NCBI GenBank assembly: GCA_027592755.1
Contig: JAQCLE010000010.1
Span: forward strand, 1 to 64,000
Origin: Bacteroidota bacterium
GTDB lineage: Bacteria > Bacteroidota > Bacteroidia > Cytophagales > Cyclobacteriaceae
Direction of reading: 5' to 3'
Length of the DNA: 64,000 nucleotides
Of this stretch, positions 1 to 64,000 are shown piece after piece. A program made the translations under genes and the position numbers. The notes under the pieces are model-generated. The model searched no databases, was not told where the DNA came from, and saw only the letters and a program-made list of their open reading frames with translations. Each line of letters opens with the position of its first letter. Within the stretch, counting starts at the first letter, position 1.

Positions 1-732
1 CCTATCGCATGCCTCTTCGAATGGTATTACCGATTGCTCCACCGGGTTAATAGTCCAATATTGCTTCACGGAAACGTGCCCATTTCTAATTTTTAAAAAA
101 TGTGCTGCAGGCAGTCTATATATATTTTTGTAAAATGTATTTTGGGGCTGCTGAGGATTTGTGAGAACACCATATCTTAAATAGTGATAAACCATTTTCG
201 TTTCTGGCTCCCGATGCCCATTCAAAGCCCACAACTCTTTCATTTCGGAGGCGAAAGCAAAGTAGTCGTTATTTTTTGTATAAAAGAATGGCTTTTCGCC
301 GAATCTGTCTCTGGCACAAAAAAGCTCCTGCTCCTTTTCGTCCCAAATGGCAAACGAAAACATACCATCAAGATATGAAAGACAATTCTCTCTCTTGTTG
401 TCAAATAATGCCAGAAGAACTTCCGTGTCAGAGTGAGATTTAAAAGTATAGCCCCTTTTAATTAGAGTCTCCTTTATTTCAACATAATTATATATCTCTC
501 CATTAAAAGTTATTGAATATCTCTGGTCAGCATAATGCATTGGTTGGCTCCCGGCTTCACTAAGGTCAATGATAGACAACCTGCGATGACCCAACCCGAT
601 ATTACCTTTTTCATTTACGTATTGCCCCTCACCATCCGGCCCTCTGTGAACTATTGTGTCAGTCATTTTTTTAAGCTGGCTTAGCTCAACTCTCTTACCA
701 TTGAAGCTTAAAATTCCGGCAATCCCGCACAT
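1..732 (-). CDS. asparagine synthase (glutamine-hydrolysing), N-terminal part, cut by window edge
   Basis: The 244 codons visible start with ATG-TGC-GGG, giving the nucleophilic Cys2 of class II glutamine amidotransferases (MCGIAGI). The usual glutaminase landmarks follow: HRGPDGEG, GHRRLSIIDLS, FNGEIYNY with the normal glutamine-binding Glu, and RDRFGEKPF. The ATP-binding synthetase half lies beyond position 1. Such AsnB paralogues in polysaccharide loci often amidate uronic acids instead of making free asparagine. It is the last visible gene of the minus-strand locus and the second AsnB-type gene in it (the other is at 14816-16690). The family call is secure; the substrate is inferred. Confidence 0.93.
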   Translation of the reverse strand, partial: MCGIAGILSFNGKRVELSQLKKMTDTIVHRGPDGEGQYVNEKGNIGLGHRRLSIIDLSEAGSQPMHYADQRYSITFNGEIYNYVEIKETLIKRGYTFKSHSDTEVLLALFDNKRENCLSYLDGMFSFAIWDEKEQELFCARDRFGEKPFFYTKNNDYFAFASEMKELWALNGHREPETKMVYHYLRYGVLTNPQQPQNTFYKNIYRLPAAHFLKIRNGHVSVKQYWTINPVEQSVIPFEEACDR

Positions 733-915
733 AATTCCATTATTTATTAGAGGATATTTTATTGATTTTTCGGAAGGACATTTTTTTGTCTACATTATCT
801 ATGTTCAACTTTGACTCCTTTATTTTTAGTAGGTGGCTTAATCAACTCAAAAGTTTCTTCTTCCTTCTGCTATTTTTCGGAAAAATTTATGACCTTCCAC
901 ACTTTCTTAATTGGT

Positions 916-2052
916 TCATTTGCCTTTTTTTTCTAATATAGCCTGATAGTCGATTTTTAAAGACTTAGCGATTTTTATTGGATCATGCCACTTTTCAACA
1001 TACCGCCGGGATTCAATTCCCTTCTTCTTTATATCTCCTTTCCTTACTGTTAACCATTCTTTCAAAACTTCATAGATTGTATTTGGCTGGGCATTTATTA
1101 TGGGAATCTCCTCTTTCATCTCTCTTGGGAGCAGTTGAATATCCTCTTCTCTCAAATAGCAAATCACTGGCTTGCCAAGGGCCATTAGTTCAACAGAAAG
1201 CCCTCCATAAAAGCCAACAAGCAATTGATCTACAAGTAAATCTGCAGTTTTATAAATCTCTTTTGCCTCTCGATTGGAATACCCTTCTACCAACGTATAA
1301 GTAAATCGGAAACCTTCGGATTTTAATCGTTCCATCGCTTCAATCAAATATCTTGTCCCCTTGACTGTACGATCACTTGGAGCGTGAACAACGTGGGGTT
1401 CTTCAATTAAATCATCAATCGGCAAACAACTCCATTCCCTTGGATCAACACTTGCATAAGCCATATACTTAGTCCTTTTGGGTAAAACATTTAACAGATC
1501 CGGATTAAGAGCATAAATCAAATCAGCATACCTGTCAAATAGATTTATCTCCTTTCTTTTATGAGAATCGGAAAAGAAAAGAGACGAATCGTAATCTTCT
1601 TCATGTGCGAAGTGTATCTTGTAGTGTTTCTTGACAAAATCCAGTTGTCGGGCATCATCCCCCTGATAGGTGACTGCTATCACTTTATTTAGCTTACGGG
1701 CAAATCTCAAATCCATTGCCATGGTCCTGGATAAGTAAATTGAATTGTAGAGTCTTCTAACAATCTTGGGAACTCTTCCAATATCCGACTTAAACTCTCT
1801 AGGTGCCAGCCACTGGCCGAAATTGTAGTGTATTATATCCGCCTTTGGAATTTCAGTAAGAATGGTTTTCCATCTCAGGTACTCGGCCATTAGCATACCA
1901 GTATCCTGAGAATAAATCACCTCATCGGCTTTATAATTAAATAAGTTTTGATGAAAAGTGATTGATTTGCTTTCGAGGCCTATTTCTTTTTCTGCTTTGC
2001 TAAGCCCCTGCGGATTTCCACCTATGGTTGTTGGACAATGTAATACCCGCAT
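916..2052 (-). CDS. GT-B fold glycosyltransferase (family 4-like)
   Basis: The 378-residue protein begins MRVLHCPTTIGGNPQGL, a Gly-rich acceptor-domain start typical of GT-B enzymes. Its C-terminal half carries HAPSDRTVKGT (residues 223-233) and GGLSVELMALGKPVI (283-297), the region that binds the nucleotide-sugar and holds the ExxxxxxxE-like pair. It should transfer a sugar from a nucleotide donor onto the growing glycan at the cytoplasmic face. No signal peptide or membrane segment is evident. Motif spacing is shared with the glycosyltransferases at 2957-4159 and 4169-5527, so the three look like diverged paralogues. Donor and acceptor cannot be deduced. Confidence 0.88.
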   Translation of the reverse strand: MRVLHCPTTIGGNPQGLSKAEKEIGLESKSITFHQNLFNYKADEVIYSQDTGMLMAEYLRWKTILTEIPKADIIHYNFGQWLAPREFKSDIGRVPKIVRRLYNSIYLSRTMAMDLRFARKLNKVIAVTYQGDDARQLDFVKKHYKIHFAHEEDYDSSLFFSDSHKRKEINLFDRYADLIYALNPDLLNVLPKRTKYMAYASVDPREWSCLPIDDLIEEPHVVHAPSDRTVKGTRYLIEAMERLKSEGFRFTYTLVEGYSNREAKEIYKTADLLVDQLLVGFYGGLSVELMALGKPVICYLREEDIQLLPREMKEEIPIINAQPNTIYEVLKEWLTVRKGDIKKKGIESRRYVEKWHDPIKIAKSLKIDYQAILEKKGK

Positions 2053-2088
2053 TTTAAAATTTGGTCATGCCCTTCATTAGCAATTATT

Positions 2089-2952
2089 TTACGCTAAATC
2101 CTGAACTCCTTGTAGAAATTTAATTTTAGGTGGGCATAATACTTTTTCCATTTTAGAGATGTCACATAATATATTATCTGACATCTCGAGTTTGTTTAAG
2201 AATAAAGGATCACGTTTCAGGAACTGACCTGCCGTTAGTGCAATATCTTTAATGGACAGAATTTCAGGTCCAGCGATATTTATTGTATCACTACCTACGA
2301 AATCCAATGTCTTGACTATTGCGGCCACGACGTCAGATACATGTGTAGGTCTTAGTGAAATTCCATCTTGGCCTTGTAATGTAATGGGGATATTGTTCTT
2401 CACTGAATCAAACAGTCTTGGCATAAGCATTGTACGTTTTTGCCCCTTCCCATAGACAAAAAACAATCTTAAACATACTACATTAAAAAGCTCTTTGTAA
2501 TTATTGAGGAGTATCTCTGAACAATATTTGCTGGTTAAATAAAATCCCAGACTTGGCTGAAACGCTATATCCTTGTCTTCTGAATGATTGTGATCACCGG
2601 TCCCATAGATACCACCAGAAGATGAGTATATGAATTTTTCAGCGCCATTTTTCTTAGCGTAATCAGCGAGTTTCAAAGTACTGACTGTATTTACCATAAA
2701 AATATCCTCTGCCTTTTCGGGAAAATTTCTAAAACTTTCCGATTGGGCCAGGTGTATTATATAATTAATATTCTTTGGTAAGCTGTCGGTAGACCAATCT
2801 TTTGTAAAATCAATGTTAATTGGTTTTACATTCTTTGGTAACTTATCGGGATGCTGAGAAACAGCAAATAAATCATAATCCAATAAGCATAACTCCTTGA
2901 TTAAGTGCGAACCTACCAAACCTGTTGCTCCGGTAATTAATAATTTCTTCAC
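2089..2952 (-). CDS. NAD(P)-dependent sugar epimerase/dehydratase (extended SDR)
   Basis: The N-terminal GATGLVG (residues 8-14) is the dinucleotide-binding glycine motif of extended SDRs. YSSSGGIYG gives the catalytic Ser region and YLTSK (138-142) the Tyr-xxx-Lys pair. At 287 residues it is slightly short for the family (about 310-340), mainly at the C-terminus. It lies between two glycosyltransferase genes, 36 bases from the first and 4 bases from the second, in the same operon. It probably modifies a nucleotide-activated sugar for this glycan. Whether it is an epimerase, a dehydratase or a 4-ketoreductase cannot be told from sequence. Confidence 0.85.
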   Translation of the reverse strand: MKKLLITGATGLVGSHLIKELCLLDYDLFAVSQHPDKLPKNVKPINIDFTKDWSTDSLPKNINYIIHLAQSESFRNFPEKAEDIFMVNTVSTLKLADYAKKNGAEKFIYSSSGGIYGTGDHNHSEDKDIAFQPSLGFYLTSKYCSEILLNNYKELFNVVCLRLFFVYGKGQKRTMLMPRLFDSVKNNIPITLQGQDGISLRPTHVSDVVAAIVKTLDFVGSDTINIAGPEILSIKDIALTAGQFLKRDPLFLNKLEMSDNILCDISKMEKVLCPPKIKFLQGVQDLA

Positions 2953-2956
2953 TATT

Positions 2957-4159
2957 TCAAATTTTATTTATCCCAAGCTTAATATTAACCTCATCAAAAA
3001 CTTTTCCGACAGACTCAATTGAATGATACTTCTTAGTAAAAGCCAATCCCCTTTCGCCATGTTCATTTAAATTAACTTTCCCTTCGACTATGTCTTTTAG
3101 AACCTCCTTAATAGTGTCAAACCTGGCATTAATAAACGGCAACTCGTCTTTATCCTTAAGAATATCTGCTGAATAATACAGGTCTATTAGATCTTGTCTT
3201 AGATAACAAATAACTGGTTTATTCAAAGCCATACTTTCAAGAGCAAACATGGCATACCATCCAATGACCAGTTGATCCGCCACAACATCCGATTTCCCAA
3301 TTTCCTCCAGAATCTCATTGTTCGGTCTTTTCTCCATTAAATTTAGCTGAATTGGATATCCCGCCTTTTGCAATTCATTGACCGCCTTTATTAAAAAAGA
3401 TGTGCCCTTTATAGTTTTATGATTTGGCGCGTGTAATATTCGCAACGGTTTTTCAGATGAGAATACTCTCTTTTCGATGTATTCAAATGATGTTCTCAAA
3501 TTATTAAACCTTTTAAGGTCAATCGAAAAGTGGGCTAACATTAATCGATCCCAATGGTAATTATAATCCACCCAATCACATCCACTTAGAACAAAATCTG
3601 AAGATTTGGTCCATCTTCTGATTTGCTTTTCAATTAATTCATATTTCTGATGAAATTCCGGGTAGTCAGCCGACATAGCATGCTTTAAAGGCAAATTTGC
3701 GCAGTATCTTATATCATATACATCAGCGCCATAGGGCATTACAACAACCTTAATTAGCGCAAGCTTTAATAGCAATGGCTCTAATTTTCTAAGTACCGGA
3801 TAGGCACCCAACGGCCCTCCATTAAAATATATATATAAGCAGTTATACTTGAATAATGCTCGTGAGAATAACCATAAATCTAAAAGAAAGCGACTTTTTA
3901 TTGAGAGCAAATCTCCCCTGTAATCGAATTCAGATGTGATAAAATAGACTGAATTAACAAAGGTCTCTGATTTATAGCCATATAATTGCAGAGCCATTTT
4001 ATGATAAATGTTGTTGATCAAAGGTATTGGTCCCATTCCCACATCAAACTCTCTGGTTTTAAAACGGGATAAGATTGCAAGGAGACATAGCAATGGGAGT
4101 ACGATGAATATGACGATCAACTGTTTGATAAAGAACTTTATTCTAAACATGATAAACAT
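2957..4159 (-). CDS. glycosyltransferase with N-terminal membrane anchor
   Basis: A 400-residue protein with a strongly hydrophobic stretch at about residues 12-31, likely an inner-membrane anchor. A GT-B C-terminal half follows, with HAPNHKTIKGT and an ALESMALNKPVICYL nucleotide-sugar site. The N-terminal region shares the pattern GP.P.INN....L..GYKSET with the next gene (4169-5527), so these two are close paralogues. Both keep the HAP...KGT element of the 916-2052 enzyme. It sits 9 bases from its neighbour in a tightly packed operon. It should add one residue of the repeat unit; specificity is unknown. Confidence 0.84.
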   Translation of the reverse strand: MFIMFRIKFFIKQLIVIFIVLPLLCLLAILSRFKTREFDVGMGPIPLINNIYHKMALQLYGYKSETFVNSVYFITSEFDYRGDLLSIKSRFLLDLWLFSRALFKYNCLYIYFNGGPLGAYPVLRKLEPLLLKLALIKVVVMPYGADVYDIRYCANLPLKHAMSADYPEFHQKYELIEKQIRRWTKSSDFVLSGCDWVDYNYHWDRLMLAHFSIDLKRFNNLRTSFEYIEKRVFSSEKPLRILHAPNHKTIKGTSFLIKAVNELQKAGYPIQLNLMEKRPNNEILEEIGKSDVVADQLVIGWYAMFALESMALNKPVICYLRQDLIDLYYSADILKDKDELPFINARFDTIKEVLKDIVEGKVNLNEHGERGLAFTKKYHSIESVGKVFDEVNIKLGINKI

Positions 4160-4168
4160 GACCTATCT

Positions 4169-5527
4169 TTATTTAACAGTAAAGATTTTATTGTTTTTTA
4201 AGGGGTGCTTCACTTTAGGAAGCCGTCTGTTAAATTCACTTGAGAGTGGATTGTAGAGATTGATTAAGTCAACATCACCACCCTCAAGTTTCTCAACGAT
4301 TTTACCAAACAAATATTGAGCAGCATCATGACCATGATACTTCACCGCATAGTCACGACTTGCTTTTCCTAAATCCTCTCTTAGTTTTGGATTTGTAACA
4401 AGCTCCCTGAGAACATCCGTCAATGTTTCTGGACTTGCAGAAACTATCGGACATTCATTCAAAAAAGACCATCTCCTGAACGGAAGTGTGTAAGTTTCAT
4501 CTTCCAAATTTGAAATTACCGGTAAACCAGCAGCCATTCCTTCAACCGCGTTGAGACCATGACCTGTAGCAATAATTTGTTCAACATGAATATCTGCCTT
4601 TTGCGTTAAAATATCATAGACCTCACTGTTTTGTTTCTTTTCAATCAAAATTAGTTCAATCTTAAGCCCTTCTCGTTTCAATAAATCAATAGAATTGATG
4701 ATAAATTCAGTCCCTTTGAATCCTCGAAAATTTGGTGCGTGTGCTATCACAACCGTTTTATTAATACCATCTGCAATATTTTTGATCTTTTGTGGTCTCC
4801 ATTTGCTTAGATCTAAATAAATCGGGTTCCACGAGAGAATATCCCATCTACCAATCCCATCCGGGCCCATGAGGCCGGGTATTACTATATCTGCTTCAGT
4901 GCACCAATAATCAACCCGCTTGGCGATTTTTTTTTGCTGTTTACTAAACATAGGTAAGGACATCATAAGTCCATGCATTAAGGACGTGGATCTGATCCGA
5001 TGGTATATATAGGCATCCAATCCAAAAGGGAATACTATGATTCTCTTTTTGGCCATTTTCAATAAAAAAGATTCTAATTTCCAAAGGGCCGTATTCCCTA
5101 GAAAAAAACCATTAAAAGAGATTACGAAGTAATCGTATTTAAAGAGCGCCTCAATAAATCCAAAAAGTCGAGCCCACAAATTAGAAAACCACGGGAATGT
5201 GTCTTGAATGATACGGTCATAATCTAAACGAGTATTAATTGATGAACAAATTCCATCTGTATAAGTTTCGGATTTATAGCCAATCTCGGCCAATGCTCGC
5301 GACCATTTTGAATTATTGATGATTGGATCTGGTCCAAACACAAACCGTGATTTATTAAGTTTTAGGGCAAATAATCCAATTAAAAAACTACACGTCAAAA
5401 CAACTAATATATATATCCCTATAGCTAAGAATTCAGCGACTTTTGAAACCAAAAATAATGGTGTACTAATAATTCGGAAGGCAATTCTAATTACTTTCTT
5501 GATCAATCGTATCATATCACTTCCCAA
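4169..5527 (-). CDS. glycosyltransferase with N-terminal membrane segment
   Basis: A 452-residue paralogue of the preceding glycosyltransferase. The N-terminus has a long hydrophobic region (about residues 30-55), then FGPDPIINN and GYKSETYTDG. The C-terminal half carries HAPNFRGFKGT and AVEGMAAGLPVISNL, the equivalent of the nucleotide-sugar binding site. The DAYIYHRIRS stretch corresponds to the aspartate-containing segment in its paralogue. It is the first of the block of three GT genes in transcription order, and 120 bases separate it from the methyltransferase genes upstream. An alternative start at Met5 is possible. Substrate unknown. Confidence 0.83.
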   Translation of the reverse strand: MGSDMIRLIKKVIRIAFRIISTPLFLVSKVAEFLAIGIYILVVLTCSFLIGLFALKLNKSRFVFGPDPIINNSKWSRALAEIGYKSETYTDGICSSINTRLDYDRIIQDTFPWFSNLWARLFGFIEALFKYDYFVISFNGFFLGNTALWKLESFLLKMAKKRIIVFPFGLDAYIYHRIRSTSLMHGLMMSLPMFSKQQKKIAKRVDYWCTEADIVIPGLMGPDGIGRWDILSWNPIYLDLSKWRPQKIKNIADGINKTVVIAHAPNFRGFKGTEFIINSIDLLKREGLKIELILIEKKQNSEVYDILTQKADIHVEQIIATGHGLNAVEGMAAGLPVISNLEDETYTLPFRRWSFLNECPIVSASPETLTDVLRELVTNPKLREDLGKASRDYAVKYHGHDAAQYLFGKIVEKLEGGDVDLINLYNPLSSEFNRRLPKVKHPLKNNKIFTVK

Positions 5528-5647
5528 TAGTCAAAGTATTTTCTCAGTAATCTATGACATTCACAATTTTATAGAATCCCAAAATTGAGCTTTCTACTTC
5601 TTGCGGAAATACTTTCCAATTTAGCTACATTCAAAATCAGATAAACA

Positions 5648-5962
5648 TTATATTTTCATCTTGGAACTAGGCAGAGACTCTTCTACCCTTGTTTTTATCA
5701 CTTCACCAAATGCATCACTAAGGATGATCAGATGACTTACAGGGCGAGATATTAAATCTTCAAAACTTTCAACTGGAATTTCGAACCCGTCAAAATATTG
5801 ACCGTGGATGCCCGAGTTGTCATCGAACAATCTAACATTCGACTTTACTGATAGCATTGATAAATACGGCATTGCTCTTAAAGGAACATAACATCCCAGC
5901 GTATTCCCTGGCGATATGCCCTCTTCCATAAAATTGATTATCGAAGATGTTAATAGCTCCAT
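5648..5962 (-). CDS. C-methyltransferase C-terminal (Methyltransf_14-like) domain, separate frame
   Basis: A 104-residue open frame matches the C-terminal domain that usually follows the SAM domain in sugar C-methyltransferases. It has the GCYVPLRAMPYLS strand-helix start, LFDDNSGIHGQYFDGFEIPV (compare the D.....G....G..IP pattern) and a final strand before LSDAFGE. Its ATG lies 13 bases inside the end of the upstream SAM-domain gene, in the -1 register. Adding one A to the AGAAAATGG run would fuse both into a single 376-residue protein reading FSRKMELL. It is therefore either a frameshifted second half or a coupled second gene; I favour a frameshift or sequencing error. Confidence 0.7.
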   Translation of the reverse strand: MELLTSSIINFMEEGISPGNTLGCYVPLRAMPYLSMLSVKSNVRLFDDNSGIHGQYFDGFEIPVESFEDLISRPVSHLIILSDAFGEVIKTRVEESLPSSKMKI

Positions 5963-6768
5963 TTTCTTGAGAACTTGTCAAAAAGTGCCACACCTGATTT
6001 GGGTTGCCATTGATTATCTGAAACATGAGCAAAACAATACAGAACTCCACCATACTCTGACTTCGTAATTTTGAGAGGCTCAAAACCAGCAGCCAAAACA
6101 ACGTTCGCCAATGAATCCACATTAAAATAATTAAAGTGTTCATGGACTATCATTGACATATCGCCTCTCTCAATGAAGCTACTGCTATCCGGAACTGCAA
6201 ATACAATCAATCCATTTTTCTTGAGGTCTTGCCTATGGAAAGCTAAAAAATCCGCTGGTTCCTGGGTATGTTCGAGAACATCATAATGAATAATTAAATC
6301 TACCTGCAAGGATTGTGTTTTTACCGGATAAAAGTCCGGGATTACCTCAATACCGAGTTCTTTGCTTCGTTCATGGGTTGTAGGACTCGGGTCAATTGCT
6401 ATCACATCATAGCCCCTTTTTTGAAGTCTATTGAGGATATAGCACCCCCCAGCACCCACTTCTGCAATGGTTTTTGTGTCTGGATGGTATTCATTAATAG
6501 CATGAAGTACGAATTGGAGGAAATCGTTCCCATAACTTTCTGCCAAATCATGTCCTTCTTGAAGATAACCAACATTGTGATTTTCCTTATAGACCGTTTC
6601 AAGGTATTCCCAAGTTTGAGGGTTTGCAATCTGACTGATCAATTGGTACTCTTCTTTGAAACCAAAACTAAAGTCGACGAAATCCGGGACTGGATTTTGA
6701 GGGAAATTCGGTTCTTCGGTGTTTCGCCAATAGAACTGGAGTTTGCCAAGCTTAACTGTATTGTTCAT
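5950..6768 (-). CDS. class I SAM-dependent methyltransferase (sugar C-methyltransferase type)
   Basis: A 272-residue protein with motif I EVGAGG at 103-108 followed by the acidic strand end AIDPS. HYDVLEHTQEP is the post-motif loop and FAVPDS a later core strand. The EHFNYFN segment resembles the sugar C-methyltransferase family, whose members normally continue into a C-terminal domain; here that domain is in another frame (5648-5962). The N-terminal zinc domain of TylC3-like enzymes is absent. It probably methylates a nucleotide-bound deoxysugar or keto-sugar for the glycan. The family is clear; the methylated atom is inferred. Confidence 0.82.
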   Translation of the reverse strand: MNNTVKLGKLQFYWRNTEEPNFPQNPVPDFVDFSFGFKEEYQLISQIANPQTWEYLETVYKENHNVGYLQEGHDLAESYGNDFLQFVLHAINEYHPDTKTIAEVGAGGCYILNRLQKRGYDVIAIDPSPTTHERSKELGIEVIPDFYPVKTQSLQVDLIIHYDVLEHTQEPADFLAFHRQDLKKNGLIVFAVPDSSSFIERGDMSMIVHEHFNYFNVDSLANVVLAAGFEPLKITKSEYGGVLYCFAHVSDNQWQPKSGVALFDKFSRKWSY

Positions 6769-6879
6769 ATTCTATTTTTTTGTAAACACATTAGACTGTC
6801 TGTCTGAATAGAGTCTCTGTGCCAAACATCTAATGGTATTTTGGTTTGGTTATATTTCAATTGAATAAACAATTTGGGA

Positions 6880-8223
6880 TTATGACTTCACTCTCTTCTT
6901 CTTGAACCTCTTCCCAAATATTTCTTCATTGCTAACTTGTATTTTTATTGGCACTTTATAAGAGGCTAAGTTACTTCGGCAGTGCATTTTTATCGCTTTG
7001 ATTATCTCCTTTACTTCTTGCCCTTTGGACAACAATACTTTAGCACATACAATATTTCCTGTTAGGGGATGTTTCTCTCCAAAAACAATAACATCTTCCA
7101 CCTCTTCAATTTCCAAAATCACATTTTCCACCTCTTGAGGAAATACTTTCTCTCCCCCAACATTGATCAATTCTGATTTTCGCCCCAATATCTTGAAATA
7201 ATCTCCTTTCACTTCTACTGAATCTCCAGTTTTAAACCAACCATCTTCGGTAAAAGGACTTGGCGCATTCAAATAACCTATCATTGCCGAATCCGACTTT
7301 ATTTCAAGCATATCATTTGATACTCGAACCTTATATCCTTCCCCTCCAATTTTTACCCATAACGAATCGTTATTCTCTGATTTAGACCTTAAAACCCCTA
7401 GCTCAATCAAGCCATAAGTCTGGTGAAATTTAATATCCGGGAAAATCTTATTCACCAATTGCAATAGGCTATTTGGCATGGGTTCGGCGCCATAAGTGAT
7501 TAGCCTAAGACTGGTGAGGTCATGTCTCTTATAAGCCCTGCTAGCCACCAACATATTCAGGAACGTAGGAGAAGTAGGTAACAGCTCAACCTGGTGCTCC
7601 TCTATTAACTTACAAACGTAATCTGGTGAGCGTTCCTCTAACAACACCAGCTTTCCCCCATTTGAAAGTATATGAAACATGGTATTAAGCCCACCCCAAT
7701 GATCAAACAATAGAAAATTGATTGTGACATAAATGGGCCTTCTGGTTTCAAACTTCTTAAGTAATTTATCAAAGTTATGAACTGCAGCTTTTGGCTTTCC
7801 GGAAGAACCGGAAGTAAAGAGAACTAGACCTGGTACATTCTCCTCATACAATTGTAAGTATAGCTCATTATCAGATTGTTCAGACTTGACTAATTCAATG
7901 TCATACTTATCCCCGATAATTCTAATGATGTAGTTGATGGCGGCAATCTCATACTTTTCATCGTTGATCTGCTGAAGTTTAATATCTAAGGGAACGATTA
8001 TGGATCGCTTATTAATAAGACTAAATATTAATGAAACTGATTCTATGGAAAAGTCTCCTTCAACGGCAAAAACACAGTTTTCTGGATAAGAAGACAACAC
8101 TCGATCCCATAATTCAATCCTAGAGAGCAGTTGATTATAAGTATGACTGTTCCCACGGTCAATTAAAGCCACATCATCCTTATAATTAGGTAAGTATTCG
8201 AAAATCTTTAGGTTACTTGCCAT
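6880..8223 (-). CDS. AMP-forming acyl-CoA/acyl-ACP ligase
   Basis: A 447-residue ANL-superfamily adenylating enzyme. It shows the P-loop-like LFTSGSSGKPKAAV at about 135-148, the YGLIELG core motif, TGDSVEVKGDYFKILGR with the ribose-binding Asp and hinge, and GGEKVFPQEVE. Near the C-terminus FGKRFKKK places the catalytic Lys of motif A10. It is shorter than typical members (500-550). Its start overlaps the ACP stop codon by 11 bases (ATGGCAAGTAA), which suggests translational coupling. The likely job is to activate a carboxylic acid and load it on the neighbouring ACP. The acid is unknown. Confidence 0.88.
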   Translation of the reverse strand: MASNLKIFEYLPNYKDDVALIDRGNSHTYNQLLSRIELWDRVLSSYPENCVFAVEGDFSIESVSLIFSLINKRSIIVPLDIKLQQINDEKYEIAAINYIIRIIGDKYDIELVKSEQSDNELYLQLYEENVPGLVLFTSGSSGKPKAAVHNFDKLLKKFETRRPIYVTINFLLFDHWGGLNTMFHILSNGGKLVLLEERSPDYVCKLIEEHQVELLPTSPTFLNMLVASRAYKRHDLTSLRLITYGAEPMPNSLLQLVNKIFPDIKFHQTYGLIELGVLRSKSENNDSLWVKIGGEGYKVRVSNDMLEIKSDSAMIGYLNAPSPFTEDGWFKTGDSVEVKGDYFKILGRKSELINVGGEKVFPQEVENVILEIEEVEDVIVFGEKHPLTGNIVCAKVLLSKGQEVKEIIKAIKMHCRSNLASYKVPIKIQVSNEEIFGKRFKKKRVKS

Positions 8224-8461
8224 TGATAGCTTCAGAAATAACGATTTTGATGATTTTGAAATTCAACATATTACCTACGTCATCATCGGGAATAGATACG
8301 CCAAACTGTTCTTCTAATGCAATAATCAGGTTAAGATGCCTTATGGAATCCCAATTTTCGATAGAATCAGTGGAACTCTCCTCAGTTACATCTTCTTCTG
8401 GTATTTCAAATACCACACTCAGGGTGTTTCTAATTGCTTCTTTTATTTGTATATCATCCAT
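8213..8461 (-). CDS. acyl carrier protein
   Basis: An 82-residue acidic, helical protein of ACP size. Ser39 in NWDSIRHLNLI is the predicted phosphopantetheine attachment site, in the standard position at the start of helix 2. FGVSIPDDDV is the usual loop before helix 3. The gene lies between fkbH-like 8475-10241 and the AMP ligase 6880-8223 and overlaps the latter. It is thus the likely carrier for the glyceryl or acyl unit made by those enzymes. It is a dedicated paralogue, not the housekeeping AcpP, which has the motif DSLD and sits with fab genes. Confidence 0.92.
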   Translation of the reverse strand: MDDIQIKEAIRNTLSVVFEIPEEDVTEESSTDSIENWDSIRHLNLIIALEEQFGVSIPDDDVGNMLNFKIIKIVISEAINGK

Positions 8462-8474
8462 TATTCAATGGTAT

Positions 8475-10241
8475 TTAAATATTGATATTTTTTTTGATGA
8501 ATTCTGGGCTGTTTGCTGAATAATCAAGAAGCTTTAATTTATAGGAAGTTTCATTATCAGTTTTCTGCGCAATGGCAAACCCATGGCTATGAAAAAAATC
8601 CTTAACCTGAGCATTTTTTTTAGTCTTTTTATATTTTGAGGTAATTGTCTGATAACCGTTTTCCTTAGAATGCATCAGCAAAAAGTCGAGGAAGCTATCC
8701 TCAACTCTCCTACCAAGTATCCGACAACTCAGCAGTAACGAATCGATCTCAACTGTTTTGTCATCTTCTTTCAATTCTTTAAGAATGCAAACTCCAGTAA
8801 TACCTGAATTCCCAAAGCGATCTGAAACATCAACAGAAAAAACGGACATTACTGGGTTATTTATAAACTGAAGAATATCATTCTGAGTATACCGATAAGT
8901 TGTTAAATTGAATTGATTGGTTTTTTCCGATAATTGCGCAATTCGAGCAACATGATCATCATTATCTTTGTAAATGGTAATTGTCGTCTCCAATGTTGAA
9001 AGATATGAATCAATATTGCCCATGCTCTCTCTAAGCTTAGATCTCCTGACCTGATCCTTATAGCCCATAACCTTTTTAAGGTCTTCACCAAGCGGTTGCA
9101 AATTGAAATATCTACGGGCAATTTCGATCATTAGCGAGGGGTACAACTCAATATCTTTCGGTACCAAAACTGTCAGGACTTCCGGAAGACTGCTATTAAT
9201 TAATCCAATCTCAAATTCAGAGTCATCTACAAAAACGAAACTATCAAGTCCAATATTCAGTTCATCAGCCAGAACTTTCAAATTATCGGATTTATTATTC
9301 CAATTGATTTTCTTGGCCACGATATTATCCTCACTGAGAACCATGTCGCGTTTATTTCTGAACACGCCCTCAACATCACGATGATTATTCTTGCTGCACA
9401 AACAGATCAGAACACCCTTTTTACTTAGGGATACAATAATGTTTTGGATGATATTATAATAAATCCCTATCTCACTTTTTGGGGAAATGTCAATACCCTC
9501 TAAACCGTCTTCTCCAATCACTCCCTTCCAAAGTGTGTTATCGCAATCCATAATCAGAGCTTTCTTTAGTCTACCAGTTCTTTTAAGTAGAATGTTGTGA
9601 ATAGAAGAAACATACTTTTTGAAAAAATCTATCTTATACAGTGCCTTATATCTATTAAATTTTTGTTTGTCAAGAGCATTACCAATGCCAAGAGAAGCTA
9701 CCAGACCCTTGGTATCTATGAGTTCAAAATTCTGCGGCTTATTTTCTTGGATGAAGCTGTTTAATTCGCCTTCGACGATTTGCACATTCGATTTAGTATG
9801 AATTAACTCATCGAACCCATATGAGGAAAATTTATTGAGCAGTACTAAGGATTGATCGGCGAGGTTTGAAAATAGGAGCCTAATCTCATTCTTATGTTTT
9901 TCTATAGTTTCATTCACCTCGCCCTCTTCCATCAACTCACATTTTATGAAGAAGTCATTAGTAAAATTGATCATGTCATAAAAGATGATCACCATATCGT
10001 GCTTAAGAACATTAAAGGAATCCTGCACTACGTTGTCATAATTGCCTATTGTAATGGTTGGATTGAGATTTATTGACTTTAAAGCGAATTCCAATATTTC
10101 CTTAATTGGATTTATAGTTAAATTAGTTAGTAGGTGAATTTTAAAATCAGCATCCATGGAAGTTTGATCAAACTTTCCATTTGCCTTCAAAATTTCAGGA
10201 TAGCTAAGTGAAGTCAGGTTATAAAGTGAATTGGCCTCCAT
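8475..10241 (-). CDS. FkbH-like HAD-IIIC family glyceryl-ACP synthase
   Basis: A 588-residue protein with the three-part layout of FkbH enzymes: an N-terminal domain (1-220), a HAD-IIIC phosphatase domain starting at LIMDCDNTLWKGVIGEDG (DxDxT at 232-236) and continuing to FVDDSEFE, and a C-terminal GNAT-like domain (about 430-588). Known FkbH proteins take 1,3-bisphosphoglycerate, dephosphorylate it and load D-glycerate on an ACP. The adjacent ACP (8213-8461) is 13 bases downstream. Its start overlaps the MaoC-SDR gene by 23 bases. In this polysaccharide setting it probably supplies a glyceryl-ACP used to decorate or extend an acyl substituent. Confidence 0.9.
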   Translation of the reverse strand: MEANSLYNLTSLSYPEILKANGKFDQTSMDADFKIHLLTNLTINPIKEILEFALKSINLNPTITIGNYDNVVQDSFNVLKHDMVIIFYDMINFTNDFFIKCELMEEGEVNETIEKHKNEIRLLFSNLADQSLVLLNKFSSYGFDELIHTKSNVQIVEGELNSFIQENKPQNFELIDTKGLVASLGIGNALDKQKFNRYKALYKIDFFKKYVSSIHNILLKRTGRLKKALIMDCDNTLWKGVIGEDGLEGIDISPKSEIGIYYNIIQNIIVSLSKKGVLICLCSKNNHRDVEGVFRNKRDMVLSEDNIVAKKINWNNKSDNLKVLADELNIGLDSFVFVDDSEFEIGLINSSLPEVLTVLVPKDIELYPSLMIEIARRYFNLQPLGEDLKKVMGYKDQVRRSKLRESMGNIDSYLSTLETTITIYKDNDDHVARIAQLSEKTNQFNLTTYRYTQNDILQFINNPVMSVFSVDVSDRFGNSGITGVCILKELKEDDKTVEIDSLLLSCRILGRRVEDSFLDFLLMHSKENGYQTITSKYKKTKKNAQVKDFFHSHGFAIAQKTDNETSYKLKLLDYSANSPEFIKKNINI

Positions 10242-11406
10242 TTATACGAATATTCTCTCCTGTAATAAAGTTTGATTTTACCGATGCCATAAATCCAACT
10301 GTACCGGAAATATCCTCGACTTTTGTCAATCGTCTTAGAGGAGTTTGTGAAGCTGTTATCAGCTTTATCTTTTCAGGAATATCAGCCGTCAATTCAGTAT
10401 CTGTGAGTCCGGGCGAGATCATGTTGACTTTAATCCCTTTTGGGCCAAGCTCTATCGCCATTGCCTTAACCAGACCATGCAGGGCTGCTTTGGCAGTTAT
10501 GTAATGCGCCCAGTCTGTATTTGGTTTGTCGACCGCTATGGTTCCGATGACAATTATTTTCCCATCCCCCTTTTCTAAGAGACCCAGGAATGTTTTGGAG
10601 GTTTCAAAAACAGATTTTACATGAAATTGTACCTGTTCTTGAAAGTCTGACCAGGTAAGTTTTGAAAAACTGATTTTAGGTATTTTAATAGATGAACAAT
10701 TCACCAGTACATCCAGTCTTGGAAAGTAGCGCTCAACCGCCCCCAACAAAGTATCGATATCTTCTTGTCGGGTAACATTCCCACTGACCATCGAGGCCTT
10801 GCCATCATTACCTTTAATGTTCGATAATATTTCTTCAGCTTTCTTCTTGTTTGAATGGTAGTGAACAAAAACATAGAATCCATCTTTGGCCAGTTCATAA
10901 CAAACAGCCCTTCCGATTCCTCCTGTTCCTCCAATCACGAGGGCAACTTTAATTTCTTTTTGTTTAGTTGATTGTGCTGAAACTTCTTCCAACATCTCAA
11001 TCATCTTTACTTTGGCCAAACCACGCGTTACAGTCTGTCTGTCTTGATTTTTAATCTCGATTTTAAGCTCAAGAATCTTTTCTGCATCAAATTTTTTGAT
11101 AACCTCTGCAGTGACTGTTAATTCATCGCCTACCCAAACTGGTAACAAAAACTCAAGACTTTGCGAAAACCACAAAGCTCCATCCCCCGGTAATTTAGTT
11201 CCAATAACTGTTGAAATGAATGAGGCACCCAGCATTCCATGCGCTACTGGTTTTTTATACGGAGTTGTCTTGGAAAATTCCGCATCGACGTGAAGCCTAT
11301 TGTCATCTCCCGTCAGATCAACAAATTTTTGGATGTCTTCTTGGGTTATTATGTGTTTGAGTTGTTCTTTATCCCCTATAGCAATACTCAAATACGATTT
11401 TATCAT
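10219..11406 (-). CDS. MaoC-like hydratase/SDR reductase fusion protein
   Basis: A 395-residue fusion. Residues 1-135 form a hot-dog MaoC domain with GDDNRLH (33-39), carrying the Asp/His pair of (R)-specific enoyl hydratases, and PVAHGML. Residues 150-395 form a classical SDR with GGTGGIG (159-165) and the catalytic YITAK (Tyr302, Lys306), ending in NGGQFTL like FabG. Together these could interconvert 3-oxo-, 3-hydroxy- and 2-enoyl-thioesters on a carrier. The gene follows KAS III (80 bases) and overlaps fkbH. The fusion order is less common than separate genes; substrate and direction are inferred. Confidence 0.87.
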   Translation of the reverse strand: MIKSYLSIAIGDKEQLKHIITQEDIQKFVDLTGDDNRLHVDAEFSKTTPYKKPVAHGMLGASFISTVIGTKLPGDGALWFSQSLEFLLPVWVGDELTVTAEVIKKFDAEKILELKIEIKNQDRQTVTRGLAKVKMIEMLEEVSAQSTKQKEIKVALVIGGTGGIGRAVCYELAKDGFYVFVHYHSNKKKAEEILSNIKGNDGKASMVSGNVTRQEDIDTLLGAVERYFPRLDVLVNCSSIKIPKISFSKLTWSDFQEQVQFHVKSVFETSKTFLGLLEKGDGKIIVIGTIAVDKPNTDWAHYITAKAALHGLVKAMAIELGPKGIKVNMISPGLTDTELTADIPEKIKLITASQTPLRRLTKVEDISGTVGFMASVKSNFITGENIRINGGQFTL

Positions 11407-11486
11407 TATTTTAAATTAGTATTTTTTTTTTAAATGTGCTACAATTAGACCCACGGTTAATCTCCTCTTTAAAGATTAAATAAGGT

Positions 11487-12482
11487 TTAAGTGAACTTCC
11501 AAATACTTGCACCAAAGTTGAATCCCGCACCAACTCCAGCAAATAGAACCGTATTTCCTGGTTTTATTTTACCAAATATCATGGCCTCACTGAGAACAAT
11601 CCCTACACTAGCTGAACCACAATTGCCAATTTCCTGAACATTAGTATAAGTCTTTTCACCAGGTATTTTCAATTTGGCCATAACATAATTTATCAGGTTG
11701 AGGTTTGCCTGATGAAACAAACAAAAATCAATATCATCTATGTCCATAGAAATTTTAGTCAACAAATCTTTTATGAGAATGGGCATATTGGTAACTGCCT
11801 GCTTCCATGTAGCTAAACCATTCATTTCCATGAAATCTATATCTGGAGAAAAACTCCTTTTACTAAAAGGAAAGCTAGATCCGCCTCCACGAAAACGAAC
11901 CGATTCATAGGTAGAGCTATCTGTTTTAAAGTGAGAATTAATTATACCTGACCCTTCGTCGACTTGTCCCAATAAAGCTACTCCCGCTCCATCACTGAAA
12001 AAAATTGCAGTTTCTTTATCTTTCGGATTTATATACCGAGTGTGTAATTCTACGCCTATGACAAGGGAGTATTTAACAGATTGGTCAACACGCATCCTAT
12101 CTGAGGCAATAGTAAGTGCTGTAATAAATCCTGTACAATTTGTATTAATATCAACTATTTGAGCTTTGGTACATTTCAATTCTTTTTGAATCTTGGCTGA
12201 AACTGGAGGAAACATATAGTCTGGAGAGAATGTCGCGACTGCGATTAAACCAATATCTTCACCTGAAATATTATTTTCTTCCAGAACTTTTCTCGCAGCC
12301 AAAATTGACATATTAGATGCTGAATCGTCTTCTGTTGCTATATATCTGCGTTTTATACCAGTTTTTGAAACTATCCATTCCGGGTTTACGTCAAGCAGGA
12401 TTTTACACAAATCCTCATTTGATTGGACATTGTCCGGCAGGTAATGTCCGGTTCCTACAATTCCAACTCCGTACTTAATCAT
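11487..12482 (-). CDS. 3-oxoacyl-ACP synthase III family protein (FabH-like)
   Basis: A 331-residue thiolase-fold enzyme with the complete KAS III triad: Cys116 in NTNCTGF, His257 in FHQANLN and Asn287 in IGNCGSAS. It ends GAGFNFGASIWKF as FabH proteins do. It overlaps the metallo-hydrolase gene by 8 bases. The KAS III/ACP/SDR neighbourhood is like the flagellin-glycan islands of Pseudomonas, where such genes make a 3-hydroxyacyl group for an amino sugar. With FkbH nearby, a role like the KAS III of tetronate pathways is an alternative. It is probably not the housekeeping FabH. Confidence 0.9.
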   Translation of the reverse strand: MIKYGVGIVGTGHYLPDNVQSNEDLCKILLDVNPEWIVSKTGIKRRYIATEDDSASNMSILAARKVLEENNISGEDIGLIAVATFSPDYMFPPVSAKIQKELKCTKAQIVDINTNCTGFITALTIASDRMRVDQSVKYSLVIGVELHTRYINPKDKETAIFFSDGAGVALLGQVDEGSGIINSHFKTDSSTYESVRFRGGGSSFPFSKRSFSPDIDFMEMNGLATWKQAVTNMPILIKDLLTKISMDIDDIDFCLFHQANLNLINYVMAKLKIPGEKTYTNVQEIGNCGSASVGIVLSEAMIFGKIKPGNTVLFAGVGAGFNFGASIWKFT

Positions 12483-13128
12483 TTAAACTGGTTTCCAAAA
12501 AACCAACAAGTTCAATATTATTTCTTTTGATTCCCTGTAAATATTCTGACTCACCATGTCCGGGAAGAACCAGGAATTTCCCTGGGAACATTGTAAACAT
12601 TTTGAGAATCGAATCCCTAAGCTTATCCCTATCTTCTCCCGGAAAACTATTAAATCCTAATCCCTTTTTATAAATGATATCACCTGAAAAAAGATTAGCC
12701 CCAGTTCGTATTACGCAACTCCCGTATGAATGGCCCGGTAAATTATAGATATCTATATCAAATCCATGAATAGCCTTCTTTTCGTAATCTTTAGTGAATA
12801 AAAAATCCGGAACTGGTGTTTGGATTCTTTTATCTATTCCCGCGACTTTCATGTAGAAATTAACTGATCTAGATATCTTTATATCCGCTTCATGCAAATA
12901 AAAAGGTATATCATTATACTTTTCCTTTAAAAATGAAACGCCAGCAATATGATCAAAATGGCCATGGGTGGATAGAATTGCCACTGGCTTTACGTTTATT
13001 TTCTGTATTTGATCATATATCCAACTTTCATCCAGACCTGGATCTATTATCAAACAATTTGTTTCATTGTGATCAGTTAAAATATAGGTATTAGAAGGAA
13101 ATATTTTATTCCTTATCAAATGAATCAT
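12475..13128 (-). CDS. metallo-beta-lactamase fold hydrolase
   Basis: A 217-residue MBL-fold protein with STHGHFDH at 53-60 (zinc ligands His55, His57, Asp59, His60), LPGHSYGSC, FSGDIIY and VLPGHGES in the family order. The layout is close to glyoxalase-II-like thioesterases. It sits between the SDR (1 base gap) and KAS III genes inside the acyl-carrier block. A thioesterase or editing role on ACP- or CoA-bound intermediates is therefore reasonable, but the reaction is not shown by the sequence. Confidence 0.87.
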   Translation of the reverse strand: MIHLIRNKIFPSNTYILTDHNETNCLIIDPGLDESWIYDQIQKINVKPVAILSTHGHFDHIAGVSFLKEKYNDIPFYLHEADIKISRSVNFYMKVAGIDKRIQTPVPDFLFTKDYEKKAIHGFDIDIYNLPGHSYGSCVIRTGANLFSGDIIYKKGLGFNSFPGEDRDKLRDSILKMFTMFPGKFLVLPGHGESEYLQGIKRNNIELVGFLETSLND

Positions 13129-13129
13129 A

Positions 13130-13834
13130 CTAATTTATCCCCCCCAAATACACTGTTTGAGATGTTATATAGGAACTTTTATCTGATGCAAAAAAATCTA
13201 TTACGTTAGTAATGTCATCAATATTAGCGTACCTCGGTACGGGTAATGCTTCAATTATTTCATCAATTTTTTCTCGAGGTAACTGGTTAAGCATATCCGT
13301 TTCAATCGCAGTAACTCCCAAAGTATTACAAGTAATGTTTAGCTTAGAAAATTCTCGTGACATTACATTAGCTAATGTTCTGACGCCAGCCTTTGTCGCT
13401 GCGTAAATTGAATCGCCCATAGGCTCCAAACTTGCCGCCATCGAGCCTATATTTATTATCCTACCATGTTTAAATTTTCGCATGATTTTAACTGCCTCGC
13501 GAGAAACAAAGAAAGTACCCAGCAAATTAGTATTTACCATATCTTCTGCATTCTGAATTGGCATAATCATAGCGTATTGTGATGTGAGTACCGCCGCATT
13601 ATTTATAACAATGTCGATCCTACCATGATCCTTCACAATTTTTCTGAAAGTTGAATGGATATTACTACCTTTTGATATGTCGCATGAATAATGAAAGTAC
13701 TTGCCATCACACGAAAAATCGGACTTACTCAATCCCAGTACAGTGGCTTCATTGGCAAGAAAGTATTTTACTAATTCTTTACCAATACCTCTTGATGCCC
13801 CAGTAACTAAAACAATTTTATCTCTATAATTCAT
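13130..13834 (-). CDS. SDR family 3-oxoacyl-ACP reductase-like protein
   Basis: A 234-residue classical SDR with TGASRGIG (11-18), NNAAV, and Tyr144-xxx-Lys148 in YAATKAG. The overall pattern is that of FabG. It starts within the ACP gene stop (ATGA overlap, 4 bases) and is followed after one base by the MBL gene, so all three are translated together. It likely reduces the KAS III product to a 3-hydroxyacyl-ACP for transfer to the glycan. Cofactor preference was not determined. Confidence 0.88.
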   Translation of the reverse strand: MNYRDKIVLVTGASRGIGKELVKYFLANEATVLGLSKSDFSCDGKYFHYSCDISKGSNIHSTFRKIVKDHGRIDIVINNAAVLTSQYAMIMPIQNAEDMVNTNLLGTFFVSREAVKIMRKFKHGRIINIGSMAASLEPMGDSIYAATKAGVRTLANVMSREFSKLNITCNTLGVTAIETDMLNQLPREKIDEIIEALPVPRYANIDDITNVIDFFASDKSSYITSQTVYLGGIN

Positions 13835-14133
13835 ATTTGTTTAGACAATTCCTCTATGTAATCGACTAAAGTCTGAATCGTATCAAATGGAGAAATTTCT
13901 CGAGTCATAGCCCTGTCGTCAGTTAAACACATTTCTTTATCATATTGATCAGCTAGGATTTCCTCTAAGTCAACAATTACCGAAACCAACGTCATTGAAT
14001 CTATCTCAGAGCCATTGCCAAATAGTATGGTTTTATTATCTACAATAAATCTGTCTGATTCTGGTAAAGTGTCTACAACTTCCTGAACAACATTCTTAAC
14101 TATCTCTCCAACTTTCATTTTAATAATTATCAC
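13831..14133 (-). CDS. acyl carrier protein (second, divergent)
   Basis: A 100-residue protein with ACP-like helices and the attachment-site context GSEIDSMTLVSVIVDLE, in which Ser46 is the predicted phosphopantetheine site. It is longer than a standard ACP, with an insert before the last helix (YDKEMCLTDDRAMT). It overlaps both neighbours by 4 bases (NeuD-like gene before, SDR after), which points to translational coupling. It is the likely carrier for the KAS III/SDR product and the donor for the acyltransferase encoded just upstream. Confidence 0.85.
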   Translation of the reverse strand: MIIIKMKVGEIVKNVVQEVVDTLPESDRFIVDNKTILFGNGSEIDSMTLVSVIVDLEEILADQYDKEMCLTDDRAMTREISPFDTIQTLVDYIEELSKQI

Positions 14134-14798
14134 AATATATTTGATACGTCCACAACATTTAAAACTCTAAAAGGGTTACCCATTCCATAACTGCCTTCGG
14201 AAATACTCCTGGTAACAATTGAGCCTACTCCAACAAAGACACCCTTTTCAACCCTTACATTTTCAGTAATACAAGACATGGCTCCGATGAAACAATTCTT
14301 ACCAATTGTTGCATTTGAGAGAACAAGACATAAACTTGTAATCATAGATTGCTCATGAATTCTTGAAAATGGCCCAATAGCAGAGTTTACAGCAACAATA
14401 TTAAATCCATCCAAAGTTGCATGATTGCCTATTGCCACTCCCGGATGAATAATGCACCCTGGTCCAATAATTGCACTATTATCAATAGAAGCATTTGGAT
14501 GAATAATACTCTCAAAGCACCCATAATCAAGTTCTGTATTAGATAAAATTTCATGCCTGATCAACCTCGTTTTCATGGATCCAATACCAAAGACAAATTT
14601 GACTTGGCCTTTAAATTCTTTGGCCTTTGATATTTTCCCCAGCACCGGGATCCCCATAATATTTGTATGATGTAATTTCTCATCGTCATCTAATATGCCA
14701 ACTACATCATATCGTTTATTAACAGCATTGATATCGGTTATTATTCCAATAATCTCAAAAAATGCTGTTGACCCTCCAATTATTACTAAATCGATCAT
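14130..14798 (-). CDS. NeuD/PglD-like hexapeptide-repeat acyltransferase
   Basis: A 222-residue protein with an N-terminal Rossmann-like half starting VIIGGSTAFFEII and ending near residue 95. A left-handed beta-helix follows with repeated (I/V)-G-x-x-x-x hexapeptides (SAIIGPGCIIHPGVAIGNHA). Relatives such as NeuD and PglD move acetyl groups to sugar hydroxyls or amines. Encoded directly upstream of and overlapping the second ACP, it may accept an acyl-ACP instead of acetyl-CoA. This is the best candidate in the window for placing the unusual acyl group on an amino sugar, but that is an inference from gene order. Confidence 0.83.
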   Translation of the reverse strand: MIDLVIIGGSTAFFEIIGIITDINAVNKRYDVVGILDDDEKLHHTNIMGIPVLGKISKAKEFKGQVKFVFGIGSMKTRLIRHEILSNTELDYGCFESIIHPNASIDNSAIIGPGCIIHPGVAIGNHATLDGFNIVAVNSAIGPFSRIHEQSMITSLCLVLSNATIGKNCFIGAMSCITENVRVEKGVFVGVGSIVTRSISEGSYGMGNPFRVLNVVDVSNIL

Positions 14799-14815
14799 GT
14801 TATTTTAGATTGACT

Positions 14816-16690
14816 TTAAAGAAACTTCCTACACCACCACTCAAAGTTCATAAATGACCAAATCAAAAGGCGGTGATTTATGTGATCTTCAGTGTGCTCC
14901 TTTACAATTTTTTGAATGTAATCGCCATTAATAAACTCGGTACTACAGGTGCTTTTGTTTAAGAGCAGTTCTTTAATATAACTGGCATTCTCTCCACGAT
15001 ACCAACTTTCGTCCGGCGCCGAAAATCCCTGCTTTTTCCGATTAACAATTTTCTCGGGAACAAAATCCATCATCGCTTTTCGAAGGACATTCTTCCCATC
15101 ATCAAACTGACGATATGCCCTTTTCTTCCCTGCAACATTTTCATCAATAGAGGCTATTTCCTTCTGTAAATTCCCGAGTTTGTGCCTAACCGGTATTTTC
15201 ATTGCAAAATTAACCAGGTCATTGTCCATAAAGGGAAATCTCTCTTCAAGCCCATGTGCCATAGCCAATTTATCTCCTACCAAAAACAGGCCTGGTAAAA
15301 ACGTTTTAGCTTCAAAATAAAGTGAGTTGCTTATGTGTTGCTCAGGTGTGTCATAACTTAATGAAGTATTGAACGTAAAGACCCTTTCAAATACTGTTCT
15401 TGGATAACTTGGATCAAGTTGATCAAATGTATCAGGTTGATACAATTCCTTGCGCTGATCATCCGGAACTAGCCTTTGCCAGAATCCGTAATACTGGTTA
15501 AAAAATTCCTGCTGGTTCAGAGAATCAAAAACTCGATAATAGCGCCATGGGTATCCACCGAAGAGTTCATCTCCTCCTGTCCCTTGCAAGCAAACCTTTA
15601 CAAACTTTGACGCTAATCTTGCTATATAATAATTGGGATAGGACATGCCTACCCTTAAATCTTCCAAATGATATACAAGTTTAGAAAGTGACCAACGTAA
15701 ATCTCCCGCATTCATAACTTGTTCGAAATGCTCTGTTTTGAAATGATTGGCCATTAGTTCTGCATCTCTCCTCTCATCATAATTGGCTTCGACGCCTGTC
15801 ACCTCACTCATATCAAAACCACATGTGAAGGTGGATAATCGATCTAATTGGGACGAAGCAACAGCGGTGATTGAACCACTATCCATCCCTCCAGATAAGT
15901 AGGAACCCACAGGAACATCCGATATCATTTGCCGAGTTACCGCCTGTTTGAATAGCCGCTCAGTTTCTTCCTTGGCATCATCAAAAGTCATTGTCTCATC
16001 TGGTTCTGTGAAATTATAATCCCACCAGGACTTATGTTTGACACCTAAACTCTTAGCATTCACTTTAACTGTATTAGCTGGGGGAAGCATTATGACACCC
16101 TTAAATAATGTCTGAAAGCTAAAGACATTTTGGAAAGTAAAATACTCATTCAAAGCCTCATAATTGACTTCGACTTTGAATTGTTTGCTAGCAATAATGG
16201 CTTTAATCTCACTTGCGAAAATCAGTGTGCCCCCACCAAACCAATAATACAGAGGCTTAATACCATACCTATCTCTACTTAAATAGAGTTGCTTCTCTTC
16301 GCTATTCCAGGCCCCAACAGCGAACATTCCATTTAATCTCTCAAAAAAAGAAATACCAAAAGCCGACAATCCTTCAACAATCACCTCAGTATCTGTATTA
16401 CTATAAAATGTATGTCCCAGGGAACGCAACTCCTGCTTTAAATCCAGAAAATTATATATACACCCATTAAACACAATGTTCCATTTACCATCTTTGGAAC
16501 TCATGGGTTGGGCTCCTTTTTCGGAAACATCAAGAATGGCAAGTCTTCGATGAGCTAATCCAATGTTATCTTTTATGTATATCCCGTTTCCATCAGGTCC
16601 CCTGTGTGAAATTGCTTCGGACATCCTAAGTATCTCATCTCTAACGACTGGAGCTCCAGTTAAATTAAAATATCCAACTATTCCACACAT
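14816..16690 (-). CDS. asparagine synthase-like glutamine amidotransferase
   Basis: A 624-residue full-length AsnB. The class II glutaminase domain starts at Cys2 (MCGIVGY). The synthetase domain has the PPi loop SGGMDSGS at 266-273 and the TGGDELFGGYPWR region. Residue 77 is Cys in FNGCIYN, where AsnB proteins have Glu in the glutamine-binding pocket, so glutamine use may be altered. It ends 17 bases before the NeuD-like gene. By analogy with WbpS-type enzymes in O-antigen loci it may amidate a uronic acid made by the WbpA-type dehydrogenase of this locus. A role in the ACP pathway is also possible. Confidence 0.9.
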   Translation of the reverse strand: MCGIVGYFNLTGAPVVRDEILRMSEAISHRGPDGNGIYIKDNIGLAHRRLAILDVSEKGAQPMSSKDGKWNIVFNGCIYNFLDLKQELRSLGHTFYSNTDTEVIVEGLSAFGISFFERLNGMFAVGAWNSEEKQLYLSRDRYGIKPLYYWFGGGTLIFASEIKAIIASKQFKVEVNYEALNEYFTFQNVFSFQTLFKGVIMLPPANTVKVNAKSLGVKHKSWWDYNFTEPDETMTFDDAKEETERLFKQAVTRQMISDVPVGSYLSGGMDSGSITAVASSQLDRLSTFTCGFDMSEVTGVEANYDERRDAELMANHFKTEHFEQVMNAGDLRWSLSKLVYHLEDLRVGMSYPNYYIARLASKFVKVCLQGTGGDELFGGYPWRYYRVFDSLNQQEFFNQYYGFWQRLVPDDQRKELYQPDTFDQLDPSYPRTVFERVFTFNTSLSYDTPEQHISNSLYFEAKTFLPGLFLVGDKLAMAHGLEERFPFMDNDLVNFAMKIPVRHKLGNLQKEIASIDENVAGKKRAYRQFDDGKNVLRKAMMDFVPEKIVNRKKQGFSAPDESWYRGENASYIKELLLNKSTCSTEFINGDYIQKIVKEHTEDHINHRLLIWSFMNFEWWCRKFL

Positions 16691-16696
16691 AATTAA

Positions 16697-17836
16697 TTAA
16701 ATATTCCGCAATGTATTAACAACATATTGGAAGTCTTCTTCAGTCATTTTGTTATGGAGTGGAATCGCCATTGAAAAGTCATTGGCATTTTTTGCATTCA
16801 CGAAATCCTCCGGCTTTATTCCTAACCTTTTTGCATAGTAACTTAACATATGAACTGCATGAGTGCCTGGTCTGGTAGATATTCCTTTCTCAAGTAATAT
16901 CCTCATTATCTCGTTTCTTGGGGCCTGAGATTTTGTCTCATCAACCATGGTCACATATGATTGCCAACCGTGCCCATACTGTCCGGAATATTCCGGCAGA
17001 TGTAACCAATCCAAAGCCTTCAATTGTTCGTTGTAATACGATGCCCACTTAGCTCTTTCATTGATAAATTTATCCAGTTTCTTAAGTTGCACGTTGCCCA
17101 CTGCTCCTTGAAGATCTGTCATGCGATAGTTATAGCCAAGTTCATTGAAATCAGGTAGGATGAAAGGCTGGGGTCCATTGTGTCTTTGCTCTTCCGAAAT
17201 TGAAGCTCCGTGATTTCGAAGTATCCCCAATCTGGTGGATAGTTGATCATTATTTGTGGTTATCATTCCACCTTCACCAGTTGTGATCGATTTTCTAGGG
17301 TGAAAAGAGAAACAAGCCATCGTACCCAGACTACCAACCGGAGTTCCTTTATAAGAAGCGCCGGCTGCACATGCAGCATCTTCTATTAGAGCTATATCAC
17401 CTGATACTTTTTTAATTTCATCCATGTCAGCACTCAAACCAAAGAGATGTACACAGATAATTGCCTTGGTTTTTGACGTTATTTTATCTTTAAGCCCTAT
17501 AGGATCGATATTAAAAGTATGAGGATCAATATCCGTAAAAACCACTTTTGCTCCACAATACAACACTACGTTGGCGGTTGAAACCCAGGTAAATGCTGGA
17601 ACTATTACTTCATCACCCGGCCCAATATCTAATCCAACTAAGGACAAATGAAGGGCCGTTGTAGCGCTAGTAACTGCAACCGCATGTTTCACTTGATGTC
17701 TTTTGGCAAATTGTTCTTCAAATTCCTTAACCATCGGCCCGGAGGTCAACCACCCAGATGTAAGAGGCTCCTTTAAAGCATGCCACTCCTCCTCCCCAAG
17801 CTGAGGTTGTGATATTGATATCGTCTTTTTGCTCAT
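16697..17836 (-). CDS. DegT/DnrJ/EryC1/StrS-family PLP sugar aminotransferase
   Basis: The 379-residue protein has the fold-type I sugar aminotransferase pattern: TSATTALHLSL, GDEVIVPAFTWVSTAN, IEDAACAAGA and FSFHPRKSITTGEGG, in which Lys182 is the PLP Schiff-base residue. It ends 6 bases from the AsnB start and begins 22 bases after the epimerase. It likely converts a keto-sugar nucleotide to an amino sugar that the NeuD-like protein can then acylate. No 4,6-dehydratase is present in the window, so the keto substrate must be made elsewhere or by the epimerase-like gene beside it. Confidence 0.92.
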   Translation of the reverse strand: MSKKTISISQPQLGEEEWHALKEPLTSGWLTSGPMVKEFEEQFAKRHQVKHAVAVTSATTALHLSLVGLDIGPGDEVIVPAFTWVSTANVVLYCGAKVVFTDIDPHTFNIDPIGLKDKITSKTKAIICVHLFGLSADMDEIKKVSGDIALIEDAACAAGASYKGTPVGSLGTMACFSFHPRKSITTGEGGMITTNNDQLSTRLGILRNHGASISEEQRHNGPQPFILPDFNELGYNYRMTDLQGAVGNVQLKKLDKFINERAKWASYYNEQLKALDWLHLPEYSGQYGHGWQSYVTMVDETKSQAPRNEIMRILLEKGISTRPGTHAVHMLSYYAKRLGIKPEDFVNAKNANDFSMAIPLHNKMTEEDFQYVVNTLRNI

Positions 17837-17858
17837 ATAATTAACCTATCTTAAACAT

Positions 17859-18839
17859 TTACTTCTTATCAATCCCAGATTGAATTCGCCATTCAATCAA
17901 TTTCTGAAGCCCCTCTTCAAGTGAGTATTTATGATTAAAAGAGATGTCTCTTTTAGCCTTCTCAGCTGATCCTATTCTATTCTTAACCAATTGCCTTGCA
18001 TCATCAGCGGTGTATGGTATGTAATTAACTCTTAAATCAGATTTTTTCAACGTTAATATTGTCTCGCATAATTCCTTAATGGTCGTCTGCACTTCTGTAC
18101 CGACATTATAAAAACCAAAATCAACCGGACTGGTAAGCGCAGAAACATTTGCACTGGCCACATCTTCCACATAGACAAAATCGTAGGCTTGAGAACCATC
18201 ACCATTTATTTGTGGAGCCACATTTTCCTCAATTTTATTTAGCATTATTGGAACCACACCACTGTAAGCGGCGTGCTGGTCTTGTCCAGGGCCATAAACA
18301 TTCATGTAGCGAAGACCTACCACTTTCAATCCATAACGATCGTTAAATGCGGTGATCATTGCCTCCCCTGCTATTTTGGTTGCTCCGTAAAAATTCTTGT
18401 TGTTGAAAGGATGGTCTTCCTTCATTGGAACCTGCACCGCATCACCATAAACCGAAGCTGAAGATGAATAGACTAATTTCTTGATTTTGTGCTTGACACA
18501 AGCTTCCAACACATTGAAAGTCCCTCCAATATTCACTTCAAATGCGGTTCTTGGAAAGTCTTTACAATGTAGCAACCACATGGCAGAAAGGTGGAAAACA
18601 TAATCAATCCCTTGCATTGCCTTGTCTAATACATCTGTTTCCCTAATATCACCCCCATAAGGAAATATAGTGCATCGTGAATCTTTCAACGAATCAGATA
18701 AATTTTGAATCTTACCTCTCGTGAAATTATCATAAATGAGCACCTCCTTTACGGGATGCCTTAGCAGTTCTGATACCACGAAACCTCCAATAAATCCTGC
18801 ACCTCCAATAACAAGAATCTTTGAATTTTTTAATTCCAT
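17859..18839 (-). CDS. NAD-dependent nucleotide-sugar epimerase/dehydratase
   Basis: A 326-residue extended SDR with GGAGFIG (12-18), the YSSSASVYG Ser region and Tyr151-xxx-Lys155 in FYGATKIAGE. RYMNVYGPGQ is typical of UDP-sugar 4-epimerases and related decarboxylases. It lies between the aminotransferase (22 bases downstream) and the ABC ATPase (3 bases upstream). The pairing with a DegT aminotransferase suggests that it delivers the keto- or epimerised sugar that is then aminated. Exact reaction unknown. Confidence 0.88.
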   Translation of the reverse strand: MELKNSKILVIGGAGFIGGFVVSELLRHPVKEVLIYDNFTRGKIQNLSDSLKDSRCTIFPYGGDIRETDVLDKAMQGIDYVFHLSAMWLLHCKDFPRTAFEVNIGGTFNVLEACVKHKIKKLVYSSSASVYGDAVQVPMKEDHPFNNKNFYGATKIAGEAMITAFNDRYGLKVVGLRYMNVYGPGQDQHAAYSGVVPIMLNKIEENVAPQINGDGSQAYDFVYVEDVASANVSALTSPVDFGFYNVGTEVQTTIKELCETILTLKKSDLRVNYIPYTADDARQLVKNRIGSAEKAKRDISFNHKYSLEEGLQKLIEWRIQSGIDKK

Positions 18840-18842
18840 ATT

Positions 18843-20135
18843 TTATTTAAGCTTAATTTTTTTCCAATTGGATCTTGGTTGTAAATATCCCTGGACGGTA
18901 GCCCAAGGGTAATCTTTACCTTTTTCTGCAGACTCCTTTCGGATCTTGAACCTCATGAAATTATCTATGAAATCAATATCCGAACCAGACTGAAAATGAG
19001 AGGCAGATAGGCCAAATGAATAATCTCCAGGTAAGAGAGTTTCATCTATTGATACAACTATCTCGTGTACTCCTTTTTCAATCAGTCGAGGCTTGAAATC
19101 AGTACTGCCAAGATCTTTTATTATTATTTGGCCAAACATGTTAACTATATATAAACAAATGACGACGTCATTTATATCCTGAAAAGCCTGAAATTGAAAT
19201 TTAACTTTCAGCATCTCTTGAAACAGAAATTCCCTTTTTATTTCACCATCACCTCCAATTGGCACCAAATATGTAAACCTTCCTTCTCCAGTACCATGTA
19301 TACTCAAATATTCGGGAATTGTACCATCTAGGGTACTACTGTCTGAACCGTCCGATAAATAGCTGGAAATTATATGGTCAGTCTCACCATGCTCCATCAC
19401 TTTTCCATTTTTCAGATAGAGAGCGGAACTACAAAGAGCTCTAATAGATGACATGTTGTGGCTTACGAAAATGATAGTTCTACCTCCTCCCTGGCCTAAA
19501 TCAGTCATTTTTCCAATACACTTCTTTTGGAATTCGGCATCTCCAACTGCCAATACTTCATCAACAATTAATACCTCTGATTCCAAATGTGCTGCAACCG
19601 AGAATGCCAGTCTGACATACATTCCTGAAGAATATCTTTTGACTGGGGTATCAATGAACCTTTCAATAGCAGCGAAATTAACTATCTCATCAAAACAACG
19701 TTGTACCTCATACTTGCGCATGCCAAGTATGGCACCATTTAAAAAAATATTTTCTCTCCCCGTTAATTCAGGATGAAAGCCGGTACCGACTTCCAATAAG
19801 CTTGCTATGCGACCTTTTAATTTTATTGTTCCATTTGTAGGTGATGTAACTCGAGAGAGAATCTTGAGTAAGGTGCTCTTGCCTGCTCCATTTCTACCGA
19901 TAATGCCTAATCTATCGCCCTGTTCGATACTGAGATTTATATCTCTAAGGCTCCAAACCATGTCGCTTATTCCTGCAACTGATCGGTCATTATCTTCAGT
20001 GATTTTTAAAAAAGGATCATCCTTTCCCCTGGTTAATGCCCACCACCTTTCGATATCTCTTGATAACGTTCCAGTGCTGAATTGCCCTAATTGATATGCC
20101 TTTGAGAGGTTCTCTATCTTTATAACAATGCTCAT
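18843..20135 (-). CDS. ABC transporter ATPase for polysaccharide export (Wzt-type)
   Basis: A 430-residue ATPase with Walker A GRNGAGKS at 80-87, signature YSSGMYVRL at 168-176 and Walker B VLIVDE at 188-193. TGRENIFLNG and the 180-residue C-terminal extension (beta-rich, about 290-430) are marks of Wzt proteins that recognise the glycan end. It starts with the last base of the permease stop codon (TGATG), so the two subunits are translationally coupled. It drives export of the completed glycan across the inner membrane. The extension suggests recognition of a modified terminal residue. Confidence 0.94.
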   Translation of the reverse strand: MSIVIKIENLSKAYQLGQFSTGTLSRDIERWWALTRGKDDPFLKITEDNDRSVAGISDMVWSLRDINLSIEQGDRLGIIGRNGAGKSTLLKILSRVTSPTNGTIKLKGRIASLLEVGTGFHPELTGRENIFLNGAILGMRKYEVQRCFDEIVNFAAIERFIDTPVKRYSSGMYVRLAFSVAAHLESEVLIVDEVLAVGDAEFQKKCIGKMTDLGQGGGRTIIFVSHNMSSIRALCSSALYLKNGKVMEHGETDHIISSYLSDGSDSSTLDGTIPEYLSIHGTGEGRFTYLVPIGGDGEIKREFLFQEMLKVKFQFQAFQDINDVVICLYIVNMFGQIIIKDLGSTDFKPRLIEKGVHEIVVSIDETLLPGDYSFGLSASHFQSGSDIDFIDNFMRFKIRKESAEKGKDYPWATVQGYLQPRSNWKKIKLK

Positions 20136-21010
20136 CAGACCGTATCTACAAAGCTCTTCTCCACTTTATTAAAAATGATCACTCCGGCAAATAGGATTAC
20201 TAATGTTATAAGAAGACTGTAAGCGAACTTTGATAGATCGAATACACCTTCGCCAAACAAACCCAAACGCATGCCTTCCACAATGAATGAAAGTGGATTT
20301 GCCGCTATTATTGAATACCATTTGCCGGAGAGACTACTTAATGGATAGACCACCGCAGTGCCATACATAAGAAGTTGAACACTAAATTGAACTAACAATG
20401 CCAAATCACGATATTTAGTAGTTAAGGCGGATACAATCATTCCTATTCCTAAGCCCAATAAGGCCAATACGGCCACTAAAATTGGATAGAGAAAGACGTA
20501 ACTAGTGATATGAGGTTTCCAACCAGTTAGAATGAAGAATATGTAGACTATGATAAGCAGAAGAAATTGCACACCAAATCTTACTAAATTGGAAACTACA
20601 ATGCTTAAAGGCATAATTATCCTAGGAAAATAAACTTTCCCAAATATTGCTACATTGTCCTGAAACACCCTGGATGTCTTAGTGAGGCAATCTGAAAAGT
20701 ATGTCCAGGCAGTAATCCCAGTTAGATAAAACAATGGTTGGGGTATTCCATCTGTTGATAATCCGGCTAAGTTTCCGAAAACAAACACATAAACTCCCAT
20801 AGTAAATATCGGCTGGATAAAAAACCATATTGGGCCAAGAATGGTCTGTTTATAAAAAGAAATAAAATCTCTTTTTACAAACATCAGCAGAAGGTCGCGA
20901 TATTGCCATATCTCTTTGAGTCTAAGGTCCAACAGACCCGATTTAGACTCAATAATTTGATCCCAATCTCCGGGAGATTCAGCGGGTACATCCACTTCTA
21001 TTATAGTCAC
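20135..21010 (-). CDS. ABC transporter permease for polysaccharide export (Wzm-type)
   Basis: A 291-residue ABC-2 type permease with about six hydrophobic segments. It is preceded by a cytoplasmic helix containing WQYRDLLLMFVKRDFISFYKQTILGPIWFFIQP, abbreviated here by its hallmark KRDF...YKQT.LGP pattern. AANPLSFIVEGMRLGLFG is the conserved C-terminal element. It forms the membrane half of the Wzt/Wzm exporter with the next gene. Its presence, with no Wzx or Wzy seen, indicates ABC-dependent export of a chain built in the cytoplasm. Confidence 0.93.
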   Translation of the reverse strand: MTIIEVDVPAESPGDWDQIIESKSGLLDLRLKEIWQYRDLLLMFVKRDFISFYKQTILGPIWFFIQPIFTMGVYVFVFGNLAGLSTDGIPQPLFYLTGITAWTYFSDCLTKTSRVFQDNVAIFGKVYFPRIIMPLSIVVSNLVRFGVQFLLLIIVYIFFILTGWKPHITSYVFLYPILVAVLALLGLGIGMIVSALTTKYRDLALLVQFSVQLLMYGTAVVYPLSSLSGKWYSIIAANPLSFIVEGMRLGLFGEGVFDLSKFAYSLLITLVILFAGVIIFNKVEKSFVDTV

Positions 21011-21011
21011 T

Positions 21012-21977
<966 letters not shown>

Positions 21978-22553
21978 CTAAATGATCTTACTTACCTGAT
22001 TATCTTGAAGAGAATATTTTTGACCAGATTCGGAGCAAACGGCAATTCCATCTTCGAAATGAAGCTTGTGGCCGAATTCGCTCATCCAACCTGTTTGCTT
22101 TCCGGGGTTACCAACTACCAGGGCATAATCAGGAATCGTCTTCGTTATAACTGCGCCTGCGCCAATAAATGCATACCTACCAATGTCATTACCACAAACA
22201 ATGGTGGCGTTAGCTCCAATTGTTGCTCCTTTACCTACATGGGTTTTTGAATATGCATCTTTTCTGATAATAGCACTTCTTGGATTAATAACGTTAGTAA
22301 AAACCATCGATGGACCAAGAAAAACATCGTCATCACATGTCACACCTGTATAGATTGAAACGTTGTTCTGCACTTTCACATTATTTCCAAGAACAACTTT
22401 TGGTGAGACTACCACATTCTGACCGATATTACAATTTTTACCAATCTGACAATCAGGCATGATATGACAGAAGTGCCATATCTTCGTCCCATCTCCTATT
22501 TTACAACCTTCGTCTATTACGGCAGAGGGATGTCTATAAAAACTGTTCTTCAT
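21978..22553 (-). CDS. hexapeptide N-acetyltransferase (WbpD/WlbB-like)
   Basis: A 191-residue left-handed beta-helix protein. Successive hexapeptides run from [15 protein letters not shown] through [17 protein letters not shown] to [34 protein letters not shown] is the loop typical of WbpD/WlbB. Known homologues acetylate the 3-amino group of UDP-GlcNAc3NA. It is encoded between the WbpB-like and WbpA-like genes. The mid-sequence start alternatives are poor because the first hexapeptides would be lost. Confidence 0.91.
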
Positions 22554-22580
22554 AATATCACGTTATTTCCCAACCAAGCC

Positions 22581-23870
22581 TTACAAACGGCCATCTACAA
22601 TATCTGCGGGCAAAAACCCCTTGACATCATAAATCACAGATATTTTTTTGAGAAGTGTTTTAACATCTATCTGACCAAACTCTTCATGAGCTACAGCCAG
22701 TATTAATGCATCAAATTTTAATTCTGGTAATTGGTTTGAAATTTCAATCCCATATTCATGCAATACTGCTTCCTTATCAGTCCATGGATCAAAAACAACA
22801 ATATTTGCTTTATAGCTATTTAATTCTTTGAAAATGTCAATAACACGGGTATTTCTAACATCAGGACAATTCTCTTTGAAGGTAAATCCCATTAACAAAA
22901 TATCAGCATTCCTGATTGAAATACTCTTTTTCAACATCAATTTTACCACCTGATCAGCTACATAAGGCCCCATACTGTCGTTTAGTCTCCTACCCGATAG
23001 TATTATTTCAGGATGATATCCAACCTCCTGGGCCTTTTGAGCCAGGTAATATGGATCTACACCGATGCAGTGTCCCCCTACAAGTCCAGGTCTAAATTTC
23101 AGAAAATTCCATTTGGTCCCGGCTGCTTCTAATACTGCCTGGGTATCAATGTTCATCAAATTAAAGATTTTTGATAGCTCGTTGACAAACGCAATGTTGA
23201 TGTCCCTTTGAGAATTTTCGATCACTTTGGCCGCTTCAGCCACTTTAATTGATGGGGCTAAATGTGTTCCTGCAGAAATTACAGATTTATATAATTGATC
23301 AACCAATTGAGCAGCCTCAGGTGTAGATCCGGAAGTGATCTTCAGAATTTTAGCCACTGTATGCTCTTTATCACCAGGATTGATTCTCTCAGGAGAATAG
23401 CCGACAAAAAAATCTTTATTGAAAACTAAGCCAGATGTATTTTCAAGAACTGGCACGCATTCCTCCTCTGTAACTCCGGGGTAAACAGTAGACTCGTAGA
23501 TAACGATATCATCCCTTTTTAGGACCCTGCCTACCGTTTCACTCGCCTTGTAAAGTGGTCTTAAATCTGGCCTGTTGTGTTTTTCAACAGGAGTTGGTAC
23601 GGTCACAACATAAATATTGCATTGCACCAATTTGTTTGGATCAGAGGTGGCCGTTAATCCAACAGCTATATTTTTTGAGAACAGCACCTCAGACAGGCTC
23701 AAATAATCTACTTCTAAGGTGGTGTCATGGCCATCATTCAAATCACTGACCCTTGATTCGTTAATATCGAAACCAATTACTTTATATTTTTTTGCAAACT
23801 CTACGGCCAGGGGTAATCCAACATAACCAAGACCTATCACGCCAATGATGGCATCGTCAATATTATTCAT
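22581..23870 (-). CDS. UDP-N-acetylglucosamine 6-dehydrogenase-like nucleotide-sugar dehydrogenase (WbpA-type)
   Basis: I start the protein at MNNIDDA (position 23870), giving 429 residues. The open frame extends 8 codons further to 23894, but those lie in the upstream gene and add a basic tail unlike the family. GLGYVG (13-18) binds NAD, and Cys268 in [12 protein letters not shown] is the catalytic thiol. Such enzymes oxidise C6 of UDP-GlcNAc to the uronic acid in two steps. The start overlaps the aminotransferase stop by 8 bases. It opens the UDP-GlcNAc(3NAc)A route formed with its three neighbours. Confidence 0.91.
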
Positions 23871-24969
23871 TATTCGTTTTTTGAAGAACCTCAATCAAGG
23901 CTTCCACCACCTTATCCTGGTCAGAATTATTTAAAAAAGGGTGCATCGGTAAACTCAGAACATTTCTTGATACTTTTTCTGAAATCGGGAAATCACCCCA
24001 GAAGTATCCCAAATCTTTGAAAACCGGCTGCTCATGAACACATTTTGGATAATAGATACCTGTCGGAACTCCTGATTGTTTTAGTGACTCACTCACCTGA
24101 TCCCTGTTAGGGATGGTTATGGTGTATTGGGCATAAACATGCGTATTTCCGGGCAAGGTTGCAGGTGTTTTACAATGATCCTGGAGTAGGGCGTTGTATC
24201 GATCTCCGATTGATGATCTAAGCCTCACTTCTTCTTCGAAATAGTCCAGCTTGGCAAGAAGAATAGCGGCTTGTAGGGTGTCTAACCTTCCGTTTGTCCC
24301 AAGGTATTGGTGATGATGGCGTTCAAGACCACCATGAGTCCGTATGGCTCTCATTCTATCCGCAAGTGCAGGGTCATTTGTAAATAATGCACCACCATCC
24401 CCAAAACACCCCAAAGGTTTGGCAGGAAAAAAGCTTGTACTGCCAATTGCAGAGGCAGCACCACTTCGAACACCATTTTGCGTTGCTCCAAAACTTTGAG
24501 CTCCATCCTCAATAACCACAATATTGTGTCTATCTGCAATTTGGTTGATTGAAATTAAATCAGGCATCTGTCCAAACAACCCTACTGCGATAATGGCTTT
24601 GGTTCTGCTTGTGATAGCCTTTTCAATTTGTCGAACATCAATGTTATATGTCTTTTCGTCAATGTCAACAAAAACAGGTTTAGCACCAATCAATCCTATT
24701 ACTTCTACCGAACTTATCCAGGTGAAAGGTACCGTTATCACTTCATCTCCCGGGCCGATTTCAAGAGCTCTTAAAGCAATTTCCAAACTTTCAGTACCAC
24801 TAGATACTGAAATGCAATGAGATGCCCCCGTATAATCCGCTAATTTTTCTTCGAGTTCAAAGATTTCAGGACCCATGATAAATTTACCATGCTCGATCAC
24901 TTTTCTGATGCGTTCGTCAATATCAGATTTGTATTTCTGATATTGAGTTTTCAAATCAATAAACTCCAT
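23863..24969 (-). CDS. DegT-family aminotransferase (WbpE/WlbC-like)
   Basis: The 368-residue PLP enzyme has [39 protein letters not shown] and [16 protein letters not shown] with Schiff-base Lys184. The [13 protein letters not shown] form is the one seen in WbpE/WlbC, which aminate UDP-3-keto-GlcNAcA with glutamate. It lies 45 bases after the Wzz-like gene and overlaps the WbpA-like gene. With WbpA-, WbpB- and WbpD-like genes it completes four of the steps to UDP-2,3-diacetamido-glucuronic acid. The C2 epimerase WbpI is not in the window. Confidence 0.92.
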
Positions 24970-25014
24970 TATTAATTTATTCGGTAATGAACCCGCTATC
25001 CTTAGAGAGGTAGA

Positions 25015-26190
25015 TTAATCAAGTTCATGATTAACATCACTAACAACGTGTGTTCTTTTTATATCGGATCGAATGGTCAAAAAGAAAATCAACAGCCCCC
25101 CAAAAACCACACCTAAGATCACATACTTTGTCAAAATACCAGGAATACTCGGCTCTGCCTTATTTAACGGTATTGATACTGGTTCAAATTCGCTAAACAA
25201 CGGTGTGTCTTTTTTGAGTTGAATTTTGAGTTGTTCGAGTTGCTGTGCCAGGCCATTGTATACATTGAACGTCAGATTAAATTCAGCTTGTAATTGTTCC
25301 TCAATAGTTCTGGTTTTACTGGTCATATTACCTTGATTACTATCTCTGAAATTCGCCAATCTAAGTTGTACTAACTTGAACTTATCTTCAGCTTCATCGC
25401 ACCTTTCCTGAACATATTTTAAATTTTCCCTTTGTTTATCCGTCTGATAGGCAACCACGTAATCGATGATTTTTTCGAATATGATTAGATTTAGTTGAGC
25501 GCTGATTAGTGGTTCCGGCATTTTAACACTCAATTCGAGTATTCTTCCTTCCCCTCCAATCGTGATTCGGGAGGCTAATTCGGACATTACATACCTTTCC
25601 GTCGACGAAACATTTTCAATACTTAACCATTTTTTTAACGATTCGGTATTCTCACTTTCGACGCCATCTAACGCCTCCGGAATCTCCCAGGTCTTCTCCT
25701 GATCAAAAAGTGAGAAGAAACGACCCGGTAGACTTCTTAAAATATTAAACAGCTTTGAAAAAATGTGACCCGGTCTTTCTTGGGAGAAATATTCAAAAAG
25801 GGTCAATTCCATACCTTTCTCCTGAAAATAGAATTTCTCCTGCATCAATTGTTTTAAAAACGGCTGGCTGGAAACAATTTGAGGGTACATCTCAGCACCG
25901 AGCTGCTGACTTTGGTTGTTTAATAATGGCGCTCCACTCTGGAGCTGGGCCATTACAGCCAAACTACTAAGTGATGAGCTATTCGCTCCTCCACTATTTT
26001 CAGATAACACTTTGGCTTTCGATGAATATTCTACGGGGGATGTGATGGCCACAAGCAAACCCATTACGGAAAATAATGCAACTGTTATATAAAGGTATTT
26101 CCGCCTCTCATAAAACAACTTGAAAATATCTGAAAGAACGATCTCCTCCCCGGAAAATATTTCCTTTATACTTTTTTGATTCTTTTTCAA
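25015..26190 (-). CDS. Wzz/chain-length determinant family protein, no kinase domain
   Basis: A 391-residue inner-membrane protein with transmembrane segments at about 33-52 and 355-375, and a periplasmic domain with a coiled-coil-like stretch (about 255-320). The pre-TM2 segment FEPVSIPLNKAEPSIP is the conserved Pro-rich element of polysaccharide co-polymerases. It ends 25 residues after TM2 and therefore lacks the Walker motifs and Tyr tail of Wzc-type BY-kinases. It should set chain length or bridge to the SLBB exporter. The 126-base gap upstream of it, after the UpxY gene, is the largest within this part of the operon. Confidence 0.86.
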   Translation of the reverse strand: MKKNQKSIKEIFSGEEIVLSDIFKLFYERRKYLYITVALFSVMGLLVAITSPVEYSSKAKVLSENSGGANSSSLSSLAVMAQLQSGAPLLNNQSQQLGAEMYPQIVSSQPFLKQLMQEKFYFQEKGMELTLFEYFSQERPGHIFSKLFNILRSLPGRFFSLFDQEKTWEIPEALDGVESENTESLKKWLSIENVSSTERYVMSELASRITIGGEGRILELSVKMPEPLISAQLNLIIFEKIIDYVVAYQTDKQRENLKYVQERCDEAEDKFKLVQLRLANFRDSNQGNMTSKTRTIEEQLQAEFNLTFNVYNGLAQQLEQLKIQLKKDTPLFSEFEPVSIPLNKAEPSIPGILTKYVILGVVFGGLLIFFLTIRSDIKRTHVVSDVNHELD

Positions 26191-26316
26191 CTTATTTGAC
26201 AGTTACTCAACACCTGAATATAAATATAAAACATATTCGTATATGTATAGCTTCGCCCTCTCAGTCCCATTTTTGGGCTTATTCTTATTAATATCAAACT
26301 CAATGTTCTAGCGGTG

Positions 26317-26835
26317 TTAACTCGCTATCCTTGTAATTTTATTTCTATGAGCATCGACCCAAAGGAGGACACCCAGATTTTCTAATCTTAGCTGTAATTT
26401 TGATCCTTGCCTACTGACCAATTCTCCTTTTTCCTCCATCAAAGGACCGGAATCAATGGTAACCTTGTCACCAATGCTAATCGCCTCTATTTCAATCAAT
26501 TCGTGATCAAAGTCATTCAACCATGTTTTAATCTTCTCAATTTCACCATCACGTACCACACCAGGTTTACCCAACCAATACACAAACTGTACGACACCAG
26601 GAATTTCGAAAACAATGTCTTTATCCTCTTCTGCCAAACGAACAAAACAATAGGAGTTGAATAATGGCATTTCAACCCATTTCCAACGATCTGACCATTT
26701 ATGCTTTGTCCTTTTTATTGGACAATAAGCTTCAATGCCTTTTTCTAACAATATTTTGGAAACATTTTTCTCCTGACGTGACTTGGTATAAAGCACAAAC
26801 CAATGTTCTTTTCTATTGTTAGCTTCTTCTTTCAT
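26317..26835 (-). CDS. UpxY-family transcription antiterminator (NusG paralogue)
   Basis: The 172-residue protein starts with an NGN domain: HWFVLYTKSRQEKNVSKIL and the PLFNSYCFVRL strand. It ends with a KOW-like region, IGDKVTIDSGPLMEEKGELV. NusG paralogues of this type (UpxY in Bacteroides, RfaH elsewhere) ride on RNA polymerase and let it read through long polysaccharide operons. It lies 2 bases from the winged-helix gene and ahead of some 25 kb of co-directional genes, as expected. It is clearly not the housekeeping NusG, which is encoded with ribosomal protein genes. Confidence 0.9.
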   Translation of the reverse strand: MKEEANNRKEHWFVLYTKSRQEKNVSKILLEKGIEAYCPIKRTKHKWSDRWKWVEMPLFNSYCFVRLAEEDKDIVFEIPGVVQFVYWLGKPGVVRDGEIEKIKTWLNDFDHELIEIEAISIGDKVTIDSGPLMEEKGELVSRQGSKLQLRLENLGVLLWVDAHRNKITRIAS

Positions 26836-26837
26836 TC

Positions 26838-27377
26838 TTAAACTCTACTATAAAGTATAATCGATTCTATAAGATTCAGCTGGCCTTCGAATGACTCTAA
26901 CTCCTCTTCCTGCAGGGTCAAGGTTCGAATCTTTCGATGAATTAATGTTTCTGCTTTTAGAACTAGCTTTTGTAAATAAACCTGATCAATATTTCCCACT
27001 AAAACCAGATCGATTAAGCCTGTATCCTTTCCTTTTGCGTAGTCCCCAACAACACAAGCTTGTTTCAAATCTCCGAGCTTATTAACGACCTGATCAATAA
27101 TACCATCCAAGCCTAAATGCTTTGAAACTATTCCAGATATTTCCGGGAAAAGCGGGTGATTTTTATTGGCTTTGTAAACTATTGTATTCCCTCTCGGGCT
27201 ACTTTCTAAAAATCCGGCTTCAGACAATCTATTTAACTCAACGCGTACAGAATTGGTTGATTCTCCAAATTCTTCCGATAAACTTCGCAAATAGCTTTTG
27301 GTATGGGTATTACTAAAAAACTTTAGCAAAAGCTTTAGCCGTGTTTTAGATGTTATGAGTGACTCGAGCGTGTTCAT
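26838..27377 (-). CDS. winged-helix regulator with nucleotidyltransferase-like domain
   Basis: A 179-residue protein. The N-terminal half is an ArsR-like winged helix (TKSYLRSLSEEFGESTNSVRVELNRL recognition region, then the wing GFLESSPRGNTIVYKAN). The C-terminal half contains VVGDYAKGKDTGLIDLVLVG, which resembles the GxxArG...DiDLlv pattern of minimal nucleotidyltransferases but with the first Gly-Ser altered. The catalytic site therefore looks incomplete. It probably controls this locus, placed between the exporter gene and UpxY. DNA target and ligand unknown. Confidence 0.8.
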   Translation of the reverse strand: MNTLESLITSKTRLKLLLKFFSNTHTKSYLRSLSEEFGESTNSVRVELNRLSEAGFLESSPRGNTIVYKANKNHPLFPEISGIVSKHLGLDGIIDQVVNKLGDLKQACVVGDYAKGKDTGLIDLVLVGNIDQVYLQKLVLKAETLIHRKIRTLTLQEEELESFEGQLNLIESIILYSRV

Positions 27378-27431
27378 TTCCGAGTAACAAATTTACTCGA
27401 TGTTTCTCATCTATCAAAAATCAAATTATTC

Positions 27432-30002
27432 TTACGGAGCTGCTAACCTATCCACTACCAGAAGCATTGTAAGTAACGAAGAAGTAATTGCCAATATTCT
27501 CTCAATGGAAAATGCCTGAACATTTGTAGGCTTAGTCGGAACAAAAATCTCTGTGCCAGGTTCTACTTTTGGATAATCTTTGAACCAAAGGAATTTCTTG
27601 GTTCGTTGAGCTGAGCCGTTCGCGTAAACAACATAGGATTTTCCTGGCCTTGCTTCCTCTGTGAAACCGCCCGCCCGCGAGATGTATTGTTTAAAGGAAT
27701 AACTATCATCATGTCGTACAGTTACAGGATATAATAGCTCCCCTCTTAGTCGTACAGTTTGTAATTCTCTGGGAATGCTAATTATGTCCCCTTCCTGTAG
27801 CGTCAAATCAAACGTACTACCGGGTCTTGCTAAAATTTCAGCCAAATTAATTCCGATAGATTCCTGTTCTTTAATCTTAATTTCTTTTACCGTCTCATCT
27901 ATTCGTGAGATCTCTTTCAACGACTCCAGCCTGAACTCAGATGCTGCATCCGTGTCCTCAACGTCTACAGATGTGTCGTTATTTGCTGAATTTGGATTAT
28001 TTCCACCATCATAAAATTCCGTTCGGCGAATCATTGTAGCTCCTGATTGATAGGCGTAAGAGGTCAGTCCTCCTGCTCTTTTGATGACATCGGATATGCG
28101 TTCACTTCGCATAGAAATCGAATATTTGCCCGGATATAATACCTCCCCCTCAATTTCGATTATCAACTGATCTTCATAGCCGGGAGATTTTCTTATAACA
28201 ACAAAATCGAAGGGTTTCAATGAAAATGTAGAGGCCTTAGAGGAAACGCTCAAATCCCGGCTTATTGGAAAAGTAAAAATCTCTGCCGTTTGAGCGCTTA
28301 TCTCATCATTCTCTGAGTACACCCTTCTCGCCACTTCAACTACCGATTTGGAAGCTGATTCCTTCAATCCTCCTGCCAAAACCATTAAGTCTTCAACCGT
28401 CATGTTCTCAATAAATGGAAACTGCCCTGTAAATAAAACCTCACCTTCTATTGAAACTGAATAATCCTCTCTCAGATCAAAAATTGATTTAATTTCTATT
28501 AAATCTTCACTTTTAAGGGGGACGTCATTAGTTCCTTCCATTACCTCACGAACATTAAAATCAACTGTCGTAAAGCTTAAATTATCTTGTAACCTGACAA
28601 TAACTCCCCTACCGATAAAAGCATCACCCTTCAGTCCATCAGCTAATTCGATTAACTGGCTTAACATCATCCCGTCCTGAAATTCATATTCACCTTCCCT
28701 ATAAACTGCACCTTTGATCTGAACGCGATTGATAAATCTGTTTGATATGGGTTTGACAATTAGACGATCACCGCTTTGAACCTGGAAGTCTTGAAAATTC
28801 TCATAGGCTACCGATGCAACAGTTTTTTCACTTCCCGTGTTCCTGATTATAGAAAGATTTTTAGTATAGGCCAATTCGCTAAATCCACCGGAATAATCAA
28901 TCATATTACCTAGGTTTTCATTTTCGATGGCCTCGAATATGCCAGGCCTCTTAACCTCTCCTTCTATAGTTATCCGTTTCTTATAAGGAGGAACAATAAT
29001 CACATCCTGGTCATTCAAACGTACATTCTGAGATTGGCTCCCGTTGATTAGATAATCATAGATATCAAGAGATGCAACCTTTTCATTGGACCGATAGACG
29101 TCTATCTTACGCATAGAACCCTGATCAGTCGGACCTCCGGAATAATAAAGTGCATTAAAAATGGTAGAAAAAGAGGATAAAGTAAATGTTCCGGGCCGCT
29201 TCACTTCACCCACAACATTCACTTTAATACTTCTAGCATTGCCAACTGTTACCTGTGCATAAGTATTTGGTGGGTTTAGTTTAAGTCCCGAATAAATTTG
29301 AGATAGTCTGTTTATAATTCTAGCTGAAGCTGCATCAACCTGTAAACCAGTGACATAAATAGGGCCAAGATTGGGTATCTTGATTGATCCTTCAGGACTG
29401 ATTTGAACCTGGTAAGTTTGCTCAGATGCTCCCCATATATCAATGACTAATACGTCACCGGGACCGAGCTGGTAATCTTTAGGTGTTGGCAAATTAACGC
29501 TCGGCTCAAACGTTAGCTCTGCATTGGCGAATAGATCCTGCCCAAAGATTTTAAGTTCATTGGCAGTACTGTCTTCAGTTAACAGGCTCTCAAAAAAGCT
29601 GAAATCCTGGTCGGGAGGTGTATTGTCATCACGGAGAGCATTTATAGAACCTGAAGAACTTCCACCTGCCCCGGTTGCTAACTGAATTTGCTGAATCCGT
29701 GTGCGTAGCTTCGTTATTTCGGTTGCGCTCATGCCTCTAGAGCGAGCCATCATCTCCAATTGCTGCGGGGATATACCCCCCGCTTCCGCTTTCTTTATAA
29801 AAGCCTTTATCTGCTCATCCGATAGTTGATCCACCTGAACAGAGCCCAGGTCATTTAAGTTGACATCTTGAGCAAGGACACTATCCATTCCACAGAAGTA
29901 AATGGACACATTGAGAAGGACTATTAGCAGATATTTTATTCTACATAAGTACATGAAATTCATGTCATTCACCATACCGGTTATTCTTCTATAAGTAGCC
30001 AT
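27432..30002 (-). CDS. SLBB-domain polysaccharide export protein (Wza-like OPX)
   Basis: This long exporter has a poly-export domain (YQLGPGDVLVIDIWG, about residue 180) followed by several SLBB repeats (V.GEV..PG.F pattern repeated at least five times) and a C-terminal hydrophobic segment. Such proteins form the periplasm-to-outer-membrane channel for exported glycan. The open frame gives 856 residues. The hydrophobic signal sequence KYLLIVLLNVSIYF...VLAQ fits better with a start at Met14 (29963) or Met17. A promoter-like sequence lies at 30017-30048, so this may head the main operon. With the ABC pair it completes an inner-to-outer membrane path. Confidence 0.9.
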   Translation of the reverse strand: MATYRRITGMVNDMNFMYLCRIKYLLIVLLNVSIYFCGMDSVLAQDVNLNDLGSVQVDQLSDEQIKAFIKKAEAGGISPQQLEMMARSRGMSATEITKLRTRIQQIQLATGAGGSSSGSINALRDDNTPPDQDFSFFESLLTEDSTANELKIFGQDLFANAELTFEPSVNLPTPKDYQLGPGDVLVIDIWGASEQTYQVQISPEGSIKIPNLGPIYVTGLQVDAASARIINRLSQIYSGLKLNPPNTYAQVTVGNARSIKVNVVGEVKRPGTFTLSSFSTIFNALYYSGGPTDQGSMRKIDVYRSNEKVASLDIYDYLINGSQSQNVRLNDQDVIIVPPYKKRITIEGEVKRPGIFEAIENENLGNMIDYSGGFSELAYTKNLSIIRNTGSEKTVASVAYENFQDFQVQSGDRLIVKPISNRFINRVQIKGAVYREGEYEFQDGMMLSQLIELADGLKGDAFIGRGVIVRLQDNLSFTTVDFNVREVMEGTNDVPLKSEDLIEIKSIFDLREDYSVSIEGEVLFTGQFPFIENMTVEDLMVLAGGLKESASKSVVEVARRVYSENDEISAQTAEIFTFPISRDLSVSSKASTFSLKPFDFVVIRKSPGYEDQLIIEIEGEVLYPGKYSISMRSERISDVIKRAGGLTSYAYQSGATMIRRTEFYDGGNNPNSANNDTSVDVEDTDAASEFRLESLKEISRIDETVKEIKIKEQESIGINLAEILARPGSTFDLTLQEGDIISIPRELQTVRLRGELLYPVTVRHDDSYSFKQYISRAGGFTEEARPGKSYVVYANGSAQRTKKFLWFKDYPKVEPGTEIFVPTKPTNVQAFSIERILAITSSLLTMLLVVDRLAAP

Positions 30003-30016
30003 TTTCGAATTGAGCG

Positions 30017-30048
30017 CAAAACTATACCCATTAATCCGCTCTTACAAG
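30017..30048 (-). promoter_or_regulatory. candidate Bacteroidota sigma-70 promoter for the polysaccharide operon
   Basis: On the minus strand TTG (30045-30047) is followed after 20 bases by TAGTTTTG (30017-30024), matching the TTTG-N19-TAnnTTTG consensus of Bacteroidota housekeeping promoters. It lies in the 57-base gap after the epimerase stop. Initiation near 30010 would fit a start codon at 29963 for the SLBB gene. It is a pattern match only. Confidence 0.45.
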
Positions 30049-30059
30049 CCAATCAACAA

Positions 30060-31043
30060 CTAGGATTTGCGTCTATGGTATTCCAAATACCATTCTGTAA
30101 ACTTGTCAACACCAAACTGTAATGGTGTCTTTGGGCGGAAATCAACCGCCCTTATCAAGTCATCAACGTCGGCATAAGTTGCCGAAACATCTCCCGGCTG
30201 CATGGGGAACATTTCTTTAATTGCTTTCTTATTAAGGGAAGCCTCAATTTTTTCAATGAATTCCATTAATGCAACCGGTTGGTTGTTACCTATATTATAT
30301 AGGGCGTAAGGAATAATTTTAGCTGAGCCAGGTTTGGTTGTTATTAACCTCACCACACCTTCAATGATATCGTCTATATAGGTAAAGTCACGTTTCATTT
30401 TACCATGATTGAAGACTCGTATTGGTTTACCTTCTATTATCGCTTTTGTGAATAAAAACAACGCCATGTCTGGTCGGCCCCAGGGGCCATAAACAGTAAA
30501 AAAACGTAAACCTGTCGTTGGTATGTTGTACAAATGTGCATAGGTATGGGCCATTAATTCGTTGGCCTTTTTGGTTGCCGCGTAAAGTGAAAGCGGATGA
30601 TCAACGTTATCATTTACTGAAAATGGCATTTTGGTGTTACCTCCATAAACAGAACTGGAAGAAGCATAGATCAAATGCTCCACCGGATAATGCCTGCAAC
30701 ACTCCAGAATATTTAGAAATCCGGTGATATTACTTTCAGTATAGGCAAACGGATTTGTCAAGGAGTACCTTACTCCAGCCTGGGCAGCAAGATTGACGAC
30801 ATAGTCAAACTTTTTATGTTCGAACAGGTCGGGAAGGGCAACTCTATCACCTATATCGATTTTGTGAAATTCGAATGACTGAATTGGAAGAAGCAAATCC
30901 AGCCTCGCCTTTTTTAAGTTGACATCATAATAGTCATTTAGATTATCAACACCGACTACTTCATACCCGTCGTTACATAACCTTTTTGATAAATGAAAAC
31001 CGATAAATCCGGCGGCACCCGTAACTAATACTCTTTTACCCAT
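30060..31043 (-). CDS. NAD-dependent epimerase (UDP-glucuronate 4-epimerase/CapI-like)
   Basis: I start at MGKRVLVTGAAGFIG (31043), giving 327 residues. The open frame continues to 31112, but that tail overlaps the divergent phosphatase gene and has no family counterpart. GAAGFIG binds NAD, YASSSSVYGGN and YAATKKANELMAH carry the Ser and Tyr/Lys catalytic residues, and RFFTVYGPWGRPDMAL is the signature of UDP-uronic-acid 4-epimerases. The protein probably interconverts UDP-GlcA and UDP-GalA for the glycan. It precedes the SLBB gene by 57 bases. Confidence 0.9.
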   Translation of the reverse strand: MGKRVLVTGAAGFIGFHLSKRLCNDGYEVVGVDNLNDYYDVNLKKARLDLLLPIQSFEFHKIDIGDRVALPDLFEHKKFDYVVNLAAQAGVRYSLTNPFAYTESNITGFLNILECCRHYPVEHLIYASSSSVYGGNTKMPFSVNDNVDHPLSLYAATKKANELMAHTYAHLYNIPTTGLRFFTVYGPWGRPDMALFLFTKAIIEGKPIRVFNHGKMKRDFTYIDDIIEGVVRLITTKPGSAKIIPYALYNIGNNQPVALMEFIEKIEASLNKKAIKEMFPMQPGDVSATYADVDDLIRAVDFRPKTPLQFGVDKFTEWYLEYHRRKS

Positions 31044-31068
31044 TAAATTCGCTAGCTTACTTGATTCA

Positions 31069-31821
31069 ATGAAATCAGCAGCAATATTACGTTCACTATT
31101 CCCGTCTCGCAAACGAAATAGGGAGATACATAAAGTTGATATTCACTCGCATCTCCTGCCAGGTATTGATGATGGGGTCAAAACCATTAACGAGTCATTG
31201 GAGTTATTGAGTGCTTTTAAAAAAGCCGGAGTTATCAAGGTAATTACCACACCTCACATTAAGAATGAATATTATCCCAACACTCCTAAAAAAATTAAGG
31301 GAGAGTTGGGCAAATTGAGAGAAGCTGCTCAGGATGCTGGAATTGATATCGAAATTGATGCTGCAGCTGAGTATTACCTTGATGAATCATTCATTCGTGC
31401 CATAGAAAGTGATTCACAAAATCTTCTCATTTTCAACGAGCAATATTTGCTCTTTGAAACATCTTTCACAGTTAGACCAATTGGGCTTGAAGATGCAATA
31501 TTTAGCATGAGATCAAAAAACATTAACCCGGTTTTGGCACACCCTGAACGCTATTTATACCTAAGGGAAGATTGGGGAGCCGTATTGAGATTGAAGGAAT
31601 TAGGAACTCTTTTCCAATTGAACATCAATTCGCTTGGCGGGTTCTATTCAAAAGATGCAAAGAAATTAGCTGAAAGACTCATTGACCACCGCATGGTTGA
31701 TTTTGTTGGATCTGATTGTCACAGTATGCGTCATTTCGATGCTATGAGCAATACCATCTCAAAGTCCCGGTATTGGGACAAATTGATGCAACTCCCACTA
31801 AAAAATTTCGAATTAGCATGA
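31069..31821 (+). CDS. CpsB/CapC-type tyrosine-protein phosphatase (PHP fold)
   Basis: A 250-residue PHP-family phosphatase with VDIHSHLLPGIDDGV near residue 23, ITTPHIKNEYY, PVLAHPERYLYL and FVGSDCHSMRH, which supply the metal-binding His and Asp residues. CpsB/YwqE proteins dephosphorylate the tyrosine-rich tail of polysaccharide co-polymerase kinases. It is divergent from the epimerase with only 25 bases between start codons. The Wzz-like protein in this window has no kinase domain, so the partner kinase must lie elsewhere. Confidence 0.92.
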   Translation: MKSAAILRSLFPSRKRNREIHKVDIHSHLLPGIDDGVKTINESLELLSAFKKAGVIKVITTPHIKNEYYPNTPKKIKGELGKLREAAQDAGIDIEIDAAAEYYLDESFIRAIESDSQNLLIFNEQYLLFETSFTVRPIGLEDAIFSMRSKNINPVLAHPERYLYLREDWGAVLRLKELGTLFQLNINSLGGFYSKDAKKLAERLIDHRMVDFVGSDCHSMRHFDAMSNTISKSRYWDKLMQLPLKNFELA

Positions 31822-31827
31822 TTCAGA

Positions 31828-31861
31828 AATATATGTGAATGAACTTTCATTCACATATATT
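31828..31861. terminator. perfect 15-bp hairpin between convergent genes
   Basis: AATATATGTGAATGA (31828-31842) is followed by the loop ACTT and its exact reverse complement (31847-31861). It sits 7 bases after the phosphatase stop and 14 bases before the end of the convergent barrel remnant. A bidirectional terminator is the simplest reading. A long T tract is missing and the stem is AT-rich. Confidence 0.6.
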
Positions 31862-31874
31862 AAGCCTATTAAGC

Positions 31875-32726
31875 TTAAAACATATACCGGAACCCAGCCA
31901 TTACACCTAAGCTATTTGGATTACTACTCACCAATTCTGAATTTTTTGTAAAGGAATTCAACGATCGTTTAAAAGACGGTTCAACAGTAATGAAATATCT
32001 TTCCCGAATTTTATAACCCAGTTCAATACCTGCCATTCCACTCAAGAATGCTCTTCGATACGGTGAGTCACCACCCGTGACCTGATCATATGATTCAATC
32101 AGGCTGTTTTTTTCTGACACTCTATTTTTTATGAAGACGTCTGTTGCAAAACCAGTATTAATGCTCAGTTGAAATTTCTTATCTATCACCAGGTAGCCAA
32201 TTTTCAGGGGAATAGATAAAAATTGGTAATTATTCGTTAATGACACATCTTCCTGAATTATATCAATGCTTCCACTGTTTAAACTGTTCCTTTCATCAGA
32301 AAACGAAGTTATAGCAAAGCTTTCATTAGAAGAATTTTCCCTGAAAATTACATTCGTATTCGTTTTTGAAGAGGAATTGCGATACTGCAAGCCACTTTGA
32401 ACAATCCATCTTTTGGCTACCCTCATTCCTATGTTCATACCTACCGAATAAGAAATACCAGGATCATTACTTTCTTTAATTTCGGATAATGACCTAACGG
32501 ATTGATTCTGAGCTGAAAAGTTTGCATCTTCAAAAGCAGCCGGGGCAGCGTCCGCCTGGGAAAACGAATTACCGCCTACATTGGGATCAAAAGATCCTGA
32601 ACCAAGCCCAAATCCTGCCCATAACTTATTGATTTCTGACTTTGACTCACTGCTACCTTGATAGATAGGGACTGCATACATGTGAATGTCCGTTTCAATG
32701 TTTGCAAAATCAACCGATGGGTTCCT
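31875..32726 (-). pseudogene. C-terminal beta-barrel part of an anti-sigma/outer-membrane protein, 5' end lost
   Basis: The frame is open from 32726 and reads NPSVDFANIETDIHMYAVPIYQ and onward. The only ATG that gives a long ORF is internal (32681) and yields 268 residues without any signal peptide. The last 170 residues show alternating strands (VGMNIGMRVAKRWIVQSGL, FLSIPLKIGYLVI, GMAGIELGYKIRERYFITVEP) and end in Phe, as outer-membrane barrels do. The layout resembles the barrel half of the anti-sigma protein at 41948-43231. It begins exactly where the TonB-plug remnant (32715-33211) breaks off, so it looks like a decapitated gene. Confidence 0.65.
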
Positions 32727-33211
32727 TCACCTACTGAAATTACCCCTGGCTGCATCTGAACATTTTTAATTATATCGGGTTCACCAAATAGAGAGGGGAG
32801 CTTCTTGATTTGATCAATGTTAAGATCATTCACACTCATTCGGATGCCTTGAATATTAACATCCTCATCCTCCAGTTCACCGACTACCACAATGTCTTGA
32901 AGAATAGTCGCATCAGTTAATAATTCATAGTTCATTTCAATATTGGCTCGTAAATCGATCTGAACCGGATAATTTTGATATCCCACATAGGATAAAACAA
33001 GATTATAAACTCCGGGAGCAAGCGTGATAGAGTAAAATCCATAATGATTGGTGATAGTACCAGTTGACAGCTCCTTAATCAATACGGTTACACCAATTAG
33101 TTCCTCCCCATTAGAAGCATCTTTGACATAGCCACTAATTGTAAACTTATCCTGGCTGGACGCGGTAAATGATGTAATAACTAGTAGAAGGATTAAAAGT
33201 CGATGTTGCAT
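32715..33211 (-). pseudogene. TonB-dependent receptor-like protein, truncated after the start of the plug domain
   Basis: The first 165 residues are normal: signal peptide (MQHRLLILLLVITSFTASSQ), a carboxypeptidase-D regulatory-like beta-sandwich (ISGYVKDASNGEELIGVTV, GFYSITLAPGVYNLVLSYVGYQ), and the plug start LPSLFGEPDIIKNVQMQPGV. After GVISVGEGT, where the family continues with a VRGG-type strand, the frame turns into a nonsense tail (HRLILQTLKR) to 32576. The rest of the receptor, some 600 residues, is missing. The break coincides with the start of the anti-sigma barrel sequence in another frame, so a deletion is likely. Confidence 0.72.
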
Positions 33212-33638
33212 TAATTGTTGAAGTTTTATCCATTAAAAACACTCCCAAGAGAAAAAATCATGCCAATGGTAACCAGAGGAAATGATAATTCCTGCTCCAT
33301 AATAAAATTAGCCCTCGAATAATTGGTGATCGTATCCCCTATCCATAAAAAGAAGATCATTAATGATTTTGGGGTGTACAGAAAAAATAAAAAATATTTT
33401 TTGTAAGCACAGAAGATTACCAGACCGATAATTATTTATGTTCATAATCGGACTAAAATTGGTCGATTTCAAACTACCAAAAAGACTCCCATATTCCAGG
33501 TGTTTGAATGACTCTTAAACATTATCTTCATTATAATTAAAAATGATTTGATGTGACCAATATTGCCAATTCTGTTCACCGAAAGGTCATCTATCAAAGG
33601 AGCAAAGATTTTAAATTATATATTAGCCAACAACAATT
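33212..33638. other. intergenic region, 427 bp
   Basis: This AT-rich spacer between the divergent TonB-plug remnant and murF has no ORF of note, no tRNA and no clear hairpin. It presumably holds the promoters of both flanking genes. I could not pick out a convincing TAnnTTTG box for murF. Confidence 0.6.
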
Positions 33639-34928
33639 ATGACCAAGATCATCCAACACATATATGATTGCTACACTCAAAGCACCGGTGTCTTCACGGA
33701 TACCCGAAATCCCCTAAAAAATGGGCTGTTTTTCGCACTCAGTGGATCAAATTTCAATGGAAATAAATTTGCTCAACAGGCGATGGAATCAGGGGCAATT
33801 GCAGCAGTAATAGATGATCAAAAATTTAAAACTAATGATCGATTTATTGTTGTTCCCGATACCCTTGAAGCGCTCCAGGATCTTGCCCGTTTGCATAGAC
33901 AAAAATTCAATGGTTCCGTTATTGGATTAACAGGGTCAAATGGAAAAACATCTACAAAAGAATTGATTCATGCCGTTCTGAATAAAAAGTATCGTGTTAC
34001 AACAACAAAAGGAAACTTGAACAATCACATCGGGGTTCCTTTGACCATTTTATCCATACCCCTAAATTCTGAAATTGCCGTCATTGAAATGGGTGCCAAT
34101 CATATAGGTGAAATTGCAACGCTCTGCGATATTGCGCAGCCAACCCATGGCTTGATAACCAACATTGGTAAGGCACATCTTGATGGCTTTGGTGGAATAG
34201 AAGGAGTTACAAGAGCGAAAAGTGAGCTCTATGATTACTTGATAAAAAACAACGGACAGGTTTTCATAAACCAGAAAGACCGAATTCTCCACAATATGGG
34301 TAAACGCTTCCCAAATGCAATCTATTATCCCTCGGGTGAATTAATTTCCATTCAATTCATTAAAGCTAATCCTTATGTGGTTTTTAAATCAGAAGATGGT
34401 AATGAAATTCAAACTCAACTGATTGGAAATTATAACTTCATAAACATAGCAGCAGCACTGTGTGTTGGGAAATATTTCAATGTTCCTGCGGATTTGGCAG
34501 CAAATGCAATAGCGAATTACCTGCCTACAATGAATCGTTCCCAGATTATTCAAAAGGCGGGCAATACAATTATTCTGGATGCATATAATGCCAATCCAGA
34601 TAGCATGAGGGTCGCTCTTGAAAACATATCAGCGATGGACGGAAAAACCAAAGCTGTGATTCTTGGAGATATGCTGGAACTCGGTGAAAATGCTGATATG
34701 GAACACGAACAACTCGGGGACATGGTAGCAGCTCTTAATCCAGATCTTGCATTTTTTTGTGGCAAGTTTGTTTTATCCAGCTACAAGAGGGTGAAAAATT
34801 CAAAGTATTTTGAGACAAAGACTCAACTAGTTGATTATTTAAAATCACATCCAATTACTGATGCAATAGTCTTAATAAAAGCCTCAAGAGTGCTTGGACT
34901 GGAAACTTTAATTGATGACGCTTTCTAG
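33639..34928 (+). CDS. murF: UDP-N-acetylmuramoyl-tripeptide--D-alanyl-D-alanine ligase
   Basis: The 429-residue Mur ligase has the ATP-binding [13 protein letters not shown] (about residue 102-114), [22 protein letters not shown] and the C-terminal [14 protein letters not shown] typical of MurF, then [11 protein letters not shown]. It adds D-Ala-D-Ala to UDP-MurNAc-tripeptide in the cytoplasm, the last soluble step of peptidoglycan precursor synthesis. It stands alone and not in a dcw cluster. Its TAG stop shares the palindrome CTAG with the stop of the convergent infB. Confidence 0.97.
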
Positions 34929-37564
34929 AGTTTTCGCTTTACTTCTTTTTCTGTGAAGCCTTCAATCACATCGCCTTCATTAATATCGTTGAAGTTTTTA
35001 ATGCTGATGCCACATTCGTACCCTTGCTTTACCTCCCCTACATCTTCCTTGAATCTTTTTAACTGGTTCATTACACCTGTGAAAGTGACAATTCCATCCC
35101 GTATCAATCTCACTTGATTAGAGCGTTTCAGATTTCCATCGATAACCATACATCCTGCTACGGTACCGATTTTAGATATTTTGAAAACCTCACGAACTTC
35201 CGCATTACCTGTGATGACTTCCTCAACGGTAGGTTCGAGAAGCCCTTCCATGGCATCCTTTATTTCATTTATTGCATCGTAAATAATTGAATAAAGTCTT
35301 ATCTCAATCTGCTCAGTTTCTGCCAATTTTCTGGCATTCAGTGAAGGTCTTACCTGAAAGCCTACAATAATCGCATCTGAAACAGAGGCTAGAAGAACAT
35401 CGGACTCTGATATCTGTCCCACTTCTTTGTGAATAATATTTATCTGAACTTCCGGAGTTGATAATTTTAGCAAAGAATCTGATAAGGCCTCAATCGAGCC
35501 ATCCACATCCCCTTTGACTATTACGTTCAACTCCTTGAAAGAGCCTATTGCCAACCTTCTGCCAATTTCATCAAGTGTGATGTGCTTTTTGGTTCGCATG
35601 CTTTGTTCCCTATTGATCTGACCACGTTTCGTGGCTATTTCACGAGCCTCGCGTTCACTGTCCATAACACTCACTTTATCTCCGGCCTGAGGTGCTCCAT
35701 CAAGGCCAAGGACCAATACAGGGGTCGATGGACCTGCTTCCTTAATTTTCAATGCTTTGTGATCAAACATGGCTTTCACGCGGCCAAAATTTCCACCTGC
35801 AAGAATAGTATCACCAACTCTCATAGTTCCGGCCTGAATGAGCATAGTGGCCACATAACCTCTTCCTTTATCCAATGAAGCCTCGATGACGGTACCAACC
35901 GCATTTTTATCAGGATTGGCTTTTAACTCGAGAAGTTCTGCCTCAAGCAGTACTTTCTCAAGAAGAGCTTCAATACCTTCTCCTGTTTTCGCGGAAACTT
36001 CTTGGCACTGATACTTACCCCCCCAGTCTTCCACAAGGATATTTATCGCCGAAAGCTCCTCTTTAATTCTGTCAACATTCGCATTGGGTTTGTCTATCTT
36101 ATTGATCGCAATAACCATAGGAACACCAGCGACTTTAGCATGGTTAATCGCTTCCTTGGTCTGTGGCATCACATTGTCATCCGCAGCAACTACAATAATT
36201 ACAACATCAGTTACTTTTGCTCCCCGTGCTCTCATAGCCGTAAAGGCCTCATGGCCGGGAGTATCAAGAAACGCGATTTTTTGTCCCGACTCCGTCATCA
36301 CATCATAGGCACCAATATGTTGAGTAATACCTCCAGCCTCACCTTCAGTGATTTTGGTCTTCCGTATATAATCAAGCAGCGATGTCTTTCCGTGATCTAC
36401 ATGCCCCATAATAGTAACGATCGGTGCACGCGGCACCAATTGTTCTTCTGTATCTTCATGCACGACAACTTCATCCTCCTCTTCTGCAGAAGTGAAGCTT
36501 ACGTCAAAGCCGAATTCATCCGCAATCACTGTAATGCTTTCCGCATCCAATCTCTGATTGATGGAAACGAACATTCCAAGCTGGAGACATGCCGAAATTA
36601 CTTCGTTAACATTGGTGTCCATCAGGCTTGCAAGGTCGTTGGCTGAAATGAATTCAGTTACCTTCAATTCTCTTGACTGGCTCTCTTCTTCTTCTGTTGC
36701 TTCGCGTTGCTCTGCAAATGCAGTTCTTTTTTCTTTTCGATACTTAGCCCTGTTGGTTCCGGGTTTCGAACCCCCGCTTAACTTGGCTAATGTAGCTTTT
36801 ATCTTTTCTTGAATTTCTTTATCGGAAAGCTCTTCCCTCTCTTGTCTTTTCTTCTCAAAAGTTTTTTTATCCCCAGTTCCTGGCTTTCTATCAGAACGCT
36901 GGCCACCTCTCACAAAGTTTAATCGTTTTCTTTTTTTCTTGGCATCATTCTGCTCGTCTGATGATGCCACAGGATCTTCCTTTTTCTTTGGTTTATCCGG
37001 TAGGCTGATTTTACCAACTACGGTCAACCCTTTCAGCGAATCAGCTTTCGCTTCAATTGTTTTTTCCTTTGGAATTTTCGGAGTTTCCTTAACTTTTTTC
37101 TCAGCTTCAGGTGGTAAGTCCACCTCCGCTTCTTCTTTTGGTTTTTCTACTTTTTTCTTTTTCTCGAGATCAATCTTCCCAACAACCTTAATACCTTCTA
37201 ATTTAGGGCGGTCAAAATCAGCATTTTGAATCTCTTCTTCTGCAGCCTCAACATGAGTCAATTCCGTTGAGGATAGATTTTTTATAAATATCTCCTGATC
37301 ATCTTCCCGATTCCTGCCTTCGTGTGGCGATTTCCCGTCAATTACGAGGTTTTCCTCATGTTGAGTGCCCAGTGTAAGCCCGGAGGCTTCTCTTTTATCC
37401 TGTGCAGACGATTGGAACTCTGCAGCCAGTATGTCGTACTGATCGTCAGTAATCTTTGAATTAGGGCTATTGTCTACATCAAACCCCTTATTTTCAAGGT
37501 GATCGATGATGGTGTGCATCCCAACATTCAACTTTCTGGCAACCTGGCTAAGTCTCATTACCAT
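34925..37564 (-). CDS. infB: translation initiation factor IF-2
   Basis: The 879-residue GTPase has an N-terminal IF2_N helix bundle ([26 protein letters not shown]), a long charged Lys/Glu-rich linker (about 60-300), a second IF2_N domain, and the G domain from [24 protein letters not shown] with DTPGHEAF and NKIDKP. Domains II-IV follow to [14 protein letters not shown]. It brings fMet-tRNA to the 30S subunit. It is third in the rimP-nusA-infB operon, 66 bases after nusA. The convergent overlap with murF leaves no room for a terminator between them. Confidence 0.98.
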
Positions 37565-37630
37565 ACAACTACACTATTTTCTTTCAACAAATTTATTCCA
37601 ATTTTATAAATCCTGTCGCGACTGAGTCCA

Positions 37631-38872
37631 TTACTCAAATTCACGACTCAGAATTCCTACGACAGTTTCAACTGTTTCTTCTTCTAAATCAGTCCTTCGA
37701 ATAAGATCCTCCTTGCCAACACTAAGAACACTTTTGGCAGTATCAAGACCAATCTTCTTAAATTCTGCTATTACCCAAGCTTCTATTTCATCAGAAAATT
37801 CGTCAAGACTTACATCTTCTTCATCCAGACCATCCAATTCACGGAAAACATCTATTTCAAATCCTACCAAACGGCTGGCCAGCTTAATATTTTGGCCACC
37901 TCTGCCAATTGCCAAAGAAACCTGGTCTGGCTTAAGATAGACAGCAACCCGCCCACTATCTTCATTAATTTTCATACTCAATATCTTGGCAGGGCTTAAT
38001 GACCTTGAAATATAGAGTTCCTTGTTCTCTGTGAAATTAATAACATCAATATTTTCATTTTGAAGCTCTCTAACGATCGCATGGATTCGGGAGCCTTTCA
38101 TACCCACGCAAGCGCCAACAGGGTCAATTCGATCATCGTAAGACTCAACTGCCACCTTTGCTCGTTCCCCAGGCTCTCGTACTACTTTTTTTATTGTAAT
38201 CAAGCCATCATAAACTTCCGGCACCTCACTTTCGAAAAGTCGCTCAAGAAAATCCGGAGAAGTTCTTGAAAGGATAATCCGTGGATTCCCATTGACCATT
38301 TCAACCCTATGAACAATAGCCCTTATTGATTCGCCCTTTCTGTAACGATCCTTGTGGATTTGTTCTGATTTGGGAAGGATCAACTCATTGCCCTCCCCAT
38401 CTATCATAAGTACTTCACGGCTCAAAATCTGATAGACTTCACCAACAATAATCTCTCCAACAAGTTCTTTATATTTCTCAAACAAGATGTCTTTTTCAAG
38501 ATCCTTGATTTTTTGCATCAGTGTCTGCCTGGCCATAAGCACCGCCCGTCGGCCAAAGCTCTCCAGGGTAAGCTCTTCGGCAACTTCTTCTCCAATTTCA
38601 AAGTCAGGTTCAATTTTTCTGGCTTCACTTAGGCTTATCTTATCATGATCCCAAATGTCTTCAGAGTTGTCATCAACGATTTCTCTGAATCTCCAAATCT
38701 CAAGGTCACCCTTATCTACATTAATGATGATATCAAAGTTGTCATCATGTTCATACTTCTTTCGGATTATAGTTCTGAAAACCTCATCCAAAACACGGAT
38801 CATGGTAGGCCTGTCAACATTCTTTTGACCAGCAAAATCAGCGAACGATTCAATTAATATGTGACTGTCCAT
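37631..38872 (-). CDS. nusA: transcription termination/antitermination factor NusA
   Basis: A 413-residue NusA with an N-terminal RNAP-binding domain, an S1 domain (GEIIVGEVYQILSREVLMI), and two KH domains with the signature DPVGACVGMKGSRIHAIVREL and LAIGRGGQNIKLASRLVG. A short acidic C-terminal extension (GLDEEDVSLDEFSDEIE) replaces the long repeats of gamma-proteobacterial NusA. It binds RNA polymerase and modulates pausing and termination. It follows rimP by one base, so the two are coupled. A structured leader with a hairpin ahead of rimP could let NusA feed back on its own operon. Confidence 0.98.
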   Translation of the reverse strand: MDSHILIESFADFAGQKNVDRPTMIRVLDEVFRTIIRKKYEHDDNFDIIINVDKGDLEIWRFREIVDDNSEDIWDHDKISLSEARKIEPDFEIGEEVAEELTLESFGRRAVLMARQTLMQKIKDLEKDILFEKYKELVGEIIVGEVYQILSREVLMIDGEGNELILPKSEQIHKDRYRKGESIRAIVHRVEMVNGNPRIILSRTSPDFLERLFESEVPEVYDGLITIKKVVREPGERAKVAVESYDDRIDPVGACVGMKGSRIHAIVRELQNENIDVINFTENKELYISRSLSPAKILSMKINEDSGRVAVYLKPDQVSLAIGRGGQNIKLASRLVGFEIDVFRELDGLDEEDVSLDEFSDEIEAWVIAEFKKIGLDTAKSVLSVGKEDLIRRTDLEEETVETVVGILSREFE

Positions 38873-38873
38873 C

Positions 38874-39326
38874 TTATTTAAAAGAGACTAAAACGTTTGC
38901 CATAACAATTTCATTAAATGGTATTTCCATATTCTTTATTTCCTTCTTTTCTTTCATTGATAAAGTGATCGTATCCTCGTCTACCTCCATAAGCATTCCC
39001 CTGATTTTCTTGTTTTCCTTTGTAGTAACAACGAAATATCTTCCCTTATTCTTAACATACTGCCTGTACAAAACAATTGGATGATCAATACCAGGTGACG
39101 ACACTTCCAACTTATACCTACCTTCAAAAAGATCCAATTCATCCATTTTTTCTGAAAGTTGTCTACTTATATCCGCACACTGATCAATAGCAATTCCATT
39201 GTCCCCGTCCACCAAAACCAAAACTTTTTTAGCCAACACACCACCATTAACAATGATATCTACCACAAACAAATCCTCGTTGAGGCTTTGTTCAACTAAT
39301 TCCTTAACCTTCTCAGAAATTATCAT
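38874..39326 (-). CDS. rimP: ribosome maturation factor RimP
   Basis: RimP (150 residues from MIISEKVKELVEQSL; the frame extends six codons further to 39344 but runs into the upstream hairpin) assists 30S subunit assembly. ISRQLSEKMDELDLFEGRYKLEVSSPGIDHPI is the hallmark region, abbreviated by its core YKLEVSSPGIDHP. The C-terminal SH3-like domain follows (IRGMLMEVDEDTITL). It is first in the rimP-nusA-infB operon, in the common bacterial order. Confidence 0.95.
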   Translation of the reverse strand: MIISEKVKELVEQSLNEDLFVVDIIVNGGVLAKKVLVLVDGDNGIAIDQCADISRQLSEKMDELDLFEGRYKLEVSSPGIDHPIVLYRQYVKNKGRYFVVTTKENKKIRGMLMEVDEDTITLSMKEKKEIKNMEIPFNEIVMANVLVSFK

Positions 39327-39341
39327 TCTCAATATGCACGG

Positions 39342-39370
39342 CAAAAAAAGAGGGGACTCATGTCCCCTCT
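39342..39370 (-). terminator. intrinsic terminator/attenuator just upstream of rimP
   Basis: Read on the minus strand, AGAGGGGAC-ATGA-GTCCCCTCT (9-bp GC-rich perfect stem, 4-base loop, 39349-39370) is followed by seven T. The run ends 15 bases before the rimP ATG. It is a textbook intrinsic terminator in the direction of rimP transcription, where no gene upstream needs one. That suggests attenuation or a small RNA end. Confidence 0.75.
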
Positions 39371-39535
39371 TCTCCTATACTCCGCAAAACTAAGCAAACT
39401 CGCGTGAAAACCAATGAGGACAACTGAATTGACGCATATGATTATTAGAATTCTTGTGAGGTTCGGTTTAGCGTTATGCCACAAAACCGAGGATTGACTT
39501 CACCACCAACACTTCTTATTTGCAACCTCACGATT
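39371..39535 (-). ncRNA. putative structured leader or small RNA upstream of rimP-nusA-infB
   Basis: On the minus strand GTGAGGTT (39524-39531) can pair with AACCTCAC (39456-39463). Directly inside the latter arm CGGTTT/AAACCG (39484-39489 with 39464-39469) forms a second helix around a 14-base loop. About 85 bases later comes the terminator at 39342-39370. No ORF explains it. Either a 5' leader of the operon or a separate RNA of about 190 bases fits. Confidence 0.4.
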
Positions 39536-39584
39536 TTATTCTTCAAATGTGACCTATTAAAGTGTCACCTTATAAATTTGCCCC

Positions 39585-41078
39585 ATGATAGGTAAACTTC
39601 GAGTTGTCAATACACTCACAAAACAAAAAGAGATTTTTGAACCCATAAACCCTCCCTTTGTGGGGATGTATGTCTGCGGACCTACCGTTTATAGTGATGT
39701 TCATCTTGGTAATGTAAGGACGTTTCTGAGTTTTGATATTGTGTATCGCTATCTAATACACTCGGGATACAAGGTCAGGTATGTGAGAAATATAACAGAT
39801 GTTGGTCACCTTGTTGATGATGCCGATGACGGAGAAGACAAGATTGGGAAGAAAGCCAAACTGGACAATTTGGAACCGATGGAAGTGGTTCAGAAATACA
39901 CAAACGATTTTCACCAGGTAATGGAGTTATTTAACATTCTTCCCCCGAACATTGAACCATGTGCCACCGGACATATCATTGATCAAATTACCATGATCCA
40001 AAAAATCATTGAGAGCGGCTTTGCCTATGAAGTAAAGGGATCCGTTTATTTCGATGTCGAAGCTTATAATCGAGACAACAACTATGGAAAACTTTCAGGA
40101 CGCAATATTGAAGACCTGCTAATCAATACCCGGGAGCTGGACGGCCAGGATGAAAAGCGAAACCCTCTGGACTTTGCTTTGTGGAAAAATGCCTCTTCTG
40201 ATCACCTTATGCGATGGCCTTCTCCATGGGGAAATGGCTTTCCAGGATGGCACCTCGAATGTTCGGTGATGAGCACTAAATACCTGGGTGAAACTTTTGA
40301 TATTCACGGTGGGGGTATGGACTTAAAATTTCCGCATCATGATTGTGAAATAGCTCAATCGGTTGGAGCTGGTGGAAAAGACCCCGTTAAGTACTGGATG
40401 CATACCAATATGCTCACTGTCAATGGGCAAAAGATGAGCAAATCACTTGGCAACTCCTTTTTGCCTTCACAACTGGTAACAGGTGATCATGAGCTTTTAG
40501 AACGGCCTTACAGTCCAATGACCGTCCGTTTCTTTATGCTCCAATCACATTACTCAAGTACACTGGATTTTTCCAACGATGCGCTGCAGGCCGCTCAGAA
40601 GGGCTATAGGAAATTGATGAATGGCCTTAAGGTACTGGATCAATTGGAAACTCAAATCACCGAAAGTGTGGAGCCAAATGAAAAGGTCATAGAGCAAATC
40701 AATCAACTCTGTGATAACTGTTATCGGGCAATGGACGATGATTTCAATACTGCCCTCACAATTGGGCATCTATTCAACCTGCTCAAAAAAATCAACTCCA
40801 TTCACACCGGCCAGTTAAGTGTCGGAGAAATAGGATTGGAATGCTTTAACAGGATGAAGAACACTTTCAAAACATTCATTGCTGATATTCTTGGCCTTCG
40901 GATCGAACAACCCCTTCAGGCAGAGAATGTCCTTAAGCTGATCCTCGACTTTTATAAGGAAGCGAAGGCAAAAAAGGACTATGAGAAAGTTGATCATATC
41001 CGCGATATGTTAAAAGGTGAAGGTGTTGTCTTGAAAGATATGAAGACAGGAATTGATTGGGCATTTGAAGAGAAGTAA
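39585..41078 (+). CDS. cysS: cysteinyl-tRNA synthetase
   Basis: The 497-residue class I synthetase has [17 protein letters not shown] (zinc ligand Cys and HIGH-like HLGN), [10 protein letters not shown] with the further zinc Cys, and [28 protein letters not shown] is the KMSKS loop, and a DALR-type helical domain closes the C-terminus. It charges tRNA-Cys. It is divergent from rimP with 258 bases between start codons, and is followed by a 316-base spacer, so it is probably monocistronic. Confidence 0.98.
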
Positions 41079-41394
41079 ACCATCCATTTTCTGATCTGAA
41101 GATTTCTCTGCTTACTGAGGCAAGCAACTCATTCATTGTCGGAGGGGCCTATTTACTGCTTATAACCGTGTGAAATTTCCACAACTTATTGTCACCCTAA
41201 GCCAGTGATCCTTAAGGTATTAGCAAATATTATCATAACTTCAATAAGTTTTTTGATTTAGAATTGATTTGTGATTATAACCAATGCACAAGTCCAAATG
41301 GTTGATGGGCATCAAATATTGAGCCTACAGAAATATTTTTAATATCAAACCAACCATTTCAGAATTTAATGCGTGATGATTAAAATTTTCTGTT
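41079..41394. other. intergenic region, 316 bp
   Basis: The spacer between cysS and the ECF sigma gene is AT-rich and shows no coding frame, tRNA or strong hairpin. It should contain the promoter of the sigma/anti-sigma unit. Autoregulation by the ECF factor would place a non-consensus box here, which I cannot identify from a single sequence. Confidence 0.55.
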
Positions 41395-41955
41395 TTGCCG
41401 GTAGAATCAAAAGAGCTGATTGATCTTCTCAAAAGATGTGAAAAAGGTGAGCGTAAGAGCCAGGATGACCTTTATAAGCAATTCTATGGATACGCTATGG
41501 GTGTTAGTTTGCGTTACTCACAGAACAGGGATGAAGCAGTAGAAATTCTGAACCTTGGGTTCTTCAAAGTGTTGACTCAACTTAACAAATACAATCGTGA
41601 ATTGTCGTTTAAAGGTTGGTTGAGGAGAATAATGATTAATTCAGCCATCGATTATTACCGGCGAAACAAAAAACATCAGCATCTGGATGTTTCTTATGCA
41701 AAGGATGAACGAGTTGATTTTAATGCATTGGATCAGCTGTCCGAAAAGGAAATACTTGGTGCCATTCAGCAATTACCGCCATCCTATAAAATCGTGTTCA
41801 ACCTGCATGTGATTGAAGGATACAAACACGAAGAAATAGCTGAGCAATTGAGTATTTCAGTTGGGACATCAAAATCAAACCTGGCTGTAGCCAGAAATAA
41901 GCTTCAGAAGATTCTGAAAGTCATAGAGACAGAAAGGTTAAGAAATCATGGATGA
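41395..41955 (+). CDS. ECF-type RNA polymerase sigma factor
   Basis: A 186-residue sigma-70 family protein of group IV. Region 2 spans LLKRCEKGERKSQDDLYKQF to LSFKGWLRRIMINSAIDYYRRNKK, and region 4 is LPPSYKIVFNLHVIEGYKHEEIAEQL followed by SVGTSKSNLAVARNKL. These are represented here by the cores FKGWLRRI and YKHEEIAEQL. The reading frame opens at TTG (41395), which I keep because region 2 begins immediately after; the first ATG (Met35) would remove it. Its end overlaps the anti-sigma gene by 8 bases, a normal arrangement for a regulator pair. Confidence 0.93.
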   Translation: MPVESKELIDLLKRCEKGERKSQDDLYKQFYGYAMGVSLRYSQNRDEAVEILNLGFFKVLTQLNKYNRELSFKGWLRRIMINSAIDYYRRNKKHQHLDVSYAKDERVDFNALDQLSEKEILGAIQQLPPSYKIVFNLHVIEGYKHEEIAEQLSISVGTSKSNLAVARNKLQKILKVIETERLRNHG

Positions 41956-43231
41956 TCAAAAATTTGATGATATCGTAAAGGGCAAGGTTGGGGAATACAT
42001 AGATCCGAACTATGACGAAGGAGCCATTGGTGGGCTGCATGGGTTATTGGCAGCCAATTATGTTGCACCATGGTATGCCCCTTATAAGAATGCAGGGTTG
42101 ATGGCTGCAACATTGGGGATTTTTACATTGATAAACTGGATGATTTTAAGGGGTGATGAAGTTGATCCACAAGCTATTTCCCTGAATCAGTCGACTACTG
42201 ATTACTCCGAATATAAGGCCTTAGCAGATGAACTCCGGAATGAAATCAATCGTTTACAAGCTTTTACTCCCGATACAATATATGTCGTAAATGCCCAAGC
42301 AGCTACTTCCGTAACCAACCCGTCACATGAAACGCTCAATGAAAATCAAATCATCCAAAATTTTCTCAGACGTCTTAAGAATGATGGACAAATCACTGAA
42401 TTGGGAGATTATTTCTTTTTTCACAAAGATGAGACACCGGGCCTTTCGAATTTTGGCTTGATGGCTTCGAGGGAAGCTACACTGAAATCCTCCCCACTGA
42501 TTTTATCTTATCCAGACATTGATACCCTATACCAGGAAGGTGGAATTCAAACAATTGATGAAAACAGGGGCCGGTTACCGATAAAGGTGATTCGGGACAT
42601 GGAAAAACACTACTCCAAAGGAATAGGATTGAAAATTGGTATCGAAGGGGAGTACGCCAGGACTTATCCAATAGGTGCCTCCGGGGAGGGCTTGCCAGGA
42701 ATTGGTTTTCTAGCTGAGTTAGTTCTGTCACCATCTTTTGGAATCGAAACGGGGCTTAAGTATAAAACAAGGTCCTATACGCTTGAAAATCCAAATGCAA
42801 ATGAATTGAAAAATTACGACGGACTAAACAATGCACTGGGGGAGGTTGAGGCCATTGAAGTTGACGATAGGATTCTTGAAATTCCAATCCACATTAAATA
42901 TTATCAACCCATTTCTCAAAATAAAGATTTGTATTACACTCTTGGAATTTCACCTAATATTTACCTCTCACAGAATTTTGAATATAGCTACAAGCTGGTT
43001 GCCGATGATCTCCCACAAGACCTGGTACTTTCTGATATTCTCAAAGAGAATGATCCTAAGTTTTTCATTGGAACCGTCAATGCCGGAGCCGGTTTATCAT
43101 TTGACCTGACTAATGGACGATCAATACAGCTCGGTGGATTTTACCAAAGGTCAATGGGTAATATAGGTAGAGAAGGAAGGACTTTAAACATCTTTGGACT
43201 GAAGTCATCCTACTGGTTGAGGGTCAGGTAG
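41948..43231 (+). CDS. dual membrane-spanning anti-sigma factor with outer-membrane beta-barrel
   Basis: The 427-residue protein has a short cytoplasmic N-terminus (1-45), one transmembrane helix (AGLMAATLGIFTLINWMIL, about 50-68), a helical periplasmic stretch (YSEYKALADELRNEINRL) and a linker. A C-terminal beta-barrel occupies about 215-427 (GIGLKIGIEGEYAR, GFLAELVLSP, GIETGLKYKTRSY). This matches the Dma proteins of Bacteroides thetaiotaomicron, which cross both membranes and hold an ECF factor. It overlaps the sigma gene by 8 bases. A canonical cytoplasmic zinc motif is not seen. A signal at the cell surface could reach the sigma factor directly through it. Confidence 0.85.
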   Translation: MDDQKFDDIVKGKVGEYIDPNYDEGAIGGLHGLLAANYVAPWYAPYKNAGLMAATLGIFTLINWMILRGDEVDPQAISLNQSTTDYSEYKALADELRNEINRLQAFTPDTIYVVNAQAATSVTNPSHETLNENQIIQNFLRRLKNDGQITELGDYFFFHKDETPGLSNFGLMASREATLKSSPLILSYPDIDTLYQEGGIQTIDENRGRLPIKVIRDMEKHYSKGIGLKIGIEGEYARTYPIGASGEGLPGIGFLAELVLSPSFGIETGLKYKTRSYTLENPNANELKNYDGLNNALGEVEAIEVDDRILEIPIHIKYYQPISQNKDLYYTLGISPNIYLSQNFEYSYKLVADDLPQDLVLSDILKENDPKFFIGTVNAGAGLSFDLTNGRSIQLGGFYQRSMGNIGREGRTLNIFGLKSSYWLRVR

Positions 43232-43294
43232 CAAAACCTCTTCAATTAATATCTCATAAACCAACCAAATTCACGTTACATGCGTGAAGGCTAA

Positions 43295-44023
43295 ATGAAA
43301 TCATTCATTCTATGCTTTCTACTGTTTGTATCTTCTATACTCTCCGCTCAGCGCAGTCATGAAATCCAGGTGCAAACAGGATATTATGCTAATTGGGGAG
43401 TAAAGTTCTATGATTACAACGAAACCGCAATCAGAAAACATAGTTATGAATTTGATCACAACTATGACGCTTCGTTTAACAGTATCAGCTGGCACTATCC
43501 CCTGAATGGATTTATTGACCTCGGACTTTATTATTCAAGATCGTATGATGGATCCTTTGAGATTTTGCAGGCCGAAGGTTTCCTAATCGATTCGGAAGTA
43601 GGCAGTACTCCTCAAGCGGACGTCTATTTCTCCGGGTTAACAGATGTTGAATCACATTATCGCTCTTACGGACTAGATATTCGTTTGAATCACCTGATCC
43701 GATCTAACAAGTACAAATTTTATATTGTAATCAGCCCCGGCCTCCAAACAATCGAAAACATTGTCCACGTGGATAATATCATAGAAGCCCAGGACCCAGG
43801 TTTGAAGGAACAACTCACCCGGGATTTCATTGGTAAGGAGCAACGTTTAACAATTGGTTATGGATTCGGGATTTCATATCCGCTAAAAAATGGCATAAAC
43901 CTAAAACTCATCGAGATCTATGACAGAACCGCTCCGGGAGGCAAGAATACAAATTTTTTGAGTTCAGTTCACAGTATGGAAGTTAGAATAGGGGCATCTT
44001 ATCAATTTTATAGAAGAAAATGA
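43295..44023 (+). CDS. predicted outer-membrane beta-barrel protein, unknown function
   Basis: The 242-residue protein starts with a signal peptide (MKSFILCFLLFVSSILSAQ). It then alternates aromatic and polar residues in short strands (NSISWHYPLNGFIDLGLYYSRS, RLTIGYGFGISYPLKNGI and a final VRIGASYQFYRRK; cores GFIDLGLYYSR and GYGFGISYPL). This suggests a small barrel of the PorT/OmpA-like sort. It lies 63 bases after the anti-sigma gene and overlaps the WD40-caspase start by 4 bases, so it belongs to the same unit. A role as surface partner of the sensor is possible but unsupported by any motif. Confidence 0.65.
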   Translation: MKSFILCFLLFVSSILSAQRSHEIQVQTGYYANWGVKFYDYNETAIRKHSYEFDHNYDASFNSISWHYPLNGFIDLGLYYSRSYDGSFEILQAEGFLIDSEVGSTPQADVYFSGLTDVESHYRSYGLDIRLNHLIRSNKYKFYIVISPGLQTIENIVHVDNIIEAQDPGLKEQLTRDFIGKEQRLTIGYGFGISYPLKNGINLKLIEIYDRTAPGGKNTNFLSSVHSMEVRIGASYQFYRRK

Positions 44024-46011
44024 AACATTGTATTGGCATAATTACTATTCTTCTCATCTGTTTTCATGTGGTGGCACAAATCCCTAAAGAGATCAGCCTG
44101 GGATTGGGGAATGCCAAAATTGTGAGGTACTCTCCAGCACGGGATATGATTGCGATTACGGTGGGCCATAAAATTAAAATGTTCCGGTCAGGTATTGAAG
44201 TTGCTTCCCTCGCTGGCCCTAAAACTAAAATAGCCAGTATGACCTTTGATTCAGCCGGTGAGGCGATCGTGGTTGGTTATTCAAATGGAAAAATATTGGT
44301 CTGGAATGTTCGAACCCGAAAACTTCAGGCAGAATTCCAGGCTCCTCATCATCCTATTCTGGAATGCCATTTTCTGGAAGGATCAGAAAAATTAGCCGTA
44401 CTTACTCAAGGTTATTTATCAATTTTAGGAATCAACGGTGAACTCTTCACGGAGAATTACAATCCAAAAGGAAATAACACCTCAATGGCAACTGCTGCCA
44501 ATGCACCGATAATTGCCATTGCCTGTAGCGACAGTAGAATTGTTTTGGCAGATGATCAAGGGAAGATGTTTATTGAAATGAACAATAACCAGAAATGGGT
44601 GTTGAGTCTTGCTTTTACTCCCGATGGTAAAAAACTCGCTTCAGGAGATACGAAAGGATGGGTTAAGATATGGGATATCAACAAGGAACTTGATCCGATA
44701 ACAGCTCTTGAAACACATGGCAGAATTAACTCGCTTGAATTTAGTTATGATGGTAAATATCTAGCGGCGGGAACAGAGAGTTTTTTCTTGCTTGCAATTG
44801 ATGAAGAAAATCCGGATGTAGTTTATAAAAAACTAAACGGGGCCGTGATAAGTTCCAGCTTTAATCCGAATGGCAAGGAAATCTGCATCCTCGAAGATCT
44901 TACACCATATGCCCAGATTTATGATATCTCTGACTTGAACATTACTCCGATTTTTAAATTCAGAGATGAAGGCGATGTGATTGCTCCCCAAATCTATATT
45001 TCAAATCCTCCGAAAATTGTGAATGACAGACTTAACGTCACTGTTGGGATGATGGATATTCAAGGATCAATTTTTGACGATTTTGGTGTCCGCTTTCTAA
45101 AAGTAAACGGCATAGAAACACCCATAAAAGAAAATGGAAAATTTGTAATCCACGTGCCCCTTATGATGGGAGAAAACACAGTTTCGCTGGAGGCGAAAGA
45201 CATTAATGGAAACATTGCTGTGAAGAAGTTTATTATTAATCGTAAAAGCGACACGGATACCTATGATCCATTGGTTGCTAGAAATTTTCTATTCGTGGTC
45301 GGCATTGATGACTATATTCATTGGTCTCGTTTAAATAATGCCGTGAAGGATGGAAACGATTTGGCCAGCATCCTAATGGAGGATTACAATTTTAAATTTT
45401 CCGATATCACCTTCTTGAAAAATGAGCAGGCAACGCGTAATAATGTATTCAACGGATTGAGGAGTATGATTGAGAAAGTAACACCCCACGATAACCTTTT
45501 GATTTATTTTTCTGGTCATGGTCATTTTGATGAACTGCTCAATGAAGGTTATTGGATACCTGCAGATGCGGAACAGGCTACACCGGGTGATTATTTATCC
45601 AATACTTCTATTCTCAAAATCATTGAGAATATAAACACGCAACACTCATTGCTTGTTGCTGATGCTTGCTTTTCAGGTTCTTTGTTTTCGGATTCCCAAA
45701 GAGGTGGATACTATGAAAAGGTTGAGAAATTTAAATCCCGTTGGGGGTTAGCTTCTGGCAGACTTGAAGCCGTCTCAGACGGTGAATTAGGATCCAATAG
45801 CCCTTTTTCTCGTGTCTTATTAAGTTACTTGAACGACAATGAGAGCGAGGAATTCTCGGTGAGCGAACTTGTCCAGCATGTAAAGATCAGAGTCTCTGAA
45901 GTATCGGACCAGACCCCCATTGGCAATCCTTTGAGAATTAATGGCGATGAAGGTGGTGAATTCATCTTTAGAAAATCGTCCAATCTTGTAACACTGGATT
46001 CCACCGAATAG
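44020..46011 (+). CDS. secreted WD40-repeat caspase-like (peptidase C14) protein
   Basis: The 663-residue protein has a signal peptide (MKHCIGIITILLICFHVVAQ) and a WD40 propeller (about 30-310, blades ending in ILVWNV, VKIWDI). A beta-sandwich linker follows with ISNPPKIVNDRLNV (about 325-410), then a caspase domain from NFLFVVGIDDYIHW (about 420-645). His500 in YFSGHGHFD and Cys550 in ADACFSGSL form the catalytic dyad. Bacterial C14 proteins of this kind are usually metacaspase- or orthocaspase-like. It overlaps the preceding gene by 4 bases in the ECF/anti-sigma unit. A periplasmic or surface protease acting in that signalling route is an attractive inference. Confidence 0.9.
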   Translation: MKHCIGIITILLICFHVVAQIPKEISLGLGNAKIVRYSPARDMIAITVGHKIKMFRSGIEVASLAGPKTKIASMTFDSAGEAIVVGYSNGKILVWNVRTRKLQAEFQAPHHPILECHFLEGSEKLAVLTQGYLSILGINGELFTENYNPKGNNTSMATAANAPIIAIACSDSRIVLADDQGKMFIEMNNNQKWVLSLAFTPDGKKLASGDTKGWVKIWDINKELDPITALETHGRINSLEFSYDGKYLAAGTESFFLLAIDEENPDVVYKKLNGAVISSSFNPNGKEICILEDLTPYAQIYDISDLNITPIFKFRDEGDVIAPQIYISNPPKIVNDRLNVTVGMMDIQGSIFDDFGVRFLKVNGIETPIKENGKFVIHVPLMMGENTVSLEAKDINGNIAVKKFIINRKSDTDTYDPLVARNFLFVVGIDDYIHWSRLNNAVKDGNDLASILMEDYNFKFSDITFLKNEQATRNNVFNGLRSMIEKVTPHDNLLIYFSGHGHFDELLNEGYWIPADAEQATPGDYLSNTSILKIIENINTQHSLLVADACFSGSLFSDSQRGGYYEKVEKFKSRWGLASGRLEAVSDGELGSNSPFSRVLLSYLNDNESEEFSVSELVQHVKIRVSEVSDQTPIGNPLRINGDEGGEFIFRKSSNLVTLDSTE

Positions 46012-46069
46012 AATTAGCATCTTGCTTAATTAATCGCTAATTTCATAGGTTCACTAACTAAACAAACCT

Positions 46070-46600
46070 ATGAAACAGCTAATGATTTTATCAATCTTCT
46101 TATGGATTGCAGCGTGTAATCAAGCATCATCGGAATCAGCAGGACCATCTGCAGAGGAGCAATTGGCCGAAGCCAATACCAATTTGGTCTACGGTTATTT
46201 AGATGCTATATCCTCCAACAATTTGGATGCCGTGGCCAACGCTTTATCAGATGACTTTATCGGGTATGGGCCTAATTATGGAGACTCTGTAACCAAAGCC
46301 CAAGTACTTCAAAGCTGGACAGGTAATTGGGACAGCGTATTTACTTCCATTAATTATGCAAGAATTGAAACTACCACCGAATCAATTGCCGAAGGCGAAA
46401 ATATGGGCGATTGGGTAATGGATTGGGCGAACATCTCCCTGAATTATCAGGACGGTTCAAGTGCCACATTTATGTTCCATGGCGTTTTTAAAGTAGCCGA
46501 TAGCAAAATAGTTACGTCGGCATCGTTCTATAATGTCGCTGACATACTAACACAAAGGGGCTTTACTTTCGTGCCACCATCAGGAGACGGGGATAATTGA
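46070..46600 (+). CDS. SnoaL/NTF2-like lipoprotein
   Basis: A 176-residue protein with a lipoprotein signal (LWIAAC, Cys at about residue 16) and a serine-rich spacer. An NTF2-like cone fold follows: VYGYLDAISSNNLDAVANALSDDFIGYGP at the front and SATFMFHGVFKV at the end, with WTGNWDSVF in between. Members bind small molecules or serve as enzymes such as ketosteroid isomerases; no catalytic motif can be assigned. It is followed by a strong terminator at 46625-46653 and looks monocistronic. Confidence 0.78.
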   Translation: MKQLMILSIFLWIAACNQASSESAGPSAEEQLAEANTNLVYGYLDAISSNNLDAVANALSDDFIGYGPNYGDSVTKAQVLQSWTGNWDSVFTSINYARIETTTESIAEGENMGDWVMDWANISLNYQDGSSATFMFHGVFKVADSKIVTSASFYNVADILTQRGFTFVPPSGDGDN

Positions 46601-46624
46601 TCTGAACCTCTTCAAACAAAATGC

Positions 46625-46653
46625 AAAGCTGCCCAAATGGGCAGTTTTTTTTT
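46625..46653 (+). terminator. intrinsic terminator
   Basis: CTGCCC-AAAT-GGGCAG (46629-46644) followed by nine T. It lies 25 bases after the SnoaL-like lipoprotein stop, and the convergent lysE-like gene ends just beyond at 46652. The A tract on the other side also gives partial function for the minus strand. Confidence 0.85.
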
Positions 46654-47272
46654 ATCCGAGAGTAATTATCCATTGATAAAACGACCATCCTCCCATAAAA
46701 AGAAACAAAAAGCCAGGAGCTTTATAAACCAGAAAATGATTGTTGAGAACAATGGAATACCTTGAAGCTAAAAAGAGGATAGTTATAAGTAGAAGAAATG
46801 TTCCGAGAGCAATGCCAAAAATGAAGGCCCAAAACCCAAAATTTTCAAGACTAATCCAACCAAGGGATTGAAGATAAGTCGTTACCGCTAACCAAAAAGG
46901 GATGGCTAAGGTATTACCAAGACTAATAAGGGTTCCCCTTTTAAATGCATTCCTCTTCTCCCCAAAATCAAGGACTTTCCTTTCTTGTTTTCTGCGAAAC
47001 AAATTAACCAATCCCAGGCCAATTAATACGGTGGCAGTAATCAATTGAAAATATTCGTTGAATGCTGTGTTTTCCGTAATGAATATCTGGAAACGTACGG
47101 CAATCAAAGCATATACAAACTCAACTAGAACACAGGCAACAATGAAAGATAGTGCCGCATCCTTACGGCTCTGAAGTGCATATTGAAGCACACTGATATT
47201 AATCATACCCGGTGGAATAGAACCGAGGTAGCTAAAAATTAGAGCCACAATAAAGGTCAAATACACCTCCAT
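46652..47272 (-). CDS. LysE-family translocator
   Basis: The 206-residue membrane protein has six hydrophobic segments. IPPGMINISVLQYAL near the N-terminus corresponds to the GP.....N...G......G element of LysE/RhtB exporters, and LISLGNTLAIPFWLAVTTYL is the second repeat-like motif with an Asn-Pro-like turn. LysE proteins export amino acids or other small molecules. It overlaps the ATP-grasp gene by one base, so the two are likely co-translated. Substrate unknown. Confidence 0.8.
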   Translation of the reverse strand: MEVYLTFIVALIFSYLGSIPPGMINISVLQYALQSRKDAALSFIVACVLVEFVYALIAVRFQIFITENTAFNEYFQLITATVLIGLGLVNLFRRKQERKVLDFGEKRNAFKRGTLISLGNTLAIPFWLAVTTYLQSLGWISLENFGFWAFIFGIALGTFLLLITILFLASRYSIVLNNHFLVYKAPGFLFLFMGGWSFYQWIITLG

Positions 47273-48348
47273 TAGTTCCCGTTCCGATTGTAATGGCGAA
47301 GAAATCTAATGAGCTTGATAGCCTCGCTGATTGTCATGTATGGCGTACCATTGGCATGGTTTTGCCTGGCTACCTGAAACATGATCTTCAAATGTCTTGC
47401 AAGTTCCGTATAGGCTTTAATTAAGGGATATCCGGGATGATAAATATGAGCTGGTTCAGCCCCGCATCCATTCAATTCCAGAATTGTGAAATTGCCCCGT
47501 TCAAGTTCTTCGATGGATTTACATCGCAAATCAAATCGACCATAATGGAACCCGGGATATTCCTTTGCCACCGAATCGATGGCCTGAACCATATTATTTG
47601 TGATCAGGTGGTTACCATTAAGAAATGTAGTGCCACGGCAATGATTCCCGATGGGCACAACTTCAACTTCCTCATCCAATGATGGAACGTCGTCAAACAT
47701 ATGACCACTTGTCTTTTCAATTTCATCTAAAGTAATTACTGATCGAACGTTCACTTTTAAAAGCTCCAAAACGGAAGACTTCCCATCTCCAACAACTTTC
47801 ATCATTTCCTTGACCACCACCGAAGTAACATGCCCATTATCTTCATTGGGCATGCGGTAATAAAAAACACCCAATTCAATTTCCATGTTGATGAATTCCT
47901 GCAATAAAAAAGGCACATGCACCTTTTCAAGATAGGTGACGAGTTGTTTCTCATTAGCTATTTTATTTACCAACCATCCTCGTTCCCCAATATCAGGCTT
48001 AAGGATGAATGGGTATCCTATCCCAAGTTTTTGCAACTCAATTAAGAAGTCATTCAGGCCGATTCCGGGATCAATTAAAACCGTTTTTGGTTTATGTCTT
48101 GTTGGAATCTTGTTGAATATTTTCATCTTCGACTCACCCAACATGCCGCCATAATCAATACCTGGGTTTGAAGCGCTAAAAAAAAATAACGCCCTTGCTC
48201 TTAGTGAAAGCCACAGATAATAGAAATATATAGGGAAGTAAAAAACTGAAAATGGCCAGAATTCCCAATGGGTAATCTTTGTCCACCAAATTCTAATGGT
48301 AGAAATCTCTAACTTACTATTAACAGATGAAATTGCTGAAACAGCCAT
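47272..48348 (-). CDS. ATP-grasp domain protein (D-Ala-D-Ala ligase-like)
   Basis: The 358-residue protein has an aromatic, hydrophobic stretch near the N-terminus (FWPFSVFYFPIYFYYLWL, about 30-47). An ATP-grasp fold follows: IGYPFILKPDIGERGWLV with the ATP-binding Lys, LLQEFINMEIELGVFYYR, GDGKSSVLELL, FHYGRFDLRC and ILELNGCGAEPAH with the metal ligands Glu and Asn. The enzyme class joins a carboxylate to an amine. It lies between the LysE-like exporter and a DinB gene. It could make a small peptide or amino-acid conjugate that LysE exports; speculative. Confidence 0.82.
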   Translation of the reverse strand: MAVSAISSVNSKLEISTIRIWWTKITHWEFWPFSVFYFPIYFYYLWLSLRARALFFFSASNPGIDYGGMLGESKMKIFNKIPTRHKPKTVLIDPGIGLNDFLIELQKLGIGYPFILKPDIGERGWLVNKIANEKQLVTYLEKVHVPFLLQEFINMEIELGVFYYRMPNEDNGHVTSVVVKEMMKVVGDGKSSVLELLKVNVRSVITLDEIEKTSGHMFDDVPSLDEEVEVVPIGNHCRGTTFLNGNHLITNNMVQAIDSVAKEYPGFHYGRFDLRCKSIEELERGNFTILELNGCGAEPAHIYHPGYPLIKAYTELARHLKIMFQVARQNHANGTPYMTISEAIKLIRFLRHYNRNGN

Positions 48349-48359
48349 GATTTCGGCTA

Positions 48360-48881
48360 TTATCCAGCGTGTTCCTGTTCTTTCTGGTATCTTATCGTGG
48401 AAGAAGCTACACCGAAACCTGGATCTATTTTAACATAAGGACAAACGCTTTTTATGCCAATCTTAATCAAAGCCATATGATGAATGGCATGCTCGATGTT
48501 ATAGACGAGTTCCCTATGAAAGTTACTTTTTATGTTTATTGGTGATTCCCTGTCAAGGTCATAGTTTACACTGAATTCCATTTCAAAATTTGATGGGTTT
48601 CTTGAAACAAAGTCTCTAATGCTATTTAGAACACTTAATGCGAGTTTCTTGTCTTGCTCAATAAATTTGTCATGCTTCCGTAAATCGTAATCGATTTGCT
48701 GCGTTGAAACGGCGTCGATCAAACAAAGAAAGAACTCAAGCGTGTGCCTTACATGCTGGCCAATTGTTGAATCGTTTAAAATACTACAAGGTTTATCAAA
48801 ATCACCTTCTTGTATTTGGTCAATAGAACTTTTCAATTGATCCAATAAATTCAGGGCAGCTTTAGTCAGATTATTATTCAT
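48360..48881 (-). CDS. DinB-family protein
   Basis: The 173-residue, mainly helical protein has the three metal-binding His of DinB/YfiT proteins in likely positions: STIGQHVRHTLEFF near residue 47 and YNIEHAIHHMALIKIG near 135. The four-helix bundle length fits. DinB proteins often act as thiol-dependent transferases, but many are uncharacterised. It is encoded 11 bases upstream of the ATP-grasp gene. Its link to DNA damage is only in the name. Confidence 0.8.
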   Translation of the reverse strand: MNNNLTKAALNLLDQLKSSIDQIQEGDFDKPCSILNDSTIGQHVRHTLEFFLCLIDAVSTQQIDYDLRKHDKFIEQDKKLALSVLNSIRDFVSRNPSNFEMEFSVNYDLDRESPINIKSNFHRELVYNIEHAIHHMALIKIGIKSVCPYVKIDPGFGVASSTIRYQKEQEHAG

Positions 48882-48959
48882 GAGGTAATAAGGTCAGCAG
48901 GCAAAAGTAATACTTATAAGAATTAAATATGGTCGTTTATGAATCAGAACAATTCAATA

Positions 48960-49430
48960 TTATCTTACCGAATTTACGATCTCGCTCCACTTGGAATCAG
49001 CGCTGGATTTTAGGTTTGATTCATCATTGTTCCAATCTTTGAGTGTATTTGTAAAGTAGAAGTTATAGAACAGGTATAGTTTATCATCTATTATTTTGAA
49101 GGTCTCCGGATCAACTTTGACCTTTTCACCAGTAGCTCCCATTGCATAAGCGCACCATCCGCCATATTGAGGCTCATACTTATCCGGGTTGGACTGAAAC
49201 AATTTCCTGTTTTCATCAGATTCAAACTGATAGGTAACACCTGAATGCGAATATTGAAATTCTTTCTTTCCCTCTACTGCTTTTCTTTGGACAAAATAAG
49301 CAACCGGATCATATCCCTGAATAGCAAGGTCGTCCTTTAAATTAAATGCTTTTGTTCTTATGGTTTCTTGTGAATACCCAGAGAGTGAAATGCAAAACAG
49401 GATTGAGCTAATGATGATCTTCATTATCAT
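48960..49430 (-). CDS. secreted YHS-domain protein
   Basis: The 156-residue protein has an N-terminal signal peptide (IISSILFCISLSGYSQ) and a YHS domain: AIQGYDPVAYFVQRKAVEG, EFQYSHSGVTYQF, NPDKYEPQYGGWCAYAM. YHS domains are short metal-associated modules. The Cys in GGWCAYAM and the nearby Tyr/His could bind a metal. It is divergent from the Nramp-like transporter at 49509 with 78 bases between, so a shared regulatory region and a metal connection are possible. Confidence 0.86.
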   Translation of the reverse strand: MIMKIIISSILFCISLSGYSQETIRTKAFNLKDDLAIQGYDPVAYFVQRKAVEGKKEFQYSHSGVTYQFESDENRKLFQSNPDKYEPQYGGWCAYAMGATGEKVKVDPETFKIIDDKLYLFYNFYFTNTLKDWNNDESNLKSSADSKWSEIVNSVR

Positions 49431-49508
49431 TATTTAGTTCTGTGGTAATACGATTAATCCGCCCGCCAGTTTACCAGATATTTTACAATTGTCTTTTTAA
49501 GTACATAT

Positions 49509-50759
49509 TTGAACACCAACATGATCAATATTCGCCAATTACTAGCACTATTCCGGCAATTCGGACCTGGAATCTTATTTGCCAGTACTTGTATTGGTGT
49601 CTCTCATTTGGTTCAGTCTACCCGTGCCGGTGCACTATATGGATTCGAACTGATCATTTTTGTTGTTCTCGCAAATCTTTTTAAGTACCCATTTTTTGAA
49701 ATAGGTACGAGATATGCTGCAGCAACCGGTAAGAGCCTGATGTTTGGTTATCTACAAGAAAAAAAATGGGTGCTGATTCTTTATCTGATTATTAACCTGG
49801 GATCTGTGTTTACCGTCACTGCAGCTGTTACAATGGTCACAGCCGGAATGCTTGGCAACCTTTTATCATTAAATGTGAGTATTCCATTCCTATCAGCGTT
49901 GGTAATGAGTTTGTGTTTTCTAATCCTATATAAAGGAAATTATGCCTTTCTTGAAACGATAATTAAGATAATCGCCAGTTTGCTAGTGCTATCCACTTTG
50001 ACGGCTTTTTTTCTTGCCTTGTTCAGGGTTGAAGCTCCACATGTTAGTTTTTTCAATACTCAACTTCTCTTTGAAAACAAAAGCATCATTTTCATCATAG
50101 CGTTGATGGGATGGATGCCCTCAGCACTTGATATGGCTGCATGGAACAGTGTTTGGACTGTAGAAAAGATGAAACTCGAAAAGTCAACGACCTTTAAAAT
50201 GCACCTGCTGGATTTTAATGTTGGCTATCTTGTGACTGCTTTTCTGGCCTTTTGTTTTCTTGGCATGGGAGCTCTTATGCTCTATAATAAGGGAATCCCA
50301 CTATCTGATAATTCAGTTGTATTCGCAGGTCAATTGAGTGGAATGTTCACATCAGCGATAGGCGACTGGGTATTTGTCGTTATTGCCATTTCGGCGTTCA
50401 GTACTATGTTTAGCACATCACTTACCGTGTTGGATGGCTATCCCCGAATAATAGAGGAAACCATAAACTTACTCCTTGGCAAGACCTGGAAATTCTATAG
50501 GTATTTAATCGTAATCGTAATGATTCTAAGTCTCATTATCATTTCTTATTTTGCCAATAATTTATCGTCTTTGATTGATCTGGCGACCGCTATTTCTTTT
50601 CTAAGTGCGCCCATCATAGCCATCATCAATTTCAGGGTAATCATGAGCAAACAGGTCGAAAAGGCACATCGTCCTAAATTATGGTTGAGGATACTCTCCT
50701 ACCTGGGGATATTGTTCCTGATTGGGTTTAGTGTTGTTTATCTCGTTATGATAACATAA
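49509..50759 (+). CDS. Nramp-superfamily transporter lacking the DPGN metal motif
   Basis: A 416-residue protein with about eleven membrane segments in the Nramp order (FGPGILFASTCIGVSHLVQ at TM1, TRAGALYGFELIIFVVLAN at TM2). Normal Nramp proteins have DPGN in TM1 and MPH in TM6. Here TM1 has CIGVSHLVQ, and the TM6 region has GWMPSALDMAAWNS without the His. The metal site is therefore changed, as in the Nramp-related Mg or Al transporters, or the substrate is not a metal. The neighbouring divergent YHS gene hints at metal handling. Confidence 0.85.
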   Translation: MNTNMINIRQLLALFRQFGPGILFASTCIGVSHLVQSTRAGALYGFELIIFVVLANLFKYPFFEIGTRYAAATGKSLMFGYLQEKKWVLILYLIINLGSVFTVTAAVTMVTAGMLGNLLSLNVSIPFLSALVMSLCFLILYKGNYAFLETIIKIIASLLVLSTLTAFFLALFRVEAPHVSFFNTQLLFENKSIIFIIALMGWMPSALDMAAWNSVWTVEKMKLEKSTTFKMHLLDFNVGYLVTAFLAFCFLGMGALMLYNKGIPLSDNSVVFAGQLSGMFTSAIGDWVFVVIAISAFSTMFSTSLTVLDGYPRIIEETINLLLGKTWKFYRYLIVIVMILSLIIISYFANNLSSLIDLATAISFLSAPIIAIINFRVIMSKQVEKAHRPKLWLRILSYLGILFLIGFSVVYLVMIT

Positions 50760-50763
50760 ACAC

Positions 50764-51444
50764 TCAATCTTCAGAAAGTAATGTCACTCCGTTGAGGTCA
50801 GTGGTAAGAATATCACTCATGTAATCAAAAAAGGGACGCATTTGCTTGAACCCGTTGACAATAGTAATCGCAAAATCTTTGTTTAAAGCTTCCCTATCAC
50901 TAAAGTGGTGTCGGAGGATAAAACGTTTATAACGCAGCAGATCAAGGTCTGGATTATTCTTTTCAAAACCCCTGGGAGAGGTCTTAAGTTGTTCGCCATG
51001 TAATTGTCCAAAGTATTCTATAAATTTTTGTGAATTCAGTATCTCCCGAAGAGGTTCGCTGTACTGGCTTATTTGTTTCCGAATGTGTAAAAGATCCTGA
51101 CTATTCGGATTAAAAAAACCGCCAGCAACATAGCTATTACCAGGTTCAATCTGATAATAATAGCCTCCTCTTAGCTTGGCAGTTGACCTTCTCATAAACC
51201 CTCCCCAATTGGTTTTATAAGGAGTTTTGTCTTTTGAAAAGCGAACGTCACGGTATATACGAAAAATACTTTTTTTTACTGAAACAGTTTCAATGTTATC
51301 ATGCTCGTTCATGTGATCGATAACATGCTGCCCCAACTCCAACACCTCTGCATATGATCCTTCATAAAGCAATCGGTTGTTGTTAAACCACTCCTTATTG
51401 TTGTTGGATTTTAGTTGTTTAAGATATTGGAATGTCTTCTTCAT
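50764..51444 (-). CDS. DUF2461 domain protein
   Basis: The 226-residue protein has the pattern of the DUF2461/TIGR02453 family: FQYLKQLKSNNNKEWFNNNRLLYE at the start, then RDVRFSKDKTPYKTNWGGFM, GGYYYQIEPGNSYVAGGFF and a C-terminal RHHFSDREAL. No catalytic residues are known for this widespread family. Its ATG shares the last A of the MFS gene stop (TAATG), so it is translationally coupled to the transporter. Function unknown. Confidence 0.88.
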   Translation of the reverse strand: MKKTFQYLKQLKSNNNKEWFNNNRLLYEGSYAEVLELGQHVIDHMNEHDNIETVSVKKSIFRIYRDVRFSKDKTPYKTNWGGFMRRSTAKLRGGYYYQIEPGNSYVAGGFFNPNSQDLLHIRKQISQYSEPLREILNSQKFIEYFGQLHGEQLKTSPRGFEKNNPDLDLLRYKRFILRHHFSDREALNKDFAITIVNGFKQMRPFFDYMSDILTTDLNGVTLLSED

Positions 51445-52574
51445 TATTGGCTTGGTTCAGAATTCTTAACAAACCTTCTAAAGTTCTGTCTGAGAATTAA
51501 TATCAGCATGATAATCAGCAGATAGAAGCTAAAACTCAAACCTACCCTCAGTCCATAAATATCTGCCAGGTAGCCAATTGCAGGAGGCCCAACAAAGAAC
51601 CCAGAATAACCAATCGTAGTAACCATGGCAATGCCCATACTTGGTGAAATACCTGAGACATTCCCGGCCATTGAGTAGACTATAGGTACAACGGTTGCCA
51701 GCCCAAGGCCAACCAGGAAAAACCCAATTATCGTCATCCATGAAGAATTGAAGACCAATACCAGCATAAAGCCGGATATTGAAATGGCTGCGTTCCAAAT
51801 CATTAGTTTCTTTTTCCCCAATCGTTGGGTGAAATAGTCACCCATTAGCCTACCGATCGTCATAGAGACACCAAAGCTACCAAAAGCTACAGCACTGAAT
51901 ACTTCTGTTTCGCCAATCACTGAATTCATATAAATGGCGGACCAATCAGCAATGGCACCTTCGAAAAGCATACCACAAAAGGCAATAAAACCCAGTGGAA
52001 TTATCACTTTATCCGGCAAAACGAATGTTTTTGAATGGCGATCACTTTTTATTTTATCTTTTATAAGAAAGCTTGAGGCGATTAAAAAAATTATCAATCC
52101 CAGGGCGGTAATAATTATCAAATGGTGATGTAATAAAATGGCACCTTTTGAAAATAGTGCTCCGGCACCAGCTCCCAGAGCCATCCCAATACTCCAAAAC
52201 CCGTGAAAAGAAGACATAATTGGCTTGTCCCATTTCCGTTCAACCAAAACGGCCTGTTCATTCATAGTAACATCCATTGCGCCATTTGACACACCTATCA
52301 GGAAAAACAAGACCCCGACCAAAAAAAGGTTATGTGGAACCGCTAAAAGCCCAATGGAAGCGCATATACCAATCCCCATCAATTTAATAATCGTTGCGCT
52401 GCCATAAGGCATGGCTGCTACAGCCCCTAATGCCATTACAAATAAGACTGAACCTAATTGGGCATTAGAAATACCCCTTAAACCCTCAAGCTCAGGAAGT
52501 CTCGAAGCCCAGCTGGCATAAAAAAACCCATTAACAAAAAAAAATGTAGCTACAGCAATACGGTTAGCTTTCAC
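51444..52574 (-). CDS. MFS transporter
   Basis: The 376-residue protein has twelve predicted helices. The N-terminal motif is FFVNGFFYASWASRLPELEGLRGISNAQLG with the loop between TM2 and TM3 shortened. TM5 is followed by GAMDVTMNEQAV, a signature of the YbjJ-like subgroup of sugar/drug facilitators (MFS, FucP-related). It probably exports or imports a small molecule by proton coupling. It is upstream of and coupled to the DUF2461 gene. Substrate unknown. Confidence 0.85.
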   Translation of the reverse strand: MKANRIAVATFFFVNGFFYASWASRLPELEGLRGISNAQLGSVLFVMALGAVAAMPYGSATIIKLMGIGICASIGLLAVPHNLFLVGVLFFLIGVSNGAMDVTMNEQAVLVERKWDKPIMSSFHGFWSIGMALGAGAGALFSKGAILLHHHLIIITALGLIIFLIASSFLIKDKIKSDRHSKTFVLPDKVIIPLGFIAFCGMLFEGAIADWSAIYMNSVIGETEVFSAVAFGSFGVSMTIGRLMGDYFTQRLGKKKLMIWNAAISISGFMLVLVFNSSWMTIIGFFLVGLGLATVVPIVYSMAGNVSGISPSMGIAMVTTIGYSGFFVGPPAIGYLADIYGLRVGLSFSFYLLIIMLILILRQNFRRFVKNSEPSQ

Positions 52575-52636
52575 AATGGAATGCTTTATGAAAACGCAAT
52601 GATAGCAGTTTACTCGACTTTTTGGCGAATGCCAAC

Positions 52637-54469
52637 TTAAGCGCCAACCCAGGCCTTTCTCAGGGCTAACTGTCTGGCTGTTGCTTTTGGATCAACCTGG
52701 ATAGAGAGCCCTACTTCAACAGGTACTGAAATAGCCCTAGCTTTAAGTTTAACAAGTTTTTCCTTTCCTTTTACCTTTCTTAAAACTGTAACTTTGATTT
52801 TATCTCCAACGGTGGCATTATTTCGGAAATTCTCAACAATGCCCTGGAATGACTCGAAAGTCGTTGTTTCACCATTGAAATTTATAAATCTGTCACCAAC
52901 CATGTAACCCATTGCTTTGCCAAATTCGTTGACATTGTCTAAACTCCTGATCATAAATTGACGTGTATCACGGTCAAGGCCTAAACCAATATTGCCCATC
53001 GTCAGTTGCTGTATTGTCCCTTTTTCAGTAAAGGAAAGGCCAACAGTAGAAAATAGCTTATCATAAGGCAGTGGCTCGTCTCCCGAGACATAGGTTTCAA
53101 AAAAATCACCGATTTCAGGATATGTCAGAGAAACAATTTTATCAAAAAGTTCATCGTCTTTAAAAGATGTATCCTTTCCATAATATTTTGAAAGTTCCCG
53201 CATCAATTCCTGAATACCATATTCTCCATTTGACAATTCTCTCAACTTTATATCGAGCGCCATCCCAATCAGGGCACCTTTTTGATAAACATTATCATAC
53301 TCATCCTTGTATTCATCAAGACAGAATTTACTCATTTTGGTAAATGGAAGCGTATCATTAAAGTTCCGAGAACTAACTATTTTTTCCTGCAGCACATTAA
53401 GGTAATTCGCCATTCCCATTAGCCCGTGCTTTATCTGCACATGCCCTGCCGAGTATTCCGTTACTCCTTCATACATCCACAGATGCTTTGACATTTTGGG
53501 ATTAATGAAGTCAAAGTCACCGATTTCTTCTGAATGAATACTCAACGGAGTGATAATATGAAAAAACTCATGTGCCGCAATATCCCGGACCGATTGAACC
53601 AGGAGTGTCGGATTCACTTCGGGAAGGGTATATAATGATGACTTGGAGTGCTCCAGGGCACCCATTTTTCCTGATAAACTGGGATAATCCATCAGGCATA
53701 TTAAAAAAGCATACTTCTTTATCGGAAGAGTTCCCCCGAGGTAATCCTTTTGTGCGTTTAAAATCTCGGAAACGTTATCCATTACAAACTTTGAGTCCAT
53801 TACCTTATTGGGTGAATAAACCTGCACCAAAATTTCCGCACCTCCTACCACAAGTGTTGTTGTATCTGGCTCAGCATACATAATTGGAGAGTCCGCCAGC
53901 TCGAAATAATTCAATGCTTCAAAAGTATCGACACTGTTGTCATCATTTACATCAACCAGTGATGTGCCACCATAGAAGTTCTCCGGATGCGTAATATTTA
54001 AGGTATAGGGTAAATCTTTCATGCCATCGAGATAACCAAAAAAACCATATGTGTTGATGACAAAATTTTTGCCCTCATCAATACTTGTTCCTCCAGGTTC
54101 AAAAATGAAATTGTCTTTATCCGAATCGAACGTGTCTTCCATCATATAACTTACTTTATGAAGTTTTCTAGCGTCTTTTATCAACCATTGATTGACCGTT
54201 AGTTTCTCAGTTTTGAGTGAATTACCTTCCATATCAAAAGCATGAAAATCCGATGCAAACCTTCCGAAATCACTGATTGAATACGTTCCGGGCACAATTT
54301 TAGGGATATGATACTCCACTTCTTCCTTTTCAACTTTTGGAAGCTCCACGGTTACCAGCAATTTGTCATCAACGACATTTCTGATATCGATTATGCCGTT
54401 ATACCGATTACCAATAGCTATAGTCGCCGTTAAAATCAAGGTGCTAAAGAGTATGATTGTTCTTTTCAT
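52637..54469 (-). CDS. M61-family metallopeptidase with PDZ domain
   Basis: The 610-residue protein begins with a signal peptide (MKRTIILFSTLILTATIAIG). The zinc motif HEFFH occupies 300-304, and Glu334 in MYEGVTEY is the third ligand, as in glycyl aminopeptidases of family M61. An N-terminal beta domain (25-200) precedes it, and a PDZ-like domain follows (about 480-590). It likely trims peptides in the periplasm or at the surface. It is monocistronic, 62 bases upstream of the MFS gene and 112 bases from tyrS. Confidence 0.9.
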   Translation of the reverse strand: MKRTIILFSTLILTATIAIGNRYNGIIDIRNVVDDKLLVTVELPKVEKEEVEYHIPKIVPGTYSISDFGRFASDFHAFDMEGNSLKTEKLTVNQWLIKDARKLHKVSYMMEDTFDSDKDNFIFEPGGTSIDEGKNFVINTYGFFGYLDGMKDLPYTLNITHPENFYGGTSLVDVNDDNSVDTFEALNYFELADSPIMYAEPDTTTLVVGGAEILVQVYSPNKVMDSKFVMDNVSEILNAQKDYLGGTLPIKKYAFLICLMDYPSLSGKMGALEHSKSSLYTLPEVNPTLLVQSVRDIAAHEFFHIITPLSIHSEEIGDFDFINPKMSKHLWMYEGVTEYSAGHVQIKHGLMGMANYLNVLQEKIVSSRNFNDTLPFTKMSKFCLDEYKDEYDNVYQKGALIGMALDIKLRELSNGEYGIQELMRELSKYYGKDTSFKDDELFDKIVSLTYPEIGDFFETYVSGDEPLPYDKLFSTVGLSFTEKGTIQQLTMGNIGLGLDRDTRQFMIRSLDNVNEFGKAMGYMVGDRFINFNGETTTFESFQGIVENFRNNATVGDKIKVTVLRKVKGKEKLVKLKARAISVPVEVGLSIQVDPKATARQLALRKAWVGA

Positions 54470-54581
54470 TTTGATTTAGTTAGTATCAAAGTGCAAAATA
54501 GAAATTATCCGAATATTACTTTCCCAACATACGGGAGTTGTTAGTGAAGTTGATGTTAAAGTTGGTTAAGCGGTCGTCAAA

Positions 54582-55871
54582 TCAATCAACGATATTCACT
54601 AGGTAGTAATTCTTTTTTCCTTTTTGGACCAGCAGGTATTTATTATGCAATAAATGGAAATCTACCGGTTGATCGAAGGACTCCAGTTTCTGTTTGTTTA
54701 TGCTCACTCCCCCACTCTGGATCATCTTTCTGGCCTCTCCTTTTGAAGAGAAGATCTCTCCTTTGGTTGAAACTGACAGAAAATCCGTGACATTTTCCAC
54801 ATTCGAAAATTCGGCTTTCGTAACCGTTACTTGTGGAACCCCTTCAAGGACATTTAAGAGCGTTTCCTCCTTCAGCGTTTTAAGATCATCAGTAACCGAT
54901 TTTCCAAATAATATCTCGGAGGCTTTTATTGCACCATCCATTTCTTCACGACCATGAACACGGGTAGTAATGTCTTCAGCAAGTGTTTTTTGGAGGATTC
55001 TCAGATGCGGAGCCTGCTCATGTTCCTTTTCAATGGCTTCAATCTCCTCTTTGGATTTTAGGGTAAATATTCTGATGAAACTAGCAACATCAGCGTCTGT
55101 CGCGTTGATCCAGTATTGATAAAATTTATAAGGCGATGTTCTCTTTGGGTCAAGCCATACATTTCCCTCTTCAGTTTTGCCAAATTTCGATCCATCAGCC
55201 TTGGTAATAAGTGGAGTCGTTAGTGCAAAAGCCTCATCTCCACCCTTTCTGCGAATAAGCTCTGTGCCGGTAACAATGTTCCCCCACTGATCAGAACCTC
55301 CCATCTGAATTTTGCAGTTCTTTTCTTTGTTAAGCACATAGAAATCATAGCCCTGCACCAATTGATACGTGAATTCAGTAAAAGAAAGACCCGTTTCAAG
55401 CCTTTTCTGTACTGAATCCTTGGCAAGCATGTAATTAATTGGAATATGTTTTCCAACATCCCTGATGAAATCCAAAAAGAGAAAATCTTTAAACCAGTCA
55501 TAGTTGTTCACTATTTCTGCCGAATTGGCTCCGCACTCAAAATCCAAAAATTTTTCTAATTGAGCTTTAACACAGCTGAGGTTGTGGTTCAAAATGTCAA
55601 TTGATAAAAGGTTCCTTTCCGCTGATTTACCTGATGGATCTCCGACCATACCAGTCGCACCGCCTACGAGCGCAAGCGGCTTGTGACCGGCTCTTTGGAA
55701 ATGTACCAGCGTCATGATCTGGACGAGGTTCCCAATGTGCAATGAATCCGCAGTAGGGTCGAAACCAATGTACCCGGCTGTCATTTCCTTGTTCAGCTGA
55801 TCATCCGTTCCGGGCATCATATCATGCACCATGCCCCGCCATTTAATTTCCTCAACAAAATCTTTGATCAT
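54582..55871 (-). CDS. tyrS: tyrosyl-tRNA synthetase
   Basis: The 429-residue class I synthetase has [17 protein letters not shown] with the HIGH-like [22 protein letters not shown], and [13 protein letters not shown] as KMSKS equivalent. A C-terminal S4 RNA-binding domain follows ([18 protein letters not shown]). It charges tRNA-Tyr. All residues expected for TyrS are present. It starts 59 bases after the sixA-like gene stop. Confidence 0.98.
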
Positions 55872-55930
55872 GAATTAGTATTAGTAAGGCCAAATGACCC
55901 ATTGAAAGTGACGTAAAGATATATGCAGCC

Positions 55931-56422
55931 TCAGGAAAGTCCTTTCGGATATTGGAAAAAGATCTTATTGCCGGTACCAAAAGATATTTCAGTCCAGCTA
56001 TCAACGTCAAAATCAATTCTACATATGCTGCAGGTAGGCATATTATCAATAAAATCTCCCGTTAGTTTGTTGCAAAAGTCAGTGAAACCCGGATTGTGGC
56101 CAACCATCATAATGGAGTTATGATTATTGTCCTGCACAGTTAGGATCAACATTAGCTCTCTTGTGTTGGCGTGGTAAATGCCCTGATCTGTTTGAATTGT
56201 ATTATTGTATCCTATTTCTTTGGCTATAAGATTAGCTGTAGAGAAAGCTCTCTTTGCGGGGCTTGACAATATTAGATCAGGACGAACTGCAAGACCTTTC
56301 AGGAAGTTGCCCATTGAAGGGGCATCGGCAAATCCTCGATCATTCAATGGCCGATCGAAATCAGAAAGACCCATATTGTCCCAACTGGATTTTGCATGAC
56401 GGACAAGAAATAGTGTCTTCAT
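55931..56422 (-). CDS. SixA-type histidine phosphatase
   Basis: The 163-residue protein has the phosphohistidine motif LVRHAKSSW (His8 nucleophile region) at the N-terminus, then DFDRPLNDRG, LSSPAKRAFSTA and MMVGHNPGFTDFC with the second catalytic His. Short histidine-phosphatase members such as SixA remove phosphate from histidine phosphotransfer domains or from small molecules. The gene lies between tyrS and a secreted protein of unknown function. Partner unknown. Confidence 0.9.
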   Translation of the reverse strand: MKTLFLVRHAKSSWDNMGLSDFDRPLNDRGFADAPSMGNFLKGLAVRPDLILSSPAKRAFSTANLIAKEIGYNNTIQTDQGIYHANTRELMLILTVQDNNHNSIMMVGHNPGFTDFCNKLTGDFIDNMPTCSICRIDFDVDSWTEISFGTGNKIFFQYPKGLS

Positions 56423-56431
56423 GGTTTAATA

Positions 56432-57964
56432 TTATTGATAAACAATCTTATTTATATAAAAAACATGACGGCGTCGGCTATCATTCTTTTGCTTTATCCG
56501 CTGAATTCCGTAAGCGTAAAAACTGTTTCCGTTCCACTTGGCTAATCCACCCTCTTCTTCCCGATCTTTGATCAATTCATCATCGTCAGTCATCAATTTT
56601 ATGGCACTAATTGTTTTACCTTCAGAAATATCATCCCCAATGATGAGTTTTGATCTTATTTCTCCTTCAAACATATATAAGAGGATAACTTCATCTTTTT
56701 TACCAGCTACATGAACAAATTGTTTTAATTCAGTACTAAGTACATCCGAAATTTCAAAACTATTATCCCAGGTTACTTCTCCGTTTTCATCAAAAGCAAT
56801 TATGACAGCATGGGTGTATTTGTAACCGACAATGTACTGATCATAAGCCTGATTGGAAAATTGTCCAATCGACAGAGAACTATACGGTGATGCTTGTTTG
56901 AGATAATAAGCTTCCCCGATCATGACATAATTATCATTAAGCTTTACAATGTCATGGACAAGCAACCGATAACTCAACCTAATTTTCTTGCCACTCACTC
57001 GCCTTCTTTTTAATCTGTTTTCAACTCTTTCCTGACGCTTCGAGGGAAGGAAAGAAAAAAAGTTTTCAAGATCCGGAAAAGCATAGTATTTGAGGTATTC
57101 CTGTTGACCTCTATTGATTTTTGCAATATAAACTCCCCGGGAATAGTTTGATTTTCGAGCTGCATAAGTTCCAGTGATGTACTGCGCTCCTCTGTTCAAT
57201 CTTGTCGATTGACCATAAAGAAGACTTTTTTCATCTTCAGGTTCGAGCACCCGGTTTTGAAGCATTTCTCCAAGCTGATTGAAGGTCCTAATACTAATGG
57301 TCTGGCGATTTCCTGGTGTAAATTCTGCCATTAGTGTGTTAAACCTTAAGCGTTCATCATCTAATTCGATATCCAAAAGTTCTGATTTGTTGTTGTAAAA
57401 ACCAGGGAGGACCTTCATTCGCCGCTCTTCTAAGTCGTATAAGAAAATCACGGGGCGATAATTGGCATAGCCCCCAATAATTACTATATCTCCGAGAACT
57501 TCGAATTCCGTTAAACTGAGGGGGAAAATTGTTTCGAGCTTGAATTGGGTGGTGTCTCCATTAGCAAGGTTCAACCTCAAAAGCGTGAATTCTCTGACAT
57601 CCCTTTTCCTTGATTCCGCGTAGAGCAGATTGACATACCCGGCACTGTAATCGAAACCGCGGTATTCAAAAATGGATGAAAGAACATATTTCTTCACCCA
57701 TTTTTCCTGAAGAAGAGTGTCAACATAATGATATTCCCAATAATATCCCCCGGAAGATCTTTCAGAAGTTTCCTTTAGAACAACCAAACCCATTTCATCA
57801 GCCGGAACAATATGATAGTCGCCATCTTCAAATTTGTATTCGAATTCAATACGGTTTGGCTGAAGCAGATAGTCAACTTCCTGGTTTTCTACCCTCTTTT
57901 GCCCTAAAAGCTCAAAAGAAATCATCACAAACACCAACACTGCACATAACTTACAAATCCTCAT
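56432..57964 (-). CDS. secreted protein of unknown function, probable beta-propeller
   Basis: The 510-residue protein has a signal peptide (MRICKLCAVLVFVMISFELLGQ). The rest is made of repeated beta-strand patterns with Asp/Gly turns (VLGDIVIIGGYANYRPVIFLYDL, VIGEAYYLKQ and others; cores DIVIIGGYANY and DNYVMIGEAYY), compatible with a multi-blade propeller. I recognise no catalytic motif. A basic segment (RVENRLKRRRVSGKKIRLSYR, about 330-350) is unusual in an otherwise acidic protein. It starts 212 bases after the EVE gene stop, beyond a terminator. A domain of unknown function is all I can support. Confidence 0.6.
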   Translation of the reverse strand: MRICKLCAVLVFVMISFELLGQKRVENQEVDYLLQPNRIEFEYKFEDGDYHIVPADEMGLVVLKETSERSSGGYYWEYHYVDTLLQEKWVKKYVLSSIFEYRGFDYSAGYVNLLYAESRKRDVREFTLLRLNLANGDTTQFKLETIFPLSLTEFEVLGDIVIIGGYANYRPVIFLYDLEERRMKVLPGFYNNKSELLDIELDDERLRFNTLMAEFTPGNRQTISIRTFNQLGEMLQNRVLEPEDEKSLLYGQSTRLNRGAQYITGTYAARKSNYSRGVYIAKINRGQQEYLKYYAFPDLENFFSFLPSKRQERVENRLKRRRVSGKKIRLSYRLLVHDIVKLNDNYVMIGEAYYLKQASPYSSLSIGQFSNQAYDQYIVGYKYTHAVIIAFDENGEVTWDNSFEISDVLSTELKQFVHVAGKKDEVILLYMFEGEIRSKLIIGDDISEGKTISAIKLMTDDDELIKDREEEGGLAKWNGNSFYAYGIQRIKQKNDSRRRHVFYINKIVYQ

Positions 57965-58042
57965 TGACTGTTGTTAAGTGATACAAATTATAAAAAGATT
58001 ATACGTGATGTTGTGCGATTCATCCAATTTCTAAGGTAAAAA

Positions 58043-58084
58043 TAAAAAAAACCGATACCCATTGGAGGCTATCGGCTTTTTGCT
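58043..58084 (-). terminator. intrinsic terminator after the EVE gene
   Basis: Minus strand reading gives CCGATA-12-base loop-TATCGG, followed by TTTTTTTTATTTTT (58052-58075 and flank). It lies 93 bases beyond the EVE gene stop and ahead of the propeller gene start at 57964. The six-base stem is modest but the T tract is strong on the minus strand; the opposite strand has a shorter T run. Confidence 0.65.
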
Positions 58085-58176
58085 AACGATATAATGTGTC
58101 TTCGAAAAAATTTAAAACAACTAAACCATATAATTCTTATGGTTCTTTTTTTAATACACATTCGAAACGTCTTCCC

Positions 58177-58581
58177 CTACTCCGCAAGGCTTAGGATTAG
58201 ATCATAATGTTCTTTACCTACGGGCATCACAGATAGTCTCGAATTACGCACGAGGATGAATCCTTCAAAACGTGGATCAGCTTTAATCTCTGCAAGGCCA
58301 ACGGGTTTGTTAAGCTTTCGAATTGGAACAAGATCCACAACTTTCCATATTGGTTCGTCCGCAGTGGGATCGGGGTAGTGTTCTTTGATCACTTTAGCTA
58401 TCCCGACAACTTCCTTACCTGTTACACTATGGTAGAAGAGCACTTCATCTCCATCTTTCATGGCTTTTAAATTGTTTCGGGCCTGGAAATTCCTGACACC
58501 GTTCCACATGTCCCGTCCTAATTTTACGAAATCATCCCAGGAATATGTCCCGGGTTCTGTTTTCACTAACCAGTAGTTCAT
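58177..58581 (-). CDS. EVE-domain protein
   Basis: The 134-residue protein is a single EVE (PUA-like) domain: MNYWLVKTEPGTYSWDDFV, MWNGVRNFQARNNLKAMKDGDEVLFYHS, and VRNSRLSVMPV at the end. EVE domains read modified bases in DNA or RNA. The aromatic pocket Trp and Tyr are present. It follows the TPM gene by 12 bases. Its role is not predictable, but it may associate with RNA modification. Confidence 0.93.
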   Translation of the reverse strand: MNYWLVKTEPGTYSWDDFVKLGRDMWNGVRNFQARNNLKAMKDGDEVLFYHSVTGKEVVGIAKVIKEHYPDPTADEPIWKVVDLVPIRKLNKPVGLAEIKADPRFEGFILVRNSRLSVMPVGKEHYDLILSLAE

Positions 58582-58593
58582 GTCATTTATTCG

Positions 58594-59244
58594 CTATTCG
58601 CCAATTCTAATATCGTCCGACAGCTCATTCTTGTCTTTAGGAATGTTGTCGAAGCCATTATCCAAAAGTAATTGCTTACATTGACCTATTGCTTCAACCA
58701 GGCCATTTGTTAATTGTTTGCTCTTAATGCCTGATACAATAGTGCCGACAACACGTTCCCAATCAGACGATTTTAACTTTTCGTTGATCCCCTTATCGCC
58801 CAATACTACAACCATATGCTCCAGCTGACTTACAAAGACAAGTATTCCGATTCTATCATCCGTGTTGAATATCTCTTCTTCCAGAAATACTTCCTCAGCC
58901 CGCCTTGATACCCGCATGAGCATTTTTTGCTTGTTCACAAGAACTCTTTTTAATGATTGTAAGAGAATTGGAATTAAATAGCCTACGACCATCAACAAGA
59001 AAATCGCTATTGAAAGTTCAAAAGGAGTAATCCTGAATGGAATTAGCCACAGGTACGAAAATATAGCCACAGAAGCCGCTGTAATTGCACCCATCATTGC
59101 CGACAGATACCAACTGGCTTCATCATAGGTATCACTTCGAGGCACAAAATAGGGAACCAGTTCTCCTGATGTGGCACCTTCAAGGTCTTTAACAGCCTCA
59201 GATATTTTCTTTTTCTCGTCTTCTGAAAAGTACGTTTTGCTCAT
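58594..59244 (-). CDS. TPM-domain membrane protein
   Basis: A 216-residue protein. A TPM (Repair_PSII/TLP18.3) domain is spread over 1-30 and 130-200: FSEDEKKKISEAVKDLEGATSGELVPYFVPRSDTYD at the start and DRIGILVFVSQLEHMVVVLGDKGIN later. Two transmembrane helices sit between (about 48-70 and 78-100). The function of TPM modules is mostly unclear; some are phosphatases. It lies 2 bases after the broken TPM gene and ahead of the EVE gene. Confidence 0.85.
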   Translation of the reverse strand: MSKTYFSEDEKKKISEAVKDLEGATSGELVPYFVPRSDTYDEASWYLSAMMGAITAASVAIFSYLWLIPFRITPFELSIAIFLLMVVGYLIPILLQSLKRVLVNKQKMLMRVSRRAEEVFLEEEIFNTDDRIGILVFVSQLEHMVVVLGDKGINEKLKSSDWERVVGTIVSGIKSKQLTNGLVEAIGQCKQLLLDNGFDNIPKDKNELSDDIRIGE

Positions 59245-59256
59245 GATTATATCAAA

Positions 59257-60119
59257 TTACCAACCTCCGGAAGCACCTCCGCCGCCGAAACCACCTCCGC
59301 CGCCACTAAAACCGCCAAATCCACCGCCACCACTGTAGCCACGACCACTCCCGCCATAATAGCCGCCCCCGTAGTATCCACCTGTACCGCCCGACTTCCA
59401 GCGGATAATACCAGTGTAATTACACCGATTATTAAACCAAATACTAAATTGGCAAAAAACCATCCCAGGGCAAAAATGACAACGAAGGCGATGGCTTTAC
59501 CCACTTTTCCTTTAACAAGCTTGTTAAAAATTGAAATGGCGATGAACGCGATAATCGACCACAGCCAGATACTATGTCTGGTATTTTTAGTAGATATATG
59601 CTGACCTTGTTCGGGTAACGGTAATTCCTCACCATTCACCAGTTTGATAATGGAATCTACTCCCTCTTCAATACCTTCAACAAAATGTCCCGTTCTGAAT
59701 TCCGGAATAATTACTTGCTCAATTATTCGTTTCGATAGCGCATCGGGAACTGCCCCTTCAAGCCCATAACCTACCTCTATCCTTACACGACGATCATTCT
59801 TGGCAACAATTAGAATTATACCATCATCTACACCTTGTCGGCCGATCCTCCACTACTCTGCGACTTTTATTCCATATTGCTCAATCGTTTCATCCCCTGT
59901 AGTCGGGATGATCAGCACCACGATCTGACTTCCTTTTGATTGTTCAAAAGATGCCACTTTACTTTCAAGATGCTGCACATCCATTGCACTGAAAGTACTT
60001 GTAAAATCGTTGACCCTTGCCTTTAACTCCGGAACCTGAACGATGTCGCCGACTGCACTGAGTGCATAAAGCGAAATTATGAAAACTAAAAATGGTTGAA
60101 TTGATGATCGAAATTGCAT
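59257..60119 (-). pseudogene. TPM-domain (YgcG-like) secreted protein, broken by a stop codon and a frameshift
   Basis: From MQFRSSIQPFLVF (60119) the frame gives a signal peptide and the TPM domain up to GIKVAE. There an in-frame TAG (59853-59855) interrupts it where homologues have an amino acid before W.IG. The same frame then continues WRIGRQGVDDGIILIVAKNDR...VGYGLEGAVPDALS and a membrane segment. Near 59400 the Gly-rich tail SGGTGGYYGGGYYGG lies in the -1 frame. A single missing A in the GGAAG run would restore it, and it ends GGGGASGGW at 59257. So two lesions are present. The gene is divergent from lemA, its usual partner. Confidence 0.82.
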
Positions 60120-60153
60120 TTGGCCTAAAAGTAATAAACTATTGCTAATTTTG
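60119..60153 (+). promoter_or_regulatory. candidate promoter for lemA
   Basis: TTTG (60119-60122) and TAATTTTG (60146-60153) on the plus strand match the Bacteroidota TTTG...TAnnTTTG pattern with 23 bases between, slightly above the usual 19. Initiation would fall about 20 bases before the lemA ATG at 60178. The region is only 58 bases and must also serve the divergent TPM gene. Confidence 0.35.
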
Positions 60154-60177
60154 ACCCTAAGATCGACTAAGATAACT

Positions 60178-60771
60178 ATGAAAAAAAGCTGGATAATTAT
60201 AGGAGTAATACTGGTAGTTGTATTCATCATTTACAGGATGTTTGCCGGTACATACAATGAAATGGTAACCCTCGATGAAAGTGTTACAACGGCCTGGTCT
60301 AATGTAGAAACGCAATACCAACGACGGTCTGACCTAATTCCGAATCTTGTAAATACAGTTAAAGGGTATGCAGCCCATGAAGAAGAAGTGCTAACTGGAG
60401 TTGTTGAAGCCAGGGCGAAGGCTACAAGTGTTACCATTGATCCATCCAACCTCGATGCGGCCTCAATCCAACGTTTTCAAGCTGCCCAGGGGCAATTGAA
60501 CTCAGCCCTTTCAAGATTGCTGGTAACCGTAGAAAAGTACCCCGATTTAAAAGCCAATCAGAACTTCCTTGAATTGCAGGCGCAACTAGAGGGGACTGAA
60601 AATCGCATCGCAGTTGCCAGAGACAGGTTCAATGGGTCAGTACAGGGATATAATACCTACATCCGCAGTTTCCCTAATACGATGTTAGCCGGAATGTTTG
60701 GTTTCGAGCGAAGGTCTCAGTTTGAAGCAAGTGAGGGTGCAGAGAATGCGCCTTCAGTCAGCTTTGATTGA
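60178..60771 (+). CDS. lemA: LemA-family protein
   Basis: The start is at MKKSWIIIGVILVVV (60178); the frame extends 12 codons upstream without a membrane-compatible N-terminus. The 197-residue protein has one N-terminal transmembrane helix (about 5-20), then the conserved LemA helical repeat: DESVTTAWSNVETQYQRRSDLIPNLVNTVKGYA and ENRIAVARDRFNGSVQGYN (cores YQRRSDLIPNLV and ARDRFN). LemA proteins are membrane-anchored coiled helices that occur with TPM proteins. Here the TPM partners are divergent and one is broken. The exact role is unknown. Confidence 0.95.
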   Translation: MKKSWIIIGVILVVVFIIYRMFAGTYNEMVTLDESVTTAWSNVETQYQRRSDLIPNLVNTVKGYAAHEEEVLTGVVEARAKATSVTIDPSNLDAASIQRFQAAQGQLNSALSRLLVTVEKYPDLKANQNFLELQAQLEGTENRIAVARDRFNGSVQGYNTYIRSFPNTMLAGMFGFERRSQFEASEGAENAPSVSFD

Positions 60772-60889
60772 TCTGTGGTTTCAATTTTGACCCAGGATTT
60801 AGCAAATCCACCACTGATTAGAAAACAATAGTAATTCAAGGTCTTTTTGGATAACTTTATTGACATTTCATGGTCTCAATGGTTTTTTC

Positions 60890-62131
60890 ATGAAGAAATA
60901 TGCCCTTGCTATTTCCTGCTTTTTAACCTGTTATTTAAGCTATGCAGCGGCCATTCTTATCCCAATGGACGAGAAACAAAACAACCATCTGAAAGCCTAT
61001 GGCGCTGCTTTTTACTGCCTTCAGGAAGAGATAGATGTAGATTGGCTTTTGAATTACAGGGGTGGCAGTTTCCTGATTCCTTATTCTGACAAGATTTTGA
61101 GAGAGTGCTCAGTGCGTGGGGTTTCATTTGAAATGATTTCAGATGCCCAGGTAAATCAAATTCTGAATCAGATCAGTTCACCAAGCGTGAATATGAATGT
61201 GGTCAAGCTTGAAAAAGCACCTCGCATTGCCGTTTACTCTCCAAAGAATGAATTTGTAGAAGATGAATCAGACGCGGTCATTGCCGTACTCGAATACGCT
61301 GAGATACCGTTTACAATCATTTACGATGAGGAAGTATTGATGGGTGAACTTGCTAATTATGACTGGTTACACCTGCATCATGAGGATTTTACGGGGCAGA
61401 TATACCGGTTTCTCAGACGGGAATCAGATTATCTTCAGGCGGAAATGCAGCGTACAACCGCTATCGGATTAGGCTATCAGTCAGTGCCTGCCATGAAATA
61501 TGATGTTGCGAAGCAAATAAGGTCATTCTGCGCTTCCGGGAAATATTTATTTGCCATGTGCTCCGGTGCTGAGACATTCGATATTGCACTTGCTGCTGAT
61601 GGTGTTCCGATTAATGGCTACTCAGATGATGAGGGAGATGATCTGAGTGAACTTGGCAAACTCGATTACGGCAAATCCTTTGCTTTTCAAAACTTCACAC
61701 TTGGGAATGGAAGAAATTTTTCTGATATAAATGTCAGCGGCCGATGGGGTGGTTTGGAAGACGAGTTTTTCACTTTGTTCCAATTTTCGGCCAAATGGGA
61801 TATTGTCCCGAGTTTACTCACACAAAACCATGAATATGTTATCCACGAATTTCATGGACTTACCTCCGCTTTCGAAAAAAACCTCGTAAAATCAAGCGCT
61901 TTGATTTTAGGAGAAAATGACGATGCTGACCGGGTGCGGTACATTTATGGCACTTTTGGGGAAGGGCACTGGACCTACTACAGCGGACATGACCCGGAAA
62001 GGGGTTCGGGACGAAACAGGGGCATGTCAAGAAGGCCGTTGGTAGAGCTGCATCCAAACTCACCGGGCTATCGATTGATCCTTAACAACGTGTTGTTTCC
62101 TGCAGCGAAGAAGAAAAAGCAGAAGACTTAG
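60890..62131 (+). CDS. secreted protein resembling Bacteroidota 'asparagine synthetase B' family, function unknown
   Basis: I start at MKKYALAISCFLTCYL (60890), which gives a clean signal peptide; the frame starts ten codons upstream. The 413-residue protein has ILIPMDEKQNNHLKAYGAAF, VDWLLNYRGGSFLIP, WLHLHHEDFTGQIY, FAMCSGAETFDIALAA and HDPERGSGRNRG. Database names for such proteins say asparagine synthetase B, but no glutaminase or ATP-binding motif is visible, so the name is misleading. The MCSGAE segment with Cys and the following Glu could be an amidase-like nucleophile elbow of a class I glutaminase fold. Function open. Confidence 0.7.
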   Translation: MKKYALAISCFLTCYLSYAAAILIPMDEKQNNHLKAYGAAFYCLQEEIDVDWLLNYRGGSFLIPYSDKILRECSVRGVSFEMISDAQVNQILNQISSPSVNMNVVKLEKAPRIAVYSPKNEFVEDESDAVIAVLEYAEIPFTIIYDEEVLMGELANYDWLHLHHEDFTGQIYRFLRRESDYLQAEMQRTTAIGLGYQSVPAMKYDVAKQIRSFCASGKYLFAMCSGAETFDIALAADGVPINGYSDDEGDDLSELGKLDYGKSFAFQNFTLGNGRNFSDINVSGRWGGLEDEFFTLFQFSAKWDIVPSLLTQNHEYVIHEFHGLTSAFEKNLVKSSALILGENDDADRVRYIYGTFGEGHWTYYSGHDPERGSGRNRGMSRRPLVELHPNSPGYRLILNNVLFPAAKKKKQKT

Positions 62132-62248
62132 ATAGCAATAATATTTTGCATTGCTAAATCTTAATATAAATTTGCGACCTTATTTTACCGGGTAAAGTTG
62201 TTATGTGGAGGTTCACACCGACACTCACTCCCGTACCCACACCCAGTC

Positions 62249-62291
62249 GCCTCCTTAGCTCTCCCGAAGTTTCGGGATGGTAGAGCAACTG
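62249..62291 (+). repeat. partial tRNA-Thr-like copy interrupted by a 16-bp palindrome
   Basis: GCCTCCTTAGCTC (62249-62261) and TGGTAGAGCAACTG (62278-62291) equal the first part of the true tRNA-Thr at 62313. In place of its AGC the perfect palindrome TCCCGAAGTTTCGGGA (62262-62277) sits in the D-arm. The copy stops before the anticodon. The two copies start 64 bases apart. Confidence 0.75.
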
Positions 62292-62312
62292 GAGAAAAGA
62301 TAGTAAGGATAA

Positions 62313-62385
<73 letters not shown>

Positions 62386-62396
62386 CTTGATAATCA

Positions 62397-62433
62397 GGCA
62401 GTTAAGACTAAAAATCTTAACTGCCTTTTTTAT
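62397..62433 (+). terminator. intrinsic terminator after tRNA-Thr
   Basis: A perfect 11-bp stem GGCAGTTAAGA/TCTTAACTGCC (62397-62407 and 62415-62425) with a 7-base loop is followed by TTTTTTATTT. It ends the tRNA transcript. The IS256-like remnant begins right at its T tract. Confidence 0.9.
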
Positions 62434-62865
62434 TTGCACGTAATTTGCACGCATCTGCTCTTACTATAAGAAGAGCCATAAATCTTAGCTATCACATCTT
62501 CAATTTGACGGGTAGTCAAACCTTTACCATAAAGTTCAAAACAAAGATCTTTTATCTGTTCCTCTTGCTGATCAAGCATCCCTAAATAATATGACTGGCC
62601 TAAAAACTCCCATCCGATCCCTGGGGATCTTTATTTGAAGCCGTGAGCCTATTCCTGATCGACTGGCCATTCGGTAACCATTTCCTTTATTTCCTTCGGT
62701 TTGATCTTCACCCAAAAAAACCTGACGCTCACTATACATTAACCCATTGATCATCATTGCAAACACCTCATTCAATTCATTCTCGTTTTGAATATGATCA
62801 TTGATTACATTTTGAAGCTGAGGTTTAGTTAATTTTGACTCGGTTTCCTGATTTAATTCTTTCAT
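62430..62865 (-). pseudogene. IS256-family (mutator) transposase, 5' fragment with frameshift
   Basis: The frame from 62865 gives the start of an IS256-family transposase: LNEVFAMMINGLMYSERQVFLG, GNKGNGYRMASR and RLQIKIPRDRMGVFRPVIL. It ends in a nonsense tail at 62572. The continuation is in another frame: LDQQEEQIKDLCFELYGKGLTTRQIEDVIAKIYGSSYSKS (core ELYGKGLTTRQIEDV). That breaks off near 62460 where about 250 more residues, including the catalytic DDE residues, should follow. It is a dead relic. Confidence 0.82.
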
Positions 62866-62930
62866 AATAATATCTGTCGTTATTTATTACTATGAAGTTA
62901 AATGTGGGAAACCATTTTTTTACACAGACA
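62430..62930 (-). mobile_element. IS256-family insertion sequence remnant
   Basis: The transposase fragment is preceded at 62912-62930 (minus reading TGTCTGTGTAAAAAAATGG) by a sequence like the terminal inverted repeat of IS256-family elements (CTGTGTAAAA core). The left end and 5' half therefore remain while the right half is lost. The break point abuts the tRNA-Thr terminator and holds GTGCAAAT twice, 11 bases apart. Confidence 0.65.
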
Positions 62931-63174
62931 CACTTTTTGGGACACTATGCCAACCTGAAATGCTAAGTAAATCCGGAATAACTAAAAGCATCAAATTGCT
63001 TTCAAAGATCGAAAGAGTAGTTGAATTGCAGGATGTCTGTTCTTTTAATTCCTGTGATTGAGTTCGGCTGTTTCGAAAACGCCTAAAAAATAGGCCCTCA
63101 TTGGCTATTAACAGACATTTATGAAATTTAGAGGTGTCAATTATAGAATATGCAAGGGAAGAACTTGCCATAGA
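62866..63174. other. spacer between the IS remnant and the DUF1501 gene, 309 bp
   Basis: Positions 62866-62930 are the IS256 terminal region. The rest, 62931-63174, is AT-rich with an 83-codon minus-strand frame that has no recognisable family features. I see no tRNA or clear terminator here. Confidence 0.5.
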
Positions 63175-64000
63175 CTATGCCAAAATCTCCTTTACCACCC
63201 TGCCATGCACATCAGTCAGACGATAGCGCCGGCCCTGGTGCTTGAAAGTAAGTCTCTCATGATCAATACCCAACAAATGCAGGAGTGTAGCCTGAAAGTC
63301 GTGTACATGGACCCCATTGTTGGCGATGTTATAGCTGAAATCATCCGTTTCACCGTAAACCGTCCCAGCTTTTATGCCACCACCAGCCATCCACATAGAG
63401 AAACAGCGTGGATGATGATCACGTCCATAATTTTCCCGTGTAAGTTGACCCTGTGAAAAACTGGTGCGGCCAAACTCTCCTCCCCACACTACGAGGGTAT
63501 CTTCCAGTAAACCACGCTGTTTCAGGTCCTTCACCAGTGCCGCAGATGGCTGATCTCCTGAACTGGTCATCTTCTGAATTTCAGTGGGTAAATTGCCATG
63601 CTGATCCCATCCCATATGGTAGAGCTGGATAAAAGGAACATCCCTTTCGGCCAGACGGCGTGCCAATAAACAATTGGCGGCATAAGATCCAGGCTTTCGT
63701 ACATCCGGGCCATACATGTCCAGGATATATTCAGGCTCATCGGAAAAGTCTGTTACCTCAGGCACACTGGTTTGCATGCGGTAAGCCAGCTCATACTGAT
63801 TTAATTTGGAGTCAATTTCAGGATCACCCCAAACTGCCTTCTGTTCCGCTTCCAGTTGTCCAAGATAATCCAGTTCACGCCGCCTGCTATCGCGATCAAT
63901 TCCATCAGGATTTGATAAATAAAGCACCGGATCGGCCCCTGACCTGAATCGTACACCCTGATGATGTGAAGGCAGAAAACCGTTGTTCCAGATTTGCATG
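63175..64000 (-). CDS. DUF1501 (alkaline-phosphatase-like) protein, C-terminal part, cut by window edge
   Basis: 275 codons of a larger gene are visible. They contain [96 protein letters not shown] and the terminal [16 protein letters not shown] (core motifs [22 protein letters not shown]). These are the standard marks of DUF1501 proteins, relatives of alkaline phosphatase and sulfatase, usually exported by the Tat route and encoded next to DUF1553/DUF1549 cytochrome-like genes. The base composition is clearly richer in GC than the rest of the window. The N-terminus is beyond 64000. Confidence 0.92.

Follow-up and report, generated by a model that had tools for sequence, protein, structure and literature searches.

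A fixed-order FkbH, KAS III and acyl carrier protein cassette in a Bacteroidota glycan locus: a probable transferable module that supplies acyl groups to amino sugars

Why should a polysaccharide locus carry its own acyl assembly line? The window, a stretch of 64,000 nucleotides from a Cyclobacteriaceae genome (contig JAQCLE010000010.1), contains at 6880-14798 a co-directional block that the initial annotation described as ten mostly overlapping genes. The ORF calls on the window give nine, and the ten-gene reading was dropped; all nine do lie on the minus strand and overlap at five of the eight junctions (-4, -4, +1, -8, +80, -23, +13 and -11 bp, in transcription order from the NeuD-like gene to the AMP ligase). 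No malonyl transacylase is found among the nine. On balance we favour the reading that they form a cassette which makes an acyl group and passes it to an amino sugar of a surface glycan exported by an ABC transporter. The role of the module is well supported; the identity of the acid and every enzymatic step we infer.

Table 1 Genes of the block and of its glycan context, in window positions
Feature	Position	Strand	Basis
Acyl-AMP ligase (putative ACP2 loader or CoA ligase)	6880..8223	-	AMP-binding + AMP-binding_C
ACP1, acyl carrier protein, Ser39 in WDSIRHL	8213..8461	-	PP-binding
FkbH-type HAD/acyl-loading protein (putative glyceryl-ACP1 synthase)	8475..10241	-	TIGR01686
MaoC hydratase/dehydratase fused to SDR	10219..11406	-	MaoC_dehydratas 19-110, adh_short 153-346
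KAS III	11487..12482	-	NF006829
Metallo-beta-lactamase-fold hydrolase (MBL; putative acyl-thioester hydrolase)	12475..13128	-	Lactamase_B
FabG-like SDR (putative beta-ketoacyl-ACP2 reductase)	13130..13834	-	adh_short
ACP2, acyl carrier protein, Ser46 in GSEIDSMTLVS	13831..14133	-	Alignment to cassette ACPs
NeuD/PglD-like left-handed beta-helix acyltransferase (putative N-acyl transfer to amino sugar)	14130..14798	-	PglD_N + Hexapep
AsnB-like glutamine amidotransferase (context)	14816..16690	-	TIGR01536, 427.1 bits, cut-off 267.1
DegT/PseC/ArnB-type sugar aminotransferase	16697..17836	-	PseC model
Extended SDR, epimerase-like, paired with aminotransferase	17859..18839	-	SSSASVYG motif
Wzt (with C-terminal domain Wzt_C) and Wzm ABC exporter (context)	18843..21010	-	
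WbpB-, WbpD-, WbpA- and WbpE-like genes (di-N-acetylated uronic acid pathway, context)	21012..24969	-	

Families were assigned by matches to Pfam and NCBIfam models, with curated cut-offs where given. All those named in the initial annotation are present, and the active-site residues that we checked are kept, the NeuD-like protein being the exception. KAS III scores 294.5 bits against its model (cut-off 249), and the Cys-His-Asn triad earlier called intact (Cys116, His257, Asn287) is invariant in 4/4 cassette KAS IIIs. The MBL protein likewise keeps HGHFDH, His133, Asp150 and His191 in 4/4 cassettes, and the FabG-like SDR keeps Tyr144 and Lys148 (4/4). We take these conserved residues to be the catalytic residues of their families. 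Identity to cassette counterparts is 57-63% for the SDR, 58-59% for the AMP ligase and 53-57% for KAS III, against 32-34% between this KAS III and the two other matches in its own genome (L028, L030); judged by these identities, it is a dedicated paralogue distinct from both. The two carrier proteins are both present, with the serine sites first assigned to them. ACP2 has no match in Pfam or NCBIfam and is 43-51% identical to the ACPs at the equivalent place in L031, L040 and L051, with I-D-S at Ser46 invariant. ACP1 has D-S at Ser39, and is found near FkbH even where a locus has no KAS III match.

The FkbH protein, the sole FkbH match of its genome, scores 276.7 bits against TIGR01686 (cut-off 146.65) and 65.2 bits against HAD-IIIC (cut-off 35.75); its matches are to NCBIfam models only, with none in Pfam. 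Asp232, Asp234 and Cys506 are invariant in 15/15 aligned proteins, and are presumably the catalytic HAD Asp pair and the Cys of the C-terminal SCRxxGR motif. The window FkbH stands apart from its counterparts in the other full cassettes, with which it groups in 6% of bootstrap trees. The MaoC-SDR fusion is 43-59% identical to 15 relatives; MaoC Asp34 and His39 and SDR Lys306 are invariant in 16/16, and SDR Tyr302 nearly so. The predicted model of the fusion has low confidence over the MaoC core, and no relative was found in viral contigs. FkbH lies within 2.5 kb in 18/18 non-window MaoC-SDR loci, a count that takes in two seeds picked for having FkbH and one weak member (L112, 30% identity, ligase match 26%); the upstream surroundings of L044 span only 1.6 kb. 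A KAS III match is absent in 13 of these loci, L043 being too short for this judgement. Separate MaoC and SDR genes, left out of the fusion count, occur in L108-L111 (four of nine matching genomes), where the fetched DNA gave no match to FkbH. Because the MaoC-SDR gene keeps its place next to FkbH even in loci that lack a KAS III match, the likeliest substrate of its protein is what FkbH makes.

The polysaccharide setting claimed at the outset is real. Beside the Wzm/Wzt and WbpA/B/D/E-like genes, the latter named by Pfam class and gene order, the window contains Wzz, NusG-like and SLBB/Poly_export genes. The sugar aminotransferase probably installs the amino group that the cassette would acylate. 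It scores 327.7 bits against the PseC model TIGR03588, below the cut-off of 423.5, and falls under every specific cut-off listed, which places it in the DegT superfamily only. A homologue in L105 shares 44% identity with it, and the extended SDR is 41% identical to the gene adjoining that homologue. The motif of this SDR presumably marks it as epimerase-like, as against the Thr-Asp-Glu of dehydratases; a dTDP-glucose 4,6-dehydratase gene is present elsewhere in the genome. No glycan structure was found for the source strain or for any cassette-bearing strain.

Searches of other genomes found most of the block collinear in four further complete loci. We annotated 15 of 30 loci, namely the 14 whose match is close to full length and L062, cut off by a contig edge; the 15 others are partial matches, and duplicate records (L041 = L031; L106 = L046) were counted once. 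The order ACP2-SDR-MBL-KAS III-MaoC/SDR-FkbH-ACP1-AMP ligase, eight of the nine genes, is kept in L031, L040, L051 and L105, which come from Ignavibacteriae, Bdellovibrionales and two Bacteroidia; the full-form records L031/L041, L039, L040 and L051 are all metagenome-assembled. The cassette swaps between sugar contexts: two Pfam-confirmed FdtA-family genes each in L031 and L051, cytidylyltransferase, NeuB-family, GNAT and PglD-type genes in L040, and an epimerase/DegT pair resembling that of the window in L105. A candidate N-acyltransferase adjoins each of the five complete cassettes and belongs to one of three families, NeuD-like in the window, Acetyltransf_3 GNAT in L031, L051 and L105, and Antibiotic_NAT in L040. 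Given this recurrence beside differing sugar genes and candidate N-acyltransferases, we read the block as a transferable unit that makes acyl groups for the amino sugars of exported glycans. Distribution is patchy. With the AMP ligase profile at E 1e-80 the genome of the window stands alone among 60 same-family genomes, and the ACP2 profile matches 9/395 genomes of the phylum, the full set being present only in the window and G093 among seven of these nine inspected (all except G271 and G306); a general lineage trait was rejected on these patchy matches.

The cassette is also modular, and we refine the set to two modules that can stand apart, together with KAS III and MBL. The surroundings of 24 of the 25 FkbH genomes, the window's own included (all except G123), were classed by BLAST and by eye. 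The MaoC/SDR-FkbH-ACP1 unit occurs alone in 13 loci lacking a KAS III match. Several short modules are followed by a protein of about 302 residues, for which AlphaFold2 gave a mean pLDDT of 65 and Foldseek put GNAT-family acetyltransferases and N-myristoyltransferases at the top of its list; since the TM-scores stayed below 0.4, the protein is labelled GNAT-like only tentatively. Ligase-SDR-ACP trios without FkbH in the DNA fetched occur in L078-L080, pTML1 and Bradyrhizobium plasmids. The AMP ligase is 38-41% identical to ligases on plasmids where an SDR gene and an ACP or ACP-like gene follow; the AMP ligase profile found nothing in the PDB at E 1e-40. The Burkholderia plasmid is a weakened example of the trio, its third gene having no Pfam match and the next large gene being annotated as an SDR oxidoreductase rather than a PKS. 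The thiomarinol plasmid pTML1 (L113) resembles the window in its AMP ligase (38% identical), its SDR (25%) and the ACP of the trio, whose BLAST comparison with the window ACPs gave no match at E 0.01; it differs in adjoining an annotated polyketide synthase, in gene order and in having no FkbH annotated in the stretch. Its ligase, SDR and ACP genes presumably have the mupirocin counterparts MupQ, MupS and mAcpD. A second arrangement, NeuD-ACP-KAS III-SDR-MaoC/SDR-ACP-FkbH-phosphopantetheinyl transferase-DegT, is found in L089. A phosphopantetheinyl transferase in L091 and two of the glyoxalase-like proteins were confirmed with Pfam, and some relatives carry an extra methyltransferase.

Transfer to the sugar is assigned less securely than first appeared. 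The NeuD-like protein has the PglD_N and hexapeptide-repeat matches and the nearby sugar aminotransferase gene typical of PglD/VioB/NeuD N-acyltransferases, and its top PDB match is VioB (7txp, E 1.9e-13). It differs from them in scoring 128.3 bits against TIGR03570, below the cut-off of 160.8, and in reading GPFS at the position of the PglD active-site His, which is kept in 7/7 aligned NeuD/PglD-like comparators and which we take to be catalytic. Without this His, the transferase function is less certain. Another His lies a few residues further on (IHEQ).

The kind of pathway is not new. In Flavobacterium psychrophilum, PMC6519341 describes KAS enzymes, a dedicated ACP, a ketoreductase and a PglD-like transferase (wfpC-wfpG), whose proposed role is to synthesise the O-antigen's 3,5-dihydroxyhexanoyl group and to place this short hydroxyacyl on a 4-amino sugar; the likeness is one of gene classes as described there, not of compared sequences. 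The window has a set of the same R-group kind, namely KAS, ACP, ketoreductase, PglD-like transferase and sugar aminotransferase in a glycan locus. It differs in having Wzm/Wzt, whereas the F. psychrophilum locus is Wzx/Wzy-dependent, and neither FkbH nor MaoC is mentioned in the main text of PMC6519341. The initial annotation named no described pathway with exactly this set. A KAS, ACP, reductase and PglD-like transferase route to an N-acyl group is already proposed, and it is the FkbH branch that differs. No description of an FkbH glycan cassette was found in the titles and abstract openings of open-access literature among the matches listed. D-glyceroyl on an amino sugar is itself known, as reported in PMC10609480.

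We propose that FkbH would load a glyceryl group from 1,3-bisphosphoglycerate onto ACP1, and that the MaoC-SDR protein may convert glyceryl-ACP1 by dehydration and then reduction into lactoyl-ACP1. KAS III would condense this C3 starter with malonyl on ACP2, and the stand-alone SDR would reduce the beta-ketone, giving a C5 dihydroxyacyl-ACP2 (3,4-dihydroxypentanoyl), or 3,4,5-trihydroxypentanoyl if the glyceryl group were not converted beforehand. KAS III enzymes usually take acyl-CoA primers, so the ACP1-bound starter is an assumption. The AMP ligase could load ACP2 or re-activate free acid, the MBL protein could remove stalled thioesters, and the NeuD-like protein would pass the acyl group to the amine set by the neighbouring aminotransferase. 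Of what was first suggested, an ACP-based acyl line tied to glycan synthesis is supported; the glyceryl- or hydroxyacyl-derived substituent is its putative product. Taken at its fullest, as a glycolysis-primed mini polyketide line (FkbH glycerate, lactoyl-ACP, one KAS III extension, a C5 polyhydroxyacyl on a glycan amino sugar) that moves whole between phyla, the proposal is tentative. The C5 group is perhaps methylated in the relatives with the extra methyltransferase.

One variant, compatible with this reading, is possible though not our expectation: MBL would free the acid, the AMP ligase would make its CoA ester and the N-acyltransferase would use acyl-CoA rather than acyl-ACP. MBL and ligase occur together in 5/5 complete cassettes, and the flanking transferases are of the LbH, GNAT and AAC(3) families, for most of which the acyl donor is a CoA ester. 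Against it, ligase-SDR-ACP trios occur with no adjoining MBL, which fits ACP loading by the ligase, and direct transfer from ACP is proposed in PMC6519341.

A rather unlikely alternative is that the halves make two separate acyl groups, each for its own amino group, FkbH/ACP1/MaoC-SDR a glyceryl or lactoyl and ligase/ACP2/KAS III/SDR a 3-hydroxyacyl such as 3-hydroxybutyryl, a common substituent according to PMC3210612 and PMC10609480. Each half is indeed found by itself (13 loci and L078-L080, respectively), and the WbpB/D/E-like genes could supply a second amino sugar. Yet the halves are interleaved in one order in all five complete loci, with the ligase beyond FkbH from KAS III, MBL, SDR and ACP2, and the window block has a single NeuD-like gene.

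We regard a free secondary metabolite such as a tetronate as very improbable. FkbH, ACP and FabH-like KAS III are core parts for a tetronate ring and stand together in the cassette, as do Mad7 (FkbH), Mad8 (stand-alone ACP) and Mad16 (FabH-like), the proposed tetronate makers of the tetromadurin operon in PMC7489565. That operon, as described there, has the Agg4/Agg5-type pair Mad17/Mad18; the window has instead the MaoC-SDR, a second ACP, SDR, MBL, ligase and sugar transferase, and general family scans of window proteins named no Agg4/Agg5-type protein. No PKS or NRPS chain provider was found among 10 proteins scanned in 34925-57964 or 20 others scanned in the window, no ORF exceeds 879 aa (the two longest, 879 and 856 aa, are IF-2 and the SLBB export protein), and the other cassettes adjoin sugar genes. 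Least probable of all, the FkbH product would serve KAS III as an unusual extender of hydroxymalonyl type, as FkbH/ACP sets give methoxymalonyl-ACP in polyketide pathways (PMC7489565), but the two further dehydrogenases from glyceryl-ACP to hydroxymalonyl-ACP have no clear counterpart in the nine genes, and a MaoC dehydratase is conserved instead.

If the favoured reading is true, a polyketide-like step would connect central glycolysis with the decoration of surface sugars, and acyl groups that mostly come to light through chemical analysis could be predicted from genes. The two modules behave in an all-or-none fashion, which opens the order of the chemistry to direct test.

Nine minus-strand genes fill the cassette region and are transcribed in the order NeuD/PglD-like transferase, acyl carrier protein ACP2, FabG-like SDR, metallo-beta-lactamase (MBL)-fold hydrolase, KAS III, MaoC-SDR fusion, FkbH, ACP1 and acyl-AMP ligase. 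Adjacent genes overlap at five of the eight junctions, and the widest gap, between KAS III and MaoC-SDR, is 80 bp. Co-directional genes upstream encode an AsnB-like amidotransferase, a DegT aminotransferase, an epimerase-like SDR, Wzt and Wzm, and WbpB/D/A/E-like proteins, past which lie Wzz, NusG-like and SLBB export genes. The core genes IF-2, NusA and tRNA synthetases follow farther out, so the glycan locus is probably chromosomal. The window genome holds a single FkbH match, the cassette's own, and a single match to the ACP2 profile at E 0.01, together with two further KAS III matches that are only 32-34% identical to the cassette enzyme.

Features of the window and of compared loci (L-handles)
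Locus	Position	Strand	Feature
Window	5648-5962	-	104-aa ORF without Pfam match, in another frame from the preceding gene and overlapping it by 13 bases
Window	5950-6768	-	Methyltransf_23 methyltransferase gene, followed by the ORF at 5648-5962
Window	6880-14798	-	Nine-gene cassette
Window	6880-8223	-	Acyl-AMP ligase
Window	8213-8461	-	ACP1
Window	13831-14133	-	ACP2
Window	18843-30002	-	Wzm/Wzt with Wzz-like, NusG-like and 856-aa SLBB/Poly_export proteins; mixed O-antigen and capsule export features
Window	44020-46011	+	663-aa protein with WD40 repeats and caspase-like Peptidase_C14 domain, close to core genes
L032	13302-14219		~300-aa protein without Pfam match after short module
L048	13275-14183		~300-aa protein without Pfam match after short module
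L036	8396-8800		130-138-aa protein adjoining FkbH or ACP, glycan-type locus
L091	6141-6557		As L036
L038	11405-11818		As L036, by eye
L082			As L036, by eye
L116 (Rhizobium plasmid)	5306-7991		SDR, ligase 36% identical to the window's and Hexapep protein in a row, beside annotated CmlS halogenase

FkbH relatives were found in 25 genomes, the window's included, among 395 genomes of the phylum, and the two closest FkbH-bearing relatives carry MaoC-SDR, FkbH and ACP1 in the window's order. A scan of a species-genome collection with three MaoC-SDR proteins as query gave 30 confirmed loci; 14 of these match over nearly the full length at 44-60% identity and come from Bacteroidota, Ignavibacteriae, Bdellovibrionales, Omnitrophota, Nitrospinota, Thiothrix, SAR324 and Chlorobiota records. 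A class-wide search (395 genomes) added strong MaoC-SDR matches in genomes G482 and G462. FkbH lies no more than 2.5 kb from MaoC-SDR in all 18 tabulated non-window loci, a table that includes two seeds (L041 and L032) picked for carrying FkbH. ACP1 is present in 16 of the 18, and the contigs of the other two, L039 and L043, end before its position.

These loci take two main forms. The full form has one gene order, ACP2-SDR-MBL-KAS III-MaoC/SDR-FkbH-ACP1-ligase, in the window, L031/L041 (one Ignavibacteriae record), L040 (Bdellovibrionales), L051 (Bacteroidia) and L105 (from the window's class, taken as Bacteroidia); in L039, a Chryseobacterium gleum MAG, KAS III through FkbH are visible before the contig ends. 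All of these except the window carry a methyltransferase of ~309-333 aa between KAS III and MaoC-SDR, which suggests that the acyl group is methylated there. The L031 enzyme gave no BLAST match at E 1e-4 to the window methyltransferase outside the cassette; the latter and the short ORF behind it may be one gene split over two frames or two coupled genes. The short form, MaoC/SDR and FkbH with mostly ACP1, occurs in 13 loci, a count that includes L043 (too short to judge) and L112 (a 26% ligase match and another SDR). None of the 13 has a match to KAS III, ACP2, MBL or the stand-alone SDR; being missing jointly, these extra genes come and go as a group. Seven of the 13 short modules are followed by a ~300-aa protein that, in a low-confidence model, resembles a GNAT-like fold.

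A second arrangement in L089 (genome G205), NeuD-ACP-KAS III-SDR-MaoC/SDR-ACP-FkbH-phosphopantetheinyl transferase-DegT, follows the same logic as the cassette. L091 (G197) is similar and also has the phosphopantetheinyl transferase, with a 138-residue glyoxalase-family protein replacing MaoC/SDR. Two of the four tabulated 130-138-aa neighbours of FkbH or ACP were scanned, both matching Glyoxalase_4 (Pfam), and such a protein may be a further FkbH-associated partner.

Because MaoC-SDR adjoins FkbH even where KAS III is missing, its substrate should arise independently of KAS III, with the product of FkbH as the evident candidate. A glyceryl thioester bears a beta-hydroxyl; MaoC-SDR would remove water to leave a pyruvoyl (enol) group and then reduce this to a lactoyl group. 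An FkbH-derived lactate starter has reportedly been proposed for bryostatin synthesis. The presence of KAS III and a second ACP points to a single malonate extension, which would take place on ACP2 and be followed by ketoreduction by the stand-alone SDR. That the glycerate and KAS III branches jointly build one acid we consider an even chance; a C5 dihydroxyacyl structure for this acid is a tentative proposal and on balance improbable.

ACP2-SDR-ligase trios occur without FkbH in the DNA covered of L078, L079 (plus a NeuD-like gene) and L080. Ligase-SDR-ACP trios also adjoin PKS genes on two plasmids, pTML1 and one from Bradyrhizobium, while a Burkholderia plasmid has ligase and SDR, then an unannotated gene without Pfam match that can be aligned with ACPs, and after it a large gene whose annotation reads SDR oxidoreductase; the ligases of these three are 38-41% identical to the window's. 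This recurrent gene company favours a role for the ligase in loading an ACP. We take the mupirocin proteins MupQ, MupS and mAcpD to be counterparts of the pTML1-type trio. A term search of the pTML1 paper (PMC3069032) did not find these names.

Identities among full cassettes are out of step with taxonomy: KAS III of the Bdellovibrionales and Ignavibacteriae records is 78% identical, and the window's is 54-57% identical to all four others. Among 60 genomes from the family to which the window belongs, one holds the cassette ligase. Both observations fit lateral spread, although each of the four named full-form records is a metagenome assembly, which calls for caution. In the MaoC-SDR tree the full-cassette proteins form one group (97/95), with the window next to the five methyltransferase-bearing cassettes (92/95, under the tool's firm-support mark). 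In contrast, the FkbH tree places the window protein among short-form proteins, and its full-form group appears in just 6% of bootstrap trees. Possible reasons are a mosaic make-up of the window cassette and a weak FkbH signal.

Sugar-locus neighbours vary among full cassettes. Upstream of the L031 cassette are two FdtA-family genes, and downstream of it a GNAT and a DegT-like aminotransferase; L051 likewise has an FdtA-family pair together with a GNAT, but no aminotransferase match in the 21 kb covered. L040 carries cytidylyltransferase, NeuB-family, GNAT, PglD-type and Antibiotic_NAT genes. In L105 the neighbours are GNAT and formyltransferase genes, as well as an epimerase and a DegT gene that share 41% and 44% identity with the corresponding window pair. 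A candidate N-acyltransferase, from one of three fold families, adjoins all five complete cassettes, and this is the main reason for reading the cassette as the maker of an activated acyl group for the local sugar machinery. The exported glycan probably receives this group on one of its amino sugars.

The weak point of the N-acyl transfer assignment is the window's NeuD-like protein, which scores under the family cut-off and has Gly-Pro-Phe-Ser at the motif where seven of seven aligned relatives carry His. Alignments to VioB and PglD-type chains gave the same replacement. A nearby His (IHEQ) may serve instead, the mechanism may be base-free, or another transferase may act. Relatives with GNAT or AAC(3)-type proteins in its stead show that the cassette can do without NeuD.

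The Flavobacterium psychrophilum O-antigen carries 3,5-dihydroxyhexanoyl on Qui2NAc4N, for which an ACP (wfpD), KAS (wfpC and wfpE), a reductase (wfpF) and a PglD-like protein (wfpG) were proposed (PMC6519341). Pragia fontium has D-glyceroyl on QuiNAc4N, and 3-hydroxybutyryl is common (PMC10609480, PMC3210612). FkbH, an ACP and a FabH-like protein form the core of tetronate synthesis (PMC7489565). The portions of the literature covered by our search held no report tying FkbH to a surface glycan, and we therefore regard the cassette as an N-acyl supply system of an otherwise known kind, in which the new element is an added glycerate branch.
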